In this document: one piece after another, positions 1 through 64,000 of the stretch
How positions within the stretch are numbered: position 1 is the stretch's first letter
How the letters are laid out: the number at the start of each line of letters is the position of its first letter
Program-made: the position numbers and the translations under genes
Notes under the pieces: generated by a model
Database searches by the model: none
What the model was told of the DNA's origin: nothing
The model's input: only the letters and a program-made list of their open reading frames with translations
Source: Chthoniobacterales bacterium
GTDB taxonomy: Bacteria; Verrucomicrobiota; Verrucomicrobiia; Chthoniobacterales; UBA10450
Direction of reading: 5' to 3'
Assembly: GCA_013821455.1 (NCBI GenBank)
Contig: JACDGS010000006.1
Location: 62,001 to 126,000, forward strand
Length of the DNA: 64,000 nucleotides

Positions 1-2
1 AT

Positions 3-836
3 AAGTTACTCACTTACGGACAGGACGAGCAGAGGACTACTTGGTTCAGCGGCGGTGGCACTTTGTCCGTGCTCGTTGGCTCTCTCACCGTTGATGGCTG
101 GATAGTTATCGTCATCCTGGCCCTGATGGCCTGTATGAGCTGGTGGGTCATGGTCACTAAGATTCGTTACCTCAATGCTATCAGCAAAGGCAACGCCCTC
201 TTCATGAAAGAGTGGAAACGAGTCGCCGAAGATCTGACCGCGCTCGACGAAGGGGATGCCGAACACGCGCGCTCGATGGGAGGTCGTGTTAATAAAGAAG
301 CTCAGCGGGCAATGAGAAATGCTTCCGTCTATCGCATCTATCACATAGGCGTCGAGGAAATCCGCTATCGTCTCGCGGCGGATAACGCTACCGAAGGAAC
401 GCGCCGCGGATTAGCGGGCCGCTCCATTCAGGCTATCCGCGCCACGTTGGACGGCGGGTTGGTGCGCGAGAGTCAGAAGATCAACCGGCTCATTGTCCTC
501 CTAACTATCTGTATCTCCGGCGGACCGTTCCTGGGCCTTCTCGGAACAGTCATTGGAGTGATGATTACCTTCGCGGCGATCGCGGCCGCCGGTGATGTGA
601 ATGTCAATGCGATCGCGCCCGGAATCGCGGCCGCGCTCCTCGCGACCGTAGCTGGCCTGGCCGTAGCTATTCCGGCTCTCTTTGGTTATAACTACATCAT
701 ATCCCGGGTGAAGGACGCCAAGGACGACATGGCGATCTTCATCGACGAGTTCGTGACCAAGATGGCGGAGTTCTACCGGGAAACTCCCGCTCCCCATACC
801 AATCGCATGGATGTCTTCCAGGAGAGCGTTCACTAA
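3..836 (+). CDS. exbB: ExbB/TolQ/MotA-type proton channel subunit, 5' end outside window
   Basis: Inner-membrane proton channel subunit that with ExbD powers TonB. The frame is open to the left edge, so the N terminus is missing; the TTG at 63 is only the first possible start inside the window. Visible are a first membrane segment (roughly codons 32-52, IVIVILALMACMSWW), a long cytoplasmic stretch, and the paired C-terminal segments typical of the MotA/TolQ/ExbB family, with the conserved GLLGTVIGVM and a following Ala/Gly-rich helix. It is followed after 23 bp by exbD and then tonB, which fixes the role as energy transduction to the outer membrane rather than motility. No TonB-dependent receptor is visible in the window. 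Family assignment is firm; the exact subfamily is inferred from the neighbours. Confidence 0.9.
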   Translation, partial: KLLTYGQDEQRTTWFSGGGTLSVLVGSLTVDGWIVIVILALMACMSWWVMVTKIRYLNAISKGNALFMKEWKRVAEDLTALDEGDAEHARSMGGRVNKEAQRAMRNASVYRIYHIGVEEIRYRLAADNATEGTRRGLAGRSIQAIRATLDGGLVRESQKINRLIVLLTICISGGPFLGLLGTVIGVMITFAAIAAAGDVNVNAIAPGIAAALLATVAGLAVAIPALFGYNYIISRVKDAKDDMAIFIDEFVTKMAEFYRETPAPHTNRMDVFQESVH

Positions 837-859
837 CTCCGGGCTAAGTCTTTCCCACG

Positions 860-1261
860 ATGCAAATCCAGGACGATAAGCCCTACGACGATATCAACAT
901 CACGCCGATGTTGGATCTTGCCTACGTCTTGTTAGTCATCTTCATCCTGATGACGACCGCAACCGTGCAAGGTCTCAAAGTCAATCTTCCCAAAGCCAGT
1001 AACACTCCCAGTCTGGCCAAGCCTAAGACTAAGGCCATCACTTTGAATAACGAAGGTAAGATCTTCCTCGATACCGTCCCGGTAACTCTCCCCGAGTTGG
1101 AGCAGCGTCTGAACCAGCAAAAGGCGCAGACTCCCGACTTCCCGGTCATCGTGCGGGGAGATAGTCTTACTCAGTATCAAGGCGTGATGGATGTCCTCGA
1201 TGTCCTCGGCCGGCTGGGACTTACTCAAGTAGGTCTGGCCACGAAGCCGCAGGCGAAGTGA
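860..1261 (+). CDS. exbD: ExbD/TolR biopolymer transport protein
   Basis: 133 residues, the usual length for ExbD. A short cytoplasmic N terminus (DDINITPMLDLAYVLLVIF) leads into one membrane helix that carries the conserved Asp of LDLAYVLLV, the protonatable residue of the family. The periplasmic domain follows, with the typical VIVRGDSLTQYQGVMDVLDVLGRLGL pattern seen in pieces. It works with the upstream ExbB as a proton-driven motor for the TonB protein encoded next. Gaps of 23 bp to exbB and 30 bp to tonB indicate one transcript. Confidence 0.9.
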   Translation: MQIQDDKPYDDINITPMLDLAYVLLVIFILMTTATVQGLKVNLPKASNTPSLAKPKTKAITLNNEGKIFLDTVPVTLPELEQRLNQQKAQTPDFPVIVRGDSLTQYQGVMDVLDVLGRLGLTQVGLATKPQAK

Positions 1262-1291
1262 AGCAGGCGAAGGAATGGCTGCATTGCACCT

Positions 1292-1957
1292 ATGGCGAGC
1301 GAAGATAGCGAACGCAGTTTTTTCCAGCGTTACAGGCTTGGACTTGTCATTGCGGCCGTGGCCTTCGCGAGCGTTGTCTTTCTTGTCGTTAAGTTTGTCC
1401 AAGGCAGCAGCTCTGCACCTCGGCGCGCGCCGGAGTTAGTCATGGTCAAACTCCCGCCGCCACCACCGACCCCGCCGCAGCAACCCACCCCGGAAGAGAA
1501 AGTCGTCGATCAGCAAGAGCAAAAAATCGAAACGCCGGAAGAGAAACCGCAGGACGAACCGCCCAAGCCGCCGGACCAACCTCCTATCGGCACAGGGATA
1601 AAGGGCGACGGTCACGGCGACAGTTTCGGACTCAGTGGCTCGGGCGGAAATGGTTTTGGCAATGGTAAGGGCGGAAGTCCTTATGACTGGTATGCCGGCC
1701 AGGTGCAGCGTCAGATCGCGGAGGCGTTGCGGAGCAACCGAGATACACGGGAAGCGAGTCTTAGTGTGAAGGTAAGAGTATGGGCCGATGCCTCGGGGAG
1801 AATCTCGCGCGCAGAGTTAGCGAACTCCACGGGTAACTCTGCCCTCGACGAGACACTTAGGAATCAAATCCTCACAGGGCTAAGAGTCACCGAAGGACCG
1901 CCGGAAGGAATGCCGATGCCTATCCTTCTGCGCATTACCGCGCGCCGTCCTCAGTAA
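1292..1957 (+). CDS. tonB: TonB-like energy transducer
   Basis: 221 residues: an N-terminal membrane helix (about 17-40), a long Pro/Glu/Lys-rich spacer (about 50-100, with runs of PPPPP and EEKPQDEPPKPP) that would span the periplasm, a Gly-rich hinge (about 104-130), and a compact C-terminal domain of about 85 residues resembling TonB C-terminal domains (VRVWADASGRISRAEL, then an LRVTEGPPEGMPMPILLRI strand). It would couple the ExbB/ExbD motor to outer-membrane proteins. The partner is unclear: the next gene is a porin with no visible plug or TonB box. Third gene of the operon, 29 bp before the porin gene. Confidence 0.85.
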   Translation: MASEDSERSFFQRYRLGLVIAAVAFASVVFLVVKFVQGSSSAPRRAPELVMVKLPPPPPTPPQQPTPEEKVVDQQEQKIETPEEKPQDEPPKPPDQPPIGTGIKGDGHGDSFGLSGSGGNGFGNGKGGSPYDWYAGQVQRQIAEALRSNRDTREASLSVKVRVWADASGRISRAELANSTGNSALDETLRNQILTGLRVTEGPPEGMPMPILLRITARRPQ

Positions 1958-1986
1958 GTCGAACTCCTGGCATAGAACTGGCGAAC

Positions 1987-3888
1987 ATGATCCCACTTAC
2001 GAGTTATCTCCGAGCCCGACTTATCCTAAGTCTAACTCTAAGTGTCGGGTTAGCTTCCTGCTTGGTCGCGGCGGACCCGACGCCTCCGCCCGCACCGGAA
2101 GAGTTACTCTCTACTCCAGTGTTGGAAGAGACAGGGGTGCCTCGTAGCGTACCAGATCCGACTATCCCGAATTCCGGCGATCGCCTGACACCACCGCCCG
2201 ATATCGCGCCTGCGACGGCGGGCGCCGCGCCCGTCACTCCTTCACAAAATGTCACCATCAATCTCATTAATCGATTGGTGCAACGAGGAGTGTTACCGAA
2301 AGAAGATGCGGATGAGTTAATTCAGCAAGCCGAGCAGGATGCCGCGACCGCGCGCGCGCAGGCCGCGGCCACACAGGCGGCGTCAAGTGCACCTGCACCC
2401 TCCGGCGACGATGTGAGGGTTACCTATGTGCCGCAGGTGGTGAAGAACCAGATTCGTGATGAGATCAAACAAGAAGTCATGGACCAGGCGCGCGAAGAAC
2501 ATTGGGCCGCGCCTAACGCCGTGCCGGAATGGGTCTCGCGTTTTCGCTTCTTTGGTGACATTCGTTTGCGCTATGAGGGCGACTTCTTTCCATCGGGGAA
2601 CGATAACACGGGGGCTTTTCCTAACTTCAACGCCATTAACTCTGGCGCACCTTTCGATGTCTCGGGCACGCTCTTCTCTCCCCAGTTAAACGTCGATCAG
2701 GATCGTAACCGCTTTCGCCTGCGCGCGCGCGGCGGCGCTGCGGTGGACCTGGGGGAAGGCTTCAGCGCGGGGATGCGCATTGCTACCGGCGAAGATAACT
2801 CTCCGGTGACGACTAATCAGACTCTGGGTGTAGCGAATCAGCGCCAGGGCGGTAACTTTAGTAAGTTCGAGATCTGGCTCGATCGCGCCTTTTTGCGTTA
2901 CGAAATCGGCGGGATTGTCACCCGCGATTTGATCGTCGAGGCGGGCCGATTCGATAACCCATTTTTCTCCACCCCTCTGGTTTGGGATGAAGACATCGGC
3001 TTCGATGGCCTGGCCTTTCAAGGTAAGTATCAGGTTGTCAAAGGGCTCACTCCATTTGTCACCGCGGGCGCCTTTCCCGTCTTCAACACCGACTTTAATT
3101 TCTCCAGTAACCGGCCCGATAAATTTCAGAGTAACGATAAGTATCTTTTTGGTGGGCAGACTGGCGTTACCTGGCGGATCAACAAGGACTTCACCGTCAA
3201 GTTAGCCGCGGCTTACTATCATTTCGAAAATATCGAGGGCCGGCTTTCCAGCCCATTCACTCCACTTACAGCCTCCGACGCCGGAGATACGGATAACAGC
3301 CGCCCTTCCTTCGCGCAAAGGGGGAACACTTACTTTCCTATTCGCAATATCGTCCCGACGGTCGACAACAATTTCGGGACAACGAATCAGTTCCAATACT
3401 TTGGGCTGGCGACGCCGTTTCATGAGTTAGTCATCACCGGCCGGGTGGACTTCAGTCATTTTGACCCGGTGCACCTTTCCGTGGTGGGTGAGTTTGCGAC
3501 TAACCTCGCTTTCGATGCGAGTCACATCAATGCGATCGCGGTGAACAATCGCGGCCCGAACACGGCCACCGGCGCGCCGGGGAATTTCGAGGGCGGAAAC
3601 AAGGCATTCATCGTCGAGTTTATTGCCGGTGCACCGGTCTTACTCAAGCGCTGGGACTGGAACGTCGCCCTCGATTATCGCTACATCGAATCCGACGCAC
3701 TCGTCGATGCCTTCGTCGACTCGGATTTCGGCCTCGGCGGCACGAACCTGGAAGGTTACACCGTGAGTGGATCGCTCGCCCTATCCTCGCGCACTTGGAT
3801 GAGTGTGCGCTGGCTAAGTGCCAATAGTATCGCCGGCCCGACCTACAAGAGCGACGTCATCCAGGTCGATTTCAACGGGAAGTTCTAG
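1987..3888 (+). CDS. Putative outer-membrane porin with N-terminal coiled coil
   Basis: 633 residues. A signal peptide (about 1-29) precedes a Pro-rich segment, then LINRLVQRGVLPKEDADEL, a short SLH/coiled-coil-like periplasmic stretch common in porins of this phylum, an Ala-rich helix, and from about residue 190 a beta-barrel beginning RFRFFGDIRLRYEGDFF, the hallmark of the putative porin family (Porin_5-like). The chain ends with SDVIQVDFNGKF, an aromatic C-terminal residue as in many barrel proteins. It lies in the exbBD-tonB operon and 3 bp before the coiled-coil gene. A phosphate- or polyanion-selective role would suit the surrounding phosphate genes but is only inference. Confidence 0.8.
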   Translation: MIPLTSYLRARLILSLTLSVGLASCLVAADPTPPPAPEELLSTPVLEETGVPRSVPDPTIPNSGDRLTPPPDIAPATAGAAPVTPSQNVTINLINRLVQRGVLPKEDADELIQQAEQDAATARAQAAATQAASSAPAPSGDDVRVTYVPQVVKNQIRDEIKQEVMDQAREEHWAAPNAVPEWVSRFRFFGDIRLRYEGDFFPSGNDNTGAFPNFNAINSGAPFDVSGTLFSPQLNVDQDRNRFRLRARGGAAVDLGEGFSAGMRIATGEDNSPVTTNQTLGVANQRQGGNFSKFEIWLDRAFLRYEIGGIVTRDLIVEAGRFDNPFFSTPLVWDEDIGFDGLAFQGKYQVVKGLTPFVTAGAFPVFNTDFNFSSNRPDKFQSNDKYLFGGQTGVTWRINKDFTVKLAAAYYHFENIEGRLSSPFTPLTASDAGDTDNSRPSFAQRGNTYFPIRNIVPTVDNNFGTTNQFQYFGLATPFHELVITGRVDFSHFDPVHLSVVGEFATNLAFDASHINAIAVNNRGPNTATGAPGNFEGGNKAFIVEFIAGAPVLLKRWDWNVALDYRYIESDALVDAFVDSDFGLGGTNLEGYTVSGSLALSSRTWMSVRWLSANSIAGPTYKSDVIQVDFNGKF

Positions 3889-3890
3889 TC

Positions 3891-4481
3891 ATGCGCACTT
3901 ATATCTTACTCTCGTTAGGCATCGTAACTTTAGGAATAGGATTAGTCCTTCCGGCGCAAGGCGCTGATCCCACTGATAACAGAATGCGTGACGCGCTACG
4001 TAATGCTTTGTTGCAAGCTCGCAGTTGCGAAACGGAGAAGGCTACGTTGGAAGCCGCTAAGTCTGAGGCGGACGAAGTCAACAAAGGCCTGACCGCAAAA
4101 GTGGAATCGCTGACTTCGGGCAAGACCAAAGCAGAAAAGGCGGCCGCCGGACAAGCCGAGGAGATCACGAAACTAAAAGACGCTCTCGGTAAGTGGCAGG
4201 CTGCTTATCAACAAGTAACCGAGATTGCGAAAAAGACGGAAACGGAGCGGGTCAAGCTCTCGGGGAAGAGTATCCTCTTACAACGCGAGGTGGAGGATCA
4301 GCAACGCAAGAACGACGCGCTCTTTAAGACCGGCAACGAGATACTCACGCGCTACGAGCACTTCGGCCTGGGCGATGCTCTGGCCGCAAAGGAGCCATTT
4401 GTCGGACTTACTCGCGTGAAGCTGCAGAATCTGGTGCAGGATTACCGGGACAAGCTGGCGGACCAAAAGGTCAAGCCTTGA
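3891..4481 (+). CDS. Secreted or periplasmic coiled-coil protein, unknown function
   Basis: 196 residues with a cleavable signal peptide (about 1-24, ending in VLPAQGA) and then an almost continuous Lys/Glu/Ala-rich heptad-like helix from about 35 to 155, followed by a short C-terminal segment (YEHFGLGDALAAKEPFVGL). No catalytic motif is visible. It starts 3 bp after the porin stop, so it is translationally coupled to it, and ends at a terminator-like hairpin; it is the last gene of the exbBD-tonB-porin operon. It could brace the porin or the large adhesin encoded next. One GTTAGG word, copy 3912-3920 of the dispersed 9-mer, lies in its signal-peptide coding region. Confidence 0.75.
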   Translation: MRTYILLSLGIVTLGIGLVLPAQGADPTDNRMRDALRNALLQARSCETEKATLEAAKSEADEVNKGLTAKVESLTSGKTKAEKAAAGQAEEITKLKDALGKWQAAYQQVTEIAKKTETERVKLSGKSILLQREVEDQQRKNDALFKTGNEILTRYEHFGLGDALAAKEPFVGLTRVKLQNLVQDYRDKLADQKVKP

Positions 4482-4518
4482 GCGCTGGACAGGAAGCTAT
4501 CCTGTCCGCTCTCATTTT
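4482..4518 (+). terminator. Hairpin terminator after the exbBD-tonB-porin operon
   Basis: GGACAGGA (4487-4494) pairs with TCCTGTCC (4500-4507) across a 5-base loop, with flanking GAGCG/CGCTC pairing and ATTTTC downstream. It overlaps the stop of the coiled-coil gene and separates the operon from the haemagglutinin gene. Confidence 0.6.
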
Positions 4519-4532
4519 CACACAAACGTAAC
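4515..4532 (+). promoter_or_regulatory. Weak Pho-box-like site upstream of the haemagglutinin gene
   Basis: TTTTCAC-ACAA-ACGTAAC has the 7+4+7 spacing of the better sites in this window, but only the second half carries a full GTNAC core. It lies 113 bp before the gene start. Treat as a candidate only. Confidence 0.2.
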
Positions 4533-4645
4533 AAAAAGCTCGTTGCGGGTGGGAAAGCGAATAGCGAGGCTTTCCTAAGTTCGCGCCGCTGGCAACGCAG
4601 GAGTGAGATGCGAGCCTACTCCAGGTTATAACCGACTTACTTTTG

Positions 4646-7600
4646 ATGCTTCCTACTTCCACGAAAAGCAAATGGAGCATGATGGTTATGCTCCTTGGAC
4701 TTACCCTGATCTCTACTCTTGATGGTGGAGATATCCTCCGCGGCGGCGCTACCATGGGCGCGGCCCCATCGGCTAACCAGACCGGAGGAACTGCCGCGAC
4801 ACTTACTCCACATACCACGACCAGTGGCACCGATGCGCTCGCCCGGACGGCGCAGGCTTTACAAGCTGTCCAGGCAATGCAGACCGCAGCACAGCAAACC
4901 GCCATCCGGGGTGCTAATAACCTCGGAATCGATCCTAATCACCCAGGGTTACAGTTACCCAACGTGCCGAACGGTCTTGCGCTCGGCGGATTGCAGGTGG
5001 CGCCCGGTGTCCCGGCCAACCTCGCGGCGCCAAAGGCGAATGAAGACCCGACGCTTTGGGTAGGAGCGAAGCTTCCGACGCAAAGCACTCATACCGGAAC
5101 TACCAACGTTTCCATCAAACAAACCAGCCAGCAGGCGCTGTTGAATTGGGAGACCTTCAACATCGGTAAGAACACCAAGTTAACATTCGATCAAAGTGCC
5201 GGAGGCGCTAATAAGAGTGAGTGGATTGCCTTTAACACAATTACAGATCCTACCGGCCGGCCCTCACAAATCTTGGGCTCAATCGACGCCGCCGGTCAGG
5301 TCTATGTCTTAAACCAAAACGGCATCATCTTTGGTGGCTCCTCTCAGGTAAATCTCCACACGCTGGTAGCTTCTTCGCTGCCTATAAATACCAACCTTCT
5401 TGTACGCGGATTGCTCAATAATCCGGACGAACAATTTCTCTTCTCCGCACTACCTATCCCAGTGCTGCCGAATGGTGGCAGCCTGCCTGCCTTTACGCCA
5501 CCTGCTCCGCCCAATACACCTAGCGGCCTCGTCGGTGACGTAACTGTGCAAGCCGGGGCGCTTCTTTCCAGTCCTACCACTCCCGACCACGTCGGTGGAC
5601 GCATAGCCCTGGTAGGACTAAACACGACAAATAACGGCATCATCTCGACCCCGGACGGGCAAACTATTCTGGCGGCGGGCCAACAGGTAGCCATGTCCGC
5701 GCATTCGAGTACAGATCCTAGCCTGCGTGGGCTGGATACCTTTGTCGGCGCGATCGGGCCTTACGGAAGTGTGGCTACGAATAATGGTTTGATCGACGCG
5801 CCACGTGCCGATGTCACGCTTACGGGAGGAGAAGTGGATCAGAACGGATTCATTAATAGCTCTACTTCCGTCGCTTTAAATGGCCGCGTCGATCTCCTGG
5901 CTAACTATAACTCGGTCCCTTCCATTCCACCCGGAGTGAATCCGGTGGTCGTGCTGACACCTTCCGCCTCGGGCCTAGTCTCGTTAGGCGCAGGAAGTGT
6001 GACTGCTATCCTACCGGAGCTTTCCAGCACAGATCGGGTGGTGGGAACAGCGTTAGCGCTCCCTTCGCAACTCAACCTCCAGGGAAAGGCGATCCACCTG
6101 GGTGAAGACGCTTCCATTCTGGCGCCTAACGCCAATGTCTCAGTGAGCGCTGGGAGCTGGCTGCCGGTCAATCCTAGTTACGCCTTCTTTGCCACAGACG
6201 GTCAGATCTATCTCGACTCGGGCGCATCGATTGACGTTTCGGGTTCCGTAGGAGTCGATGCCTCAGTGAGTGAAAACTTCATTACCGCGGACCTGCGCGG
6301 CGCAGAGCTGGCCAACTTCCCCACGCAGCGCAATGGTCCGCTTCGCGGTCAGACAGTGACTATCGATATTCGTAAGACTGGGACCTATAACGGACAGCCT
6401 TTCGTCGGGACACCTTTGGCCGACTTATCCGGCTTTGTCGCGCTGGTGCAGCGGACTGTAGGCGAGCTAACTGTAGCCGGCGGGCATGTTAGTCTTACTG
6501 CGGGAGGGTCTGTCATCCTGCAGCCTGGCGCGACCGTTAATGTCTCAGGCGGATCGATCAACTATTCAGGTGCGGACGTGCAGACGACCAAGGTTATCTC
6601 GGATGGCCGCATCTTCGATATCTCCCAAGCGACGCCGGATCGTATCTATCAGGGCATCTATACCGGCTCAACGGAAGCTCATCCTAAGTGGGGCATCTTC
6701 CAGACGACAACTAACCAGCTGGTCAACGGCTCGCAATTCGAACCCGGTTACACTCAGGGTGGGAATGGTGGGACGCTATCCATCTCCGCTGCGAGCATGG
6801 CCCTCGATGGCACTCTTCTCGGAGCCACTATCGTCGGGCCAAGGCAGCGAGATATGCCCCCGGTGCTGGGGTCGGTCTCACTGGCTTTCCAAGCCAATCT
6901 TCCTTCTCTCTCCTATCCGCTGATTTCGCCTAATCCTCCGGATATAGTTATCCGCAACGGTGGACAGCTCGCGGCTGCGGACGCTTTTGCGCTGGATGAA
7001 AATGGGTTGCCGTTACCTTTGCGCGACGATCGCAAAGCGAAGGCCTTTCTCTCGCCTGACTTATTCACGACTGGAGGGTTTGGCAGTCTTTCGGTAACGA
7101 ACAGTGATGGTAATATCACCTTACCGGCAAACGTTACCATTGTAGCTCCGACCGGCGGCGCGATCATGCTCTCGGCCGCTAACCTCGACCTCGAAGGACA
7201 TATCACCGCGCCGGGCGGCAACCTGGCTTTCAATGTCTTCGAGTTCTCGCCCTACCAATTCAACATCGCAGTGAATATAAGTCCGGGTCTGCTCACAGCG
7301 GTTCCACCGCCGGATAGGACACGCGGTAACTTTACTCTCGGCGCGCATGCTTCACTTAACGTCGATGGTTTGATTGCCGACGATAGGTCGGGAATCTTTT
7401 CGCCCGTTACATTCCCACTCATAACTAACGGTGGCTCTGTTACGATCAAGAGTTACAGCGTGGACCTGCAACCCGGCAGCGTGATCGATGCTTCCGGTGG
7501 GGTGGAGGTGAATGCGGCTAACTCTCCCACTTATGGCCACGGCGGTGCTATTTCGATCCAGGCCGGTCAGGATTTGGATATTGCAGCGCTTCTGGGTGGC

Positions 7601-10600
7601 ACGCTCGACTTAGGCGCGACTTTGAGTGCCTACGGCGGAGGTAACCTCGGCGGCTCGCTGAGTATCCTCGCTCCCGCCGTGCAGATAGGCGGGAAAACGA
7701 GTGATAAAAACACACTCTCACTTACCCCGAGTTTCTTTAATCACGGAGGCTTCGGCAGTTTCACTTTTACGGGACTAGGTTCGCCCACAGATACCCCCGA
7801 TACGTACCTCCCGGCGGTAACTATCGCGCCGGGCACCAGGATTCAGCCTGTGGCGCTAAGTCAGTTTGTTGATCCCACTCTCACCCTGGCGAGCGATCTT
7901 GTCCTAACTCAAAACTTGTTGCCGCAGGCGTTGCGCACGCCAGTAAGTCTGGCGTTCAAAGCGCCCGGAGTAACCGATATCTTTACCAGTGGCACATTAG
8001 TGGTACGAGGCGATTTCGTCATGGGCGCGGGAGCGTCGATCGTAACTGATCCCGGAGCGACCGTCTCGATCAGTGCAAACACCGCCGATGTCTTGGGAAC
8101 GATTACTGTGCCTGCGGGCGCGATTAGTGTGACAGGCGGTGCTAACTCCAGTGCTCTTTTCCTCACTGACACGGGGGAAGCTCTTCCTACTCTTGCCCTC
8201 GGTTCCAGGAGTATCCTTTCCGTTGCCGGCACGACTCTTCTTACCCCCGATCCGTTCGGATTTCGGACGGGCTCGGTGCTTCCCGGCGGAAGCATTTCGT
8301 TGTCGGGAAATATCGTGGCCGAAGCGGGCTCGGTGCTCGATGTCTCCGGGACGAGTGACTCATTGGACGTCGCTCCTGGTTTCGTCGGTGTCCCACTCGC
8401 GATTGATCCTACTGCCGCACCTGTCGTCCGGACTACGATCGAGAGTGATGGTGGTTCGATCACTCTCAATGGTCAGCAAGAACTCTTTAGTGACGCGACC
8501 CTACTCGGCGCTGCGGGCGGCCCATCTGCTATGGGTGGTTCCCTGACCGTCTCTTCAGGTCGCTTCGTGGCGCCTTTGGCGGAGCAACCTTTGACGCCGC
8601 TCGATGTGACTTTGCAGGTCACACAAAAAGGTCCTACCATTCCCGCTGCCTCTTACTCCAGTGGTGATCCCGTCATTGGACATCCTGTGGTGGATACAAC
8701 TGGCGCGTCGTTACCCGGCCTAGGATATTTCGCGGTCGCTGATTTCAACTCTAGCGGATTGGCTTCACTGACTCTCGCCGGCACGGTGAGCTTTGTCGGT
8801 CCTGTCACTGTGACTGGACATGGACGAGTGACTGTTGGGACCTCGGGAGTTATCTACGCAGACGCGCCGGTGCACTTGGACGCACCTTCTGTCGCGCTCG
8901 GTCAGGCGTTCCTACCACCTGTGCCGCCTGAGTTACAAACCAGTCCTTTCCTGGTCAATCAACAACCATTCTTCTTCTCGCCGAGTTACGGGACTGGCCG
9001 GCTGAATGTCTCAGCCAGCATGATTGATGTAGGAAACCTATCCTTGCAGGACATAGGAACGGCTAACCTGGTCGCGACGAATGGAGATATCCGTGGCGAT
9101 GGTACCCTAGATGTGGCCGGGCATATCTCACTAACCGCGGGTCAAATCTATCCGCCGACGGAAGTAACCTTCAACATAGCGGCGTTTGATTACGCAGACG
9201 ATACCGGCGCGCTGCAAAGCGGTTCGGTGACTATCCTACCCTCGGGAAACCGCCAGTTGCCTCTCTCCGCTGGCGGGATTTTGAATATCTTCGCGACCAA
9301 CATTACTCAGGGCGGCGTCTTGCGCGCACCTATCGGGACAATCAATGTAGGAAGCAGCGGCTTCTCCAATGCCATGGTCGATCCGCTCTCGAATCTGCCT
9401 TTCGCTTCAACCGATCGTCTTACGGTTACTCCGACGAGTGTTATCTCGGTTTCGGCAGTCGATCCTCTAACGGGAACTAGTCTTATCATCCCTTATGGCA
9501 CTAACCAGAATGGAACCTCCTGGATCGATCCCGCAGGGATAGACATTACGGCCGGCGGCGTTCCGGGTAAGACAGTAACTCTTACCGCGACGACGGTGAT
9601 AGATGAAACGGCCGCCACGGTAGATATCCGCGGCGGCGGCGACCTTTTCGCTTACCAGTTCATCACTGGTCTTGGTGGCACGGTGGATATTCTTGGTTCG
9701 CCTGCCAGCTTCGCCATCGTGCCAAATTACGGACAGAGTTATGCGCCATTCGATCCTGGATACTCTAATAGCGCCCTCGCCGTGGGAGACAGCGTCTATC
9801 TAAGTGCGAGCAATGTCCTGCCTGCTGGCACTTATACTTTGCTTCCAGCTCGCTACGCCTTGCTTCCGGGCGCAGTTCTCGTTACTCCAGAAGCTACTCT
9901 TCCGAATGGCACGACTCCGCAGCTCGATGGTTCGACTTTGGTTTCGGGCTATCGCTTTAATGCCTTTACCGGTCAGCCCGTGAGTCAGCCCTTGCTATCT
10001 ACTTTCGAGTTAGCTTCGCAAGCGGTGATAAACTCCCGCGCCCAGTATCAGATATATTCTGCTAACTCGTTCCTGAAGGACGGCGCCCTGGCTAACAATG
10101 CGGCCGTTCCGCGTCTGCCCATCGACGCAGGTCAGTTAGTCCTGGCTGCTACTGGTGCGATCAGCGTTCGCGGGAATGTCATGGCGATGGCTCCTCCCGG
10201 CGGTCTCGGGGGTTTGGTCGATATCGCCACACCGGACGATATACTTATCGCTGGTGGTGGAGCCGTGGCGCCGATAGGAACTCTTCTCCTCGATCCGGCA
10301 GAGCTTAGCTCCTTTGCCGCCGAAAGCCTGTTGATCGGTGGCCTGCGCTCCAACACGATCGACGGAACGTTGGTAACCGTTTCGACGGATAACATCGTCA
10401 TCAACAACGCGGGCGACCCACTTAGCGGATCGGGTATCACTCTCGTCGCGAACGATAGTATTACTCTGACGAAAGGCTCCGTCGTCGAGCAATCTCCCGG
10501 GACGAGCGCGACTGCAGATACTTTGCTCTTCGGAAACGATGCTACGCCTGGGAGCGGTAACGGAGTGTTGCTGCGAATCAGTAGCGATCCGTCGGCTGCC

Positions 10601-13600
10601 ATCCTCCGCCGAGGTGTCGATGCTTCTTCGGCTCCGGCTTTAAACATAGGCGCGAACGTAACGATAAGTGGGAACAGTGTCATCCTCGATTCGACCTCTG
10701 CGACCTCGCTTGATCCGACCGTTTCCTTACAAGGTAACTCGATTGCATTAGATAGCGGCCAGATAAGTCTGCAACTGGATAACCCGGGAACGCTTCAACC
10801 AACCACAGGCCTTATCCTCTCCGGGTTAGCCTTACGCACCTTGCAACAAAGTGCTACTTCAGTCTCACTCTTAAGTTACTCATCTCTGGATGTGTATGGA
10901 ACCGGCGAGGTAGGCTCGTCGGAGATAGCAAACCTCTCCCTGCACGCGGGTGAAATTCGCGGCTTCAATCACAATGACGGCACGGTTACCTTTGCCGCGC
11001 AAAACATTTTCCTGGATAACACTGCCAACGGCCGCTCGCTAGGAGGTCTCGACGCAACTCGCGGGTCGCTCGTCTTCGCGGCGGACACTCTTCAACTTGG
11101 TGGCGGTACGATTGCCTTGGACCAGTTCGCGGGCACCACTTTCATCGCGAATAAAGGGATCATCTTCCAAGGCGCCGGAGGTATTGATGCTCAGGGTAGT
11201 GTTAACGTAGTCACTCCTTTGCTCACAGGAGAAACTGCTGCCACTTATAACCTGTCGGCGGCCGGTATTCTAACGGTGGATCGACCTGCCAACGCCTTAC
11301 CGCCAACTGTGCAAGGCGGCCTCGGCGCGAGTTTAACTCTAACTGGTGAGAGCGTGACCGAGAATAGCAACATCGTTCTGCCTAGTGGCACTCTCACCAT
11401 CCAAGCCAGCGGCGCTTTGCCGGGAAGCGATCTCACGGTCGGAGGTCTTCTCGACGTTTCAGGAACCGCGCAGCACTTTTACGACCTCACTAAGTTTACC
11501 GATGGCGGCGCGATCAAGCTCACTGCGACGAACGGCGACATTCTACTCAATGCCGCCAGCCTGATAACAGTCGCAGCGCAGTCGGATGGTGGAAATGCCG
11601 GAAGTCTCACAATCTCTTCCCCTAACGGTTCCATAGTTACCAAGGGTTCTCTTCATGGTGCCGGCGGGGCTGGCGGTATCTTCAATCTCGACATAGGAAG
11701 CCTGCCCCGGACAGCGGCGCTCGATACCTTGCTTAATAGCGGCGGGTTTACCCAAGCGCGTAATATCCGCGTCCGCACCGGCGACATCCTGGTCGATGGC
11801 GACTCATCAGCCCGAGCCATTTATCTCTCGGCCGACCAGGGTTCCATCACAGTTACGGGAACAATCGACGCCTATTCTAACAACGGTGGAACCATAGGAC
11901 TCTTCGCGAACGCTAATGTAACTCTCGCGAGTGGCGCGGAGCTCAACGCGGCCGGCCTTACGCCCGACGCCGGTGGTAAGTCAGGCCTGGTCGATCTCGA
12001 AACCCGCGGCGCGAACGGTGGTCAGATTAATATTCAGGCGGGGTCGGTGATCAACTTGTCGTTAGGTACAGGACCCGGTGGGACACTGCACTTACGCGCG
12101 CCGCAGAATGCAGGCTCGACTGACCTCGCGGTCGCGCCGATTGCAGGTCAAATCCTTAACCCGCAAAGTATCGTGCTGGAAGCTTATCGTATCTTCGATG
12201 CCAGTGCCGATGGCTCCATTGATAACCAGGAGCCGGCAGTCCTGGGCAATGAGATTGCGATCAGTAACAGTGCCGCGGCTATCGCTACCCGGGTCCTCGG
12301 CACGAATGGTTTTCTGGCGCCGGTGTTGCACGTCCGGCCGGGGGCGGAGATTGTCAACGCAAACGGCGACCTAACGTTGAATAGTGACTGGGACTTATCG
12401 ACCTATCGCGGGGGCGAACGCAAGGCGGTGGTGGATCAACTGGGTCAGCCCCTTTTCGACCAATCCGGTAACCCGATTATGATCGGAGTAGAGCCTGGTA
12501 TTCTAACTCTGCGCGCGAAAGGCTCGATCACTTTCAACGGCGCTCTGACTGATGGCTTTGGCGATAGCCTTGGCACGGTGCCTTTCGATGTTCTCGGAAA
12601 TGTCGCTCGCTGGACTTCTCCTTTACTCCCTGTGTTTGCCGATGGCACTCCGCAACAATCCTGGAGTTATCGAATCACCGCTGGCGCGGATTTCCAGGCT
12701 GCTAACTACCGAGCTACAGCTGCACCGGCTTTCAATAGTCCCGCCGGCTCTCTCGACCTCGGAGTCTTCGGCGGTGAGATTGCCTTTAATCCCTCGGGCT
12801 CGCAATTCGATGCGGTCACTAGCGAAGCACTCGTGGGTCACTACCAGGTCATTCGCACTGGAACTGGAGATATCGTTATTTCGGTTAGTGGTGATGTGAG
12901 ATTGCAAAACCAGTTTGCTACGATCTATACGGCCGGGGCTCAGGTGAGTGACGCCACGCTGGGAGGGCGTTTCGACTTGCCGCGACTCGATGCTACCGGC
13001 GGCGAGACGATTTTGGGAGCGATCCAGGAGAGTCCTCCTTATCCGGCCCAATACAGTTCGGGCGGCGGTAACGTAGTGATCGATGCCGGCGTTGACATTC
13101 TTCACCTCGGCCAGGATAGCAACGGTAACATCATTCCTGACTCGGAGCGTCAACTTCCAAATAACTGGCTTTATCGTCGCGGTTATATCGATCCGGCGAC
13201 GGGAGGATTTGGCGTAGCTCACTTAGGCGACATAGCATCGACTACCTGGTGGGTGGATTTCAGCAACTTCTTTGAAGGAGTCGGCGCCCTCGGAGGTGGA
13301 AATGTAGCTCTAAGTGCCGGACACGATGTGCAAAACGTGGACGCCGTTGTTCCAACTAACTCGCGTCAACCGAAAGACACCCCGGATTCTGGTCAACTCA
13401 TAGAGTTAGGCGGCGGTAACCTGACGGTGCACGCGGGTCATGATATAGACGGAGGCGTCTATTACGTGGAGCGCGGCCAGGGCGAGCTAAGTGCCGGGAA
13501 TAGCATTCATACCAACAGCACCCGCTCACCTTCTCTCATCACACTTACCGGCGAAGCTCCGCTCCCCGAGCAGACATGGCTGCCGACAACCCTCTTCCTG

Positions 13601-15856
13601 GGCAAAGGCAGCTTTTCTGTGCAAGCGAAGGCCGACCTGACTCTGGGGCCGGTGGCTAATACGTTTCTCCTGCCAGGTGGTTATAGTAACACTTATTGGT
13701 ATAAGACTTACTTCTCTACTTATGCTGAGACCGATGCGGTAGATGTTTCTTCGCTGACGGGCACTGTAACTCTGCGCGAAAGCGCTACCTTGCCGGGTAA
13801 GATTTCGCCCGATCCATTGCTTCTCTCCTGGGAGCGCGATGTCCTGCTCCTTTCGCAGACGACGCCGACCGCGGCTTTTTATCAGCCATGGCTCCGGTTG
13901 GATGAAACGGATGTTACAGCCTTTGCCACAGTCACAGCTCTCCAACCTGGAACGTTGCGCGCTACCTCGTTCTCGGGTGACCTGAACTTTGTTGGTCAGT
14001 TACTCTTATCGCCTTCCGCGAGCGGCACGATTGATTTGGCCGCCGCCGGGTCCATTAATGGTTTGCAACAAAGCGGTGTCTTAAATGCAGGCGACGCGGC
14101 CACGCAGGTAAGTGCCTTTAACTCCGGCTTGATCAACCTGTCGGATGCTGACCCATCTTCCATCCCGGGAGCAGAGTCGCCCTTTGCTTTACAAACCATC
14201 GGTGGCCTCAATCCCGCCGCCTTGCTGACCAGCCCTGCGCACGTTCTGGACTTTGTCGATAAGTTATTTCTGGAGTCTGGTTCAATCGCAGGGGCGCAGG
14301 CTGTCCTGCAAACGAAACAGGCTTTGCACGCGCCGGGAGTGCTACACGCTTCCGACCCTAATCCTATCCATCTCTATTCTAACACTGGAGATATCTCTGG
14401 CTTCACTCTTTTCTCCGGAAAGGCAGCCAGGATCGCGGCGGGTCAGGATCTGACTGATGTGTCCCTGTATGTGCAGAACGCTAACTCCTCGGCTATCACG
14501 GTGATCGCGGCGGGCCGCGATATTATCGCGTACGATCCTAACTCACCTCTCCGCAGCGCGGCGCTGGCGTTGGGGAGTTTTCTCGATGTTCCGGGTGCTC
14601 CGCAGGCGGGAGATATTCAGATCAGCGGGCCAGGTGCGCTGGAAATTCTAGCCGGGCGAAATCTCGATCTAGGCATAGGTGCGCCCAACGTGGATGGGAC
14701 CGGAGTAGGAGTTACTTCAATCGGAAATGCGCGCAATCCCTACCTGCCATTTGCGGGCGCGCAAATCGTAGCGGGTGCAGGGCTCGGCGCGGCGAGCAGC
14801 CTGGCGCAAAGTCAGTTGGACTTTAGCAGTTTCAATAATCTCTTCCTTAATCCCGCAACCGCGGCTGACTCAGGAGCGCGATATTTGCCACAAATCGCCA
14901 GTTTCCTCGGGACGCCGAGTAGTAGCGATGCGGAGACCTGGAGTTACTTTACTCAACTTCCGGTAGAAGAGCAGGATTTACTTGCGTTGAAAGTCTTCTA
15001 TCTCGTCCTGCGTGACGCGGCGCGCGATCGCACGGTTCCGACTAGCGCGGGCTTTGGCACTTATGATGCCGGCTTTGCGGCGATTGCTGCGCTCTTTCCG
15101 GATTCGGCAGCTACGGGCAACATCCTTCTGCCTTCAAAGGAGATTAAGACTGCCAGCGGCGGTGATATAAATCTCTTCTCGCCGAGTGGCGGGCTAACTG
15201 TAGGATTGGCTAGTGGAACTCCGGCCGCCGACCAGGGTCTCCTGACGGAAGATGGCGGTAACATAAATATCTTCACCAACAATAGTGTCGCGGTAGGAAC
15301 TTCGCGTATCTTTACCCTGCGTGGTGGGAATGAGATCATCTTTTCCAGTGTCGGTGACATAGCCGCCGGCGCCTCCTCTAAGACAGTGCAATCGGCGCCT
15401 CCTACTCGAGTCCTGATCGATCCGCAGAGCGGTGATGTGAAGACCGACCTGGCGGGACTGGCGACCGGGGGTGGCATAGGGGTTCTTGATACTGTCGCAG
15501 GCGTGCCGCCGGGAGATGTCGATCTTATCGCGCCCGCGGGAACGGTGGACGCGGGCGACGCGGGTATTCGTGTCACTGGCAACCTGAGTATCTCAGCGGT
15601 GCAGGTTTTGAATGCTGGAAATATTTCTGTAGGTGGGACGAGTGCGGGAGTTCCTACGATAGCTACTCCTAACCTGGCTGGTCTAAGTGCTGCGTCTAAT
15701 GCCAGCGCGGCTACGACAAATGCGGCTGAGACGACGGCGAGACAGGCAGTAGCTCAACCAGCGCAGGACGTGCTTCCTTCCATCGTTACCGTCGAAGTGC
15801 TGGGTTATGGCGACGGTAGCGATGACGAAGATCTTAGGCGCCGGAAGAGGGGTTAG
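4646..15856 (+). CDS. Giant filamentous haemagglutinin-type exoprotein (TpsA), TPS domain and DUF3739-like C terminus
   Basis: About 3736 residues; ATG at 4646, with an adjacent in-frame TTG at 4643. After a signal-like segment (LGLTLISTLDGGDIL) and a Gln/Thr-rich linker, residues about 135-255 form a two-partner secretion domain: QQALLNWETFNIGK, VYVLNQNGIIFGGSSQ, VNLHTLVASSLPI. Then come about 3000 residues of beta-helix-like repeats rich in G, S, T, V, N and D. The C-terminal part (from about residue 3440: LALKVFYLVLRDAARD, SRIFTLRGGNEIIFSS, RVLIDPQSGDVKTDLAGLA, GDVDLIAPAGTVDAGDAG) matches the DUF3739 module of filamentous haemagglutinins; the end is Arg/Lys-rich. No TpsB/FhaC transporter is visible in the window. 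It would be a surface or released fibre. Its codon use (many TTA, CTA, AGT) differs from the housekeeping half of the window. Confidence 0.9.
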   Translation: MLPTSTKSKWSMMVMLLGLTLISTLDGGDILRGGATMGAAPSANQTGGTAATLTPHTTTSGTDALARTAQALQAVQAMQTAAQQTAIRGANNLGIDPNHPGLQLPNVPNGLALGGLQVAPGVPANLAAPKANEDPTLWVGAKLPTQSTHTGTTNVSIKQTSQQALLNWETFNIGKNTKLTFDQSAGGANKSEWIAFNTITDPTGRPSQILGSIDAAGQVYVLNQNGIIFGGSSQVNLHTLVASSLPINTNLLVRGLLNNPDEQFLFSALPIPVLPNGGSLPAFTPPAPPNTPSGLVGDVTVQAGALLSSPTTPDHVGGRIALVGLNTTNNGIISTPDGQTILAAGQQVAMSAHSSTDPSLRGLDTFVGAIGPYGSVATNNGLIDAPRADVTLTGGEVDQNGFINSSTSVALNGRVDLLANYNSVPSIPPGVNPVVVLTPSASGLVSLGAGSVTAILPELSSTDRVVGTALALPSQLNLQGKAIHLGEDASILAPNANVSVSAGSWLPVNPSYAFFATDGQIYLDSGASIDVSGSVGVDASVSENFITADLRGAELANFPTQRNGPLRGQTVTIDIRKTGTYNGQPFVGTPLADLSGFVALVQRTVGELTVAGGHVSLTAGGSVILQPGATVNVSGGSINYSGADVQTTKVISDGRIFDISQATPDRIYQGIYTGSTEAHPKWGIFQTTTNQLVNGSQFEPGYTQGGNGGTLSISAASMALDGTLLGATIVGPRQRDMPPVLGSVSLAFQANLPSLSYPLISPNPPDIVIRNGGQLAAADAFALDENGLPLPLRDDRKAKAFLSPDLFTTGGFGSLSVTNSDGNITLPANVTIVAPTGGAIMLSAANLDLEGHITAPGGNLAFNVFEFSPYQFNIAVNISPGLLTAVPPPDRTRGNFTLGAHASLNVDGLIADDRSGIFSPVTFPLITNGGSVTIKSYSVDLQPGSVIDASGGVEVNAANSPTYGHGGAISIQAGQDLDIAALLGGTLDLGATLSAYGGGNLGGSLSILAPAVQIGGKTSDKNTLSLTPSFFNHGGFGSFTFTGLGSPTDTPDTYLPAVTIAPGTRIQPVALSQFVDPTLTLASDLVLTQNLLPQALRTPVSLAFKAPGVTDIFTSGTLVVRGDFVMGAGASIVTDPGATVSISANTADVLGTITVPAGAISVTGGANSSALFLTDTGEALPTLALGSRSILSVAGTTLLTPDPFGFRTGSVLPGGSISLSGNIVAEAGSVLDVSGTSDSLDVAPGFVGVPLAIDPTAAPVVRTTIESDGGSITLNGQQELFSDATLLGAAGGPSAMGGSLTVSSGRFVAPLAEQPLTPLDVTLQVTQKGPTIPAASYSSGDPVIGHPVVDTTGASLPGLGYFAVADFNSSGLASLTLAGTVSFVGPVTVTGHGRVTVGTSGVIYADAPVHLDAPSVALGQAFLPPVPPELQTSPFLVNQQPFFFSPSYGTGRLNVSASMIDVGNLSLQDIGTANLVATNGDIRGDGTLDVAGHISLTAGQIYPPTEVTFNIAAFDYADDTGALQSGSVTILPSGNRQLPLSAGGILNIFATNITQGGVLRAPIGTINVGSSGFSNAMVDPLSNLPFASTDRLTVTPTSVISVSAVDPLTGTSLIIPYGTNQNGTSWIDPAGIDITAGGVPGKTVTLTATTVIDETAATVDIRGGGDLFAYQFITGLGGTVDILGSPASFAIVPNYGQSYAPFDPGYSNSALAVGDSVYLSASNVLPAGTYTLLPARYALLPGAVLVTPEATLPNGTTPQLDGSTLVSGYRFNAFTGQPVSQPLLSTFELASQAVINSRAQYQIYSANSFLKDGALANNAAVPRLPIDAGQLVLAATGAISVRGNVMAMAPPGGLGGLVDIATPDDILIAGGGAVAPIGTLLLDPAELSSFAAESLLIGGLRSNTIDGTLVTVSTDNIVINNAGDPLSGSGITLVANDSITLTKGSVVEQSPGTSATADTLLFGNDATPGSGNGVLLRISSDPSAAILRRGVDASSAPALNIGANVTISGNSVILDSTSATSLDPTVSLQGNSIALDSGQISLQLDNPGTLQPTTGLILSGLALRTLQQSATSVSLLSYSSLDVYGTGEVGSSEIANLSLHAGEIRGFNHNDGTVTFAAQNIFLDNTANGRSLGGLDATRGSLVFAADTLQLGGGTIALDQFAGTTFIANKGIIFQGAGGIDAQGSVNVVTPLLTGETAATYNLSAAGILTVDRPANALPPTVQGGLGASLTLTGESVTENSNIVLPSGTLTIQASGALPGSDLTVGGLLDVSGTAQHFYDLTKFTDGGAIKLTATNGDILLNAASLITVAAQSDGGNAGSLTISSPNGSIVTKGSLHGAGGAGGIFNLDIGSLPRTAALDTLLNSGGFTQARNIRVRTGDILVDGDSSARAIYLSADQGSITVTGTIDAYSNNGGTIGLFANANVTLASGAELNAAGLTPDAGGKSGLVDLETRGANGGQINIQAGSVINLSLGTGPGGTLHLRAPQNAGSTDLAVAPIAGQILNPQSIVLEAYRIFDASADGSIDNQEPAVLGNEIAISNSAAAIATRVLGTNGFLAPVLHVRPGAEIVNANGDLTLNSDWDLSTYRGGERKAVVDQLGQPLFDQSGNPIMIGVEPGILTLRAKGSITFNGALTDGFGDSLGTVPFDVLGNVARWTSPLLPVFADGTPQQSWSYRITAGADFQAANYRATAAPAFNSPAGSLDLGVFGGEIAFNPSGSQFDAVTSEALVGHYQVIRTGTGDIVISVSGDVRLQNQFATIYTAGAQVSDATLGGRFDLPRLDATGGETILGAIQESPPYPAQYSSGGGNVVIDAGVDILHLGQDSNGNIIPDSERQLPNNWLYRRGYIDPATGGFGVAHLGDIASTTWWVDFSNFFEGVGALGGGNVALSAGHDVQNVDAVVPTNSRQPKDTPDSGQLIELGGGNLTVHAGHDIDGGVYYVERGQGELSAGNSIHTNSTRSPSLITLTGEAPLPEQTWLPTTLFLGKGSFSVQAKADLTLGPVANTFLLPGGYSNTYWYKTYFSTYAETDAVDVSSLTGTVTLRESATLPGKISPDPLLLSWERDVLLLSQTTPTAAFYQPWLRLDETDVTAFATVTALQPGTLRATSFSGDLNFVGQLLLSPSASGTIDLAAAGSINGLQQSGVLNAGDAATQVSAFNSGLINLSDADPSSIPGAESPFALQTIGGLNPAALLTSPAHVLDFVDKLFLESGSIAGAQAVLQTKQALHAPGVLHASDPNPIHLYSNTGDISGFTLFSGKAARIAAGQDLTDVSLYVQNANSSAITVIAAGRDIIAYDPNSPLRSAALALGSFLDVPGAPQAGDIQISGPGALEILAGRNLDLGIGAPNVDGTGVGVTSIGNARNPYLPFAGAQIVAGAGLGAASSLAQSQLDFSSFNNLFLNPATAADSGARYLPQIASFLGTPSSSDAETWSYFTQLPVEEQDLLALKVFYLVLRDAARDRTVPTSAGFGTYDAGFAAIAALFPDSAATGNILLPSKEIKTASGGDINLFSPSGGLTVGLASGTPAADQGLLTEDGGNINIFTNNSVAVGTSRIFTLRGGNEIIFSSVGDIAAGASSKTVQSAPPTRVLIDPQSGDVKTDLAGLATGGGIGVLDTVAGVPPGDVDLIAPAGTVDAGDAGIRVTGNLSISAVQVLNAGNISVGGTSAGVPTIATPNLAGLSAASNASAATTNAAETTARQAVAQPAQDVLPSIVTVEVLGYGDGSDDEDLRRRKRG

Positions 15857-15882
15857 TTACCCTTGGCGCGCGACCGGGGTTA

Positions 15883-15969
15883 GACAGGATTAACGGGATT
15901 TACAGGATGAAAAAACCTGTAGGCCGGATACGAGATTTCCAAATCCGCTTTAATCCTGTTAATCCTGTC
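15883..15969. repeat. Inverted repeat with ACAGGATTAA words, 3' of the haemagglutinin gene
   Basis: The left arm begins GACAGGATTAACGGGATT (15883) and the right arm ends TTAATCCTGTTAATCCTGTC (15969), giving a long imperfect palindrome with a tandem CAGGATT theme. Similar palindromes are dispersed in many bacterial genomes. It could act as terminator for the 11-kb gene. The remaining 15857-16243 stretch holds the Pho-like sites below and otherwise nothing I recognise. Confidence 0.6.
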
Positions 15970-16057
15970 CAAATTCCCGTGGCAACCTTGGAGCAGAAGC
16001 TATGCGAGAGGCAGGAAGACGGCCTCTTCGTTTCGCAATTGTAACATAGAGCTCTAA

Positions 16058-16106
16058 CTGTCACCGCCCTGTAACGAGACCCCCGTTTGTGTCACGCAAA
16101 CGTGAC
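16058..16106 (+). promoter_or_regulatory. Two candidate Pho boxes before the PEP-CTERM and PstS-like genes
   Basis: Site 1, 16058-16075: CTGTCAC-CGCC-CTGTAAC, two 7-bp repeats 4 bp apart, the geometry of the enterobacterial Pho box and close to its CTGTCAT half-site. Site 2, 16089-16106: GTGTCAC-GCAA-ACGTGAC, same spacing, weaker second half. TATAAA follows at 16107-16112. The sites lie 138-186 bp before the next start codon. The downstream PstS-like gene makes PhoB control plausible. Confidence 0.55.
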
Positions 16107-16243
16107 TATAAACCGCTCGACAGCCATAGGACTGAGAGTGAAGCATGACCACATGCAAAAAGCCCTTCGCACTCAGCCCGAAAAAATGCTGAGGGCATGG
16201 GCAACTTAACCAACCAAGCACTTAGCACACCCACTAACTCAAA

Positions 16244-17080
16244 ATGAAACTAACTAAGTTCGCACTCACCGCTGCCCTGGTTCTTGCCGGGTCAGTCTTA
16301 CAGTCCGCGCATGCGCAGACGCCAGTCGTTTATACCGATGGTGACTTGTTCATGGGCTTTCGCTCAACGACCTCGACCAATGACTACCTTTGGGACATTG
16401 GTCAGTTCTCGCTCTTTAATAACGACCCCGTCGGCTTTCACCTTGCCCTCGGCAACATCAACCTCGACTTGACCACGGTCTTCGGCTCCGGCTGGCAGAC
16501 GAACAACAATGTCCAATGGGGTGCCGCCGGAACGCATGACTTCGATGCCAGTGGCAACCTCATCGCTAACCTCTACGCGACCAAGGTTGAGCCTACCATA
16601 GGGACTCGCGCACTCGCCTGGACCCGGCAATCTACCTCAGCGCAGATCGGCTCATCGAGTCAGATTGAGACGCTCGCTTTCGGCGGCTTCTTTGGCAACC
16701 TGTCCACGGCCAACAACCCGACGGCTATCATCCAGTCCACCACTGGTGTGAGTTGGGCTTCGTTTCAGCCCGGCGGCACGAATACGACCGGCGGTAGTTT
16801 CTCGACCTGGGTTCCGACCATCGAGGGACCGACCACCCCTGGAGTGGGTACAGGAATTCCTGGGACCCGCTTGGATCTCTTCGAAATCCTGCCGGACAAC
16901 AGCGGGACCAACCCTGCCTCCAAGTATATCGGCACCTTCAGCATCGATGCCGCCGGGAATGTCAGCTACGACGTCTTTGCCGCTGTGCCTGAGCCTTCCA
17001 CCTACGCTTCCCTCATCGCGGGCGCAGGTCTTCTCCTGGTCATGCTGCGTTTCCGCAGCCGCGGTTCTCTTAATGCCTAA
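16244..17080 (+). CDS. PEP-CTERM secreted protein, DGDLFMGF family
   Basis: 278 residues with a signal peptide (about 1-24, ending SAHAQ), a globular region starting [15 protein letters not shown], and a C-terminal PEP-CTERM sorting signal: VPEPSTYASLIAGAGLLL, a hydrophobic helix, then FRSRGS. The tail implies exosortase-dependent processing, but no exosortase gene is in the window. Residues about 25-240 are paralogous to the N-terminal half of the protein at 20195-21904 (shared [33 protein letters not shown]). It is preceded by Pho-box-like repeats and followed after 62 bp by the PstS-like gene, suggesting co-regulation under phosphate limitation. The biochemical role of the domain is unknown to me. 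Confidence 0.8.
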   Translation: MKLTKFALTAALVLAGSVLQSAHAQTPVVYTDGDLFMGFRSTTSTNDYLWDIGQFSLFNNDPVGFHLALGNINLDLTTVFGSGWQTNNNVQWGAAGTHDFDASGNLIANLYATKVEPTIGTRALAWTRQSTSAQIGSSSQIETLAFGGFFGNLSTANNPTAIIQSTTGVSWASFQPGGTNTTGGSFSTWVPTIEGPTTPGVGTGIPGTRLDLFEILPDNSGTNPASKYIGTFSIDAAGNVSYDVFAAVPEPSTYASLIAGAGLLLVMLRFRSRGSLNA

Positions 17081-17142
17081 CCAACAACCTAACTCAACTC
17101 ATTCCTAACTCTTAACTCATCCTAAGAAACTCAAACTCAGAA

Positions 17143-18402
17143 ATGAAAAAAATAACGACACTTCTGTTGGGCGTCCTCGCCTTCGGATTCATCAGCGCGG
17201 CCCAGGCTCAGACGCCGATCCGCATTACCGGATCGACTGCCTTTCGTTCCAATTCCTTAACCGCGATCCTGAACATCATGGATCCAGGGTTCACCTATGG
17301 ATACACGGGCACGACTTACACGTCATCGAAGGCCGCTATCATCAAGGGATCGGTCGGTGGCAGCGCCGTCACGATCAAGACTTCCTGGTCTGGTTCTGAA
17401 GCCGGCAACCAGACGGTCTCTTATGGCGACAACGCTACTCCGATTAACGTGCTCTTCCTGCCCGATAGTTCCACCACGAGCACAGGCGGCACGCCTGGCC
17501 TGCTCGACCCAACCGTGGCCGGCAATCCCAACAGCCCGGAAGTTCCGGATGTTGCCCTGTCGGATACCTTCCAAAGCACCTCCTTCTTCTTTGGCACTTA
17601 CTTTGGCAAGTTCTATCCGACCTTGAACTCGAGTAATACCACGCCGGGACTGCCCGTCGGTCAGATCGTCGGGGTGGTGCAGTTCAAGTGGATCGCTGGC
17701 CGCAGTATCCCCGCAGGGTTGAGTAATATGACCAGCCAGTTAGCCCGTGACCTTTACGCCTCGGGCACAGCGGCCCTCGCGCTCTGGACTGGTTCGCCGG
17801 CCGATCATGGCACGAAAGTCTTTGCCATCGGGCGCGACTTTGACTCTGGGACTCGGCTCACTGCTTTTGCCGAAACCGGCGTCGGCGCCAAGGCTGTCGT
17901 GAAACAGTATCAGCCGCAAAACGCGGCGAATGCAGTCATCACGACGGCAGGGGGAACGATCGATCACCTGACTCTGTGGCCAGCCGGCAGTGTGAACGGC
18001 ATTCCTTACGGTCCGGGCAACGGCGGATATTCCAGCGGTGGCCAGCTCGCCGCGGCGATCAACAACTTCCCGCCTGCGAACTCCTTGCTCGTAGGTTATG
18101 CGGGCATTAGCGATGCGGACGCCAATATCACCAACATTGCTACGACTGGTGCGACAGAGCTCTCCTACAACGGGGTGACTCTGGGTAAACCCGAGAACCC
18201 CCTTCTCATTCAGGAAGGTGCCTACACTTTCTGGGGTTACGAGCATCTCTACTATCGGGATTCCACCGCGGGCGTCGTGAAGACGGTCGCCGATACCCTT
18301 GCGCTCGACATCTTCAACACCGACGCGCCTTTGCCTCATTACTCCGATATGCAAGTCACCCGCTCCACGGACGGAGCGACGGTCGTGCAGAAGTACCTTT
18401 GA
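17143..18402 (+). CDS. PstS-like phosphate-binding secreted protein
   Basis: 419 residues with a signal peptide (about 1-22, ending AAQAQ). The mature chain begins TPIRITGSTAFRSN, the GSTA/F motif of PstS-type substrate-binding proteins, and later has FAIGRDFDSGTRLTAF, equivalent to the phosphate-contacting RxxSGT loop. It is longer than canonical PstS and contains verrucomicrobial insertions, so affinity and partner are unsure; the classical pstS of this genome is at 35495-36514. It follows the PEP-CTERM gene by 62 bp, shares its upstream Pho-like sites and ends before a strong terminator. It probably binds phosphate or a phosphate-containing compound in the periplasm or at the surface. Confidence 0.75.
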   Translation: MKKITTLLLGVLAFGFISAAQAQTPIRITGSTAFRSNSLTAILNIMDPGFTYGYTGTTYTSSKAAIIKGSVGGSAVTIKTSWSGSEAGNQTVSYGDNATPINVLFLPDSSTTSTGGTPGLLDPTVAGNPNSPEVPDVALSDTFQSTSFFFGTYFGKFYPTLNSSNTTPGLPVGQIVGVVQFKWIAGRSIPAGLSNMTSQLARDLYASGTAALALWTGSPADHGTKVFAIGRDFDSGTRLTAFAETGVGAKAVVKQYQPQNAANAVITTAGGTIDHLTLWPAGSVNGIPYGPGNGGYSSGGQLAAAINNFPPANSLLVGYAGISDADANITNIATTGATELSYNGVTLGKPENPLLIQEGAYTFWGYEHLYYRDSTAGVVKTVADTLALDIFNTDAPLPHYSDMQVTRSTDGATVVQKYL

Positions 18403-18433
18403 TCGTTTGAACATCGCATAGGTCTAGAAATCA

Positions 18434-18470
18434 GCCGGCGCGGGTTCGATCCCCGCGCCGGTTTTCGTTT
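18434..18470 (+). terminator. Rho-independent terminator after the PstS-like gene
   Basis: A perfect 10-bp stem CCGGCGCGGG / CCCGCGCCGG with a 7-base TTCGATC loop is followed by TTTTCGTTTT. The lower part resembles a tRNA T-arm, but the longer stem and the T tract fit a terminator. Confidence 0.85.
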
Positions 18471-18490
18471 TGTCGCTGGCAGCGCTCCAA

Positions 18491-19165
18491 ATGACTAAAA
18501 AAAACATCGCGCAGGGACTGCTCGGCTTCACTTTTTTGCAGTGTGCGATTATCCTTGTTCTCTCCCTATCTTCTCACTTCTTTGGCGAGCCTGGCCCTAC
18601 ACCCCCAGCGAAAATTGAGCAGAAGATCGTTGCTCTCCCGCGGTCTCAATTTGCGTTTACCCCGGAGCAGGCGCCGCGCCCAGTACTTCCGCAGCCCGCT
18701 CAGCCTATCGATCACACCGCCTTGAACTCCGCGACGAGAGCGGGAGAAGCCGCCGTGGCTCCCCTCCTCCTCGACCCACAAGTCGGAGTGCGCGGTTCGC
18801 GCGCGCTGAAGAAAAAACTGGCGGCGAACGTTCCCCAACCTGGTGACGTTTCCCCGGCGAATCTTTTCCCGCCCACTTTCGAACAGGCCCAGCAAACCCT
18901 TGATATACCTCTCGCCTTTTTCGGTTCTTCGGCCGCGTCTGGATTAACCCCGGCCCAAACGGCCGATGTGGCCAAAGTGGCTGATCAGTTCGTGAGCGCC
19001 GTCGGTGTCAACCAGGATCCCGCGGACCCTGTTTACGCCGGAAGGTATTACACCGCGCAAGAGTTAGCCGACGCGCAGGTCTTTGCCGTCTCCGGGCAAA
19101 CTGCCTACATGGCCTTAATCGATGCGCGCGCGCAGGCGGCGGGCAATGCGCCTTCCACTCACTGA
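18491..19165 (+). CDS. Membrane-anchored Pro/Ala-rich protein, unknown
   Basis: 224 residues from ATG 18491 (an upstream in-frame TTG at 18470 lies in the terminator and is unlikely). One N-terminal membrane helix (about 7-28, LLGFTFLQCAIILVLSL) is followed by a Pro/Gln-rich segment and a mostly helical soluble region of about 150 residues containing GLTPAQTADVAKVADQF. No family recognised. It starts right after the terminator of the PstS-like gene and converges with the Sel1-repeat gene. The single-pass, Pro-rich layout suggests an envelope protein. Confidence 0.6.
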   Translation: MTKKNIAQGLLGFTFLQCAIILVLSLSSHFFGEPGPTPPAKIEQKIVALPRSQFAFTPEQAPRPVLPQPAQPIDHTALNSATRAGEAAVAPLLLDPQVGVRGSRALKKKLAANVPQPGDVSPANLFPPTFEQAQQTLDIPLAFFGSSAASGLTPAQTADVAKVADQFVSAVGVNQDPADPVYAGRYYTAQELADAQVFAVSGQTAYMALIDARAQAAGNAPSTH

Positions 19166-19182
19166 GGACCGGTCTAACTCAT

Positions 19183-19211
19183 GTTAGGAATAGATCTGCA
19201 TATCTCCTAAC
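19183..19211. terminator. Hairpin between convergent genes
   Basis: GTTAGGA (19183-19189) pairs with TCCTAAC (19205-19211), with an inner AGAT/ATCT pairing. It lies in the 52-bp gap between two converging genes, so a bidirectional stop is plausible; no strong T tract. Confidence 0.35.
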
Positions 19212-19217
19212 AATCGT

Positions 19218-20153
19218 TCATGACTTACTCGGCTTCGGCGCGTCAGAGTGTTGGTGTTCCTTATACTCTTCGACCAGTTTCTGGCCGGCTGCGATTTGGT
19301 CGAGAGTCATGCCACTCTTAAAGTCTACCAGGAACTTGATCGCGGTAACTTCGTTTTGCTCGGCACTTAAGGTAAGCCACTTGTAGCCCTCCGCGGCATC
19401 TGCTTTCACTCCACTACCGACACAATACATTTGGCCGAGATTGCTCTCCGCTTTGGCATTCTGTTGCTCCGCGCCACGCTGAAACCACTTCACCGCTTCA
19501 GCCAGATCACGCTTCACGCCGCGGCCGTTCTGATACATTACGCCGAGGACGTTTTGCGCCCGGGCGTTTCCCTGATCGGCCGCTTTCTGTAGCCACTTCG
19601 CGGCTTGGGAGTAGTCTTGCGTCACGGCTGGGCCGCCGTTGTAATAGAGATCGCCCAGGTGAAGCTGCGCGGAAAGTAAGCCTTGCTCCGCCGCCTTCGC
19701 TAACCATTCCACCGCTTCCTTGTCACCTTCCTGGGCGAGCATGATTCCGAGGTTATCTTCGGGCAAAGCGGCGCCCTGGCTGGCAGCCTTTCGTAACCAC
19801 TTTTTCGCTTCGACCTTATCCTGCGCAACGCCGCCGGCGCCCAAGGCGTAGAGAGAAGCGAGATTGTTTTGTGCCTTGGCGTTGCCTTGCTCGGCCGCAC
19901 GCCGATAGTATTCCAGCGCCTTCTTCGCGTCGGCAGCTACACCCTTTCCTGAGTCATAAGCTCGCCCCAGCATAAACTCGGCTTCGGCGTCTCCTTTCTC
20001 TGCCGCAGCCAGGGTCTTATTCAGGTCAAACTCTTCGCCATGACCTAGGGCTACCCAGAGCGCGGCGGCCGCGGCGAAAGGAAGCCAGAAACTAACGAAC
20101 ACCTTTAAGATCTTATTATTCCGCAAGGCTCGCACCATCGATGGCAAAGACAT
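19218..20153 (-). CDS. Sel1-repeat (TPR-like) protein
   Basis: 311 residues. An N-terminal hydrophobic segment (about 17-38, VFVSFWLPFAAAAALWVAL) acts as signal or anchor. About six to seven Sel1 repeats of roughly 36 residues follow, recognised by A.(F/Y)MLGRAYDSGKGV, AQNNLASLYALGAGG, AQNVLGVMYQNGRGV and SNLGQMYCVGSGV. Such repeats form superhelical protein-binding scaffolds, often in the periplasm. The C terminus is charged and low in complexity (EYKEHQHSDAPKPSKS). It stands alone on the minus strand, convergent with the unknown membrane protein gene. A specific partner cannot be inferred. Confidence 0.8.
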   Translation of the reverse strand: MSLPSMVRALRNNKILKVFVSFWLPFAAAAALWVALGHGEEFDLNKTLAAAEKGDAEAEFMLGRAYDSGKGVAADAKKALEYYRRAAEQGNAKAQNNLASLYALGAGGVAQDKVEAKKWLRKAASQGAALPEDNLGIMLAQEGDKEAVEWLAKAAEQGLLSAQLHLGDLYYNGGPAVTQDYSQAAKWLQKAADQGNARAQNVLGVMYQNGRGVKRDLAEAVKWFQRGAEQQNAKAESNLGQMYCVGSGVKADAAEGYKWLTLSAEQNEVTAIKFLVDFKSGMTLDQIAAGQKLVEEYKEHQHSDAPKPSKS

Positions 20154-20194
20154 TTTTCAGCGGGAAGGTTATCTAACTCCCAGTTAACGTGGAC

Positions 20195-21904
20195 TCACTC
20201 CGCCAGGCGATATACTTCCACCAAAGCATTGCCTGTGGCGCCATTCGCTCCGCGCAGAATAGCGGTATAGACACCGGGCGCCAACGCCGTCACGATGGCA
20301 GATTCCTTGTCGTTCGTCGGAGGCAGTTTCGTCGCCGCGATTTCAGCCTCCTGGGAGTCCTTCCAGTTATCGTTAGTAAACATGAGGACGCCCGAGCTGT
20401 TATAAATCTCGAGGGTGGGATCGAGCAGAGCGTTACCCAGGGGCAGACTTGGGCCGAGCCCGCGCACCAGAACGTTTGCGCCCGCTTCTCCGTTAATGAT
20501 AACCCCTGCGATCATGACACCATCGTTGGTCTTCACAAAGCCGCGGGTGGAGATATTCGCTATTTTGGAAGTCCCATCCGTTTCGAGATCGTAAATCTCG
20601 AGTAAGCCCACTCCAGTAGAATCATCCTTTCCCTGCACCACTGCCGTATAGGTGCTCGGTTGCAAAGGCAGGAGCAAGGCGGGCTCGCTCGGACTGGGCG
20701 GCGCAACAGTGCTGGCAATGATTTCCTGGTTATTGGTATTGGTCATCCAGTCGTCATTCGCAGCGATCAGCGTTCCGCTTTTATCGTAAAGAGACAGCGT
20801 CGGATCGGCCAGCGCACCCGCGACAGGAAGAGATGCGCCCAAGGCTCTGATGATAACTTTCTTGGGGCCGGTGCCAGTAATGATGAAACCGCCGATGAGA
20901 ACATTGTCACCCGCGCCGACGCTGAGGCGAGTGGAGATGTTAGCCAAGTTACCGTTCAGAGGGGGAGTAGCGCTCGGAGTAGGAGTAGGACTGCCGCTAG
21001 GTGTCGGAGTGACTGTTGGGGTAACTGTGGCGCTAGGCGTCGGGGTTGGAGTCGGTGTCGGGGTCGGTGTCGGTGTCGGTGTCGGTGTCTGGTGTGGGGT
21101 GCCGGAAGGAGTGGGAGTCGGCGTGGGAGTCGGCGTCGGCGTGCCAGCCACCATCACGTCGAAATTCACATTGCCCGAGGAATCGATGCTAAAGGTGCCG
21201 ATATAAACAGCATTGGGATTAGTGCCAGAGTTATCCGGGACGATCTTAAAAAAATCCAACCGGGTATTAACAATCCCTGTGCTGGGGGAACCGGGTGTAA
21301 CGGGAGCTTCAACGGTCGGATTCCAAGTCGAGAAACTGGTGAAGCCCAGCGTGTTTGCGCCGCCCGGTTGAAACGAAGTCCAACTTACTCCCGTGGTGGA
21401 ATGAATGACAGCGGTAGGATTACCGGCAGTTGAAGTCTGGCCATAGAAGCCACCAAAGGCCAGAGTCTCGATTTGACTCGAAGAACCAGTTTGCGCCGAA
21501 AGGGACTGTCTTTGCCAGGGGAGGGCGAAGACACCTACACTAGGCTCAGCTTTGCTGGCGTAGAGGTTGGAGATAAGATTGCCACTGCCATCGAGATCGT
21601 TTGTCCCCGCGACTCCCCATTGGATATTAGAATCTGTCGGCCAGCCCGAACCGAAGAGCGATCCCGAGCTCAAATCTACCCCGATATTCCTCACTGTGAG
21701 ATGAGTGCCCGGAGGATTGCTGTCGAATTGGGTATAGGGACCGAGATCCCAGAGATACTCATTCGTCGCCATGGAAGAGTGAAAGCCCATGAAGAGATCA
21801 CCGTCCGTGTAAACGAGAGAAGTCTGGGCACTGGCGCGCTGCTGGAAAAGGGCGGTCCCTGCTAAAGATAGCGCGAAAGTAAAAGATAGGATTCTATGTT
21901 TCAT
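20195..21904 (-). CDS. Large secreted protein: DGDLFMGF domain, TP-repeat linker, two NISTR-type C-terminal domains
   Basis: 569 residues from ATG 21904, chosen because [16 protein letters not shown] begins a signal peptide; the frame extends 16 codons upstream without a plausible start. Residues about 28-245 parallel the PEP-CTERM protein at 16244-17080. A linker of TP repeats (about 60 residues) follows, then two related domains of about 120 residues, each starting NISTR and containing [10 protein letters not shown] or [21 protein letters not shown], and ending with YTAVVQG/YTAILRG. The same pair closes the Calx-beta protein at 56488. The protein thus swaps a PEP-CTERM tail for a different C-terminal module, presumably for secretion or surface attachment. 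A good Pho-box-like site lies 119 bp upstream. Confidence 0.75.
20960..21150. repeat. Low-complexity TP-codon repeat inside a gene
   Basis: GGTGTC/GGAGTC hexamer-like runs (read from the minus strand as Thr-Pro codons) encode the linker of the secreted protein. Slippage-prone, so copy number may vary between strains. Confidence 0.8.
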
Positions 21905-22022
21905 GAACGCAGATTGGGGAAAGACCGGTACCACAAATAGCGTGGTGCGCACTCAGAAAAGACCGATCGAAATGCTACTTTGTCAGGATAAGTATGCGGT
22001 CCTGGAAGTCGAAGAGTTTAAG

Positions 22023-22040
22023 GTTACATTAGCGTGACAA
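22023..22040 (-). promoter_or_regulatory. Candidate Pho box
   Basis: On the minus strand TTGTCAC-GCTA-ATGTAAC: 7+4+7 geometry and two GTNAC cores, nearly the same as the site at 16058. It lies 119 bp upstream of the secreted-protein gene ending at 21904. Confidence 0.55.
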
Positions 22041-22061
22041 ACCCTACTTCCAGCTGCGGCT

Positions 22062-22751
22062 CTAATCTGAGTCAGTGAGCCGATAACCGAATCCTCGAAT
22101 CGTCTCGATAAGATCACCGAGGTGTCCCATTTTCTCCCGCAACCGGCGCACATGAGTGTCCACCGTGCGCGTATTAAAGGAAGTGGTATAGCCCCACACC
22201 TCGTGCAAGAGCCTTTCCCGACCTAGCACACGACCGCGATTCTCGATGAAGGCAGCAATCAATTTGAACTCCGTCGAGGTCAGGGTCATAGGCTGTCCTT
22301 CCATCGTCACCACATGGCGTGGCCAATCGAGAACGAATGGACCTTCGAGGATTTCTTGCTTCGTGGCCGCTCCCGGCTCACGACGTCCAGTCACCACCTT
22401 GACGCGTAAAAGAATTTCGCGCGGACTAAAGGGTTTCGTCACGTAGTCGTCGGCGCCTAACTCAAGGCCAGTGATGCGATCCACTTCGTCTCCTTTCGCG
22501 GTGAGCATTACGATCGGTATCTCACGGGTTCTCGCGTCCCCTTTCAGGCTGCGACACACTTCGAAGCCGCTCATCTTGGGCAGCATCACGTCGAGAATGA
22601 TGGCCGCGGGTAACTCTGCGCGCGCAACGGCTATCGCCGTCGCGCCATCCGAAGCAATAACCACACTATACCCGCCGGCTTTGCGCAGCGTGCCTCTTAG
22701 TAACTCGGCTACATCGTTATCGTCTTCGACGACCAGGATACTTTTTTTCAT
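22062..22751 (-). CDS. Orphan OmpR/PhoB-family response regulator
   Basis: 229 residues: receiver domain (1-120) with the acidic pair ED at 9-10, phospho-acceptor Asp54 (IILDVMLPKMSG), the Thr/Lys pair (VMLTAKGD, YVTKPFSPRE), and a winged-helix DNA-binding domain (about 135-226) with the recognition-helix region TRTVDTHVRRLREKMG and the end TIRGFGYRL. It is clearly paralogous to the phoB at 26558 (same DDYVTKPFSPREMLLR-type block). No histidine kinase is adjacent; PhoR at 27257 could serve both. It faces the Pho-like site at 22810, compatible with autoregulation, and lies beside genes with Pho-like sites. Confidence 0.9.
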   Translation of the reverse strand: MKKSILVVEDDNDVAELLRGTLRKAGGYSVVIASDGATAIAVARAELPAAIILDVMLPKMSGFEVCRSLKGDARTREIPIVMLTAKGDEVDRITGLELGADDYVTKPFSPREILLRVKVVTGRREPGAATKQEILEGPFVLDWPRHVVTMEGQPMTLTSTEFKLIAAFIENRGRVLGRERLLHEVWGYTTSFNTRTVDTHVRRLREKMGHLGDLIETIRGFGYRLTDSD

Positions 22752-22809
22752 ACCGCCCGGAGAGAGCGATGGTTGTAAACGAAGACTGTTTCGATGATGC
22801 CACGGTAGC

Positions 22810-22827
22810 GTTACAATCAGGTTAAAT
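22810..22827 (-). promoter_or_regulatory. Candidate Pho box before the orphan regulator
   Basis: Minus strand ATTTAAC-CTGA-TTGTAAC, 59 bp before the start codon; the second half is a perfect GTAAC core, the first half deviates. Confidence 0.35.
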
Positions 22828-22965
22828 CGGGCCGAGCCTAGCGAGAGTTAGCAGGCCCTCGCCCGAGCCCGCCTACGGCCGGATTTTCGAAGCTGGAACC
22901 AGCAAGAGCGAGAAGTAGCGGTTATCGTTCCTGAGACCGCTAACCACGCGGCGGAAACTTTCTTG

Positions 22966-23253
22966 CTAAGTGACGTCACTTATGGCCTCGGAGTTAACGG
23001 GCGTTTGGAAACGTTTGAGAACGCTGCGGGCCGCTGTGGCGCTATTCACCGTCTTATCCACCACATATATCGTGTCTTCGCAAAGCGCCGGAGTGAACTG
23101 CACGGTCGCATAGCCGTAAGTGCTGCTCTGGAAATAGACGAGGTGAGGAATAAAGGCCGCGGCGAGTGCTTCGATGCCAGCTTCCCCGGCCGTATCAAGG
23201 CCGAGCTTGAACGGCCAGGTTGGGAAGAGGTGATGGCGGGCGTCATATATTCG
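22966..23253 (-). pseudogene. Remnant resembling the C terminus of a PhoD-like alkaline phosphatase
   Basis: About 95 codons read without a stop: HHLFPTWPFKLGLDTAGEAG, then YFQSSTYGYATVQFTP and YVVDKTVNSATAARSVL, ending at TAG 22966-22968. The pattern of a (H/Y)GY followed by V..TP and a VD(K/T)V segment resembles the C-terminal region of PhoD-type phosphatases. An in-frame stop lies directly upstream and no start or catalytic part is present, so this is a degraded piece. Resemblance judged by eye; an alternative secreted phosphoesterase is possible. The rest of 22752-23388 contains nothing else I recognise. Confidence 0.35.
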
Positions 23254-23388
23254 CTATTCGCGGGCCTTCTCTCCGTCACGTCACGACTAGGTGAAGATCA
23301 GATGTCGTCTGCGCGACGACTCCGAAAACGTCTATCTCTAGTTAGGCGATGACCGCACTCTACATAACCCTCGACGCCGAGGGAAAGC

Positions 23389-23985
23389 CTATTCCGGAAC
23401 AGCTTCCAAATCTTCAAGCGCTTGCGCTCCATTCCGAGCGAAGAGCAAACGCGGCGGCTCTTGCCTGGCGCCAAATTTACTGCGCCGTTCCATCTCCGAT
23501 TGACATTCGACGGTGAAACGAGCAAAGGGAATCGCGTTGAGTCGTATCACCGGAATCGGCTCTCCTGACATCTCGCAGATACCATATCTCCCCTCTTCGA
23601 TTCGCTGCAGGGCGTGGTCTATCTCAAAGAGAGAATCGACTTCCTGGGATAGCAGACAGAAAGCCAAATCGCGATCGCAGGCATCACTTCCGGCATCGCC
23701 GTTATGAGTCGCATAGGCAGGAGCGTCGCCCGCCTGCACCTGGGTATCTCGCGCGGTCCAGCTCATCGCCTCTAATAACGCGTCGCGCAGGACGAGCAGT
23801 TTTTCCTTCTGCAATCCTGCAAAATCTTCGCGTCGTTGCTGGGATCTGGGTAGACCTCGCGCTTGCCCGGGCCTCCAATCAGGCTCCCGGGTAATTCTCT
23901 CAGTTACGCGGGCCCGCGGAAAACGCGACGACGAGACGGAAAGGGCCGAGCCCTTCAGTTTAGGATGTGAGATTTCGGTCTTCAT
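23389..23985 (-). CDS. DksA/TraR-like protein with degenerate zinc finger
   Basis: 198 residues. A basic N terminus (about 1-55) precedes a helical region (EKLLVLRDALLEAMSW) and the C-terminal DksA signature DHALQRIEEGRYGICEMSGEPIP (split here), then RLNAIPFARFTVECQ. The normal C-x2-C...C-x2-C zinc site is reduced: the cysteines of GIC and VEC remain, while their partners are Ser and Glu. Similar zinc-poor members occur in this family. Members bind RNA polymerase through the secondary channel or have unknown roles. It is a single-gene unit on the minus strand, between the phoD-like remnant and a 1-kb gene-free stretch. Confidence 0.75.
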   Translation of the reverse strand: MKTEISHPKLKGSALSVSSSRFPRARVTERITREPDWRPGQARGLPRSQQRREDFAGLQKEKLLVLRDALLEAMSWTARDTQVQAGDAPAYATHNGDAGSDACDRDLAFCLLSQEVDSLFEIDHALQRIEEGRYGICEMSGEPIPVIRLNAIPFARFTVECQSEMERRSKFGARQEPPRLLFARNGAQALEDLEAVPE

Positions 23986-24995
23986 TCGCCTACCTTCTGC
24001 GGCCTCGGTGACACCCTGATGGCATCCTTGTAGCGATTCTGTGAATCATTGGCCGCAACCCCGTAGACCTCCCGCCTCGGTATGCTAAACGTCGATCTCG
24101 CCTAACGAATATAAGATTGCTCGCGCCGGGTTAAATTCTCCTTTTAGCGAAAGACCCCGCGGCGGGCAGGACGCCGGTGCGGTTGCCATTAACCTATCCG
24201 CACCAAAGTGCCTCTCCGTCGGCCATTACTCGCGTGTTGGGAACCCGAGACGTTAGCTAATAAAACCTTTATCCACCGGCCGAAGGTTGCCTAACGAATA
24301 AAGGCTGCTCTCGTCTTAGCCTTCGCGAACTTCCGCAAGCTGACGCGATGTTTCGATAAAGTGTCATGGACGCCATGTCAGCGTCACATTTCGCTGAGAT
24401 GGTGTCGCCATGGAACGAAATGGAAGTGCTTCGCCTAACGAGAAAAGGTCACAGAAGCGCCGTCGCCGCTGTTACCCTTACTCTTGGAGTCCTCATTCGT
24501 CGAACGACCTGATCTTCATTCCTGTTTTACAGCCTGGCAGGAGCATGACGCGAAGCCCCGCGTTGGATCGCCAGCGGGAGCTATTGACGAAGCGCGCTGA
24601 CTCAGGCCAGCCGCGAGGAAAAAAATGGTCGCGCACCCCTCATCTCCCCACCGCCCCCATACTGCGACCAGATCTCCGGCACGCCCGCTTCGATCGCGAC
24701 GCGCTTCCTACACTCGTTAGGCAAGACTTCATTGCGATCGCCGCCCGGGCCTCCCCTAGGGTTGTTCTGCCGCACGCGCCGACGATCCGCCGAGATGTTA
24801 CTGCGTCTGGCCGCCCGCGCCGCGTATGCCATCGCTCCGAGGGAGAGAAATCTTAAAGCCGACAAAGCTTGCCTCTCTGCAAAGTCAACAGAGGTCCATG
24901 CAATGTCACAAGCTGTTCCCGAGCTGTCCGCCACCTAGCCCGCGTCACCCTTCGTTCTCTTCGAAGCCTTCACACACATACCACACAGTTAACCC
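23986..24995. other. Gene-poor intergenic stretch rich in the GCCTAACGA word
   Basis: About 1 kb with no convincing gene: the open frames have atypical Arg/Ser/Pro-rich translations and no family features. It holds four exact copies of the 9-mer (24100, 24289, 24433 and, inverted, 24714). Three continue as A(A/G)(T/A)A(T/A)AAG or GAAAAGG, hinting at a longer ancestral unit. An imperfect palindrome around CAGCG/CGCTG lies near 24380-24396. No RNA gene is recognised, but a small RNA cannot be excluded. Confidence 0.5.
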
Positions 24996-25580
24996 ATGAA
25001 TCGCAAATCCCTTCTCTCTCTTACCGTTAGTTTTTTCGCCTTAGTCCTTACCCACACCGAGGCGGCCCCCATCAGCGGTGACATTGCCTTCGCCGGCCGC
25101 ATTCAAGTCGATACCGGCAACGTCAATACCGCAAATTCGATCACGCAATGGATTAACACGCGAGTCGAAATTACTGACGGCGATTTTTCCTCGATCCCCA
25201 ACAACACGCCTGCTTCATTTACTGCTCCATGGATTTTTAACCCTTCAACACCGACGCCCGGACTTTGGAGTGTAGGTGGCTTTCGGTTTGACCTTCTTAC
25301 CGCGACGATCCTTAATCAGGGGAATGGCTTCCTTAACATCACCGGGACTGGGATTGTCTCGAGCACTAATTCAGCGTTCGATCCTACTTTCGGCACCTTT
25401 AATTTTAGCGCCCAAAATCCCAGAGTGGCTGACACCTTTAGTTTCTCAGCAGCGCAGGAGGTACCGGAACCAGGCTCAGTGAATGTCCTGCTCGCTGGGG
25501 CCGGCGTGCTGGGGGGAGCAGTGGGCTTCCGAAGACGGAGGCAGCGCCTGGTGGAGCGTACCTGCGTTCGAGAGCGATAA
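24996..25580 (+). CDS. PEP-CTERM secreted protein
   Basis: 194 residues: signal peptide (about 1-23, FFALVLTHTEAA), a soluble beta-rich region beginning PISGDIAFAGRIQVDTGN, and a classical C-terminal sorting signal with VPEPGSVNVLLAGAGVLG, a hydrophobic helix and RRRRQR. A further 10 residues after the Arg cluster make the tail slightly longer than usual. Small PEP-CTERM proteins of this type are extracellular-matrix or surface proteins of unknown function. Monocistronic by position. Confidence 0.8.
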   Translation: MNRKSLLSLTVSFFALVLTHTEAAPISGDIAFAGRIQVDTGNVNTANSITQWINTRVEITDGDFSSIPNNTPASFTAPWIFNPSTPTPGLWSVGGFRFDLLTATILNQGNGFLNITGTGIVSSTNSAFDPTFGTFNFSAQNPRVADTFSFSAAQEVPEPGSVNVLLAGAGVLGGAVGFRRRRQRLVERTCVRER

Positions 25581-25933
25581 AATACGCGTCGCGCTCCGCG
25601 ATGGCTTGTAAGAGCTCCATAAGGGAAGCGGGGACAACATGTGTTGCCTAACGAGTAAAGGACTGCGACCCGGAAGATAGAGTCACTCGAGAAGGAAGAA
25701 GATTTCGAAGCGGAACCGTTCCAGAGAGGAGCGATCAATTCGCCGCCTCTTTTTGGAGCAAGACGCTACAAATAGGTTGGCGCGATTGCGGTCATCATCC
25801 AGTTCGATAAACTCCCGCAAATGGTCAAGCGAACTTCGGCAGGGCGGCAGTTTTACGCGATACGCTGCACTCTCCTCGCACTCGTGCAGCAGGGATTCGA
25901 AGATCGTGGCACCTTGCGGACGACAAATTTGCA
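25581..25933. other. Intergenic stretch before tRNA-Leu
   Basis: Contains one exact 9-mer copy (25646-25654) followed by GTAAAGGACTGC, the extended form also seen elsewhere. A minus-strand frame (25683-25985) would read through the tRNA and is not supported. Nothing else recognised. Confidence 0.4.
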
Positions 25934-26015
25934 GCCAGGGTGGCGAAATTGGCAGACGCGCCAGACTTAGGATCTGGTGGAGCAATCCTTAGGGGTTCGA
26001 GTCCCCTCCCTGGTA
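25934..26015 (+). tRNA. tRNA-Leu (anticodon UAG)
   Basis: Acceptor arm GCCAGGG pairs with CCCTGGT; D-arm region GGCGAAATTGGCAGACGC as in class II tRNA-Leu; anticodon stem CCAGA / TCTGG with loop CTTAGGA, anticodon TAG; short variable arm; T-arm GGGGTTCGAGTCCCC. Discriminator A at 26015; CCA is not encoded. It decodes CUA, a codon frequent in the giant secreted genes here. Confidence 0.95.
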
Positions 26016-26025
26016 CCTCTAACCG

Positions 26026-26490
26026 ATGAAAAATCACCACTTGGAGATTGAGCGGAAATTTCTTCTTCGCCAGCGGCCGAGCGGTCTGGCGAAATTTCCG
26101 CACAAAAAAATCGACCAGGGTTATCTCACGATTGGGCAGGACCGCTCGCACGTCCGCGTGCGGCGCAAAGGGCTCGTCTGCACCCTCACTTTCAAGCGTG
26201 GCTCCGCCCGCGGCCGCGAGGAACGCGAAATTCGCCTCACCCCCGCGCAGTTCGCGATTCTCTGGCCCGCGACGAAAGGCGCTCGCCTAACGAAAACCCG
26301 CTACGATGTTCCGTGGAAAAAATCGGTAGTCGAAATCGATATTTACCATGGCTCGAACGAAGGTCTCATCGTGGCCGAGGTCGAGTTTCCGGACGAAATA
26401 AGTTGCCGCAATTTTCAGCCGCCGGATTGGCTTGGCGTCGAGGTCAGCGGCGCGAGCCGCTATAGCAATCCGCGTTTGGCGCGCGATTAG
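26026..26490 (+). CDS. CYTH-domain protein (inorganic triphosphatase-like)
   Basis: 154 residues. The N-terminal LEIERKF carries the ExExK signature of the CYTH tunnel fold; basic and acidic residues expected to line the tunnel follow in VRVRRKG, CTLTFKRG, EEREIRL, VVEIDIYHG and IVAEVEF. Bacterial relatives hydrolyse inorganic triphosphate or act in adenylate metabolism; single-domain forms of this length are mostly tripolyphosphatases. Start at ATG 26026, 10 bp after the tRNA. Its place immediately before phoB suggests a role in polyphosphate handling, which is inference. One 9-mer copy is encoded as LTK. Confidence 0.85.
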   Translation: MKNHHLEIERKFLLRQRPSGLAKFPHKKIDQGYLTIGQDRSHVRVRRKGLVCTLTFKRGSARGREEREIRLTPAQFAILWPATKGARLTKTRYDVPWKKSVVEIDIYHGSNEGLIVAEVEFPDEISCRNFQPPDWLGVEVSGASRYSNPRLARD

Positions 26491-26557
26491 CGCAACGCGA
26501 AATTGCCAGCCGAAGTCCTGTTCGTCATACTGTCAGCGAGCTTTTGATTTTTCGCGC

Positions 26558-27247
26558 ATGAACCGCTTGTCGAACAAAAAAATCCTCCTCGTCGAAGATG
26601 AGGTGGACGTGGTGGACATGCTCACCTTGCAGTTGCGCAAAGCCGGCGGCTTCCTCGTCAGCGTCGCGCACGACGGGGCCGAGGCGTTAAAGAAAGCGCG
26701 CGCCGAGCTCCCGGCGCTGGTCGTGCTCGACCTGATGTTGCCGCGCATGTCGGGCCTCGAAGTCTGCAAAGTTCTCAAGACCGAATCGAGCACGCGCCAC
26801 ATCCCGATCATCATGCTCACGGCGAAGGCGGAGGAGGTCGATCGCATCGTCGGCCTCGAGTTCGGCGCCGATGATTACGTGACGAAGCCGTTCAGCCCGC
26901 GCGAAATGCTCCTGCGCATCAAAGCCATTCTGCGCCGGGGCGAGCCTAACGAATCGGAAAATCTCACCCGCGGCGCAATCATGATCGACAGCGCGCGGCA
27001 TCAGGTCTTTGTCTCGAACAAGCGGATCAACCTCACGGCGGTCGAATTCAAACTGCTGAGCATGCTCATGCAACGGCCCGGCCGTGTGCAGGCGCGCGAT
27101 CGTTTGCTCAACGAAGTTTGGGGTTACGAAAGCGCCATCGACACGCGCACCGTCGATACGCACGTACGGCGGTTGCGCGAGAAATTGGGCAAGGCCGCGA
27201 GCGCGATCGAGACCGTGCGCGGGTTCGGTTATCGGCTGCGCGAATAA
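26558..27247 (+). CDS. phoB: Phosphate regulon response regulator PhoB
   Basis: 229 residues from ATG 26558; the open frame extends upstream but only this start fits the family (NKKILLVEDE follows). Receiver domain with acidic EDE, acceptor Asp58 in VVLDLMLPRMSG, IMLTAKAEE and DYVTKPFSPRE; winged-helix domain (about 130-228) with TRTVDTHVRRLREKLG and ending FGYRLRE. Followed after 9 bp by phoR, then phoU, DUF47 and pit, so the assignment to PhoB rather than another OmpR member is strong. Predicted targets are the repeated GTNAC sites in this window. One 9-mer copy is encoded as PNE in the inter-domain linker. Confidence 0.93.
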   Translation: MNRLSNKKILLVEDEVDVVDMLTLQLRKAGGFLVSVAHDGAEALKKARAELPALVVLDLMLPRMSGLEVCKVLKTESSTRHIPIIMLTAKAEEVDRIVGLEFGADDYVTKPFSPREMLLRIKAILRRGEPNESENLTRGAIMIDSARHQVFVSNKRINLTAVEFKLLSMLMQRPGRVQARDRLLNEVWGYESAIDTRTVDTHVRRLREKLGKAASAIETVRGFGYRLRE

Positions 27248-27256
27248 GCGGACGTC

Positions 27257-28531
27257 ATGGGCTGGATCGCGTTTGTGCTGGCGGTCGCGCTGGTTGTTTA
27301 CGGATCCTGGCGCGTCTGGCGCGAATGGATTTTACCCGCGCGGCATCTCGATCGACTCGTTAGGGCAATCAACGCCCGGGAAACGCCGGCGACGTTTCTT
27401 ATCGGCGAGCGCGGGCGGATGCGGCAGATCGGTCTGGGGTTCGAGGAGGTTTTTCTGCGCGATCGCGAGCTGCAAACGCAGGCGCAGAAGCGGGAGTTTG
27501 GCGTGCAGGCGATCACCGGTGCGATGGCCGATGGGCTCGTCGTCTCCGACGGCGAACGCCGCATCCGGCTGGCGAATCGCGCGTTTCGCGAGATGTTCGA
27601 AGTCGATGGCCTAACGAACGAAAGCAGCCTGCTCGAAATCATCCGTGACGCCGGCGTCGAGCGATTGTTAAGCGAATCGCTCACGCGCGGCGAGACTCAG
27701 CGCGGCGCCATGACCCTGCCGGGAGCGGAAAATCGGCAACTGGAAGTGCTGGTCGAGCCGATCAAAAATGACCACGCGCAGGTCAACGGCGCGGTCGTGT
27801 TGTTTCGCGACGTCACCGGCGTGCGCCAGACGGAAACGATGCGACGCGATTTCGTCGCCAACGTTTCGCACGAGCTACGGACGCCGCTTTCGATCCTGCG
27901 CGGCTATCTCGAGACGCTGCTGGAAAATCCGAAGCAGCCGCCCGCGGAATTGCTTCGCATTTTCGAAGTGATGGAGCGCCACTCGAACCGGCTCACGCTC
28001 CTCGTGGACGACGTGCTCAGCCTCGCGCGCCTCGAAGACTCTGGCGCTTCTCTCGATCTCACGACCGTTCGCCCGGCGAATTTTTTGCGTGGGATGATGC
28101 GCGATTGGGAAAAGAAATTCGCCTCGAAACGTCTCGCGGTGGAGCTCGACGCGGCCGACGACCTGCCGCTCTTGCAAGCGGACGAAGGCCGGCTCCAGGA
28201 AGTAATTTACAACCTGCTCGATAACGCGGTGAAATACTCCGAACCTGGGGGCCGCATCATCGTTGGAGCGACGCCCCACGATGAGCAGCTTTGTTTTAGC
28301 GTGTCTGATTCCGGCAGCGGCATTCCAGCACGTGATCTCCCGCGGATTTTCGAGCGTTTTTATCGCGCCGATAAATCGCGGCAAAGCGAACGCGGCGGGA
28401 CCGGTCTCGGTCTGTCGATCGTCAAGCACATCGCGCAACTGCATGGCGGCCGAGTCGAGGCGGAAAGCGAGACCGGCCGGGGCACGACCGTGCGGGTGTT
28501 CTTACCACGGCACGAAACGGCGGTTCGTTAG
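27257..28531 (+). CDS. phoR: Phosphate regulon sensor histidine kinase PhoR
   Basis: 424 residues: one N-terminal membrane helix (about 3-18), a short HAMP-like linker, a PAS domain (about 80-190, ITGAMADGLVVSDGERR, VVLFRDVTGVR), the dimerisation/phospho-acceptor segment with His205 (FVANVSHELRTPLSILRGY), and the catalytic ATPase domain with N box (NLLDNAVKYS), G1 (DSGSGIP), F box (IFERFYR) and G2 (GGTGLGLSI). The single helix plus PAS layout is that of PhoR proteins that sense phosphate through Pst/PhoU. It lies 9 bp after phoB. The stop is followed 3 bp later by a REP-like element starting GGGTAG. Confidence 0.93.
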   Translation: MGWIAFVLAVALVVYGSWRVWREWILPARHLDRLVRAINARETPATFLIGERGRMRQIGLGFEEVFLRDRELQTQAQKREFGVQAITGAMADGLVVSDGERRIRLANRAFREMFEVDGLTNESSLLEIIRDAGVERLLSESLTRGETQRGAMTLPGAENRQLEVLVEPIKNDHAQVNGAVVLFRDVTGVRQTETMRRDFVANVSHELRTPLSILRGYLETLLENPKQPPAELLRIFEVMERHSNRLTLLVDDVLSLARLEDSGASLDLTTVRPANFLRGMMRDWEKKFASKRLAVELDAADDLPLLQADEGRLQEVIYNLLDNAVKYSEPGGRIIVGATPHDEQLCFSVSDSGSGIPARDLPRIFERFYRADKSRQSERGGTGLGLSIVKHIAQLHGGRVEAESETGRGTTVRVFLPRHETAVR

Positions 28532-28534
28532 AGT

Positions 28535-28596
28535 GGGTAGCACACGCGTCCGTGTACTGGTCGCGCTGTTTCAGGCGACGAACTTTTTCTTCGCCT
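28535..28596. repeat. REP-like half element at the phoR 3' end
   Basis: GGGTAGCACACGCGT...TACTGG and GGCGACGAACTTT resemble the left arm of the palindrome at 31853-32000 (GGGTAGCGCATGCGT..., same GCGACGAACTTT internal block). Only one arm is present. Its GTAG gives a second in-frame TAG after the phoR stop. The rest up to 28692 contains one 9-mer copy (28621). Confidence 0.5.
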
Positions 28597-28692
28597 TCGC
28601 GCATTTGCGCCTGTCATCACGCCTAACGAAAAGCGAGAAGCCATCTAATCGTAACTCGCAACTGCACGGAAACTGCTTTAATTCCTTAGAGA

Positions 28693-29382
28693 ATGATCGC
28701 GCCCAAACACATCCTCGGAACCTTCGACGAAGCGCTGGCTTCCCTGCGCAACAACGTCCTGATGATGACCGGCCTAACCACGCGCAATCTCGAGAACGCG
28801 CTCAACGGTTTGCAACAACGCGACGACGACCTGTGCGCGACCGCGATCGCCGACGACGAGGAAGTCGATCAACTCGAGAAGCAAGTGGACAAGGACGGAA
28901 TCGATTTGCTCCTCCGTTTTCAACCGGTCGCGTCCGATCTGCGGCGAGTCGTTTCGGCGATGAAGCTCTCGGGAAATCTCGAGCGCATGGCCGACCAGGC
29001 CGTCAACATCGCGCGCAAAGCACGCAAGCTGAACCGTCATCCGGCGCTCGACGAAACGGCCTTGATCGAGCCGCTGCGCGAGCATGCCATGAGCATGTTC
29101 AAGGACAGCGTCGATGCCTACGTGCACGAAGACATCGAGCTGGGGCGCGGCTTAAAAGCACGCGATAAAACGCTCGACGAGATGAACGCCAACACGAGCC
29201 GGCGTCTGATCGAGCGCATGGCGCAAGACCCGGAACAGTTGCGCGGCTATTTGAACTTGATGTTCATCGCGCGGCATCTGGAGCGGGTGGGCGACCACGC
29301 CACGAACATTGCGGAGGACGCGATCTACGCCGCGGCGGCCGAGGACATTCGGCATCAGCCCTACGTGCCCGCGAGCGCCTAA
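28693..29382 (+). CDS. phoU: PhoU-family phosphate signalling protein (copy 1)
   Basis: 229 residues, all helical, with the two repeated three-helix PhoU motifs: EEVDQLEKQVDKDGIDLLLRF (split), [26 protein letters not shown] in the first half and [24 protein letters not shown] in the second, the latter being the metal-binding E/DxxxD element. PhoU links the Pst transporter to PhoR and restrains Pho activation in high phosphate. It has a close paralogue at 32027-32725 next to pstB. This copy sits between phoR and the DUF47-pit pair, so it may serve Pit or PhoR rather than Pst. Confidence 0.92.
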   Translation: MIAPKHILGTFDEALASLRNNVLMMTGLTTRNLENALNGLQQRDDDLCATAIADDEEVDQLEKQVDKDGIDLLLRFQPVASDLRRVVSAMKLSGNLERMADQAVNIARKARKLNRHPALDETALIEPLREHAMSMFKDSVDAYVHEDIELGRGLKARDKTLDEMNANTSRRLIERMAQDPEQLRGYLNLMFIARHLERVGDHATNIAEDAIYAAAAEDIRHQPYVPASA

Positions 29383-29402
29383 CGACACGGACTTTTCCTT
29401 CC

Positions 29403-29612
29403 GGGGAGGACGGGCTGGCAGCCCGTCGTTCGGTGCAGTCTGCACCGAACCGTGCGGAGGTGGAGGGCGAGTGACCAGAGCACGTCTTCGCCACGGAAGA
29501 TCCCGCCGTCGGACTGTTCGTACGCTCGTTTCGAAATAGTCGTTCCACCTTCTCACTCCGCACGGTTCGGCGCAGACTGCGCCGAACGACGGGGTGGCAC
29601 CCCGTCCTCCCC
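29403..29612. repeat. Large two-armed palindromic repeat
   Basis: Left arm 29403-29459 and right arm 29556-29612 are near-perfect reverse complements starting GGGGAGGACGGG and ending CCCGTCCTCCCC. Each arm contains two internal hairpins (GACGGGCTGGCAGCCCGTC and TTCGGTGCAGTCTGCACCGAA). The 96-bp centre is not repetitive. Fills most of the phoU-DUF47 gap. Different family from the GTAG-footed elements. Confidence 0.8.
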
Positions 29613-29693
29613 AGAGCGGATTCGACGCAAGCCGGCTTTTTTCCGCTTGGCCGCGCGGTTGATTTCGTTTAACCGCAGCACGAAAGCCTCCGC

Positions 29694-30332
29694 ATGCTCT
29701 CGCTCAAAAAACTGCTCGGCCACGATGAAAAATTCTTCGACCTGCTCGAGGCGAGCGCGCAGCAGGCGGACAGCAGCGTCCATCATCTCGTCGATCTTCT
29801 GGCCAAACTGGAGAAGCACGATTCGCCGCAGAGCATCGAGGAATTTGTCCACAGCCGGCGCAAGGATAAGCAGATCACGCAGGAGCTGACGGAGCAGCTT
29901 TGCAAAACTTTCATCACCCCGCTGGAGCGCGAAGACATTCAGGCGCTCGCCGCTTCGCTCTACAAGATTCCCAAGACGGTCGAGAAAATCGGCGAGCGCA
30001 TTTTGATTTGTCCCGGCGATCTCCATGGCCGCCAATTTCAAAAGCATCTGCAGCTCCTCGACCAGGCCGCCGAAGCGGTCCTCGCGATGGTGAAAGAATT
30101 GCGCAACGGCACCGACGTCGCGACCGCGCGCGAGATGAATGCGCGTCTGCAAACGATCGAAGGCGACGCCGATAAGCTCGAGCTCGAACTCCTGCGCGAT
30201 CTTTATCACGGCGAGTACGAGGCGAAGCAGATTATCTTTTTGCGCGACCTCTACGTCCTCCTGGAAAAGGTGATCGACCGCTGCCGCGATGCCGGCAACA
30301 TCATTCTCCAGGTCGTGCTGAAGTATTCCTAG
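29694..30332 (+). CDS. DUF47 (PhoU-like) regulator of Pit transport
   Basis: 212 residues, helical, start LSLKKLLGHDEKFFDLLEASA, then SSVHHLVDLLAKLEKH, PLEREDIQALAASLYKIPKTVEKIGER and the C-terminal signature FLRDLYVLLEKVIDRCRDAGNIILQVVLKYS. DUF47 proteins are distant PhoU relatives almost always encoded with Pit, whose activity they appear to modulate. Here it precedes pit by 18 bp, with a TCGTTAGGC word in the gap. A decayed second copy of the same gene pair is at 36660-37765. Confidence 0.92.
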   Translation: MLSLKKLLGHDEKFFDLLEASAQQADSSVHHLVDLLAKLEKHDSPQSIEEFVHSRRKDKQITQELTEQLCKTFITPLEREDIQALAASLYKIPKTVEKIGERILICPGDLHGRQFQKHLQLLDQAAEAVLAMVKELRNGTDVATAREMNARLQTIEGDADKLELELLRDLYHGEYEAKQIIFLRDLYVLLEKVIDRCRDAGNIILQVVLKYS

Positions 30333-30350
30333 TTCGTTAGGCGAGCCTTT

Positions 30351-31385
30351 ATGGTGCTCTTCTTTCTGGTCGTCGTCGCGGCCATCGCCTTCGAATACAT
30401 CAACGGTTTCCACGATGCCGCGAACGCCATCGCCACCGTGGTCTCGACCAAGGTTTTGACGCCGCGGCAGGCCATCGCGATGGCGGCTTTTTTTAATCTC
30501 ACCGGCGCGCTCATGGGCACCGCGGTCGCTTCCACCATCGGCAAAGGCATGGTCGATCTCAAAGTGGTGACGATGCAGACGATCCTCTGCGCATTGTTAG
30601 GCGCGATCGTTTGGAACTTGGTCACCTGGCTGCTCGGGTTGCCTTCGAGTTCCAGTCACGCGCTCATCGGCGGACTTTGCGGCGCGGCTGTCGCTTCGGC
30701 CGGCGGCGATTTTTCCGTGCTGAAATGGCGGACCGGTCTGCTCCCGAAAGTTGTGGTGCCGATGATCTCTTCGCCCGTCGCGGGTTTTATTTTTGCCGCA
30801 CTGTTGATGCTCCTGCTCCTCATCGTGCTCCAGTCTTTCACCCCGCATGTGGTGCAGCGAATTTTCGGCAAAGCGCAGCTCGTGAGCGCGGCCTGGATGG
30901 CGCACAGCCACGGGACTAACGATGCCCAAAAAACCATGGGCATCATCGCGCTCGCGCTTTTCACGGGCACGACCAGCGGCGCGTTTGCGCATCTGCCGCC
31001 GGGCTTACATTTCCTCATCACGCCGGCGTTCGCAGTGCCGAAATGGGTCGTCGTCCTCTGCGCCGCGACCATGGCGGCGGGGACCGCAGCGGGGGGCTGG
31101 CGGATCATTCGAACATTAGGCCACAAGATGGTGAAGCTGCAGCCGGTGCACGGTTTCGCCGCGGAAACGACCGCCGCGGTGATCATTCAAGCGGCCAGCT
31201 CCTATGGCATTCCGCTTTCCACCACCCACGTTATTTCCGCGTCGATCATGGGCGTCGGCGCGGTGAAACGTTTCAGCGGCGTGAAATGGACCCTCGTTAG
31301 GCGAATCGTTTGGGCGTGGGTTTTCACTCTGCCGGTCACCGGGCTGCTGAGTTATCTTCTCGCGCGCGGTTGGGCGCTTTTATGA
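30351..31385 (+). CDS. pit: Low-affinity inorganic phosphate transporter (PiT family)
   Basis: 344 residues with about 10 membrane helices. Both PiT signature repeats are visible: EYINGFHDAANAIATVVSTKV near the N terminus (split) and AHSHGTNDAQKTMGIIAL in the second half, plus GLPSSSSHALIGGLCGA and GIPLSTTHVISASIMGVG. Transports metal-phosphate with protons across the inner membrane. It is coupled to the upstream DUF47 gene and overlaps sixA by 4 bp (ATGA). One 9-mer copy is encoded as LVR near the C terminus. Confidence 0.94.
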   Translation: MVLFFLVVVAAIAFEYINGFHDAANAIATVVSTKVLTPRQAIAMAAFFNLTGALMGTAVASTIGKGMVDLKVVTMQTILCALLGAIVWNLVTWLLGLPSSSSHALIGGLCGAAVASAGGDFSVLKWRTGLLPKVVVPMISSPVAGFIFAALLMLLLLIVLQSFTPHVVQRIFGKAQLVSAAWMAHSHGTNDAQKTMGIIALALFTGTTSGAFAHLPPGLHFLITPAFAVPKWVVVLCAATMAAGTAAGGWRIIRTLGHKMVKLQPVHGFAAETTAAVIIQAASSYGIPLSTTHVISASIMGVGAVKRFSGVKWTLVRRIVWAWVFTLPVTGLLSYLLARGWALL

Positions 31386-31858
31386 AACTTTATTTTCTCC
31401 GTCACGGGAAAGCCGACTGGCCAAATTGGAAAGGCGCCGATGACGATCGGCCTCTGACGAAGGCCGGCCGAAAAGAAGTGCGAATGATGGCGAAGTTTCT
31501 CGTTAGGCTAAAAGTGAAGCCGGATCTCGTCCTAACAAGTCCACTGCCGCGTGCGGCGCAGACAGCGGCGATCGCCGCGGAGGAGCTGGGATTGAAATGC
31601 TTGGAAGAAAAGTCGCTCGCGCCCGATTTCGGAATGGCGGAGTTGAAGCGGCTGCAAAAAAAGCACGCGGATAAATGCCTCATGCTCGTCGGGCATGAAG
31701 AGGACTTTTCGCGGGTGATCGCTGGCCTAACGAAAAACGAAATCAAGCTCGCGAAGGCTGGTGTCGCGCTCGTGGAATTGAAAGAGCCCGATTCCGGGAA
31801 ACTGCGCTGGCTTTTCCCGCCGAAGTTTTCCCGGGTGGTGAGCCGCTTCTCCGGGTAG
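31382..31858 (+). CDS. sixA: SixA-type phosphohistidine phosphatase
   Basis: 158 residues from ATG 31382, which overlaps the pit stop. Histidine phosphatase fold: catalytic RHG in LYFLRHGKADWP, second Arg/Pro element in LVLTSPLPRAAQTA, and the late His in LMLVGHEEDFSRVI. SixA proteins dephosphorylate phosphohistidine in phosphorelays or PTS proteins. Placement inside a phosphate transport operon is uncommon and hints at a signalling link, perhaps to PhoR, which is speculation. Two 9-mer copies lie inside. The stop TAG (31856-31858) falls within the foot GGGTAG of the adjoining REP palindrome. Confidence 0.88.
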   Translation: MKLYFLRHGKADWPNWKGADDDRPLTKAGRKEVRMMAKFLVRLKVKPDLVLTSPLPRAAQTAAIAAEELGLKCLEEKSLAPDFGMAELKRLQKKHADKCLMLVGHEEDFSRVIAGLTKNEIKLAKAGVALVELKEPDSGKLRWLFPPKFSRVVSRFSG

Positions 31859-32000
31859 CGCATGCGTCTCGCGTGCTGGTCGACGCGTCTCGCGGCGACG
31901 AACTTTCTCGCCCCGCGCCGTTGAGAGATGGCGAGTCGTTAGGGGAAAAGTTCGCGACGGTGGAACACCGTCGCCAGCACGCGAGACGCATGCGCTACCC
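31853..32000. repeat. REP-type palindrome with GTAG foot, between convergent phosphate operons
   Basis: Perfect 27-bp arms: 31853-31879 (GGGTAGCGCATGCGTCTCGC...) and 31974-32000. The centre contains inner GCGACG/CGTCGC pairing and one TCGTTAGGG variant of the dispersed word. It would form a strong bidirectional terminator between sixA and phoU copy 2 and supplies the sixA stop codon. Confidence 0.85.
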
Positions 32001-32026
32001 AAACTGCCGAGCGAACGCTCGCTAAC

Positions 32027-32725
32027 TCACGCGTAGTTCAGCGAATTCGCCTGATGCCGGATGTCTTCGGCGTCGGTCGTGTAAACAGCGTCCTCGCCGA
32101 TGTTCTTTGCGTGGTCGCCGACGCGCTCGAGATGGCGCGCGATGAAGAGCAACTCCAGGTATTCGGGAATTCGCGCCGGGCGTTCCGCCATCTTCGCGGT
32201 CAGGTTATCGGCGATGTCGTGATTCATTTGGTCGAGCTCGCGGTCGCGCCGCTGGAGGGTGCGCGCAAGGGTGGTGTCGGCATCGGCAAAAGCGCGGATG
32301 CTGTCGCGGAAGAGTGAGTTTGCTTCGATGAACATCGGCCCGAGCGCGATGGCTTCGTCGAGCTCCGGCTCCATCGTTAGGCGACGAGAGCGACGCGCGA
32401 TTTTTACCGCCTGGTCGGCCACGCGTTCGAGGTTGGCGCCGAGCTTCATGGTCGAAACGACCTGCCGCAGATCGGACGCGACCGGTTGGAAACGCCGCAG
32501 AATTTCCACGCCGTCGCGATCGATTTTTTTCTCGAGTGCGTCCACTTCCGCTTCGTCGGAAATGGTGACGGCGCACAGCGCGGCGTCGCGATCGAGCAGG
32601 CAGGTCATGGCATTCTGCAAATTGCGATCCGTTAGGCTAGCCATCATGAGCGCGTCGGCGCGGAGAGCATCGAGCGCCCGGTCGAAGTCGCGCAGGATAT
32701 GTCCGTTGGGCATCGTTAGGCTCAA
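32027..32725 (-). CDS. phoU: PhoU-family protein of the pst operon (copy 2)
   Basis: 232 residues; same two-repeat helical architecture as copy 1 ([20 protein letters not shown] region, then [23 protein letters not shown] and [24 protein letters not shown]), and the same TDAEDIRHQ-like tail as copy 1's AAAEDIRHQ. As last gene of pstSCAB-phoU it is the classical PhoU. Its ATG lies inside GCCTAACGATG, and it overlaps the pstB stop by 4 bp. The two copies are similar enough to suggest a lineage duplication. Confidence 0.92.
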
Positions 32726-33573
32726 CCGAAACGGCCGGTGATGTAGTCTTCGGTTTTGCGTTCGCGCGGCGAGCTGAAGATCTGCGCGGTGTCGCCGAAC
32801 TCGATCAGCTCGCCCACGTAAAAGAAGGCGGTCTTATCGGAGACGCGGCTGGCCTGCTGCATGTTGTGCGTCACGATGACGATAGTGTATCGCGTGCGCA
32901 GTTCGCGGATGAGTTCCTCGACGCGCGCCGTCGCGATAGGATCGAGTGCGCTGCACGGCTCATCCATGAGCAGCACTTCTGGCTCGACGGCGATGGCGCG
33001 CGCGATACAGAGGCGCTGCTGTTGGCCGCCGGAAATGCTCATGCCGGGTTTTTTGAGATCGTTTTTTACTTCGTCCCAAAGCGCGGCCATGCGGAGCGAA
33101 CGCTCGAGGCGCTCGTTGAGAATGTGGCGATCGCGCACGCCGTTCAGCCGCAAACCAACGAGGACGTTTTCCTCGATCGACATGGTCGGGAACGGATTCG
33201 ATTTTTGAAAGACCATGCCGATGCGGCGCCGCGCCATCGCGGGATCGGAGCCGGGCCGATAAAGATTTTCGCCGTGGAAAAGAATCTCGCCGTCCACGCG
33301 GGTGTGCGGGACGAGTTCATGCATGCGGTTGAGACAACGCAGGAAAGTCGATTTGCCGCAACCGCTCGGGCCGATGATAGCGGTGACAGTTTTCGCCGGG
33401 ATCTCGATCGAGATGTTCTTGATCGCCTGTTTTTCGCCATACCAGATGGAGAGATTGCGAACATCGAAGGCCGGCGCGGTGACGGCAGGAGCAACGGCAT
33501 TGTCGTTAGGCGCAGGCGTGAGCGCGCTGGTTTGCGAAGTGGGTGTCGGAGCTGACATCGTGAGGTTGGACAT
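32722..33573 (-). CDS. pstB: Phosphate ABC transporter ATPase PstB
   Basis: 283 residues from ATG 33573; a longer frame exists but would overlap pstA by more than 70 bp. A Thr/Pro/Ala-rich extension of about 35 residues precedes the ABC domain: Walker [11 protein letters not shown]-loop FQKSNPFP, signature [14 protein letters not shown], Walker [14 protein letters not shown]-loop IVTHNMQQ. Energises phosphate uptake. The pstA stop codon lies 5 bp upstream within ACCTAACGAAATG. One 9-mer copy is encoded as PND in the N-terminal extension. Confidence 0.95.
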
Positions 33574-33577
33574 TTCG

Positions 33578-34438
33578 TTAGGTGACCCGGGCGGCGCGGT
33601 CGCGAGTGAGGAAACGGACAGAAACATTGATGACAAAAATGCCGACAACGAGGACGAGCGCGCCGGCCCAAGCCTGCCGATGCCAGTCTTCGTAAGGCGA
33701 AATGGCGTAGGAAAAAATTTGCAGTGGGAGCGCGGCGATCGGCTCGGCCAGATTGCGATTCCAGAAGCGGTTGCCGAAAGCGGTGAAGAGCAACGGCGCG
33801 GTCTCGCCGGCGATGCGAGCGAGCGCGAGGAGAATGCCGGTGACGATGCCTTTCGACGCGGTCTTCATCACGATGTGAATGATGGTGCGCCAGCGGCTGA
33901 TGCCGAGGGCGAGGGACGCTTCGCGATATCCGTTAGGCACGAGCAGGAGCACTTCTTCGGTCGTGCGCATGATCAGCGGGATCATCATAAACCCGAGCGC
34001 AACTCCACCGGCGTAAGCGCTGAAGCTTTTGAAGGTGAGCACGATCAATCCGTAAACGACCACGCCCCAGGTGATCGACGGGACGCCGTTCAAAATATCG
34101 GCCACGAAACGCAGCCACCAGTTGCTGGAAGCGTTGCCATACTCCGCGAGGTAAACGCCGCCGAGCACGCCGATGGGAACGCCAATGAGCGACGCGAGCG
34201 CGAGCAGCTCGCCCGTGCCGACGATGGCGTTGGCCATACCGCCGCCGATTTCACCGACTGGTTTCGGGAGCTGGGTGAAGAAGGCCCAGTTGACCGAGCC
34301 CGCGCCTTTTTGCAGCAGATAGAAGAAGACGAGGCCAAGCGGCGCGATGACCAGGATGGCGGCGAGCAGGGAGAGCGCAGACGCGAGCGCGCTTTTGATC
34401 TTGCGCCAGCGGTGGTTGTCGTGTCGGGCAGCGATCAT
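33578..34438 (-). CDS. pstA: Phosphate ABC transporter permease PstA
   Basis: 286 residues, six membrane helices, with the ABC permease EAA-like loop ([18 protein letters not shown]) and the family motif [16 protein letters not shown]. Forms the inner-membrane channel with PstC. Its ATG is embedded in CCCTAACGATG and 15 bp separate it from pstC; its TAA stop is part of an ACCTAACGA word. The operon order pstS-C-A-B-phoU is conserved across bacteria. Confidence 0.95.
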
Positions 34439-34453
34439 CGTTAGGGCTTTTCG

Positions 34454-35440
34454 TTAGGCGCCGCGGGTCGCAGAGGAATTCTTCAGCGTCCGGAGGAGGA
34501 GTTGGCCGACGAGGTTGGCGACAATCGTGATGCCGAAAAGGACGAGGCCGATTTCAAAGAGCGCCTGCAAATAAAGATCGGTTGTCGCTTCGGTGAACTC
34601 GTTCGCGATTACGCTCGCGAGGGTGTAGCCGGGCTTGAAAAGCGAGGCGGCGATTTGCGGCGTGTTCCCGATGACCATTGTCACCGCCATCGTCTCGCCG
34701 AGCGCGCGGCCGAGTCCCAAAATGACCGCACCGAAGATTCCGCGCTTGGCGTAGCTGAGAACGGCGATGCGCGTCACTTCCCAGCGCGTCGCGCCGAGCG
34801 CATAGGCGGCTTCGCGCTGAAGGTTAGGCACGCTGCGCAAAATCTCGCGCGAGACCGAAGTGATGATGGGCAAAATCATGATCGCGATGATGATTCCGCC
34901 CGCGAGCATGCAGACGCCGTAGATCGGTCCGGTGAAAAGTCCGGTCCAACCAAAGTAATGCTTCAACCACGGGAATGGATAATCGCGCAGCCACGGAATC
35001 ATGACGAAAATTCCCCAGAGTCCGAGGATGACGCTCGGAATCGCAGCCAGCATCTCGATCAAGGAAGTGAGCGGCTGCCGGATCCAAAGCGGCGCGAGTT
35101 CCGTGAGATAAACCGCGGTCGCGATACTCAGCGGCACCGCGATGATCAGCGCGATCACCGACGAAACGACCGTCCCGTAAATGAAAGGCAGCGCGCCGAA
35201 TTGCTCCGCGACCGGATCCCAGGTCGAGGTGCTGAGAAAATTAAAACCGAATTTTTTGATCGATAAAAAAGAGCCGTGTGCCAACTGCCAGCCGACCAGA
35301 AAAACAAGGAGCACGACCACCAGCGCCATCGAAAGGGTGAGCCATTCGAAAGCTTTGTCGGCGAAACGCGACGGCGGCGCCATCACCGCCCGCGTCCGCG
35401 GGATTTCCCCGACCACCGGCATGGGAGCGACGACTGGCAT
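34454..35440 (-). CDS. pstC: Phosphate ABC transporter permease PstC
   Basis: 328 residues with an N-terminal cytoplasmic segment (about 1-30) and six membrane helices. The cytoplasmic EAA-like loop reads LQREAAYALGATRWEVTR, and AIPSVILGLWGIFVMIP matches the PstC consensus. Partner of PstA. Start at ATG 35440, preceded by GCCTAACA; 54 bp after pstS. Another GTG or ATG 20 codons downstream (AVMAPPSRF) could also be used. Confidence 0.95.
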   Translation of the reverse strand: MPVVAPMPVVGEIPRTRAVMAPPSRFADKAFEWLTLSMALVVVLLVFLVGWQLAHGSFLSIKKFGFNFLSTSTWDPVAEQFGALPFIYGTVVSSVIALIIAVPLSIATAVYLTELAPLWIRQPLTSLIEMLAAIPSVILGLWGIFVMIPWLRDYPFPWLKHYFGWTGLFTGPIYGVCMLAGGIIIAIMILPIITSVSREILRSVPNLQREAAYALGATRWEVTRIAVLSYAKRGIFGAVILGLGRALGETMAVTMVIGNTPQIAASLFKPGYTLASVIANEFTEATTDLYLQALFEIGLVLFGITIVANLVGQLLLRTLKNSSATRGA

Positions 35441-35494
35441 TGTTAGGCGGGTTCGTTAGGGCAATTCAGGCGTGCGCGCAGCAGCGCACCGAAG

Positions 35495-36514
35495 TTAATA
35501 CTTGATCTCGCTGATCCGTTGCAAGACGCGCTCCCGCAGCTTGTCGGGAAGCGGCGCGTAATCGAGATCCTTGGCCATTTTCTCGCCGTCTTTCTCCGCC
35601 CATTTCAGGAACTCAACCAGCTTCTTGCCTTTAGTCGCGTCCTGCTGCTGCTGATAAACAAGCAGCCAGGTCACTCCAGCGATCGGGTAGGAATCCTTGC
35701 CTGACGCGTTCGTCATCGAGAAGCGGAAGTCGTCCGGGACTGTCGCCGTGGCCAACGCCGCCGTGACCGAATCCAAGGTCGCCTTCACCACTTGGCCGTC
35801 CGCGTTTTTCAAATCGGCATAGGTCATTTTGTTCTGGATCGCATAAATCAATTCGACGTAGCCGATGGAGTTCGGAGTCTGTTTCACCTGACCAGCGACG
35901 CCTTCGTTGCCCTTGCCGCCGAGGCCAGCAGGCCAACTCACGGAAGTATTATTGCCGACTTTGCTTTTCCAATCCGCACTCACCTTGCTCAGGTAATCGG
36001 TGAAGATAAAAGTCGTGCCGCTGCCATCCGAACGATGGACGACGACGATCTCTTCGTCCGGCAATTTCGCCCCGGAATTAAGCGCGGCGATCTTTGGATC
36101 GTTCCACTTTTTGATCGTGCCGAGATAGATGCCGGCGATGGTTTCGCCATCGAGTTTGAGCGCGGGATTGCCTTCGAGGTTGTAAGTGATCACCACCGCA
36201 CCAGCAACAGTCGGGATGTGGAGCAACTTACCCGGAGCCTTGGACAGGTTATCATCACTCATCGGCCCATCGGACGCGCCGAAATCGACCGTCTGGGCCA
36301 TGATTTGCTTCTGCCCGCCGCCCGAACCGATCGACTGATAATTAAAGCGGACGGAAGGATCGACCTTGGCGTAGGCGTCAAACCATTTCGAATAAATCGG
36401 ATAAGGAAAAGTCGCCCCGGCGCCGTTGATCGTCTGCTGCGCGGAAGCCGTCGCGGCTACGCCAGAGAGGAGCAAAGCAGCGAGGAGTTTGCGGCTGAGT
36501 GAGTGGAGTTTCAT
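35495..36514 (-). CDS. pstS: Periplasmic phosphate-binding protein PstS
   Basis: 339 residues from ATG 36514, chosen because MKLHSLSRKLLAALLL begins a signal peptide (cleavage after TASAQ); the longer open frame upstream is the tail of a decayed pit gene. Mature motifs: INGAGATFPYPIYSKWF, NYQSIGSGGGQ, DFGASDGPM, VVHRSDGSGTTFIFTDYLS and ATVPDDFRFS. The residues contacting phosphate in PstS (GAT, SGSG, D, RxDGSGT) are all present. A candidate Pho box lies 50 bp upstream. Confidence 0.95.
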   Translation of the reverse strand: MKLHSLSRKLLAALLLSGVAATASAQQTINGAGATFPYPIYSKWFDAYAKVDPSVRFNYQSIGSGGGQKQIMAQTVDFGASDGPMSDDNLSKAPGKLLHIPTVAGAVVITYNLEGNPALKLDGETIAGIYLGTIKKWNDPKIAALNSGAKLPDEEIVVVHRSDGSGTTFIFTDYLSKVSADWKSKVGNNTSVSWPAGLGGKGNEGVAGQVKQTPNSIGYVELIYAIQNKMTYADLKNADGQVVKATLDSVTAALATATVPDDFRFSMTNASGKDSYPIAGVTWLLVYQQQQDATKGKKLVEFLKWAEKDGEKMAKDLDYAPLPDKLRERVLQRISEIKY

Positions 36515-36563
36515 AGTGCGGTCACCGTGCCGTAAAGCCCTGACGAGGGTCAAAAGCTTTACT

Positions 36564-36581
36564 GTTACAATCCTGTGACGC
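36564..36581 (-). promoter_or_regulatory. Candidate Pho box of the pst operon
   Basis: Minus strand GCGTCAC-AGGA-TTGTAAC, 7+4+7, 50 bp before the pstS start. Its position before a sure Pho-regulon operon anchors the GTNAC-N6-GTNAC pattern used for the other sites. A 9-mer copy lies 5 bp further upstream (36586-36594). Confidence 0.65.
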
Positions 36582-36659
36582 GAATTCGTTAGGCACTGCG
36601 AGCGAGCAGTTAGCCGATGGGTGTAGAGGCGAAAAAAACGGCGCAATTCCGATATGCGC

Positions 36660-37535
36660 CGGGAGTAAGCCGCCGCGCCGATAAGAGCCGCGCCCGGGAG
36701 AGTTAGAACCCACGCCAAAAAATGGGTCGTCGCTGCCGCGCATTCCGCGGCGAAACCGCCGACCGGGCGCAGATGCGGAGTGATGCGCGAGCCCATGGTT
36801 TTGACGATGCGTCAGCCGCCAAACATCGTCCCCACGCCATCGCCGCATGACAAGAAGGATGATCCAGAGTGCAATCTCATAGCGTATGCCCAAACAACTG
36901 CATGCCGTCGCCAGCCCATTGCTTTTTCCCGCCGGCCACGAGTAAGGCGACGATGATACCCATAGTCTTCTGCGCGTCGTGCGTCCCGTGTCCACGGCTG
37001 TAAGCGCCCGCGGAAAAGAGCGTCAGCTTGGCAAAGATACCTTCCGCCTTATGTCTCTCCGTCGGAAAAAGTAAGCCAACTTACACTTACCATGATGAGA
37101 TAACCCAAAACGAGACCTATAAGTGGCGAGAGAATAAGAAAGGCGATAACTGGTATCCAACCTTTGATCAGGATGACGCTAAAGCCCGCCTTGGTACCCG
37201 CGCCGGCAAAGCCACTTATCAGCGCAGGCGAAGAGTTGGTTGGCAAAGCCATCAGCCAGGTACTAATATCCCAACAATCACCCTACCACCGCAGCGAGGA
37301 TGACATAGATATCGACCGCGTGCGGATCGATCAGTTTCTCGCTGATCGTCTTCGCTACTCCAGTGCCAAAGACAAGAGCCGCGGCGAAGTTAAAGAAGGC
37401 CGCCCACAGCACCGCCTGCAAAGGTGATAAGACGACCGTCGCGACGGAGTTAGCGGCATCAAGGAAGCCGTTAAAGAAATCGAAGGTCAGCGCCAGCGCG
37501 ATGATTCCGAAGATAATCCAAAAAATTGGATTCAT
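36660..37535 (-). pseudogene. Decayed second pit phosphate transporter gene
   Basis: Starts intact at ATG 37535 (NPIFWIIFGIIALALTF, GFLDAANSVATVV, FGTGVAKTISEKLIDP), breaks at a stop near 37278, resumes in another frame at about 37252 (ALPTNSSPALISGFAGAG, PVIAFLILSPLIGLVLGY), breaks again near 37049, then GIFAKLTLFSAGAYS and GHGTHDAQKTMGIIVALLVA in a third frame, and a C-terminal part GGWRIVKTMGSRITP, PVGGFAAECAAA, VLTLPGAALIGAAAYS in yet another. At least three frameshifts, and deletions between. Both PiT signatures are recognisable, so it was a full transporter of a different PiT subtype from the intact pit. Its tail is what makes the pstS frame look longer. Confidence 0.85.
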
Positions 37536-37562
37536 CGTTCGGCCTAACGAGTATAGGACTAC

Positions 37563-37765
37563 CTAACCAACCCAGCGTCCTAAGCTATTCTTGAGCACGA
37601 CCCGCTGCAAAGTGCGGCTGACGTTCTCACAATTACCGATGGCGGTCTCCATCCAGTCGTGCAGCTCTTTCTTCTTCATCACTCGAGCGGCTCGGGATTG
37701 TCCTTAAAGAGGCGACCGAGGAATTCCACCCGGTGATCATCCGCCTGTCGCTCCAACCTTCATCG
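37563..37765 (-). pseudogene. Decayed DUF47 gene, C-terminal remnant
   Basis: On the minus strand ERQADDHRVEFLGRLFKDN-PEPLE is followed, after a one-base shift at a TGA, by VMKKKELHDWMETAIGNCEN and VSRTLQRVVLKNSLGRW with a stop at 37563-37565. This is the DUF47 C-terminal signature (compare EKVIDRCRDAGNIILQVVLKYS in the intact gene). It precedes the decayed pit in the normal DUF47-pit order. The N-terminal half is unrecognisable. 37766-37911 shows nothing else. Confidence 0.75.
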
Positions 37766-37911
37766 CTACAACTGGGATCGACCTCACTCCATCTCACCAT
37801 GAACAACCTCTTGAGCCTCCATCACTAAATTGCGAACAGAAGCGAAACCGGACGGGCACAGGCCTCGGCACAGGTCTCTTCTCGTTCCTCGGGCGAGCAC
37901 CAGAAGGTGGA

Positions 37912-37952
37912 TGTAGTGGGAGCCTTTGTAGGAAGGCCCGCAGCTCCACTAC
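37912..37952. repeat. REP-type palindrome with GTAG feet
   Basis: GTAGTGGGAGC (37913) pairs with GCTCCACTAC (to 37952), with an inner GGCC/CCTT-rich loop. It overlaps the stop codon of the S74-chaperone gene: the TAG at 37949-37951 is part of the GTAG foot read on the minus strand. Likely also its terminator. Confidence 0.6.
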
Positions 37953-39202
37953 TTATTGATGACCACTCGCGGCGCAGCCTGGCTCACCGCCAGTTGGTCG
38001 CTCACCTTCTGGATTTGCGATGTCAGAGTGTCGATTTGTTTCTGTTGCTGCGCGATAGTCGACCGTAAGCCCTCTTGCCGGGAGACCGTTGCTTTCAGCT
38101 GAGTGATGGCCGTTTCCTGTTCCTGCATCATTCGTTCCTGTCGGTCGACCTTGCGATGCTCTTTGAGAAATTCGTTGAGTAACATCGCGTTCACGGCTTC
38201 GTAACGGACCGTGTAAGCCTTACCCTGCTCGTCGCGCGCCACCAGTTCCGGATTCACTTGTTCCACTTGCTCAGCCACAAGGCCAAACTGCCGAATGCCA
38301 TCGGGATCAAGCTCATGCTTGTAGCGGAAGGTTACTGGTTTCAGGGCGAGGATCGCTTCGCTCGCCTTGTCCATCGGCTTGATCTCGTCCTTGAACCGCT
38401 TCGAAGAGGTAATCGTCCCTAAGTGGCCATTCGTATCTATTATTACTCCTACGCCTCCCGCCACCGTAACTCCACTGATGCCGGCGATAAAGGTGTTCTT
38501 CTGGGCGGGTCTCGTGCCAATCCGAATCTTCCCGGACTCGCCCGCGACACCAGCGCTGCCGATATCGATATTGTTATTGCCGATGGTGAGTGCGGATCCC
38601 GCTGAAAGACCTAGCCCTATGTTGTTACTGCCGGTGGTGTTGTTAAAGAGCGCATTAAAACCGCTGGCCGTGTTGTTGCCGCCGGTGGTGTTGTTAACGA
38701 GTGCACTGACACCGTTAGCCGTGTTAAAGCTCCCGGTAGTGTTAAATAGGAGTGAGCCGCTACCGGTGGCCGTGTTGTCGATCCCCGTTGTGTTGTTAAA
38801 GAGCGCAGCATCACCGTTGGCCGTGTTGTCGCCGCCGGTGGTGTTGTTAACGAGTGCACTGCGACCATTGGCCGTGTTCTGGCTGCCGGTTGTGTTAAGT
38901 AGGAGCGAGTTGTTACCGGTGGCAGTGTTGGCCGCGCCGGTTGTGTTGTTAAAGAGCGCGTCAAATCCAATGGCTGTGTTGTCGGAACCGGTCGTTAGGC
39001 TGAAAAGCGCATCCATTCCCTCAGCTGTGTTACCGTTGGCATAGTCGCCGTCCGGAGGTGGGCTAACTGCTCTTGCCGCTGGCGACAGCGCCAGGCATGC
39101 AAGGCCGGCGGCGATGAAAAGAATACCGGGGCGCAATGGCGGCCGGCTGACCGAAGTTCTGATGGATGAAATAAGATTCGTTGGCTCCAATGGATGATGC
39201 AT
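37949..39202 (-). CDS. Secreted repeat protein with C-terminal S74 intramolecular chaperone
   Basis: 417 residues: signal peptide (about 23-45, LFIAAGLACLALSPAARA), eight 17-residue repeats (58-193, consensus NTA.G..AL.NNTTG..), a beta segment, then from about 280 a peptidase S74 domain: SSKRFKDEIKP at the self-cleavage site, ILALKPVTFRYK, QFGLVAEQVEQVNP, VRYEAVNAMLLNEFLKEH, followed by a coiled coil. S74 domains trimerise phage tail spikes and cut themselves off; here the carrier is a secreted bacterial protein and not in a prophage. The repeats would form a beta-helical or trimeric stalk. Two Pho-like repeats lie upstream. Confidence 0.8.
   Translation of the reverse strand: MHHPLEPTNLISSIRTSVSRPPLRPGILFIAAGLACLALSPAARAVSPPPDGDYANGNTAEGMDALFSLTTGSDNTAIGFDALFNNTTGAANTATGNNSLLLNTTGSQNTANGRSALVNNTTGGDNTANGDAALFNNTTGIDNTATGSGSLLFNTTGSFNTANGVSALVNNTTGGNNTASGFNALFNNTTGSNNIGLGLSAGSALTIGNNNIDIGSAGVAGESGKIRIGTRPAQKNTFIAGISGVTVAGGVGVIIDTNGHLGTITSSKRFKDEIKPMDKASEAILALKPVTFRYKHELDPDGIRQFGLVAEQVEQVNPELVARDEQGKAYTVRYEAVNAMLLNEFLKEHRKVDRQERMMQEQETAITQLKATVSRQEGLRSTIAQQQKQIDTLTSQIQKVSDQLAVSQAAPRVVINK
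38624..39031 (-). repeat. Eight tandem 51-bp coding repeats
   Basis: Eight units of 17 codons (NTA.G..AL.NNTTG) in the S74-chaperone gene. Unit phase is exact, so copy number can change without frameshift. One unit border contains a TCGTTAGGC word (38992-39000). Confidence 0.85.
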
Positions 39203-39248
39203 TTGAAGTGTTCTCTCACCGGGTCGTTCAGCCTGCCAGGAGAGAACG

Positions 39249-39266
39249 GTAACTACCTTGTTACTT
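39249..39266 (-). promoter_or_regulatory. Candidate Pho box before the S74-chaperone gene
   Basis: Minus strand AAGTAAC-AAGG-TAGTTAC: two GTNAC cores at 11-bp spacing, 47 bp before the start codon, a spacing like that of the pstS site. Confidence 0.35.
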
Positions 39267-39341
39267 TTCTGGATTTGCGCTCGGCGCGCCCCTTACCCGG
39301 AATTCCCGCACAGCGATCTTTCCCCATGTAAACTGTGTAAA

Positions 39342-39359
39342 GTTACAACTCCGTTACTT
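39342..39359 (-). promoter_or_regulatory. Second candidate Pho box in the divergent promoter region
   Basis: Minus strand AAGTAAC-GGAG-TTGTAAC, 140 bp from the S74-chaperone gene and 46 bp from the divergent propeller gene, but oriented to the former. Confidence 0.4.
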
Positions 39360-39404
39360 TTGGTCGCTCGCGGGCTGCGAGACTTCACGGCACTCATAGC
39401 GCCA

Positions 39405-40397
39405 ATGAAAATATTATTCAGAAAAATTCGTCCGGTCGGTGCGGCTCGCGTCGCCTCCCGACAAAACCCTCGCACCACACTCATCCTCGGTCTCGTCCTC
39501 GCCGCGCTGTCGTTAGGCAACGCCGCCCAGGCGAAGACCCGCTCCTTTCCGATCCCAACTCCCAACAGTCAGCCGATCTCAATCACGATGGGAGCGGATG
39601 GGAATTTCTGGTTCACGGAAGCAAATAGCAGCCGCGTCGCCCGGATCACGCCACAGGGAGTGATCACGGAGTTTGTGACCCCGACCTTCAGCTTCCCCTT
39701 TGATATTACTCCGGGCCCCGATGGCAACATCTGGTTCTCCGAGGGTTCGACGGGTCAAATCGCTTTCATCACTCCTGCGGGCCAGATCACCGAGATCGTC
39801 TTTTCGAGTTTCGATAACTCATCCGGCATCGTTACTGGGCCTGACGGCAACATCTGGTTTACTGACCTGACCGGTAACAATATCTGGCGCTACAATCTCA
39901 CCACCCGAGTCCTGAACAAGTTCCCGGTCCCGACGCCGAACTCGTTCCCAAATGACATCGCGGTGGGTGCAGATGGTAATCTCTGGTTTACCGAGCAGAC
40001 AGGTGGAAACATCGGGCGGATCACCACGACCGGAGTCATCACGGAATTCGGCAACGGTGGCTTGGCTTCTCCCCGCTCGATTACTGACGGGCCGGATGGC
40101 AACGTCTGGTTTACGTTGAGCAACCCGCAAATCGGCAAGATCACACCGGCCGGCGTCGTGACCTTCTTCGCCACCCCGACAAATGCCGAAGATATCGCGC
40201 GCGGGCCGGGAAATACTCTCTTATTCACCGAGTTTGGCTTTAACAAAATCGCCAGCATCACCACCAGCGGTGTAGTTACCGAATCGCAAGAGTTCCGGAA
40301 CAGCGAACCGACCGGCATCACCGCCGGGGTTGGCCACACTGCCTGGTTCCTGGGCTTTGGGAATAACAAGGTCTATACCACGAATCTTCCTCGATAA
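39405..40397 (+). CDS. Secreted Vgb-like seven-bladed beta-propeller
   Basis: 330 residues from ATG 39405 (MKILFRKIRP..., signal peptide ending NAAQA). The mature part consists of repeats of about 42 residues with the pattern (G)PDGN(I/V)WFT...(N/S).IGRIT..G.(I/V)TEF, for example MGADGNFWFTEANSSRVARI, TPGPDGNIWFSEG, TDGPDGNVWFTLS. This is the propeller of virginiamycin B lyase and related NHL/SMP proteins. In soil bacteria most such proteins are not antibiotic lyases; the catalytic His and Glu set of Vgb is not evident here. One 9-mer copy lies in the signal-peptide region (SLG). Confidence 0.8.
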   Translation: MKILFRKIRPVGAARVASRQNPRTTLILGLVLAALSLGNAAQAKTRSFPIPTPNSQPISITMGADGNFWFTEANSSRVARITPQGVITEFVTPTFSFPFDITPGPDGNIWFSEGSTGQIAFITPAGQITEIVFSSFDNSSGIVTGPDGNIWFTDLTGNNIWRYNLTTRVLNKFPVPTPNSFPNDIAVGADGNLWFTEQTGGNIGRITTTGVITEFGNGGLASPRSITDGPDGNVWFTLSNPQIGKITPAGVVTFFATPTNAEDIARGPGNTLLFTEFGFNKIASITTSGVVTESQEFRNSEPTGITAGVGHTAWFLGFGNNKVYTTNLPR

Positions 40398-40443
40398 GGA
40401 CGATGTTGTCCGCGATGGCGGATCTTCAGCTTAACGAATAAAG

Positions 40444-40478
40444 GACGGGCGGGAGGTTCTCCCGCCCGTTTTGCTTTG
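40444..40478 (+). terminator. Rho-independent terminator of the propeller gene
   Basis: ACGGGCGGGA / TCCCGCCCGT 10-bp stem, loop GGTTC, followed by TTTGCTTT. GCTTAACGAATAAAGG, a one-mismatch copy of the extended dispersed word, lies just upstream. The 40398-40729 gap holds this and the next terminator, otherwise nothing recognised. Confidence 0.85.
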
Positions 40479-40662
40479 CGACGAAGCACCGACTCTCCGG
40501 ACGCCTTTTGTCTTGGAGCGCACCGCGCCGTCTATGCCAGGGTAGCGCCTTGAGCAAAGAAAAGCGCATAACAATCCCAGGCAGCGACGGAAGGTTCGAG
40601 CCGCGGGAAGCCCCTTCCTTCGATCCGATTTTGATCAGGCGCTTGGTGAGGTGTGACGCAGG

Positions 40663-40696
40663 CAAAACGCCCCAGGCCCCCCAAGACCTGGGGCGC
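40663..40696 (-). terminator. Rho-independent terminator of the PhoX-like gene
   Basis: Read on the minus strand: CGCCCCAGG / CCTGGGGCG stem (40687-40695 with 40668-40676) followed by TTTTGCC, 34 bp after the stop codon. Confidence 0.8.
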
Positions 40697-40729
40697 TGCC
40701 GCCTTGACCTATTGACCGCTGGAAAAGAG

Positions 40730-42259
40730 TTACTCGCCGGTCGCTTCGTTTAGTCTGGGAGTCTCGACCTCGTAGAGATTATTCTCGCCGTGTTGCTGGG
40801 AGAAGAAGAGCCGGCTCTTCAGTGGGTTAGGCGGGCGGGTGCCGATGAGCCCGCCGATGGTAGTGTCGCCATCGGAGTTATGGAGGCCGGTCGGTTCGTT
40901 ATCTTCGGCGATCGCCATCCGGTCCTGGCCAAGAGCGACGAAGCGCGCCGCAGTTGCCGGGTTGCTCACGTTATAGGCCCAGATCGAGTCGAGCTTGTTT
41001 AACTCATCGTGCAAGGTGTCGCCGCGATCTTCGGCCGCGAGAAGGGTGGTGCGGCTGGTGAAGGTGACGTTATCGAAGCTCGAATGATCGGCATCACCCA
41101 GGACGACAATGCTGATAGTGCCGGTCTGGCGGGTCTGATCGAGGTCAACGCGGAAGATGCCGCCCCATGCGCCGCGGGCGGCAAGAGCGGGGTCATTGCC
41201 GGCGTTGGCATCGGTATCACCTGTGATGTCGAAGAAGAAGGTGCGGAAACCACTCCCAGGTTGGAATTGGCCGTTCTCGGGACGCTTGAAGGGCGTAGCG
41301 CTGGCGGCTTTCGCGAGGGCATTGGCGTCAAAGGGAGCGGTCCCATTAGTCGCGGTATCGTGCACCGTGACCCATTTGACCGGATAGCTCGTCCCCGGAG
41401 TGTGCAGGTCGAGTTGGTTCTGCGAAAGAGTGTCGCCCGTAGGAACGAAGACGACCGGCTGGCCGTTAATGCTTACTTGCAGAGCTTGTAACTTACCCTG
41501 AGTAAGGTCCGCTTTGTTCGTCGGCACGAAGCGATAGACGAAAGAGTTAGGATTCTTAGCGAAACCGAAGAGGGCGCCGCCGACATCTTCGACGATGAAG
41601 ACGTTGCCCTGATCGTCGGGATGGATTCCTTCGTAGCCACCCTGCCCCAGACTACCATAGAGCGTGCGCAGCCCAGCCCCGCCGCCGGTGCTGGAGTCGA
41701 AGTCGTCACTTACCTCGATCACGCCGCCGAGATTTCCATTTTCCTGCGTGAAGAGAAGAGTCTGCGAAAATGGATCCCAGGTGGAGCCATCGATGCGGGT
41801 GAAGTGGGTCAGGCCATCCGTGCCGGGCAGGGTGAGCAAGGTAATACGGTGATCCGGACTCGACACGTCGAGGTTGACGCGCGTGATGTAGGCCAGGTCG
41901 CCGCTATTCTCATGACCCTGGAAGAGAAAATGCCGCCCGTAGTCATAACCCACGGTGGGACCGCCGGGATTGTGATCGAGGATGAGATAGGTGTTTTCGT
42001 CCGGCTCGGTCAAGGTGACTCCGTCGGCCAGCAAGCCGTAGCGGACGATCGGACCGGTCTGATTTTCCAGCAGGTCCAGGCCTTGTTGCCGGAGATCGAG
42101 GGCGAAGTTTGGCGCGACGATGTTGTCGGAGACGACGACCGGGTTGGCGTCAGGCACGCTCTGCACAGGTCGGCCGAGCACGGTGATGGGGCTGGCGTTC
42201 GTTTGCGCGGCCAGAGCCGCGGTCGCGAAGAGACTGAAGATAACTGTTTTTGTAGTCAT
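40730..42259 (-). CDS. PhoX-like secreted phosphatase (DUF839 family)
   Basis: 509 residues with a signal peptide (about 1-22, TAALAAQTNASP). The chain has DUF839/PhoX propeller elements: GHENSGDLAYITRVNLD, FTQENGNLGGVIEV, YEGIHPDDQGNVFIVED, FKRPENGQFQPGSGFRTFFF, WGGIFRVDLDQ, LLAAEDRGDTLHDELNKLDS and FFSQQHGENNLYEVETP. PhoX enzymes are calcium/iron alkaline phosphatases; the acidic and RPE elements of the metal site seem present, but I cannot verify every ligand. Family placement is good, activity is inferred. No clear Pho box directly upstream. Stands in the phosphate-related half of the window. Confidence 0.7.
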   Translation of the reverse strand: MTTKTVIFSLFATAALAAQTNASPITVLGRPVQSVPDANPVVVSDNIVAPNFALDLRQQGLDLLENQTGPIVRYGLLADGVTLTEPDENTYLILDHNPGGPTVGYDYGRHFLFQGHENSGDLAYITRVNLDVSSPDHRITLLTLPGTDGLTHFTRIDGSTWDPFSQTLLFTQENGNLGGVIEVSDDFDSSTGGGAGLRTLYGSLGQGGYEGIHPDDQGNVFIVEDVGGALFGFAKNPNSFVYRFVPTNKADLTQGKLQALQVSINGQPVVFVPTGDTLSQNQLDLHTPGTSYPVKWVTVHDTATNGTAPFDANALAKAASATPFKRPENGQFQPGSGFRTFFFDITGDTDANAGNDPALAARGAWGGIFRVDLDQTRQTGTISIVVLGDADHSSFDNVTFTSRTTLLAAEDRGDTLHDELNKLDSIWAYNVSNPATAARFVALGQDRMAIAEDNEPTGLHNSDGDTTIGGLIGTRPPNPLKSRLFFSQQHGENNLYEVETPRLNEATGE

Positions 42260-42857
42260 ACTGTTTTGTTGGTTAAGACTGCTTTTGATCTTGTTCTTAT
42301 GGTTTGGATTTCGCGGCTTGATGGCCGCTGCCAGGGAACTTGCAATGTCTTTGTGTCGGCACCGTGGAGTGCAGGTGACATTTTGGCGAAATCAGAACCA
42401 ACGCCGGTGCCTTGAAGATCACGCCGGCGGGGAAGGAACGGCGTTCCAGGGACAGTATGAATAGCTCGCTGCGCTACTAGCCCTGCGCCCCGTCCGGCTA
42501 AGTCGCGAGCTACTTAGTCTTAGCCTCGTCGAGTCGCGGGCCGAGTAACTCTACCTACCCGATATATTAGGCCGAAGCAGCAGGGTGCTCTCCTATCGCA
42601 AACCACCTAGTTAGATCCTTGTGGACGACTGTAATTCCGGCAATGAAGTCGTGAAAGCACGGGTTTGTAGTAGGGCCAATATGCTGAATAAGAGATAAGT
42701 TCCCAAACAGCGAGGAGAAGCGGATCGCGCGCGGGCACTGAAAGGTATAAATCCACCAAACTGAGAGGTGGAAAGACAGGACCATCCGTCGGCGCGATGA
42801 CTCGCGCTTCCTAGGGCCGAGTCGCCGAAGAGACGGCTATCCTTTGTTCGTTAGGTA
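42260..42857. other. Gene-poor intergenic stretch
   Basis: Upstream region of the PhoX-like gene and low-information DNA. A 72-codon minus-strand frame at 42567-42785 (SLFGNLSLIQHIGPTTN) has no recognisable family. One TCGTTAGGT variant at 42848-42856. No RNA gene recognised. Confidence 0.4.
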
Positions 42858-43040
42858 TTCGTCGGAGACGGCTGCACAAGGCGAGCAGGATGAGAGCCGC
42901 AAGAATGTTGGTCAGGACGGCTGTTGGTTACGGGATGGGAACGATCTGCAGGTTCCTTTCATGAGAAAACAAGTCATCAGCACGGAGGAATGGTATCAGT
43001 AAAAACAGTACTTTTGCCGACGCTCGGTCAAGCTTTTTTC
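42858..43040 (-). pseudogene. Possible remnant of a PEP-CTERM protein gene
   Basis: Minus strand reads ADDLFSHERNLQIVPIP, a TAA, then PTAVLTNILAALILLALCSR and LRRIPN. The layout VP.P..(hydrophobic helix)..RLRR is that of a PEP-CTERM tail in which the Glu codon of PEP has become TAA (one base change). No intact upstream frame. Judged by eye only. Confidence 0.3.
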
Positions 43041-43082
43041 CGACAACCCTTCTCGCCCTCACGTGTGTCTGCGGAGAGAGAT

Positions 43083-45326
43083 TCAGAGCAGTTGATACGG
43101 GTCGACATCGACCGCGACCGCGACGTCTTCCGGGAAGGGAAGTTTATCGAGGGTCTCACGGATGAGACGGCTTAGCCTCACGATAGCTTCACCCCGGATG
43201 AGTATGTGAAAGCGGTAGGAGCCGTGCAGCTTTTCGAGAGGCGCGGGGGCGGGATCTCCGATGTTATACTCGTTAGGCAGCGCTTCCTTCAGTCGCCGTG
43301 CGAGCGTTTCCGCCGAAAAGCTCGCGCGCGTTTCGTGCTCGGAGCGGACAGTGATGAGAACCGCATGCGTCGCCGGCGGGAAGTTGCAGCGCTCGCGGAA
43401 TTCCAGCTCCTGTTCGAAGTAGCCGGCGAAATCGTGATGGCGCGCAAACTGGATCGACGGACTAAACGGCGTGTAAGTCTGGACGAAGACTTCGCCTGGC
43501 GCCTCGCCGCGGCCGGCGCGGCCCGCTACCTGAGTGAGTAACTGGAACGTCCGTTCGCCCGCGCGAAAGTCTGGGAGATGAAGGGCGAGATCGGCGTTGA
43601 TGATGCCGACTAGCGTGACATTTGGAAAGTGGAGTCCTTTCGCGATCATTTGTGTGCCGACCAGGATGTCGATCTTGCCTGAGCGAAAAGCGTGGAGCGT
43701 TTCGCGGTAGGAATCCTTGCGCGTCATCGAGTCGGCGTCCATCCGCCTCACCACGGCGTTGGGAAAAATCGCGGCGACATTTGCCTCCACTTTTTCCGTC
43801 CCGAACCCGGCATAGACGAGCGCGTCTTCGCCACATTCCGGGCAGCGCTTCGGCACCGCCGCACTGTGTCCGCAAAGGTGGCAGCTGAGGCGTGCGTTGG
43901 TGCGATGAAAGGTGAGCGCGACGCTACAGTTCGGACAATAGCGTGCCTTCCCACAATGGCTGCAAAGGAGCGACGTGGAAAAGCCCCTGCGATTCAAAAA
44001 CAAAATCGTTTGTTCTCTTTTCGTTAGGCGATCTTCGATTGCGGTGCGCAATTTCTCCGAAAGGATGGCGGCGGCTTTTTCCTTCCGGCGTTCCTGGCGC
44101 AAATCGACCACGCGGATGAGCGGCATCTGACATTGATCGACGCGCTGGGTCAGCGCGCTCAGCAGATATCTCCCGCGCGTGGCATTAGTGTAACTCTCGA
44201 GCGAAGGAGTGGCCGAGCCGAGGACGACGACGCATTTTTCCATTTTCGCCCTAACGACCGCGACATCGCGGGCGTGATAACGTGGTGCCTCTTCTTGTTT
44301 GTAGGAAGTCTCGTGTTCTTCATCGACCACGATGAGGCCGAGATTTTCCAGGGGCGCGAAGACGGCGCTGCGTGCGCCGATGACAATGCGCGCGCGGCCG
44401 CAATGGAGCTTGTGCCATTCGTCATGGCGTTCGCCTTCCGAGAGATGACTGTGCAGAACAGCGACGAGATCCGGCTGCGCGGCGAAGCGGCTTTTGAAAC
44501 GTTCGACGGTTTGGGGCGTGAGCGAAATTTCCGGGACAAGGACGATCGCGCTCTTCCCGCGCGCAAGCGTATCGCGGATGGCCTGCAGATAAACTTCCGT
44601 CTTGCCGCTGCCGGTGACGCCGTGGAGGAGAATCGGCGGATGCGTTTCGGGATTTTCCAGCGCAGTGCCGATGAGCTGCAAGGCCGCGGTCTGCTCAGCG
44701 TTCATCGTCAGGTCGGCGTCGGCGATGAATTGCTCGGTCGCGTGAGGATCCCGCGCGACGGCTTCCTCGCGCAGTTCGACGAAGCCACGCCTAACGAGTG
44801 CACGCAGGGTGGTGTTATCGAGTGAAGTTTGGCGCAGCAATTCCGCCGCGGGCATCGGCTCGGTCAGCCGTGAGATTGCTTCGAGCAACTCCGCCTGGCG
44901 CGGCGCGCGCTTTTGTAATTTCGCCATCTCCTCGGCCTCGGCGACGCGTAGCTGCCTAACGAAAAGCTGTTTCCGCCAACCGACCTCCGCTTTGCGGATC
45001 ACCTGTGGCAGCAAACTGCGCATGACCGTCTCGATCGGGCAACAATAGTAACTCGCCATCCACCGCGCTAAGTCGATCAGGCTCGAGCTGAGAACGGGCT
45101 TCTCGCCTAACAATGCCTCGATCGGCTTTATTCCTGCGGTCGCAGTTTCCGCGAGCGTCGCGACGACAGTGGCGAGAAGCGTCCTCTCGCGAAACGGCAC
45201 GCGCACGCGTGAGCCAACGACCACCTTTTCGGCGAGCGCGTCCGGTACGCTGTAATCGAGCTCGCGCCGAATGGAGCGATCGATGACGACGCGAACGAAT
45301 CTGGTGGAATTTAATTGCTCAGCCAA
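43083..45326 (-). CDS. priA: Primosomal replication-restart helicase PriA
   Basis: 747 residues. N-terminal 3'-DNA-binding domain (VVIDRSIRRELDYSVPD, VGSRVRVPFRERTLLATVV), helicase core with Walker A GVTGSGKTEVY, DEEH motif (VVDEEHETSYKQEEAPRYHARDVA, split), LGSATPSLES, motif V/VI (GTQMIAKGLHFPNVTLV, QVAGRAGRG), and an inserted zinc region with CSHCGKARYCPNC and CHLCGHSAAVPKRCPECG. All eight cysteines are visible. Restarts collapsed replication forks. Contains four exact 9-mer copies (43270, 44021, 44799, 44954), among the densest of any gene here. Confidence 0.95.
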   Translation of the reverse strand: MAEQLNSTRFVRVVIDRSIRRELDYSVPDALAEKVVVGSRVRVPFRERTLLATVVATLAETATAGIKPIEALLGEKPVLSSSLIDLARWMASYYCCPIETVMRSLLPQVIRKAEVGWRKQLFVRQLRVAEAEEMAKLQKRAPRQAELLEAISRLTEPMPAAELLRQTSLDNTTLRALVRRGFVELREEAVARDPHATEQFIADADLTMNAEQTAALQLIGTALENPETHPPILLHGVTGSGKTEVYLQAIRDTLARGKSAIVLVPEISLTPQTVERFKSRFAAQPDLVAVLHSHLSEGERHDEWHKLHCGRARIVIGARSAVFAPLENLGLIVVDEEHETSYKQEEAPRYHARDVAVVRAKMEKCVVVLGSATPSLESYTNATRGRYLLSALTQRVDQCQMPLIRVVDLRQERRKEKAAAILSEKLRTAIEDRLTKREQTILFLNRRGFSTSLLCSHCGKARYCPNCSVALTFHRTNARLSCHLCGHSAAVPKRCPECGEDALVYAGFGTEKVEANVAAIFPNAVVRRMDADSMTRKDSYRETLHAFRSGKIDILVGTQMIAKGLHFPNVTLVGIINADLALHLPDFRAGERTFQLLTQVAGRAGRGEAPGEVFVQTYTPFSPSIQFARHHDFAGYFEQELEFRERCNFPPATHAVLITVRSEHETRASFSAETLARRLKEALPNEYNIGDPAPAPLEKLHGSYRFHILIRGEAIVRLSRLIRETLDKLPFPEDVAVAVDVDPYQLL

Positions 45327-45409
45327 GGGATGCGTGAATTGCTTCTGCGCGTGAGTTTCCTCTTCGGGGTCAGATTTATCCAGCGGAGACCACGCTGCCT
45401 AACGAACAC

Positions 45410-46012
45410 ATGATCCGTTTCCTCTTCAAACTGATCATCTGCCTCCTCCTCGCCGCAGCGCTGGGGATCGGACTCCTCGCGTGGCGTTCGGGCGATTCGC
45501 TCTACACACTTTACGAGTGGCTCAGCCCGGCGCACTTCCAGCAGTATGACGCCCTGATTCGCGGAGCGGCTTTGCCTAACGAACTCGATCCGATGTTGGT
45601 CAAGGCCGTCGTCTGGCGCGAGAGCCGGTTTGACCCGCAGAAGTTTGGCGCCGCGGGCGAACGCGGGCTCATGCAGGTGAGCGAAATCGCGGCCCAGGAA
45701 TGGGCGCGCCAGACGCACCGGGAAAATTTTGTGGTGGAGGAACTATTCGATCCGAAAACGAATCTTGCGGCCGGTTGCTGGTATTTGCGGCGGGCGATGG
45801 ACCATTGGAAGGCGCAAAGCGATCCGACGCCTTTCGCGCTCGCGGAATACAATGCGGGGCCGAGTCGCGCGCTGCGCTGGGCCGGCGGCGAGGGAGCGCG
45901 AACCATCCCGGCGAGCGATTTTCGGCGCAACATCGATTTTCCCGGGACGCGCAAATATGTGGAATTGATTCTGCTGCGCTATCGCTTTTATCAGGACCGC
46001 GGACGGATGTAA
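45410..46012 (+). CDS. Lytic transglycosylase (SLT domain), membrane-anchored
   Basis: 200 residues: N-terminal membrane helix (about 5-25), then a soluble lysozyme-like domain with catalytic Glu in VVWRESRFDPQKFG, the GERGLMQVSE motif, AAGCWYLRRAMDHW and FALAEYNAGPSRALRW. This is the Slt/MltE-type SLT fold acting on peptidoglycan in the periplasm. Divergent from priA; convergent with the protease gene. A 9-mer copy sits 5 bp before the start codon (45397-45405) and another is encoded as PNE (45584). Confidence 0.9.
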   Translation: MIRFLFKLIICLLLAAALGIGLLAWRSGDSLYTLYEWLSPAHFQQYDALIRGAALPNELDPMLVKAVVWRESRFDPQKFGAAGERGLMQVSEIAAQEWARQTHRENFVVEELFDPKTNLAAGCWYLRRAMDHWKAQSDPTPFALAEYNAGPSRALRWAGGEGARTIPASDFRRNIDFPGTRKYVELILLRYRFYQDRGRM

Positions 46013-46101
46013 AAAGTGAGACGGTGGCAAATCGTGCCGCTTACAAAGCGGCTTCCAGGTCTTCCCGAAAAAGTTGCCGCCGCTCGTCAGGAAGCGAGTC
46101 G

Positions 46102-47289
46102 TTAGGGGCGCGTAACGCGTAAGCGCAAGAATAACCGCGTCGCGCCGTTGAGCGCGACCTTGGCTTTGATCGTTTGCACGTTGTTCTGCGTTGCCACGAC
46201 TTCGTTGGTCGGGTTGGACGTCGTCCAATTCGTTAGGTCGCTGGATTGTTCAACCGAATACTGGATGTCGGTCGCGGTCGTGACTTTCGTGTAGGTCAGG
46301 GTGAGGAAGCCGCTTTCGAGCGCGACCTTCGGCAAACTTGTCGTATCGGCCGCGAGCGGGTTCGTGTGCAACGCGTACTCCAGCAAGTTCGCCAATCCAT
46401 CAGCGTCGAGATCGCCTAACGAATCGGTGACGCTGTAAATCCAGCCAAGCTTTGACGAGATGCGCGTTGGATAAAAGCCGCTGGGCACGGGCGCGTTGCC
46501 GGTGATCAGGATATAGGGCGGTTTTCCGTCATCCGAATTGTAGAGACCTCGGGTGTCGAAGAGCGCGCCGTTGAAGGCGCCGTTGCCTGACGAGTCGGTG
46601 TAAAACGGTCCATCCACGGCGTAGTGGATGCCCGCGAGTTTCCAGACGCTCCCATCCTCGATAAACGCAGCGCCGCCGGAATCGCCGCTTGAGAGCGTCG
46701 CTTCCTCCGTTAGGCCCGGCGCGTCAAAGGTAGCGTAGATGAAATCGTTGTCGGGCGTGAGGGTGGAAATTTGGCTAACGACATTTTCGCCCCAGCGCTC
46801 GACGCCGTCACCCGCGCCCCAGTTCCAGCCCGCAAGCATGTTGTTCACGAGACGGTCGGTCCCACGTTGGGTGCCGCGTCCGATCACGAGAGTCAGCTTG
46901 CCGACTTCATCCGATTTCGTGTAGAGCGGCGCGAAGGTCGGGAAAGTTTCGGTGACCTGCCAAAGATCGAGATCGGTATTCGGATCGGCGAATTGCCTAA
47001 CGATTGAATAATTGTTGCCGCCGAAAACGAAAGTCGAACCGCCTGCCTGTCCAACGTGTTTCGCGCTCAGGAAAAAATGCGGCGCGATCGGCGTGCCGAG
47101 AAAGGAGCCCCAAATGCCTTCGTATTGCCAGCCGCTGTTCGCGAGCATGCCGCTTGGCGCGGTGGTGTTCGCGGTGGGATCGGCGGTGCGGTAAAGAATG
47201 ACCGCCTGACTGGCGATCGGCCTCGCAGCGAGAAGCAGGACGAAGGAAATCAGCCTAACGATTAAAGTTAATCGAGAAAGCGAATTCAC
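46102..47289 (-). CDS. Secreted trypsin-like serine protease
   Basis: 395 residues with a GTG start at 47289 (VNSLSRLTLIVRLISFVLLL, a signal peptide). The open frame reaches 47406, but those extra codons lie in a REP palindrome. S1-type triad: His in FFLSAKHVGQ, Asp in NTDLDLWQV, Ser in LSSGDSGGAAF. The C-terminal part has GDLDADGLANLLEYAL and a beta-sandwich-like tail ending LFLRLRVTRP, a C-terminal module common in secreted proteins of this phylum. Substrate unknown. Three exact 9-mer copies inside (SLG, VRQ, VRL). Confidence 0.75.
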   Translation of the reverse strand: MNSLSRLTLIVRLISFVLLLAARPIASQAVILYRTADPTANTTAPSGMLANSGWQYEGIWGSFLGTPIAPHFFLSAKHVGQAGGSTFVFGGNNYSIVRQFADPNTDLDLWQVTETFPTFAPLYTKSDEVGKLTLVIGRGTQRGTDRLVNNMLAGWNWGAGDGVERWGENVVSQISTLTPDNDFIYATFDAPGLTEEATLSSGDSGGAAFIEDGSVWKLAGIHYAVDGPFYTDSSGNGAFNGALFDTRGLYNSDDGKPPYILITGNAPVPSGFYPTRISSKLGWIYSVTDSLGDLDADGLANLLEYALHTNPLAADTTSLPKVALESGFLTLTYTKVTTATDIQYSVEQSSDLTNWTTSNPTNEVVATQNNVQTIKAKVALNGATRLFLRLRVTRP

Positions 47290-47325
47290 CGCCACACTTT
47301 GAGGCAGAAGCCACCACCGCTCAAC

Positions 47326-47475
47326 TGTCATCCCGAGCGCAGCGCAGCGCAGCCGAGGGATCCCGTGGAATTTACGGAGAAACTCGCGCGGCAAAGATCG
47401 CTTCACGGTTTCACCACGGGATCCCTCGACTGCGTTCCATTCGCTGCGCTCATTTCACTGCGCTCGGGATGACGA
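47326..47475. repeat. Long inverted repeat of the TCATCCCGAGC type
   Basis: TGTCATCCCGAGCGC (47326) pairs with GCGCTCGGGATGACGA (to 47475); an inner pair GAGGGATCCCGTGG / CCACGGGATCCCTCG forms a second stem. Such elements are dispersed in many soil bacteria. It occupies the divergent region between the protease gene and rpsO. Confidence 0.8.
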
Positions 47476-47583
47476 GAGCGGTGACCGCCGGGACTTGTGC
47501 GCGCCGTGTCTTCCAATTGGCAATCCCCAAAGCCGCGCATCCCTTGCCAAGGCCCAAACATCATCTACAGTCGGGCTTCGTTT

Positions 47584-47847
47584 ATGGCAGAAAGCAGTGA
47601 CACGAAGGACATGAAGGAGTTCCAGCTCCACGAGAAGGACACGGGCAGCGCCGACGTGCAAGTCGCGCTCCTCACCCACCGGATCGCGCAGCTCACCGAA
47701 CACCTGAAGAGTCACGCCAAAGATCATTCCTCGCGCCGCGGCCTCCTCAAGATGGTCGCCACGCGCCGGAGCCTGCTCGATTACCTCAGCCGGTCGAAAA
47801 ACGACCGTTACAAGAGCGTAATCGGGAAGCTCAACCTGCGGAAATAA
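47584..47847 (+). CDS. rpsO: 30S ribosomal protein S15
   Basis: 87 residues from ATG 47584 (upstream frame extension has no support), the usual S15 length. Conserved elements: [19 protein letters not shown] (close to the family TGSPEVQ), [32 protein letters not shown]. Binds 16S rRNA helices 20-22 early in 30S assembly. Followed by pnp, the near-universal rpsO-pnp arrangement, with a 9-mer copy (47969) in the 195-bp gap. Confidence 0.97.
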
Positions 47848-48042
47848 CCGCGGGAAAAATCTCTGGCGTCGCTCGCGTTCTTCGCCCGCTGCTCGAGCCA
47901 TTTGTTATAAACAAGAATCGCGATCCGAGCCGATCGTGCACCTTGAGTTTAGGTTTTAGCTTCGTCACTCGTTAGGCCGACGACGGATTTAAAACCTACA
48001 ATTAGGGTGACCGGCTTGGATTTCGCACAACAGGAAATCCAT

Positions 48043-50448
48043 ATGCAAAATCAAGTCACGGCCCAAATCGGGTCCACCCAGATCACCATCGAAACCGGCA
48101 AAATCGCCAAGCTCGCCGACGGCTCCGTCATTGTCTCCTGCGGCGAGACCATTGTCATGACCAGCGCCGTCTCGGCCACGGCGACCAAGGAAGGGCAGGA
48201 TTGGTTCCCGCTCACCGTCGATTACCGGGAGAAAGCGGCGGCGGTCGGCAAATTCCCGGGCGGCTATTTTAAACGCGAAGGTCGGCCCAGCGAAAAAGAA
48301 ACGCTCACCTCGCGCATGACCGATCGGCCGCTGCGCCCGCTTTTCCCGGCCGGTTACCTTTACGACACTCAGGTCATCTCGATCCTGCTCAGCGCCGATG
48401 GCGAGAATGATCCTGATATTCTCGCGATCAACGGCGCGTCCGCGGCGCTGACCGTTTCCGACATTCCTTTTGCCGGCCCGATCGGCGCGGTACGAGTCGG
48501 CCGCGTCAACGGCGAATTCATTGCCAATCCGACCCACGCCGAGCGCGAACAGAGCGACCTCGACTTGGTTTATGTCGGCACTGAGAACGACGTCATCATG
48601 ATCGAGGGCGCGGCCGACGAGTTACCTGAAGAAGACTTCATCAAGTCCCTCGAATTCGCGCACGGTCATGCGAAGGAAATGATCCGCATCCAGCGCGAGC
48701 TCGCGCAGCAGGTCGGCAAGCCGAAACGCGAAATGCCGCTGATGGAAGTGAAGCCGGAAATTCTCGAAATCGCCGACCGCGTGGCTGGCGACCGGATCGA
48801 AGCCGCGCTCTATACCGAAGGCAAAGTCGCCCGCAGCAAAGCGGTCAACGGTTTGCGCGACGAAGTGAAGGCTGCGGTCCTCGAGAAATTTCCCGAGTCC
48901 GATAAATTCGCGATCAACCAGGCCTTCGATTACGTCCAGAAAAAATCGTTCCGCGCCAACATCCTCGACAAACAGAAACGCGTCGACGGCCGTGGCTATG
49001 ACGACCTGCGCCAGATCACCTGCGAAGTCGGCGTCCTCCCGCGGACGCATGGTTCCGCGATCTTCCAGCGCGGCGAAACGCAGGCGATGGCGCTCGCGAC
49101 TTTGGCCCCGATCGAAGAAGCGCAAAAGATCGATGCCTATGGCGGCGGCGAAACTTCCAAGAGTTTCATTCTGCATTACAACTTCCCGCCCTTTAGCGTG
49201 GGCGAGACCGGCCGTTTTGGCGGCGCGAGCCGGCGCGAGATCGGCCACGGCGCGCTCGCCGAGCGTTCCGTCGAACCGGTGGTGCCGAGCCAGGAAGATT
49301 TCCGCTACGCCATCCGCATCGTCAGCGAAGTGATGGAGTCCAACGGCTCGACTTCGATGGCGAGTGTTTGCAGCGGCATGCTTGCGCTGATGGACGCGGG
49401 CGTTCCAATCAAGACACCGGTCGCCGGAATTTCCGTCGGCCTCGTCACCGAAAATGACGAACAGGGAAATCTAAAACGCTACAACCTGCTCACCGACATC
49501 ATCGGCTCCGAAGATCATTTCGGCGACATGGATTTCAAACTTTGCGGAACCAAAGACGGCGTCACCGGTTTCCAGCTCGACCTCAAACTTGCCGGCGTCA
49601 GCCACAAAATTTTAGGCGAAGCGATCCACCGCGCGAAAGATGCGCGCACGAAAATCCTCGCCATCATGGCCGAGACGCTCGACAAACCGCGCGAGTCGCT
49701 CAGCAAATACGCGCCGCGCATTGAGACGCTAAAAATTAACCCCGAAAAAATCGGCGCCCTCATCGGCCCCGGCGGCAAAACGATCAAAGGCATCGTGGCT
49801 GAGACCGGCGCGGAGATTAACATCGAAGACGACGGCTCCGTCCACATTTACGCGACGAGCGGCGACTCGATGGCGCGGGCGAAAGAAATCATCGGCGGGA
49901 TGACCAAGGAGATGGAAATCGGCGAGCTTTATCACGGCCGCGTCGTTTCCATCAAAGAATTCGGCGCCTTCGTTGAAGTTTTCCCGGGCAAAGACGGCCT
50001 CGTGCACATCTCCGAGCTGGCAGATTTCCGAGTCAATCGCACCGAAGACGTCGCGAAAATCGGCGAGATGATGTGGGTCAAATGTATCGGCATCGACGAC
50101 AAAGGCCGGGTGAAACTCAGCCGCAAAGCCGCGCTCAAAGATCGCGGTGAAATCGAAACGATGGGCGCAACCAGCGGCGCCGAAAATGCCGGTGGCGGCG
50201 AAGGCAATCGCTACGAGCGGCGCGAAGATCGCGGACCTCGCCGCGATGGCGGCGGTGGCGGTGGCGGACGCGGTGATCGCCGCGGAGGCCGTGACCGCGG
50301 CCCGCGGCGCGAAGGCGGAGACAACCCCGGCCCCCGAGGCGGCGGAGAAAATCGCGGCGGGTATGGCGGTGGCGAGCAAACGCAGCCCCCAGCCGAACCG
50401 CAGCAGCGCTCACAGATCGAGCCCGGCGACTACGAGCCTTCGCGTTAA
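48043..50448 (+). CDS. pnp: Polynucleotide phosphorylase with RGG-like C-terminal tail
   Basis: 801 residues from ATG 48043. Two RNase PH domains (about 1-220 and 310-540; [22 protein letters not shown] and [13 protein letters not shown]-type [20 protein letters not shown] in pieces, catalytic region [11 protein letters not shown]), KH domain ([12 protein letters not shown], about 560-620), S1 domain ([22 protein letters not shown]) and an unusual tail of about 85 residues rich in Gly and Arg ([14 protein letters not shown]). Degrades RNA 3'-5' phosphorolytically. The tail resembles RNA-binding RGG boxes of DEAD-box helicases and may aid RNA or degradosome binding. No 9-mer copy occurs in its 2.4 kb. 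Confidence 0.97.
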
Positions 50449-50466
50449 CAAGTCTGTTGTCGCAGT

Positions 50467-50545
50467 TGTAGCTGCTTCGCTGTGCGAAGCACGGCTTTGC
50501 GCTCGCATTTGCGAGCCATGCGTCGCCCACAGGGCGACGGCTACA
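50467..50545. repeat. REP-type palindrome with GTAG feet, 3' of pnp and cysteine desulfurase genes
   Basis: TGTAGC (50467) and GGCTACA (to 50545) are the outer feet; between them lie hairpins TTCGCTGTGCGAA, GCTCGCATTTGCGAGC and GTCGCCCACAGGGCGAC. On the minus strand its GTAG supplies the TAG stop codon (50541-50543) of the cysteine desulfurase gene. Confidence 0.75.
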
Positions 50546-51701
50546 CCGGCGCGAGCTGACGCAGCTTGCGCACGATGCGCGGAATGATCTCGAGCACGCG
50601 ATCCAATTCCGCCTCGGTGTTATACCGCCCAAAGGAAAAGCGCAGGCTACTCCGCGCGTGCTCGTTCGTCAGGTGCATCGCGCGCAGCACATGCGAGGGC
50701 TCGACCGCGCCGGTGGTGCAGGACGAGCCTAACGAACAACAAACGCCTTCCTGATCGAGCTTGATCAGGATCGCCTGCGCATCGACGCCGAGGAAGGCAA
50801 GGTTGGAAGTATTCGGCAGACGCGCGCCCGGATCGCCGTTGATCGCAACGTCGTCGAGCTGCTCGCGGATCGTTTCTTCAAACCGATCCCGCAAGGCGCG
50901 CACCCGCGTGTTTTCCTCTTCGATGGTGGAAGCTGCCAGCTCCGCCGCCTTCCCGAGCCCGACGATCGACGCGACATTATCGGTGCCGGCGCGGCGTCCG
51001 TCTTCCTGCGGTCCGCCGATGACCATCGGGTGGAACTTGGAATTGCGACTAACGAAAAGCGCGCCGACGCCTTTCGAGGCGTGGAGCTTGTGGCCGGAGA
51101 GCGAGAGAAATTGGAACGACTGCCGCGATAAATCGATCGGCATTTTCCCGACCGCCTGCACCGCGTCGGTGTGAAAGACGACGCCCTTTTCGCGACAGAT
51201 CGCGGCGATTTCTTCGAGAGGAAAAATCACGCCGGTTTCGTTGTTCGCCCACATCACCGACACGACCGCGGTGTCCGGCCGGATCGCGCGCTCCACTTCG
51301 GCGACATCGAGGTGTCCATCCCCATCGACTTCCACGATCGTCACTTCGCAGCCGCGCTTCGCCGCCGTCTGGCAGAAATTCAAAACCGCATTGTGCTCAA
51401 CAGAAGTGGTCACGATATGCCGCCGGCCAGGGGTCATCTGGAGCGCGGAATGGAGCGCGGTGTTATCCGATTCCGTCCCGCCGCTGGTGAAAACGATTTC
51501 GTTAGGCTGACAGCCGAGCAGCGCGGCCACGCGTTCGTGCGCGAGCTTGATCGCGTCCTTCACCTGCGCGCCGAAACGATGCGAGCTCGAAGGGTTCCCG
51601 TAACGCTCGGTCAGGAACGGCATCATTTCCTCCAGCACCCCCGGGTCGATCCGCGTGCTGGAATTATTATCGAGATAAATAAGGTCGTCGTCAGGCTTCA
51701 T
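50541..51701 (-). CDS. Cysteine desulfurase (NifS/IscS family)
   Basis: 386 residues. PLP enzyme that takes sulfur from cysteine for Fe-S clusters or tRNA thiolation. Motifs: YLDNNSSTRIDP, YGNPSSSH, FTSGGTESDN, SVEHNAVL, HTDAVQAVGK, the PLP Lys205 in SLSGHKLHASKG, and the active-site loop CCSLGSSCTTGAVEPSHVL with Cys328. The longer loop with SSC-T puts it in the IscS/NifS group rather than SufS. No iscU, iscA or mnmA is adjacent. Its stop codon lies in the REP element at its 3' end. Two 9-mer copies inside, encoded as SLG in the active-site loop and PNE. Confidence 0.93.
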   Translation of the reverse strand: MKPDDDLIYLDNNSSTRIDPGVLEEMMPFLTERYGNPSSSHRFGAQVKDAIKLAHERVAALLGCQPNEIVFTSGGTESDNTALHSALQMTPGRRHIVTTSVEHNAVLNFCQTAAKRGCEVTIVEVDGDGHLDVAEVERAIRPDTAVVSVMWANNETGVIFPLEEIAAICREKGVVFHTDAVQAVGKMPIDLSRQSFQFLSLSGHKLHASKGVGALFVSRNSKFHPMVIGGPQEDGRRAGTDNVASIVGLGKAAELAASTIEEENTRVRALRDRFEETIREQLDDVAINGDPGARLPNTSNLAFLGVDAQAILIKLDQEGVCCSLGSSCTTGAVEPSHVLRAMHLTNEHARSSLRFSFGRYNTEAELDRVLEIIPRIVRKLRQLAPV

Positions 51702-51722
51702 TTGTTAGGCAATAAAATTTTT

Positions 51723-51788
51723 GAATTTGGAAGCCAGGAAACCAGGAAGATCGGAGTAAACTTTTCTGGCTTTCTGGTTTCCAAATTC
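51723..51788. repeat. AT-rich inverted repeat between cysteine desulfurase and LAB_N genes
   Basis: GAATTTGGAA (51723) pairs with TTTCCAAATTC (to 51788), and inner GCCAGGAAACCAGG with CTGGCTTTCTGG. It could terminate the LAB_N gene, which ends at 51817 on the minus strand, or act in the short desulfurase leader. Confidence 0.6.
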
Positions 51789-51816
51789 GTCTCTTCTTCG
51801 TTAGGAAAATTTCTCG

Positions 51817-52158
51817 TCATTCCGGCGGGCGCGGTTCGTTCCCCGGGTGTTGCGCATGGTGATGCGTCCAGCGGAAGTAAAGATTGCGCAAATAAATGGG
51901 CAGGGGCAAGGCTGTTTGCAAAATGCCGACCGAATCGTGCCGATAAATCCAAAAATAACTCAGGGTGAGAATGGAGCCGAGCGCGCTGCATTCCCAAAAG
52001 CCGATCGGGATCACGCTCTTCCGCGCGCGCTCGGAGGCGATCCATTGAATGAAAAAACGAAGCGCGAAAATGGCGCTACCAGCGAGCCCGACGATTTTCC
52101 AAGGAGAGAGCGTGATGTGATACCAGGGCGTCGCGGCCATCTCGGCGAGAATGTTCAT
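51817..52158 (-). CDS. Small membrane protein with lipid-A-disaccharide synthase N-terminal (LAB_N) domain
   Basis: 113 residues with about three membrane helices: WKIVGLAGSAIFALRFFIQW, FWECSALGSILTLSYFW and VGILQTALPLPIYLRNLYF. The pattern FxxRFxxQWxxSE...S..P..FW..S..G, ending in an NL form, is that of LAB_N (PF07578), found alone or fused to LpxB. Standalone forms are sometimes linked to lipid A or quinone-type membrane chemistry; the precise role is unknown. Divergent from hisC, 105 bp apart. Confidence 0.8.
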   Translation of the reverse strand: MNILAEMAATPWYHITLSPWKIVGLAGSAIFALRFFIQWIASERARKSVIPIGFWECSALGSILTLSYFWIYRHDSVGILQTALPLPIYLRNLYFRWTHHHAQHPGNEPRPPE

Positions 52159-52263
52159 AAGGCACGACTAACGACTGCGCCCGCGCGAGTGCCCAGTGAT
52201 TTTTTCCGAAAATCGGCGCCGAAATCCTGTCCACCCTACGGCCTCTGTGGTTCACTTTCGCGA

Positions 52264-53952
52264 ATGAGTTCGATTTGGGATCAGGCTAACCCGCACCTGC
52301 GCGACCTCGCGCTCTACGAGCCGGGCAAGCCAATCGAGGAAACCGCGCGGGAGTCCGGTTTGCGGCCGGAGCAAATCATCAAGCTGGCCTCAAACGAAAA
52401 CCCGCTCGGCCCGTCCCCGCACGCGGTCGAGGCGATGCAGCGGGCCCTGACTCACGCTAATTTTTATCCCGATGGCGGCAGCTTTTATCTGCGCGACGCG
52501 CTCGCGCACAAGCTCGGACTCACCCGCGAAAACATCATTCTCGGGAACGGCTCGAACGAGATCATCGAGTTTATCGGCCACGCTTTTTTGCGGTCTGGGG
52601 TGGAAATGGTCACCTCGGAGAACGCCTTCATCGCTTACAAATTGATCGCTGCGCTTTTCGCCGCCACCACGGTGGCAGTGCCCGATCGCGAGTTTCGTTT
52701 CGACCTCGACGCCGTCCTCGCCGCGATCACCCCGCGCACCCGCGTTGTCTTTATCGCCAACCCAAACAACCCCACCGGCACACTCGTTAGGCAGGAAGCG
52801 CTCGACCGTTTCATGGAGCAGGTGCGTCACGACGTCGTGGTCGTTTTCGACGAAGCCTACTTCGAATATCTGGACGAGCCGCCCGACACGCTTCGATTCG
52901 TTAGGCAAGGTCGCAACGTGATTGTGCTCCGGACGTTTTCCAAAATCCACGGCCTCGCCAACCTCCGCCTCGGCTACGGCATGGCTCATCCAGAGATGAT
53001 CAGGGTCCTGCAAAAAACCCGCGAGCCGTTCAACATCAACGGACTCGTGCAGGCCGGCGCGCTCGCCAGTCTGGCGGACGAAAAACATCAGGCCGCGACC
53101 AAACGGACGACTGACGAAGGCCGCAAATATTTGGAGAGCGAACTCGCAGCGATGAAGCTGCCGTTCGTGCCGAGCGTGGCGAATTTTGTCCTCGTTCGAG
53201 TGGGCGACGGCCACGCGGTTTTCCGGGCGATGCTGCAGAAGGGCGTCATCGTGCGCGCTCTGAAAGGCTACAAACTACCGGAGTGGATCCGCATTTCCAT
53301 CGGGACGATGGAGCAGAATCGCCAGTGCATCGCTTCGCTGCGCGAGGTTGTAGCGTCCGCTGTCCCAGCGGATTCAGCTGAATTGCAGGTAGAGGATGGA
53401 GCGGCGCGTGATGATGGCGGGCCCTTATGCGCTGAGGACAGCGCACGCTACAGCGCGCGCCGGATGAAGAAAAAACCGCCGCGGTTGGAACGGCTCTTTA
53501 CCAATGAACCTCTTTTTTTCGTTACCTTTAATACGCACGGGCGTCGTCCGCTTCTCGCGGATGGCTCCCTGCACGAGACTTTCGTCGCTTATGCCCAGGG
53601 TGCGAGTGAGCACGGTATCGGCGTCGGCCGCTACGTTCTCATGCCGGACCACATCCATCTTTTCATCAGTTTTGGACGCGACGCGACGGCGGATTTGGGA
53701 ACATGGGTAAAAGGTCTGAAGCGTGCTTTGGAGAAGACACTGCTCGCGGCGGGAGAGAAGCCGGTCGCCTTGGACAAGCAGACTCTCAGCTCATTTTGGC
53801 AGCCGGGATTTCATGATCACATTTTGCGGAGCGACGAGAGCTACGCGCAGAAATGGGAATATGTGCGGGAGAATCCGGTGCGGGTGGGACTGGTGAACGC
53901 TGCCGCGGACTGGCCCTACGCCGGAGAGATCGTGTCCATTGATCGTGTTTGA
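52264..53952 (+). CDS. hisC: Histidinol-phosphate aminotransferase read through into a RAYT transposase
   Basis: 562 codons in one frame from ATG 52264. Residues 1-365 are a full HisC: LASNENPLGPSP, ILGNGSNEIIEF, FIANPNNPTGTL, VVFDEAYFEY, PLP Lys227 in TFSKIHGLANLRLGYG, and RISIGTMEQNRQCIASLREV at the normal end. No stop follows; instead a REP element (53349-53452) is translated as VASAVPADSA...CAEDSARYSARR and joins in frame to a complete REP-associated transposase (from Met 53464). HisC transaminates imidazole-acetol phosphate in histidine synthesis. The fusion may yield a tagged HisC, or translation may restart at 53464. The frame also extends upstream of 52264 but without family support. 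Two 9-mer copies inside. Confidence 0.85.
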   Translation: MSSIWDQANPHLRDLALYEPGKPIEETARESGLRPEQIIKLASNENPLGPSPHAVEAMQRALTHANFYPDGGSFYLRDALAHKLGLTRENIILGNGSNEIIEFIGHAFLRSGVEMVTSENAFIAYKLIAALFAATTVAVPDREFRFDLDAVLAAITPRTRVVFIANPNNPTGTLVRQEALDRFMEQVRHDVVVVFDEAYFEYLDEPPDTLRFVRQGRNVIVLRTFSKIHGLANLRLGYGMAHPEMIRVLQKTREPFNINGLVQAGALASLADEKHQAATKRTTDEGRKYLESELAAMKLPFVPSVANFVLVRVGDGHAVFRAMLQKGVIVRALKGYKLPEWIRISIGTMEQNRQCIASLREVVASAVPADSAELQVEDGAARDDGGPLCAEDSARYSARRMKKKPPRLERLFTNEPLFFVTFNTHGRRPLLADGSLHETFVAYAQGASEHGIGVGRYVLMPDHIHLFISFGRDATADLGTWVKGLKRALEKTLLAAGEKPVALDKQTLSSFWQPGFHDHILRSDESYAQKWEYVRENPVRVGLVNAAADWPYAGEIVSIDRV

Positions 53953-54034
53953 GCCCGCTGTAGCGTCCGCTGTCCCAGCGGATGAGGCGCGGCCCGAGGC
54001 ACGGGGAAATGCGCTGAGGACAGCGCACACTACA
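53349..54034 (+). mobile_element. REP-RAYT unit: transposase gene between two REP palindromes
   Basis: REP 1 has arms 53349-53372 (TGTAGCGTCCGCTGTCCCAG...) and 53428-53452; REP 2 has arms 53959-53982 (identical 24 bases to REP 1) and 54010-54034. Each arm starts or ends with the GTAG/CTAC foot. The transposase lies between. The unit sits directly between the hisC coding end and mnmE. Confidence 0.85.
53464..53952 (+). CDS. REP-associated tyrosine transposase (RAYT, Y1/TnpA_REP family)
   Basis: 162 residues from Met 53464 if translated alone: KKKPPRLERLF, FFVTFNTHGRRPLL, the HUH nickase motif in YVLMPDHIHLFISFG, the region WVKGLKRALEKTL, SFWQPGFHDHILRSDESY, and the catalytic-tyrosine helix KWEYVRENPVRVGLV. 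All are hallmarks of RAYTs, which process REP sequences as single-stranded DNA at GTAG-footed hairpins. All catalytic residues seem intact. It is in frame with hisC upstream, with no intervening stop. Confidence 0.92.
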   Translation: MKKKPPRLERLFTNEPLFFVTFNTHGRRPLLADGSLHETFVAYAQGASEHGIGVGRYVLMPDHIHLFISFGRDATADLGTWVKGLKRALEKTLLAAGEKPVALDKQTLSSFWQPGFHDHILRSDESYAQKWEYVRENPVRVGLVNAAADWPYAGEIVSIDRV

Positions 54035-54060
54035 GCGCCAGTGCGAAGGTTGCGTTGAAG

Positions 54061-55407
54061 ATGAGCGAACGTTTTCCAGACACCATCGCTGCCGTCTCCA
54101 CGCCGCCCGGCGAAGGCGCCATCGCACTCGTTAGGCTGGCGGGGCCGGAAGCCATCGCCATTGCCGGTCGCATCTTCCGCGGAAAGAAGACGCCTAACGA
54201 AATCCCGTCGCACACGCAGCACTTCGGCGAAATCTTCGAGGACGAGCGCGTGCTCGATCAGGTGATGCTCTCGGTTCATCGCGCACCGGCCAGTTACACC
54301 GGCGAGGATGTGGTGGAAATTAGCTGTCATGGCGGCGTCCTCGTGACCGCACGCGTTTGGGAAGCCTGCCTCCGCGCGGGCGCGCGCGCGGCGCGTGGCG
54401 GTGAGTTCACCGAACGCGCTTTCCTCAACGGCAAACTCGATCTCACCCAGGCCGAAGCGGTGATCGATTTGATCCGCGCGCAGACCGATCTCGCGCTCCG
54501 CTCCGCGAACGAACAGCTCGCAGGTCGGCTCGGGGAACGCATCACCCAACTGCGCGCCGACCTCATCGCGCTGGTGGCCAACCTCGAGGCTTACATCGAT
54601 TTCCCCGACGAAGACATCGCGCCCGATGTGGGCGATGCGTTCCGCGCCCGCCTCGCCGGGATTCGCGAAAAGATCGAAGCGCTCCTCGCGACCGCGGACC
54701 AGGGCCGGATTTTTCGCGAGGGCGTGCGGGTGGTGATTTACGGCCCGACCAATGCCGGCAAATCGAGCCTGCTCAATCGGCTCCTTGGCTTTCCGCGCGC
54801 GATCGTTAGTCCAACGCCGGGCACGACCCGCGACACGATCGAGGAAGTGGTGAACCTGCGCGGCGTCGCCCTGCGCCTGACCGATACGGCCGGGCTGCGC
54901 GCGAGCACTGACGCCGTTGAACAAGAAGGAATGGCGCGCACCGAACGCTCGCTCGAGAATGCCGATCTCGTTCTGCACCTCGCCGATGCGAGCGAGGCGA
55001 GGCCGGAAAATTTCGCGGCGAAGGATGGAGAACGCGCGGAGTTGCTCCTGCTCAACAAGTCCGATCTAGCGGAACATGCGGATTGGAAAGAGTGCGACGC
55101 GCTGCGGATTTCCTGCACGGCGGAGAATGGTCTCGCGGGTTTGGAGGAGAAGATTTTGGCGCGCGTTGGAGCGCAGTCGTGGGACGGTCCGAGCGCGGTC
55201 GCGATCAACTTGCGTCATCGCGATTGCCTGCGCCGCGCGCTCGAGGCGTGCGATCGCGCGCAGGCGGCGGTGGGGCAAAATCTCCCGTCGGAACTGATCG
55301 CGGTCGATCTGCGTGACGCACTCCAGGCCGTGGGCGAAGTCGTCGGGCAGGCCGGAACGGAGGACATTCTGGATTCGCTCTTCGCTACTTTCTGCATCGG
55401 CAAATGA
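54061..55407 (+). CDS. mnmE: tRNA modification GTPase MnmE (TrmE)
   Basis: 448 residues from ATG 54061 (TTG 54055 is possible but weaker). N-terminal tetrahydrofolate-binding domain (DTIAAVSTPPGEGAIALVRLAG split), helical domain, inserted G domain with G1 GPTNAGKSSLLN, G2/G3 TPGTTRDT and DTAGLR, G4 NKSD, and the essential C-terminal FCIGK. With MnmG it installs the cmnm5 group on wobble U34. Its original promoter is displaced by the REP-RAYT unit 27 bp upstream. Overlaps pyrD by 4 bp (ATGA). Two 9-mer copies (LVR, PNE) lie 64 bp apart near the N terminus. Confidence 0.95.
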   Translation: MSERFPDTIAAVSTPPGEGAIALVRLAGPEAIAIAGRIFRGKKTPNEIPSHTQHFGEIFEDERVLDQVMLSVHRAPASYTGEDVVEISCHGGVLVTARVWEACLRAGARAARGGEFTERAFLNGKLDLTQAEAVIDLIRAQTDLALRSANEQLAGRLGERITQLRADLIALVANLEAYIDFPDEDIAPDVGDAFRARLAGIREKIEALLATADQGRIFREGVRVVIYGPTNAGKSSLLNRLLGFPRAIVSPTPGTTRDTIEEVVNLRGVALRLTDTAGLRASTDAVEQEGMARTERSLENADLVLHLADASEARPENFAAKDGERAELLLLNKSDLAEHADWKECDALRISCTAENGLAGLEEKILARVGAQSWDGPSAVAINLRHRDCLRRALEACDRAQAAVGQNLPSELIAVDLRDALQAVGEVVGQAGTEDILDSLFATFCIGK

Positions 55408-56426
55408 ATCGCCTAACGACGGGTTGGTACCCAGGTTTGGTTCGGCCGCTGCTCTTTCGGTTGCACCCGGAAGCGGCGCACCATTTCTCGTTAGGCGTGC
55501 TACGGATGCCGGGGGCAGGCGCTTTCCTGCGGCGTTTCGCGCCGGCTCCCGCGCCGCTCGAACTTTTCGGGCTGACTTTTCGAAATTCGATCGGCCTCGC
55601 GGCTGGCTTCGATAAAAACGGCGTCGCGATCCCGGCTTGGGAAGCGCTCGGATTCGGCTTCGTCGAGATTGGGACAGTCACGGCACGGGCACAACCAGGG
55701 AATCCGCGCCCGCGCATTTTTCGCTATCCGGCGCAGCGGGCGCTGGTCAACCGGCTCGGTTTCAACAACGACGGCGCCGAGGTGGTGGCGGAACGGCTGC
55801 GCCGGTTGCGCGCGAGATCGCGGCCGCCTTCCATCCCGATCGGGGTGAATATCGGCAAGTCGAAAGTGACGCCCCTGGCAGAAGCGCCTAACGACTATTT
55901 ATTTTCCTTTCGCCTCCTCCAGCCATTGGCCGATTACATCGCACTCAACGTCAGCTCGCCGAATACGCCGGGTTTGCGCTCGCTGCAGGAAGACGAAGCG
56001 TTGCGCGGACTGCTCCGGACGATTACTAACGAGAATTCGCGGTCGCTGCGGCCCAAGCCGATCCTGCTCAAGATCGCGCCGGATCTGAGTGACTCGGCGC
56101 TGCTGGGCATTGTGCGGGCGTGTGAAGAGTTCGCCCTGGCAGGAATCATCGCGACCAACACGACGCTCAATCACTCCTCCCTGGCGGCGGAAACGGCCGA
56201 GGAAGGAGGGTTGAGCGGCGCGCCTTTGCGGGTGCGGTCCACTGAAGTAATTAAGTTTTTGCGTTCCAGGACAGGGCTGCCCATCATTGGAGTTGGTGGG
56301 ATTTTCGATGCGGCTTCCGCGCGCGAAAAACTCACTGCCGGCGCGCAACTGGTGCAGGTTTACACCGGATATGTCTATCGCGGGCCACACCTCTTGAGCG
56401 ACATCCTGGGTGAAGAAAGTGGGTAA
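55404..56426 (+). CDS. pyrD: Dihydroorotate dehydrogenase (quinone), class 2
   Basis: 340 residues. N-terminal membrane-associating helices (VRPLLFRLHPEAAHHFSLGVL region) mark the quinone-linked class 2 enzyme. FMN barrel motifs: LAAGFDKNGVAIPAW, FVEIGTVTARAQPGNPRPR, VNRLGFNNDGAEVV, NVSSPNTPGLRSLQ with the catalytic Ser, IIATNTT and GVGGIFDAASAREKLTAGA, LVQVYTGYVYRGP. Oxidises dihydroorotate in pyrimidine synthesis. Translation is coupled to mnmE. Three 9-mer copies (55411, 55488, 55887), the highest density in any housekeeping gene here. Confidence 0.95.
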   Translation: MNRLTTGWYPGLVRPLLFRLHPEAAHHFSLGVLRMPGAGAFLRRFAPAPAPLELFGLTFRNSIGLAAGFDKNGVAIPAWEALGFGFVEIGTVTARAQPGNPRPRIFRYPAQRALVNRLGFNNDGAEVVAERLRRLRARSRPPSIPIGVNIGKSKVTPLAEAPNDYLFSFRLLQPLADYIALNVSSPNTPGLRSLQEDEALRGLLRTITNENSRSLRPKPILLKIAPDLSDSALLGIVRACEEFALAGIIATNTTLNHSSLAAETAEEGGLSGAPLRVRSTEVIKFLRSRTGLPIIGVGGIFDAASAREKLTAGAQLVQVYTGYVYRGPHLLSDILGEESG

Positions 56427-56446
56427 CTCCTCGCAGAGTTACCCAC
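56419..56446. terminator. Hairpin between convergent pyrD and Calx-beta gene
   Basis: GTGGGTAACTC (56419-56429) and GAGTTACCCAC (56436-56446) form an 11-bp perfect stem around loop CTCGCA. It overlaps the pyrD stop codon. On the minus strand it is followed by TTTCTTC, so it best serves the Calx-beta gene. Confidence 0.65.
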
Positions 56447-56487
56447 TAAGTCTGAAGTCTTAAACTAAGCCTGACTCTAACTAATCC

Positions 56488-59400
56488 TTACGGAACCTCG
56501 TAAACCTCAACCAACGCCACGCCAGTTGTGCCGTTCTTCCCGCGCACGACTGCCGTATAGGTGCCTGGATCGACATTGAGCAGGAGAGCAGACTCCTTGG
56601 CGTCGGTGGGCGGTGCGCCCGTAGCAACGATATCTGCTTCATTGGGTGCGGTCGTCCAATCGTCGTTAGAATAGATTAACTGCGAACCGCGATAGAAATC
56701 GAGGGTCGGGTCGGCCAGAGCGCCGGTCACGCCGTAGGCGGTCAAGCTGGGACCAATCGCGCGGATAAGAATGTTATGGCTGGTTTGCCCGTCGATGATA
56801 AACCCACCAATGAGCGCTGTGTTATCATCGGATCCCACGAAAGCGCGCGTTGAGATATTGATCAGATGGGTCGCGCTAGTTGAATCCAAGTCGTATACTT
56901 CGACCTCGCCGACACCATTAGCCTTACCACGCAGGATCGCGGTGTATGTGCCCGGCGCCAGCGTAATGACAATGGCAGATTCGTTGTCATCGGTCGGCGG
57001 CAACGTGGCTTCAATGGCAGCTTCCTGGCTGTCTTTGTAGTTATCATTAAAGGCGAGCTGCGTGCCGCTTTGGTCGCGCAGATCGAGGGTCGGATCTTGC
57101 AAGGCGTTGATTACGCCGCGCTGAGTAAGGGAAGGACCGAGCCCGCGAATGAGAACCTGCTTAGAGTTACTCCCTTGGATAATGAAGCCAGCGATCATGA
57201 CGTCATCGCCACTCTGCACCAGACCGCGAGTAGAGATGTTGATCGGCTTAGTGGAGAGATCAGGATTAGTGATATCGACAATGGCCGTAGCTGTCGTCCC
57301 GAGGAATGCGCCATTTGTAGGATCAGACAGAGTGATCTCGAACTGACGCGTTGGTTCGCCTACCGGTTCATTAATGAGCGGGACCGTTATATTTTTCGAG
57401 GTCACATTAGGACCAAAGGTGAGCTTTCCGGAAGTAGCGACATAATCGCGACCGGCAACGGCGCTTAGGTTGCTGGTAGTGTAACTGACCGAGTAAGTCG
57501 TGTTCGGATCGCCGATGCGGGAAAGGACGACGGTGGCGGTAGCTACTCCAGCCTGGTCATTGGCAGTAAAGTTCGGCGACGAGAACTCAAGGGTGGTCGC
57601 ATCGTCATCGATAATACTGACCGTAGCGACGCTCGGCGTTCCCAGCTTCGGCGCAGGGTTTTGTACCGGAACCGTCGCCTAACGGATTGGACAAGATAAC
57701 CGTGAAGGTGGTCGTTCCGTCAGTCGAACTGTTTTCGACAATCGGAATGGTGATGGTTTGCGTGGTAACGCCCGCATCAAAGGTCAGACGACCTGTCGTA
57801 CGGGTGTAGTTCGGTCCATCCTTCGCCGTCCCGTCGCTGGTCGCATAGTCCACTGAGATGACCTCAGCCGGGTCACCCACGCGGAGCGCCTGGACGGTAA
57901 GAGTGACCGTCCCCGAGCCTTCGTTCACAGTATAGTCGGAGGGGTTGAAGCGGAAGCTCGTGACATCGTTGTCGATGATGTTCACGGTTGCCTGCCCACG
58001 CCCGCCGACGAAACCGGTACCATCCGCCGAGCTAAGTGTGACGGTGAATGAAAGAGTGGGATCGGCAGTTGGGTCGTCGATGAGGGGAATCTGAATCGTC
58101 TTACTAACTTCACCGACCGCGAAGGTAACACTCCCCGTTGTCGCGACGTAGTTAACGCCCGCAACGGCGGAGCCATCGCTCGTCGCATACGTAACCGTAG
58201 CCTTGACACCAAGGCCGCCGGAACGCGTGATGGTGAGGGTGGCAAAGCCTGCTCCTTCATCGACGTCGTAGGAATCCTGATTGAAGCCAATGGTAGCTGT
58301 AGGTGAATCGTCGTCAGAAATATCGACGGTCGCAGTAGTGCTACCGACAAGCATGGCTCCGGAGCCGGGATTACTAAGCACAACGAGGAAGCTTTCAGTG
58401 CTCTCAATTAGAGAGTCGTTGATAATTGGAACACTAATGGTTTTCTGCGTTTCGCCGGCATTGAAAGTAAGTGTGCCGCTTTTCGTGGTGTAATCCTTAC
58501 CGGCGGTAGCAGTGGCGGGAATAGTCTGGTAACTAACAGTCAGAACTTGATTAGGATCTCCTGCACGACTCGCCACCACAGTAATATCCGCGGTCCCGGC
58601 AGTTTCGGCGACGGTATAGTTAGTGGGACTAAATTGAATCGTGCTAAAGATATCGTTGTCGATAATTGTGACGATCGAACTAGAGACCGCACCAATGATG
58701 GCGCCCGGGCTCGGATTGCTAAGTGTGACTCGAAATGTCTCTGGCGATTCCGCGATGTTGTCATCACTGATAGGAACAAGAATAGTCTTGGTCGTTTCAC
58801 CCGGTGCAAAGGTGAGGGTGCCGCTGACCGGTGAGAAATCGAACCCGGCAAAGGCAGTGATCGGCGACGCGGCATAGTTAACCGATGTTGCCTTTGAAGC
58901 ATCTCCGTTCGGTTGGAGATTTACTGTAAGGATGGCGTTACCGTTCCCTTCGACAACACTATAAGTGGCGCTGCTGAATTGAACGACATTGCCAAGATCG
59001 TCATCGGTGATTGTGATCTGTGTGGTCGAGATACTTCCAAGGCGAGCGACGTCACTTCCTGTGAGAGTCAAGTGGAAGGTCACATCACCCTGGATAAGAG
59101 TGTTATTCGGAATGGGTATCTGAATAGTCCTCTCGGTTTCGTTCCCGATCGTGACTCCCATGAAAACGATAGGAGCAAATTTTATCGAGCCGCTAACTGC
59201 GGTGAAGTTTACGCCTTCCTGCGCGGTATCTCCTGGCCGAATCTCCGTAGTATAGTTAACGGTGGTTCCCGCCACCGCGAAATCACCATAGCGAACTACC
59301 TCAATGGAGATCGATTCCTGTGCGCCTTCCATGAAGGTGTTAGTCGTAGTTAATAGCTGGACGGTATTAGGACCGGAGTCATCAAAGATAGTTACGATGG

Positions 59401-61513
59401 CAGTACTCTGCTGCCCGATCGAAGTGAATGGTCCCGGATTGACCAGAGAGACGGTGAAAACTCTTGTCCCCTGTGGGGCTGGATTATCTGTGACGGGAAT
59501 AGTTATATCCTGAACATTCACCCCCGCTGGAAAGGTGATGAGAGTCGATGAAGGTGTTTGATAGTCCGCCGGGTTAGTGGCCGTATCTCCCGGCGCCCCC
59601 AGGGCCAGGTGAACAGTTAGCACCTGTGTCGGATCAGCCCCGCGGGTGGCTCTCACTCGCACGGAAACGGCGCCGCTGGTTTCGACAACACCATAATTGC
59701 TTGAGTCGAACTCGACTGTATTCAGGCCATCATCATCCTGGATTGAGACCTCGCTGGAAGAAGGCAGACCCAGGGTTGCATTCACCGGGTTAGTAAGAAC
59801 GACGGTAAAGGACTGAGGCGGCTCGACCACTTTGTCGTTCAGGATAGGGACTGTGATGGTAGCGACTGAAACTCCCGGCGCAAAATTGACCGTCCCGCTT
59901 ACGGGTGTAAAGCGCGTGGTGCCAGCCGAACCCGGTATCGCCTGATAGGTGGCAGAAACGGCGGTGTTGGTAGAGCCTGTCCGGTCGAGGAGAACAGTAA
60001 GGGTTATGGCGCCGGCGCTTTCCAAAACGGAGTAGTTAGCCGAGCTGAATTGCAGCGTGCCGGCGGAATCGTCGTCGAGGATAGCAAGAGTGGCCGTTGA
60101 GGTAGTGCCCAGGGTGGCACCGGTAGGATTCGCGAGAACCAATCCTACCGTCTCAGTATTCTCGACCAGCGTGTCGGATAGGATCGTTATAGGAAAAGTC
60201 TTAAGAGTTTCACCCGCGTTGAAAGTAAGACGTTTGTTACTGGCACTAGTGATAGCGACGTAGTCTTGTCCAGGTGTAGCGGATCCTGTTTCGGTGAAGT
60301 ACTGCACGGTGACCACTTGGTTCGGGTCGCCGACGCGATTTACGCGAACGGTTACGTTGGCCGTGCCGGCACTCTCCCCTACAGTGTAGTTCGAGCTGAC
60401 GAACTCGACCGTATTCGCGCTCTCGTTATCTATAATCATGACCTCGGCAGTCTGCGTTCCGCCGGGGATAACAACGCCAGAGTTAGGAGCTGCACTAAGA
60501 ACGATGGAGAAGGACTCCGTTCCTTCGACCTCAGTATCATCAAAGATCGGAACATCGAAAGTGGCCGAAGTCTGGCCTTGCGCGAAGGCGACCGCGCGCG
60601 AGACGGTCGCATAGTCCTTATCAGCCGTTGCCGTCCCGCCGACGGTGGCAACGTTTACCTGCACGGCGGCGTTAATGTTGCCCGTGCGCAATAGAGTAAT
60701 GGTCGCATTGACTCCATCCTCAGAGACTTGATAGCTCGTGTTACTGAAGACGACGGACGAGCCTTCGTTATCGACAATGGTCACTCCAGCCGTTGCACTA
60801 CTGAGCGTGTAAGTCTCGCCCGCAGGTTCGGTTAAATTAACTGTAAAAGTCTCGTCGCCTTCCAAGAGTGAGTCATCAAAGATCGTAACAGTGAAGGTTT
60901 GCGACGTAACTCCTGGAGCGAAGGTAAGTGCGCCTTGGGTTCCGGCGAAGTCAGCGCCGCCTGTCGCGGTGCCGGACGCGGTTGCATAGTCCACTGTGTT
61001 ACTGCCAGAGGTATCGCCGGTGCGAGTAACTGTCACCGTCACAGAGCCGGCGCTTTCATTTACGGAGTAGCTCGCAGGATTAAAACCGATCGTCGTGCCC
61101 GAATCGTTATCGTCGATTGTGATTGTCGCCGTGCTCGTGCTCAGCGTGGCGTTAGTTGGATTGGAAAGCGAAAAAGTGAATTGTTCGGAGCCTTCATGGA
61201 CCAAGTCATCAGTGATTGGCACCTGGACAAGTTTTGCCGTCTCGTTAGGCGCGAAGCTCAGGGTGCCTGTCGTTTGCGTGTAGTCTGATGGGTGGACCGC
61301 CGTGCCGTCAGCCGTCGCATAAGCGACCGTAATAGTCTGCGTGTTTCCGGCTGTCCGCGTGACCTGCACGACGATGTTAGCCGTCCCATCGCTTTCGGAA
61401 ACGGTATAAGTGCTGGATTGAAGAGAGACCGTGTTTGCGGTTGCGTTTCCGGCGCAAAAAAGCGCAATTAGGCAAAAAAAGGCAAAAAGGGTGAGTGTTT
61501 TAAGATTGTTCAT
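56488..61513 (-). CDS. Giant secreted Calx-beta repeat protein with two NISTR-type C-terminal domains; one frameshift
   Basis: Signal peptide (about 1-26, FFCLIALFCAGNATA), then twelve Calx-beta domains of 110-125 residues, each closing with an acidic Ca-binding strand such as TITIDDNDSG, ATLAILDDDSAG, TQITITDDDLGN, ATVDISDDDSP. The first frame stops at 57605; the correct frame continues from about 57657 (KPAPKLGTPSVATVSIIDDD) to the stop at 56488. The span 56488-61513 is a multiple of three plus one, so exactly one extra base sits in an AAAACCC run near 57657-57664. The end holds two NISTR domains as in the gene at 20195. About 1674 residues when corrected. Likely a calcium-binding adhesin. 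Real frameshift or sequencing error is open. Confidence 0.8.
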
Positions 61514-61904
61514 GGAGTCGTTAGGCTGAGCAGGAAGCGAGTTTTTGCGCTGGCAAATCGATCGTCAAAATCGAGCGCGGAGATTGTCAGAAGAAATTGC
61601 GTGGTGCAAGCTTTATTTGTTCCGTTAATCGCGTCCTTACTCGGCAGCGGCTCTTTGTGGAAAGGCGATGTTGATTCGCCTAACGATTCTTTGGGAACGC
61701 AATATTTCTGAGAAATCGTTTCGATCGTTTCCCGTGATGCGCAGGTGAATTCTGCGAATAAAGAATTGGCGCGGGCGTCCTATAGCACGTTTGAAAACCA
61801 CTCCGGCCAACCGAGGCGACAAATCCGATGCTTTTGCGTCGCCCAAGTCTACTCCTTGCCATGCGGTTGGTTTTCCTATCTCCTCTCCCCTTTCCCCGCT
61901 CCCT
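61514..61904. other. Divergent intergenic region with two GCCTAACGA copies
   Basis: Between the Calx-beta gene and the glycosyltransferase gene. Exact copies of the word at 61518 (inverted) and 61678. No Pho-like repeat, RNA gene or convincing ORF; the open frame from 61791 is an in-frame extension of the next gene without family support. Confidence 0.4.
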
Positions 61905-63137
61905 ATGCTCCGCTACCTGTCGCCGCTGAAATGTCTCGCGCTCGGCTTGGTCGTGACGATCGCGCAGGTCGTCCTGGCGGTTGGATTTTCCGACGCCGAA
62001 GGCGAAGGCTCGTGGCCGGAGCGGTATCACACGCTCGTGCAGCACGATAGTTTTTGGTTCGCCAATATCATCGACCGCGGCTACAACACGACGCTCCCGC
62101 CGATCGACCACAAGGAAATGGAGGTTTCCAACGTGGCCTTTTTTCCCGCTTATCCGCTGCTGACTATCGCGCTCCGGCGCGTCACGGGCCTCGATACTTA
62201 CAGCGCGCTTTTGGCCACGGCGCAGCTCGCGACCTGGGCTTTCTGGACTTACTTTTTTTTGCTCGCGGAACGTTGGGCGTTGTCCATGGCCGCGCAGCTT
62301 TTTGGTGCGCTCGCGATCGTCGCTCATCCGGCGGCGTTTTATTTGGTGGCCGGTTATTCCGAGTCGCTTTTTCTCGCGTCGCTCGTGGGATTTATTTACT
62401 GGAACACTCGCCCGGGGCGCACGGCTGCGGTCTTGGCGATTTTGCATGGCGGAGTGATGTCGGCCACGCGCATCGTGGGGTTGATTTGTGCGGGCTGGCC
62501 GCTCTTGCAGTCGATCCTGGAGAAAGGCTGGAATCGCACGGGGAATTTTCGCGCCTTTGTATCGCGGCAACGGTCACCGTTGCTCGTAACCATCCTTTCC
62601 ATGCTGGGCGGGATTTCGTTTTTCATCTACTGCCAGGTGCGTTGGGGACGATGGGATCTCTATATGCTCACGCAACACGCGGGCTGGGCGATTGTGCCCG
62701 ACTACCTCGCGGCCTTTAAGTTGCGCAACTATCATTGGGAAATTCCTCCCTACGCCAGCCCACTCATGGTGAGTCAGTTCACCAGCGCGATCGCGGGTGG
62801 ATTGTTTGTCGTCCTCGCGACCGTGGAGCTGCTGGCGGCGCGCGGGGGACGGAGTGGTTGGCGCGGCCGCATCGGATTCTATTTTTGTGCGGCGGTGATT
62901 TATTATCTCTCGCTCGCGGGGGTGGCCTCGGTGCAGATGGAAAGCATGCTGCGTTACGACCTTTGCGTGCATGCGCTTGTTATCCTAGGGTTGCTCCACT
63001 TTTTGCGGGAGCTCCCGGTCGCTCCGGCTGTAGTCCGGGCACTCGGGATGGGCGTTGCGGCGTTTGCCTGTGCCGCCGGGCTGGCTTTGCAGGGTTACTA
63101 TGTTTGGAACTTTACACAGGGAAACTGGGTCGCTTGA
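61905..63137 (+). CDS. PIG-V-like polytopic glycosyltransferase (GT-C fold)
   Basis: 410 residues from ATG 61905 ([17 protein letters not shown]), with about 9-10 membrane helices. The first loop has [17 protein letters not shown] and [17 protein letters not shown], the D..(W/F)(Y/F)..I...GY...FFP.YPLL pattern of PIG-V mannosyltransferases and bacterial relatives. Such enzymes transfer sugars from polyprenyl-phosphate donors on the outer face of the membrane. The loop [17 protein letters not shown] is family-like as well. It precedes the FAD gene by 7 bp, so both may act in one surface-polysaccharide pathway, which is inference. Confidence 0.75.
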
Positions 63138-63144
63138 TCAGCCG

Positions 63145-64000
63145 ATGAAAACCGGTGTGGCCATCATCGGCGCGGGACCCGCGGGTCTGACCGCCGGCTA
63201 TCTGCTGGCGAAGAATGATGTCGAGGTCACGGTGCTTGAGCTCGATCCGGTGTATGTCGGCGGCATTTCGCGCACGGCGCGCTATAAAGGGTTTCACTTT
63301 GATATCGGTGGTCATCGCTTCTTTTCGAAGTCGAAAGCAGTCGAGGATTTCTGGAATGAGATTTTGCCTAACGACATGCTGCAGCGCCCGCGTTCCTCGC
63401 GCATTTTCTATGGAGGAAAATTTTTTGCCTATCCGCTGAAGCCATTCGAGGCGCTGACCAAGCTTGGCATTATCAGATCGGTTCTCTGCGTTTTCTCGTG
63501 GCTGCGGGCGCGGATTTTCCCCGTGGTCAATCCGCGCAATTTCCAGGATTGGGTGATAAATCAATTCGGGCGCCGGCTCTTCAACACCTTCTTCAAGAGC
63601 TACACCGAAAAGGTTTGGGGCATGAATTGCCGCGAGATCTCGGCCGATTGGGCGGCGCAACGCATCAAGGGCTTATCGTTAGGCAGCGCGATCAGGAATG
63701 CGGTTTTGCCGCAGCGGCCACCGCGCGACAAAAGCAAAATCATCAAGACGCTGATCAATTCCTTCCGCTACCCGCGGCGTGGCCCCGGCATGATGTGGGA
63801 AGTATGCGCGCAGAAGATGCAGGAATCCGGCGGCGCTTTGGAGATGGGTTGCAAAGTTACGGGCTGCGATTACGAAGAGCTGACGGAGACCTGGAGCGTG
63901 CGCTATCGCGATTCTCGTGGGCAAGAACAAGCGATAGAGGCCGAGCATGTGATCTCATCGGCTCCCATGCGCGAGTTGATCCGCGGCCTTACGCCTCGCG
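63145..64000 (+). CDS. FAD-dependent NAD(P)-binding protein of the UDP-galactopyranose mutase/protoporphyrinogen oxidase-like group, 3' end outside window
   Basis: 285 codons visible, frame open to the right edge. N-terminal Rossmann motif [18 protein letters not shown], then [32 protein letters not shown] and [35 protein letters not shown] and [16 protein letters not shown] are typical of the group often annotated as amine-oxidase-like or UGM-like proteins in cell-envelope sugar loci. Starts at ATG 63145, 7 bp after the glycosyltransferase stop. Two 9-mer copies (PND at 63366, SLG at 63676). Substrate cannot be told. Confidence 0.75.

Follow-up and report, generated by a model that had tools for sequence, protein, structure and literature searches.

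The window analysed here, a stretch of 64,000 nucleotides from a Chthoniobacterales bacterium, carries the DGDLFMGF domain twice, in two secreted proteins with different ends (Table 1). The two copies are 63% identical across 259 aa, and a whole-genome search found no third copy. The tail of the first was matched by the PEP-CTERM profile PF07589 with 23.0 bits, above the Pfam cut-off of 20.7. The second has its signal-peptide start at ATG 21904, while the ORF itself opens at GTG 21952. The sequence-only reading of this DNA, which had placed one copy with a PEP-CTERM tail and one in which a TP linker leads to a NISTR pair within 6 kb, was thus confirmed. A two-row model of the DGDLFMGF fold was set aside (pLDDT 31).

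Table 1. Coordinates of features in the window
Feature	Position	Strand	Basis or remark
Pho-like box CTGTCACCGCCCTGTAAC	16058..16075	+	upstream of 16244; 14/14 positions
Secreted DGDLFMGF protein, first copy	16244..17080	+	278 aa; signal peptide read from the sequence; ends in PEP-CTERM
PEP-CTERM motif, first copy	16985..17056	+	TIGR02595 at C65:78985-79056, 23.5 bits
Secreted DGDLFMGF protein, second copy, with TP linker and NISTR pair	20195..21904	-	ORF reading
NISTR module, C copy (second), 20195 protein	20201..20563	-	1 residue ahead of stop
NISTR module, N copy (first), 20195 protein	20564..20947	-	module search and tree
TP-rich linker, second copy	20960..21142	-	residues 271-331
DGDLFMGF domain, second copy	21155..21811	-	sequence search
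Pho-like box TTGTCACGCTAATGTAAC	22023..22040	-	upstream of 21904; 13/14 positions
NISTR module, second copy, Calx-beta gene end	56491..56865	-	flush with stop
NISTR module, first copy, Calx-beta gene end	56866..57243	-	module search and tree
Calx-beta giant, 11 Calx-beta stretches	57605..61513	-	ORF stops early, NISTR end out of frame

The Pho-like sites that had been claimed for both copies were likewise found upstream of each, when 11-bp direct repeats were scored against a hand-written consensus. Four such boxes occur in the 64 kb, compared with a mean of 0.6 (maximum 2) in 20 Markov sequences, and two of the four precede the DGDLFMGF copies. Elsewhere, boxes matching at 12 or 13 of 14 positions lie upstream of just 8 of 52 other DGDLFMGF ORFs, and Pho control as a trait of the family was dropped. 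The same NISTR pair had been said to end the Calx-beta giant at 56488. The pair is indeed present at 56491-57243, but the gene is split: its NISTR end is read in a different frame (56491-57678), and the frame is broken between about 57605 and 57690.

In the genome from which the window was taken, 57 NISTR matches were found, mostly as tandem pairs. Its ORFs with both a complete module and a stop number 26; exact pairs are present in 24, and in all 26 the last module lay at most 16 residues from the stop. The same held for 107 of 112 ORFs at sampled contig loci and for 40 of 42 in a set of three genomes, hence for 173 of 180 in the three sampled sets pooled, which had been picked for their module score or for a NISTRGFV-type motif and restricted beforehand to ORFs with a visible stop and a full module. 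Among multi-module ORFs at 77 contig loci, exactly two modules were present in 107 of 108, with a gap of 7 residues between them in 79. In a tree the N and C copies grouped by position (L041, L045_3402 and L050 are N copies carrying a C label). The cargoes are unrelated and include GSDH, M23, M10, GDSL lipase, alpha/beta hydrolase, cyclophilin, NHL, FG-GAP and arylsulfotransferase proteins, among others; pairs also occur on paralogous neighbours, for example L047 and L035. By a crude rule, 122 of 136 complete NISTR ORFs had a signal-peptide-like start, versus 216 of 387 other long ORFs at the same loci. NISTR was detected in 10 of 194 genomes of a phylum sample (E 1e-6), and most genomes gave no match.

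The C-terminal position is not strict. Seven of the 180 ORFs are non-terminal (L099, L127, L142, L143, L153, L264 and L266, the last being one and the same G099 protein as L061), and further cases lie outside that count: L057/L066 (one protein), the second ORF of L059, and L235, whose end is beyond view. In some proteins the pair is N-terminal to CHRD/DUF1800, and one single N-terminal module stands ahead of a putative fasciclin-like stretch; hence the C-terminus is not required. In two genomes a GlyGly-CTERM-like tail comes after the pair (G181, at L062 and L073; G169, at L063 and L072). To the question whether the module is always C-terminal, the answer is nearly but not strictly so. The N-terminal pairs and those before a GlyGly-like tail go some way towards the free internal placement that the sequence-only reading had named as evidence against itself, although such cases are few.

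PEP-CTERM and NISTR versions were found in three cargo families, DGDLFMGF, C109 and DUF3494, each with a case in which both versions share one locus. The window supplies the first; adjacent C109 genes in its genome (40% identity) form the second, and an adjacent DUF3494 couple at L112/L330 the third. DUF3494 with both tails also occurs in genome G160, on separate contigs, and three of 14 C109 loci from other genomes were not recovered on repeat. A comparison of 25 NISTR cargoes with the 12 TIGR02595 genes above the cut-off in the window's genome, and with one further gene next to these, yielded exactly two paralogues (E 1e-3), both of which share a locus with their NISTR partner. The set examined contained 185 NISTR ORFs that end in a stop, and none of them had a PEP-CTERM tail behind NISTR. 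The DGDLFMGF tree contains at least 10 changes of tail type, and in this family NISTR is one among several non-PEP tails, the others taking the same end position in relatives. Couples of a PEP and a non-PEP copy were seen at 11 of 14 loci, several of them from one genus, a proportion that by itself falls short of significance (0.066 if pairing is random); the G263 tail, which reads PEPQ, was counted as PEP, and G415 was left out because its second copy is a cut-off fragment. The window's genome has four exosortase matches (PF09721, best 2.2e-45). Each of the 10 sampled genomes with NISTR has an exosortase, but since it also occurs in 134 of the other 184, the co-occurrence says little and a link between the two was dropped.

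An AlphaFold2 model of the NISTR pair consists of two beta-sandwiches (pLDDT 91.5) that resemble PPC and collagen-binding domains. Comparison with known structures gave Z scores of 8.1 for Tk-SP residues 421-522, 6.8 for a ColG domain and 6.5 for the B. anthracis collagenase PPC domain (5sv5), values so low that they can reflect a common arrangement. The ColG tandem s3a-s3b ranked first in a Foldseek search. With the PF04151 PPC profile the window pair reached 21.9 bits, under the Pfam cut-off of 25.9, and 6 of 74 pairs reached E 0.01. NF038127 matched 54 of 74 pairs at E <=0.01 and the window pair at 37.8 bits (cut-off 29); applied to whole ORFs it gave 26.9 bits for the 56488 ORF, under the cut-off, and the whole 585-aa 20195 protein was not among the matches listed. 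A sequence search of the PDB returned designed and kelch propellers, a WD-repeat protein and viral NS-S, which we read as chance. Given the beta-sandwich models and the NF038127 matches, NISTR looks PPC-like, in an unusual, near-obligate C-terminal pair.

With a little less than even confidence, we propose that the NISTR pair serves, at the C-terminus, as an extracellular localisation or docking module, made of two PPC-like beta-sandwiches, that is used in place of PEP-CTERM. Export would proceed by Sec via the N-terminal signal peptide, which is seen as a sequence feature only, and the outer membrane would be crossed by a route that we leave unspecified, possibly through type II secretion; secretins are present. 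The folded pair would then hold its cargo at the cell surface, matrix or substrate by non-covalent binding. From the architecture and the repeated tail exchange we infer that NISTR fills the PEP-CTERM slot, so that the same exported domain may exist in two forms bound for different places, the first probably processed by exosortase and the second docked through NISTR. Judging by the Pho-like boxes, both DGDLFMGF versions may be made under phosphate limitation, and the pattern suggests that the destination of the DGDLFMGF protein is set by its tail, although a neutral structural role of NISTR would produce much of the same pattern. As regards the earlier proposal of an unrecognised surface-anchoring or secretion module, the mostly C-terminal place, the unrelated exported cargoes and the alternation with PEP-CTERM in three families speak for it, but the fold looks PPC-like and not novel.

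It seems rather unlikely to us that the pair is a true sorting signal, analogous to the type IX CTD, for a dedicated machinery that secretes or anchors proteins. The near-invariable C-terminal place (173/180), the unrelated cargoes, the replacement of PEP-CTERM and the big expansion of NISTR in some genomes with no match in most (10/194) would agree with such a signal, as would the weak TIGR04183 hits that 2 of 74 pairs gave at E 0.01, although the window pair reached 16.3 bits, below the cut-off of 23. The N-terminal and internal placements argue against it, as does the one protein type with a GlyGly-CTERM-like tail after the pair. No dedicated secretion partner was found either: SprA was detected in 0 of 18 genomes, with the positive control silent too, and PorV gave nothing above its cut-off in 12 genomes (weak matches in four, none in the window's own). 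With all three profiles below cut-off, type IX secretion was set aside.

We consider it unlikely, too, that NISTR is an ordinary accessory domain, shuffled without a role in location and terminal by accident of C-terminal fusion. Its patchy distribution, the pairs on paralogous neighbours (L047, L035), the N-terminal cases and the several other tails at the same end position in relatives would fit, but the two-copy rule, the fixed gap, the position-specific copies and the exchange with PEP-CTERM on paralogues sharing one locus do not. Less probable still is that the pair acts as a propeptide at the C-terminus, as PPC domains do in secreted proteases, assisting secretion or folding before being removed. 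The predicted fold and the C-terminal place are compatible with this, as are the reported forms of protease E495, which carry two PPC domains, one or none (PMC3327674). NISTR cargoes, however, are mostly not proteases, and the PPC domains of E495 itself are reported to bind protein, which fits docking as well.

A bolder version, which we regard as somewhat improbable, makes NISTR the address tag of an undiscovered Verrucomicrobiota secretion or anchoring system beside exosortase, with couples of PEP and non-PEP paralogues kept for two destinations. In the window's genome NISTR ends about two dozen unrelated exported proteins and replaces PEP-CTERM on a second copy of one domain, which provides natural matched pairs; as the cargo is constant and the tail varies, the role of C-terminal tails in Verrucomicrobiota becomes directly testable.

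Among known systems, the type IX CTD (TIGR04183) is likewise a beta-rich C-terminal module on unrelated cargoes, but the window pair scores 16.3 bits against its cut-off of 23, with no SprA match and no PorV above cut-off. PEP-CTERM, with exosortase, is also a generic C-terminal module of exported proteins and stands on the sister DGDLFMGF protein, whereas NISTR is a folded pair of about 250 aa with neither a PEP motif nor a hydrophobic stretch with a basic end. The FDP_fam model NF038127 (DVUA0089 family) matches 54 of 74 pairs, yet the best NISTR stretch spans about 63 of its 150 positions. The names DVUA0089 or PPC may mask a distinct, almost always paired architecture. PPC domains may resemble NISTR in the predicted beta-sandwich, and they share with it the C-terminal place on secreted proteins (173 of 180 NISTR ORFs); NISTR differs in falling below the Pfam cut-off, in its N-terminal NISTR signature, in the near-obligate pair and in cargoes that are mostly not peptidases. 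Two C-terminal PPC domains are also reported for E495 (PMC3327674).

The genome that carries the window is a 4.30-Mb draft in 117 contigs, the window lying on contig C65. Its two genes for the exported DGDLFMGF domain lie three genes apart and are 63% identical across 259 aa, and a search of the whole genome found no further copy. As the sequence-only reading had described, one copy ends in a PEP-CTERM tail and the other in a TP linker followed by two modules that start with the letters NISTR. Pho-like sites had been claimed for both genes, and we recovered them: a Pho-like consensus matches four boxes across the 64 kb against a mean of 0.6 expected, and two of the four precede the DGDLFMGF copies. 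The Calx-beta gene at the opposite end of the window indeed terminates in the same NISTR pair, but the proposed giant consists here of two ORFs, as a frameshift interrupts the reading frame between about 57605 and 57690 and splits off the NISTR end. The break may be a sequencing error or a genuine mutation.

Genes of the window
Feature	Position	Strand	Remarks
Porin_5 protein, then 3737-aa ORF	1987-15856		ORF reads like a two-partner-secretion adhesin
Exported DGDLFMGF protein, 278 aa	16244-17080	+	PEP-CTERM end above Pfam cut-off
Exported protein between the DGDLFMGF copies	17143-18402		Letters suggest PstS-like stretches; nothing in Pfam at E 1, no convincing NCBIfam match
Second DGDLFMGF protein	20195-21904	-	Domain, TP linker, two modules starting NISTR
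Putative OmpR/PhoB-type response regulator	22062-22751		Assigned by reading; adjoins the Pho-like box of the second DGDLFMGF copy
Additional PEP-CTERM protein	24996-25580		Window thus holds 2 of the 12 TIGR02595 matches over cut-off in its genome
Calx-beta gene	57605-61513 (Calx-beta ORF), 56491-57678 (NISTR part, other frame)	-	Ends in NISTR pair

A profile search yielded 57 NISTR matches in the same genome, distributed over about 28 genes. Intact pairs are present in 24 ORFs and a single full module in two, the remainder being broken frames or fragments. A full module and a stop occur together in 26 ORFs, and in each of them no more than five residues separate the end of the last module from the stop. 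By a crude rule, 23 of the 24 ORFs having an upstream stop encode a signal peptide, the sole failure being the ORF with the NISTR end of the broken Calx-beta gene. The cargoes are unrelated: besides Calx-beta and the DGDLFMGF domain, a scan of 20 proteins returned glucose/sorbosone dehydrogenase, M23, fn3, DUF7453, DUF5122, GDSL lipase, alpha/beta hydrolase, matrixin, cyclophilin, NHL, FG-GAP/UnbV, arylsulfotransferase, HbpS-like and DUF4394 domains.

The MAGs that hold the 77 best related NISTR loci (genome_contigs set) bear titles naming Chthoniobacterales, Spartobacteria or Verrucomicrobia. At E 1e-6 the module was detected in 10 of 194 genomes of the phylum sample, confined to two families (f1 and f7), and seven of these ten carry at least 22 copies. 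Among 108 ORFs of the 77 loci with at least two full modules, 107 contain exactly two and one contains four; the gap between paired modules is 7 residues in 79. Among all ORFs that have both a stop and a full module, the last module lay within 16 residues of the stop in 107 of 112 ORFs of these loci (chosen as the 80 top matches to NISTR-type motifs), in 40 of 42 ORFs of the f7 genomes G018, G091 and G099 (high-scoring copies) and, with the window's own genome included, in 173 of 180. The choice of loci makes these samples biased. The C-terminal position prevails in them, but real exceptions exist. The pair is N-terminal in L099, L127 and L143, ahead of CHRD (once below cut-off) and DUF1800, and precedes other domains in L142; 117 additional residues lie beyond NISTR in L153; L264 has one single N-terminal module followed by 274 residues and L266 an N-terminal pair followed by 609. 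In genomes G181 and G169 (L062, L063, L072, L073), a tail that resembles GlyGly-CTERM by its letters stands behind the pair.

Among secretion systems, exosortase gave four matches in the own genome and occurs in 144 of 194 phylum-sample genomes. Secretins, type II and pilus forms counted together, number four in the own genome and are present in all 12 genomes tested. SprA was found in none of 18 genomes in a search whose control was silent, and PorV gave no match over cut-off in 12 genomes, four of which had weak matches.

The DGDLFMGF family occurs in 37 of 384 genomes of the class. The 53 domains placed on a tree comprise 28 with PEP-CTERM, 23 with another tail and two with tail unknown; NISTR is the tail of the 20195-21904 copy and of no other member with a visible end. 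Among the non-PEP tails, a short end whose last letters are FYRV-like is frequent (L195, L196, L215, L228, L223); a TSP3 repeat precedes it in two of five scanned, and no family name for it appeared in two profile libraries. By reading, an FYRV-like C-terminal module also seems to be present on some DUF3494 proteins. Fourteen loci hold two DGDLFMGF copies: counting the G263 tail as PEP, 11 combine a PEP with a non-PEP tail, two have PEP twice and one has neither. Under random pairing, at least 11 mixed loci among 14 have a probability of 0.066, and some of the loci are akin (one genus each for G241/G263/G334, G425/G406 and G430/G284). The tree forces at least 10 changes between PEP and non-PEP tails, and the couples in G000, G425, G406 and G317 are mutual nearest kin with strong support. 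These results would suggest either that tails were swapped repeatedly after local duplication or that gene conversion homogenised the domains while the tails stayed.

Three cargo couples, the window couple among them, have PEP-CTERM and NISTR versions in one locus. On contig C109 of the same genome, two adjacent genes are 40% alike, one with PEP-CTERM and the other with a TP linker and NISTR pair. When the PEP-CTERM set (12 genes over the TIGR02595 cut-off and one found beside them) was compared with 25 NISTR cargoes, exactly two had a NISTR paralogue, namely the window copy and the C109 copy. PEP-CTERM looks ancestral in the C109 family, since seven of the 11 family ORFs recovered from other genomes end in it (one reads PETS). 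The third couple, in a relative (L112; L330 is this contig again, judging by length and genes), consists of divergent adjacent genes for DUF3494 ice-binding-like proteins, one ending in PEP-CTERM and the other in a TP linker and NISTR pair; G160 has both versions on separate contigs. Fifty DUF3494 rows, drawn from a subset of the 53 genomes that gave a match, comprise 17 PEP, five NISTR and 17 other tails, five without a tail and six with the end unseen. Some of the other tails read as PEP-CTERM variants and several as probable autotransporter barrels; profile confirmation of the barrel comes from a single case, the own genome's copy (L333, 4642-7101), which ends in an autotransporter beta-barrel. 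PEP-CTERM tails on DUF3494-type proteins are reported in a sea-ice survey, the passages of which on these proteins do not mention NISTR (PMC9957290).

On a tree of 50 NISTR copies from the own genome, first and second copies group by position, with seven label changes against 15.8 in shuffles (0 of 500 as low) and three copies mislabelled. The consensus also differs between the two positions in a 74-row alignment. The two modules of a pair thus act as a single element. The most plausible reading is an extracellular module for docking or retention, in the slot that PEP-CTERM otherwise occupies; the N-terminal cases make a strict sorting-signal role less likely. The proposal of an unrecognised surface-anchoring or secretion module survives in part. 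No description of the module came up in the open-access papers searched. In its full form the proposal is not supported by the N-terminal cases and the probably PPC-like fold.

The predicted model of the window pair (74 rows) has a mean pLDDT of 91.5 and a pTM of 0.82. Its top Foldseek match is the ColG tandem collagen-binding domain, although the TM-scores, taken over the pair, are low (0.31, 0.32). VIA-align returned Tk-SP residues 421-522 (Z 8.1), ColG (6.8) and a collagenase PPC domain (6.5), middling values in a list that also holds unrelated rows at Z 5 to 7. The PPC sequence profile matched weakly, six of the 74 pairs reaching E 0.01 and the window pair falling below the curated cut-off; NF038127 was stronger, with 54 of 74 pairs and 37.8 bits for the window pair against a cut-off of 29. 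From the model and these profiles we conclude that the NISTR module is probably PPC-like. Protease E495 is described in forms that carry two C-terminal PPC domains, one or none. Each of the two binds protein, and a supporting role in secretion or localisation has been proposed for PPC domains (PMC3327674).

Follow-up and report, generated by a model that had tools for sequence, protein, structure and literature searches.

How did an aminotransferase gene, hisC, come to run without a stop codon through a REP palindrome into a transposase, and does the joined protein have a role of its own? In the 64,000-nucleotide stretch of Chthoniobacterales DNA analyzed here (hereafter, the window), which belongs to the MAG of an uncultured soil bacterium (G000; 4.3 Mb, 97% complete, 117 contigs), a single stop-free frame of 562 codons at 52264-53952 comprises a complete HisC, a translated pair of GTAG REPs (BIME), and an intact RAYT (Table 1). 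The sequence-only reading of this locus had described the HisC domain as complete to its normal end, the REP as translated with its GTAG out of frame, and the transposase as intact, and our analyses agreed. The TIGR01141 match covers the HisC domain, the GTAG of the upstream REP is read as GTT GTA GCG in the hisC frame, translation meets no stop from HisC to the end of RAYT, and the RAYT is intact, with an NF047646 match above the cut-off and its HUH motif and tyrosine retained. The HisC start ATG is the same as in relatives. The frame is already stop-free from 51847, and coding signal is absent from there up to this ATG. Another part of the window, 4606-15856 on the + strand, is one uninterrupted frame of 3750 codons.

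Table 1 Features of the hisC-RAYT locus (positions in the window) and of the REP-bearing and transposase-bearing genes compared with it (locus, genome, and contig handles).
Feature	Position	Strand	Remark
hisC, HisC domain complete to its usual end	52264-53346	+	TIGR01141, residues 10-362; catalytic and PLP residues invariant
Translated linker, 39 codons, contains the upstream BIME	53347-53463	+	sole stop-free frame of the three
REP, upstream BIME	53349-53373	+	GTAG at 53350-53353
Inverted REP, upstream BIME	53427-53456	-	
RAYT, own ATG and TGA	53464-53952	+	NF047646; HUH motif DHIHLF; tyrosine in WEYVRENP
REP, downstream BIME	53959-53983	+	
Inverted REP, downstream BIME	54009-54038	-	
mnmE, next gene	54061-55407	+	hisC-mnmE order seen in most relatives
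Gene stop formed by the TAG of a REP's GTAG	L090:2930, L092:2944, L121:2996 (G000); L312:2991 (G003)		
BIME inside TGT	L098:2975-3034 (G000:C13:57375-57433)		
REP inside aconitase	L104:2994-3010 (G000:C67:92394-92409)		
BIME inside MetH of G003	L302:3022-3083		
RecG with embedded Y1	L328 (G000:C13:27100-27576); L330, L334-L336, L339, L343, L346, L347, L371, L374		
MetH with embedded Y1	L119:5886-9287 (G000:C56:72085-75487); L087, L360, L365		other linker: L351, L363, L373
AlaRS with embedded Y1	L356, L366, L367, L368, L376, L377		
ThrRS with embedded Y1	L355, L372		
LeuRS with embedded Y1	L369, L370		
CarB with embedded Y1	L358, L359, L361		

To see what preceded this arrangement, we turned to the nearest relative (G003, HisC 81% identical), in which pnp, an iscS-like gene, hisC, mnmE, and pyrD are found in the same order. 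A BIME lies exactly at the hisC end of G003, without a RAYT, and hisC terminates there as ATG TTG TAG, the TAG being part of the GTAG of the REP. G000 has two fewer bases before the REP than G003, placing the GTAG out of phase with hisC. This comparison with a RAYT-lacking relative supports the earlier claim that hisC has lost its stop codon. In the hisC-mnmE interval of the window, the G003 flanks align on the side of hisC as well as on that of mnmE, and the mnmE side of the G003 BIME aligns with that of the downstream BIME. G003 was considered as the empty site and rejected, as it retains one BIME. The RAYT with a BIME was either gained in G000 or lost in G003 by recombination between two BIMEs; the 36 REPs of G003, in which no RAYT is detectable, are compatible with such a loss and do not prove it. 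In most relatives, HisC ends a few residues past the motif ALREVL, with mnmE following. The hisC-RAYT fusion is known from one MAG, being absent from the other 82 of 83 family genomes and likewise unique among 98 relatives. Candidate fusions past the HisC end in G054, G055, G059, and others turned out to be either unrelated repeats or stretches that follow a normal stop.

The aminotransferase itself is conserved. HisC scored 335 bits against the TIGR01141 equivalog model (cut-off 277), and K227, D196, Y199, R331, and R343 are invariant across 34 aligned sequences. Between G000 and G003, dN is 0.107 and dS is 0.77 (dN/dS about 0.14) with no acceleration in G000, values indicating that HisC is under purifying selection. 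No other aminotransferase of the assembly, two matches having been checked in part, reaches the HisC cut-off and could act as a spare. The retained catalytic residues, the purifying selection, and the status as sole HisC together suggest that the enzyme probably functions despite a tail of 200 residues.

The transposase is conserved as well. RAYT matched the NF047646 equivalog at 96.3 bits (cut-off 80) over residues 408-552 of the joined protein and retains MPDHIHLF and KWEYVRENP, as does its homologue in G002 (68% identical). Its homologues start at the position of its own ATG. BIMEs flank RAYT on both sides, and the same REP has 75 copies in G000, versus 2 for a reversed control pattern. A REPtron (BIME-RAYT-BIME) fills the short hisC-mnmE gap. 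A promoter scan found none, and the search for RAYT homologues in viral contigs yielded two short 40% matches only.

REPs at gene ends and within genes were found elsewhere in these genomes. Three of the 75 G000 REPs provide the exact stop of a gene (LytTR-type response regulator, GNAT acetyltransferase, and AP endonuclease IV-like protein, named by eye), and one G003 gene besides hisC stops on a REP TAG. Leucine is the last residue (YTG TAG) in the three REP-stopped genes of G000 and in G003 hisC. At 3 of the 13 family RAYT loci checked, the upstream gene stops on the outer REP end (TAG in two, TAA in one). GTAG REPs have been reported (PMC3733652) to often supply the stop of neighboring genes, and the hisC of the window is a case in which this arrangement has failed.

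REPs are also translated within proteins. In G000, a whole BIME is read in frame inside tRNA-guanine transglycosylase (TGT), which still matches TIGR00430 above the cut-off, and a REP is translated as SAETADAT inside aconitase. The same TGT loop holds palindromic inserts other than this BIME in G001, G002, G003, G004, and G010, and the same aconitase loop of G007 holds a BIME of another REP family. Since relatives have no insert or quite different ones in these loops, the REP sites there are insertions. The MetH of G003 contains a translated BIME in a linker that holds a transposase in other genomes. ORF starts over-extended into REPs (L088, L114, and L117) were left out of the intragenic count. 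Intragenic GTAG REPs are known, above all from the verrucomicrobium O. terrae (PMC3733652). With REPs translated inside TGT, aconitase, and MetH, continued translation through a REP into further protein is not foreign to this lineage.

The linker between the two domains was evaluated by codon usage, chance expectation, and RNA and protein models. Its codon score was about 0 per codon, compared with 0.23 for hisC and 0.13 for RAYT, a value obtained from one linker sequence. In the AlphaFold model of the fusion, the HisC part was confidently predicted and the linker was predicted to be disordered (pLDDT < 50), while the RAYT part was unreliable due to the lack of aligned homologues. The RNA of the linker folds into a BIME hairpin of -67 kcal/mol (z -4.2), which may lower the yield. 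In 24 BIMEs of G000, stops are missing from 69 of the 144 single frames; with a one-in-three probability for the phase, the chance of an in-frame join to RAYT after stop loss is about 1/3 x 0.48 = 0.16, or approximately one in six. The open linker is therefore unremarkable, and the loss of the stop is the real event. Nothing in this single linker sequence suggests selection on it as protein.

We consider it most likely, with a probability of roughly 0.7, that the locus is a REPtron at the hisC end whose REP ceased to serve as the stop, a modest reading in which the join is a tolerated accident. The upstream REP overlaps the hisC 3' end, and the original last hisC codons and stop would have been lost. 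With two fewer bases before the REP, the GTAG falls out of frame, and ribosomes would read on into the BIME; this happens to be stop-free in the hisC frame, and RAYT, in the same frame, would be read as well. Transcription of hisC would then be expected to give two products, a 562-residue HisC-RAYT, presumably tolerated as a C-terminal extension of the enzyme, and free RAYT, likely made in addition from its own ATG. The fusion would have no function of its own. The second option of the sequence-only reading, transposase expression placed under the hisC promoter and an internal start, would fit this picture.

The sequence-only reading had also raised a domesticated aminotransferase-transposase fusion. 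Such a bifunctional protein might be selected, for example, for tethering the transposase or setting its dose. Both domains are intact and in frame, and purifying selection preserves related Y1 transposases of this order within the RecG frame (see below), so fusions can be stable. Against this, the fusion occurs in one genome of all those compared, its linker lacks codon bias and is modelled as disordered, and RAYT retains a start, shared with its homologues, and a stop; we thus regard domestication as very improbable. The join could instead be an artifact, with the true hisC terminating on the TAG of the REP, like its G003 counterpart, and this stop masked in the MAG by a small indel. Two bases separate both states and a single MAG is involved, yet a two-base indel outside a homopolymer would be an unusual short-read error, the locus sits 13 kb inside a 129-kb contig, and the repeats flanking RAYT are only 25-30 nt long, making a base or assembly error unlikely.

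In E. coli, REPs close to stop codons stop ribosomes. The join might accordingly be silent in the cell, with the BIME hairpin halting ribosomes or leading to their rescue, HisC trimmed, and RAYT produced only from its own ATG. The very stable hairpin spanning the linker and the start of RAYT homologues at this ATG are consistent with such a scenario, as is work cited in PMC12306157, according to which ribosomes stall at REPs lying no more than 15 nt from a stop. However, REPs are certainly read through in the TGT and aconitase of G000, as those enzymes would otherwise be lost, and we find a silent join quite unlikely.

The locus resembles known REPtrons in having a single RAYT between inverted GTAG REP pairs with cognate REPs scattered over the genome, and differs in that the upstream BIME and RAYT share one frame with the upstream gene. 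It also resembles the GTAG REPs of PMC3733652, whose ends act as stops and which have translated counterparts here in enzymes (TGT, aconitase, and MetH), whereas at hisC the REP is no longer a stop and links an enzyme to a transposase. A REP joining an enzyme to a transposase is absent among the cases in that text, and none was found elsewhere in the literature searched. Rickettsia palindromic elements are similarly tolerated in frame within housekeeping proteins, though they are unrelated in sequence and join no transposase to a host protein. REP population models take it that a gene is destroyed when a copy inserts into it (PMC8049555). As the REPs here serve as stop codons, protein linkers, and, at hisC, a bridge to a transposase, the cost of landing in genes would be lower than assumed.

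The hisC RAYT is not the only transposase of this order to be read together with a core enzyme. In-frame Y1 transposases that have no stop codon were found inside RecG, MetH, AlaRS, ThrRS, CarB, and LeuRS. Of the eight Y1_Tnp matches in G000 that exceed the Pfam cut-off, four lie in the same frame as a core enzyme (MetH, RecG, CarB, and HisC), and weak RAYT-like matches of G000 fall in very long frames, including those of MetH and RecG. When the RecG-embedded domain was used as a query, matches were obtained in 106 of 137 relatives, and the frames containing the strong matches were mostly 700-1600 codons long. In 387 genomes sampled evenly across the phylum, each of the ten matches at E <= 1e-20 fell in a frame of at least 730 codons. 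The best host model was above its curated cut-off (Pfam, NCBIfam) in 7/7 examples, with Y1_Tnp inside in 5/7. The embedded domain of the CarB and ThrRS examples was recognized by its similarity to the others and by its HUH motif. Many embedded Y1 transposases are bounded by near-perfect terminal inverted repeats, which are translated too (48-63 nt for the best examples in AlaRS and ThrRS). The CarB (G000) and LeuRS cases checked belong to a more divergent Y1 group, and no such terminal repeats were found in them.

In RecG, the Y1 domain lies within the helicase core at one site shared by over 20 genomes of this order, taking the place of a short loop that connects residues 454 and 462 in the solved structure (1gm5). 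Its dN/dS of about 0.03-0.13, similar to the 0.04-0.11 of the host RecG, indicates that the embedded domain evolves under purifying selection. Some copies are without a catalytic residue although their frame is open. The G003 copy (L329) has DLMH in place of DHxH, so the catalytic His is lost and the frame is still open, as would be predicted for a host that requires frame and fold but not catalysis.

The nearest described kind for the RecG, MetH, AlaRS, and ThrRS elements is TIRYT (PMC3733652), also a Y1 HUH transposase between terminal inverted repeats; unlike TIRYTs, the embedded elements have no stop codon and are located within host frames, a situation not so described in the literature searched. 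Unexpectedly long Y1 proteins were set aside as gene fusions or annotation errors in PMC6006769, and a description of embedded Y1 transposases was not found in the literature that we searched, the coverage of which was partial. In-frame carriage in RecG, MetH, AlaRS, ThrRS, CarB, and LeuRS would be a persistence route for a mobile element, for which we found no paper.

The transposases in the three other core enzymes of G000 look far less accidental than the hisC join. The hisC RAYT differs from the embedded TIRYT-like elements in having its own ATG and TGA, REPs instead of terminal inverted repeats, and no hisC sequence after it. What is common to both is a lineage whose frames tolerate Y1 elements. 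By analogy with inteins, though without splicing, Y1 transposases of this order might live inside the frames of indispensable genes, with hisC-RAYT as a recent C-terminal case and the fusion as an active form of the transposase, a tentative idea that we consider doubtful. If true, the host could not drop the transposase without risk to an essential protein, and the transposase would be expressed within a host protein.

MetH carries Y1 transposases at two alternative interdomain linkers. In G000, a whole Y1 transposase separates the B12-binding domain from the activation domain without breaking the frame, and the second linker contains a repeat pair only, with a TGA and, three bases later, an ATG, so that MetH is split into two frames there. 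One MetH frame of another genome (L360, G008:C150) appears to hold two Y1 transposases (matches 3-320 and 2262-2720).
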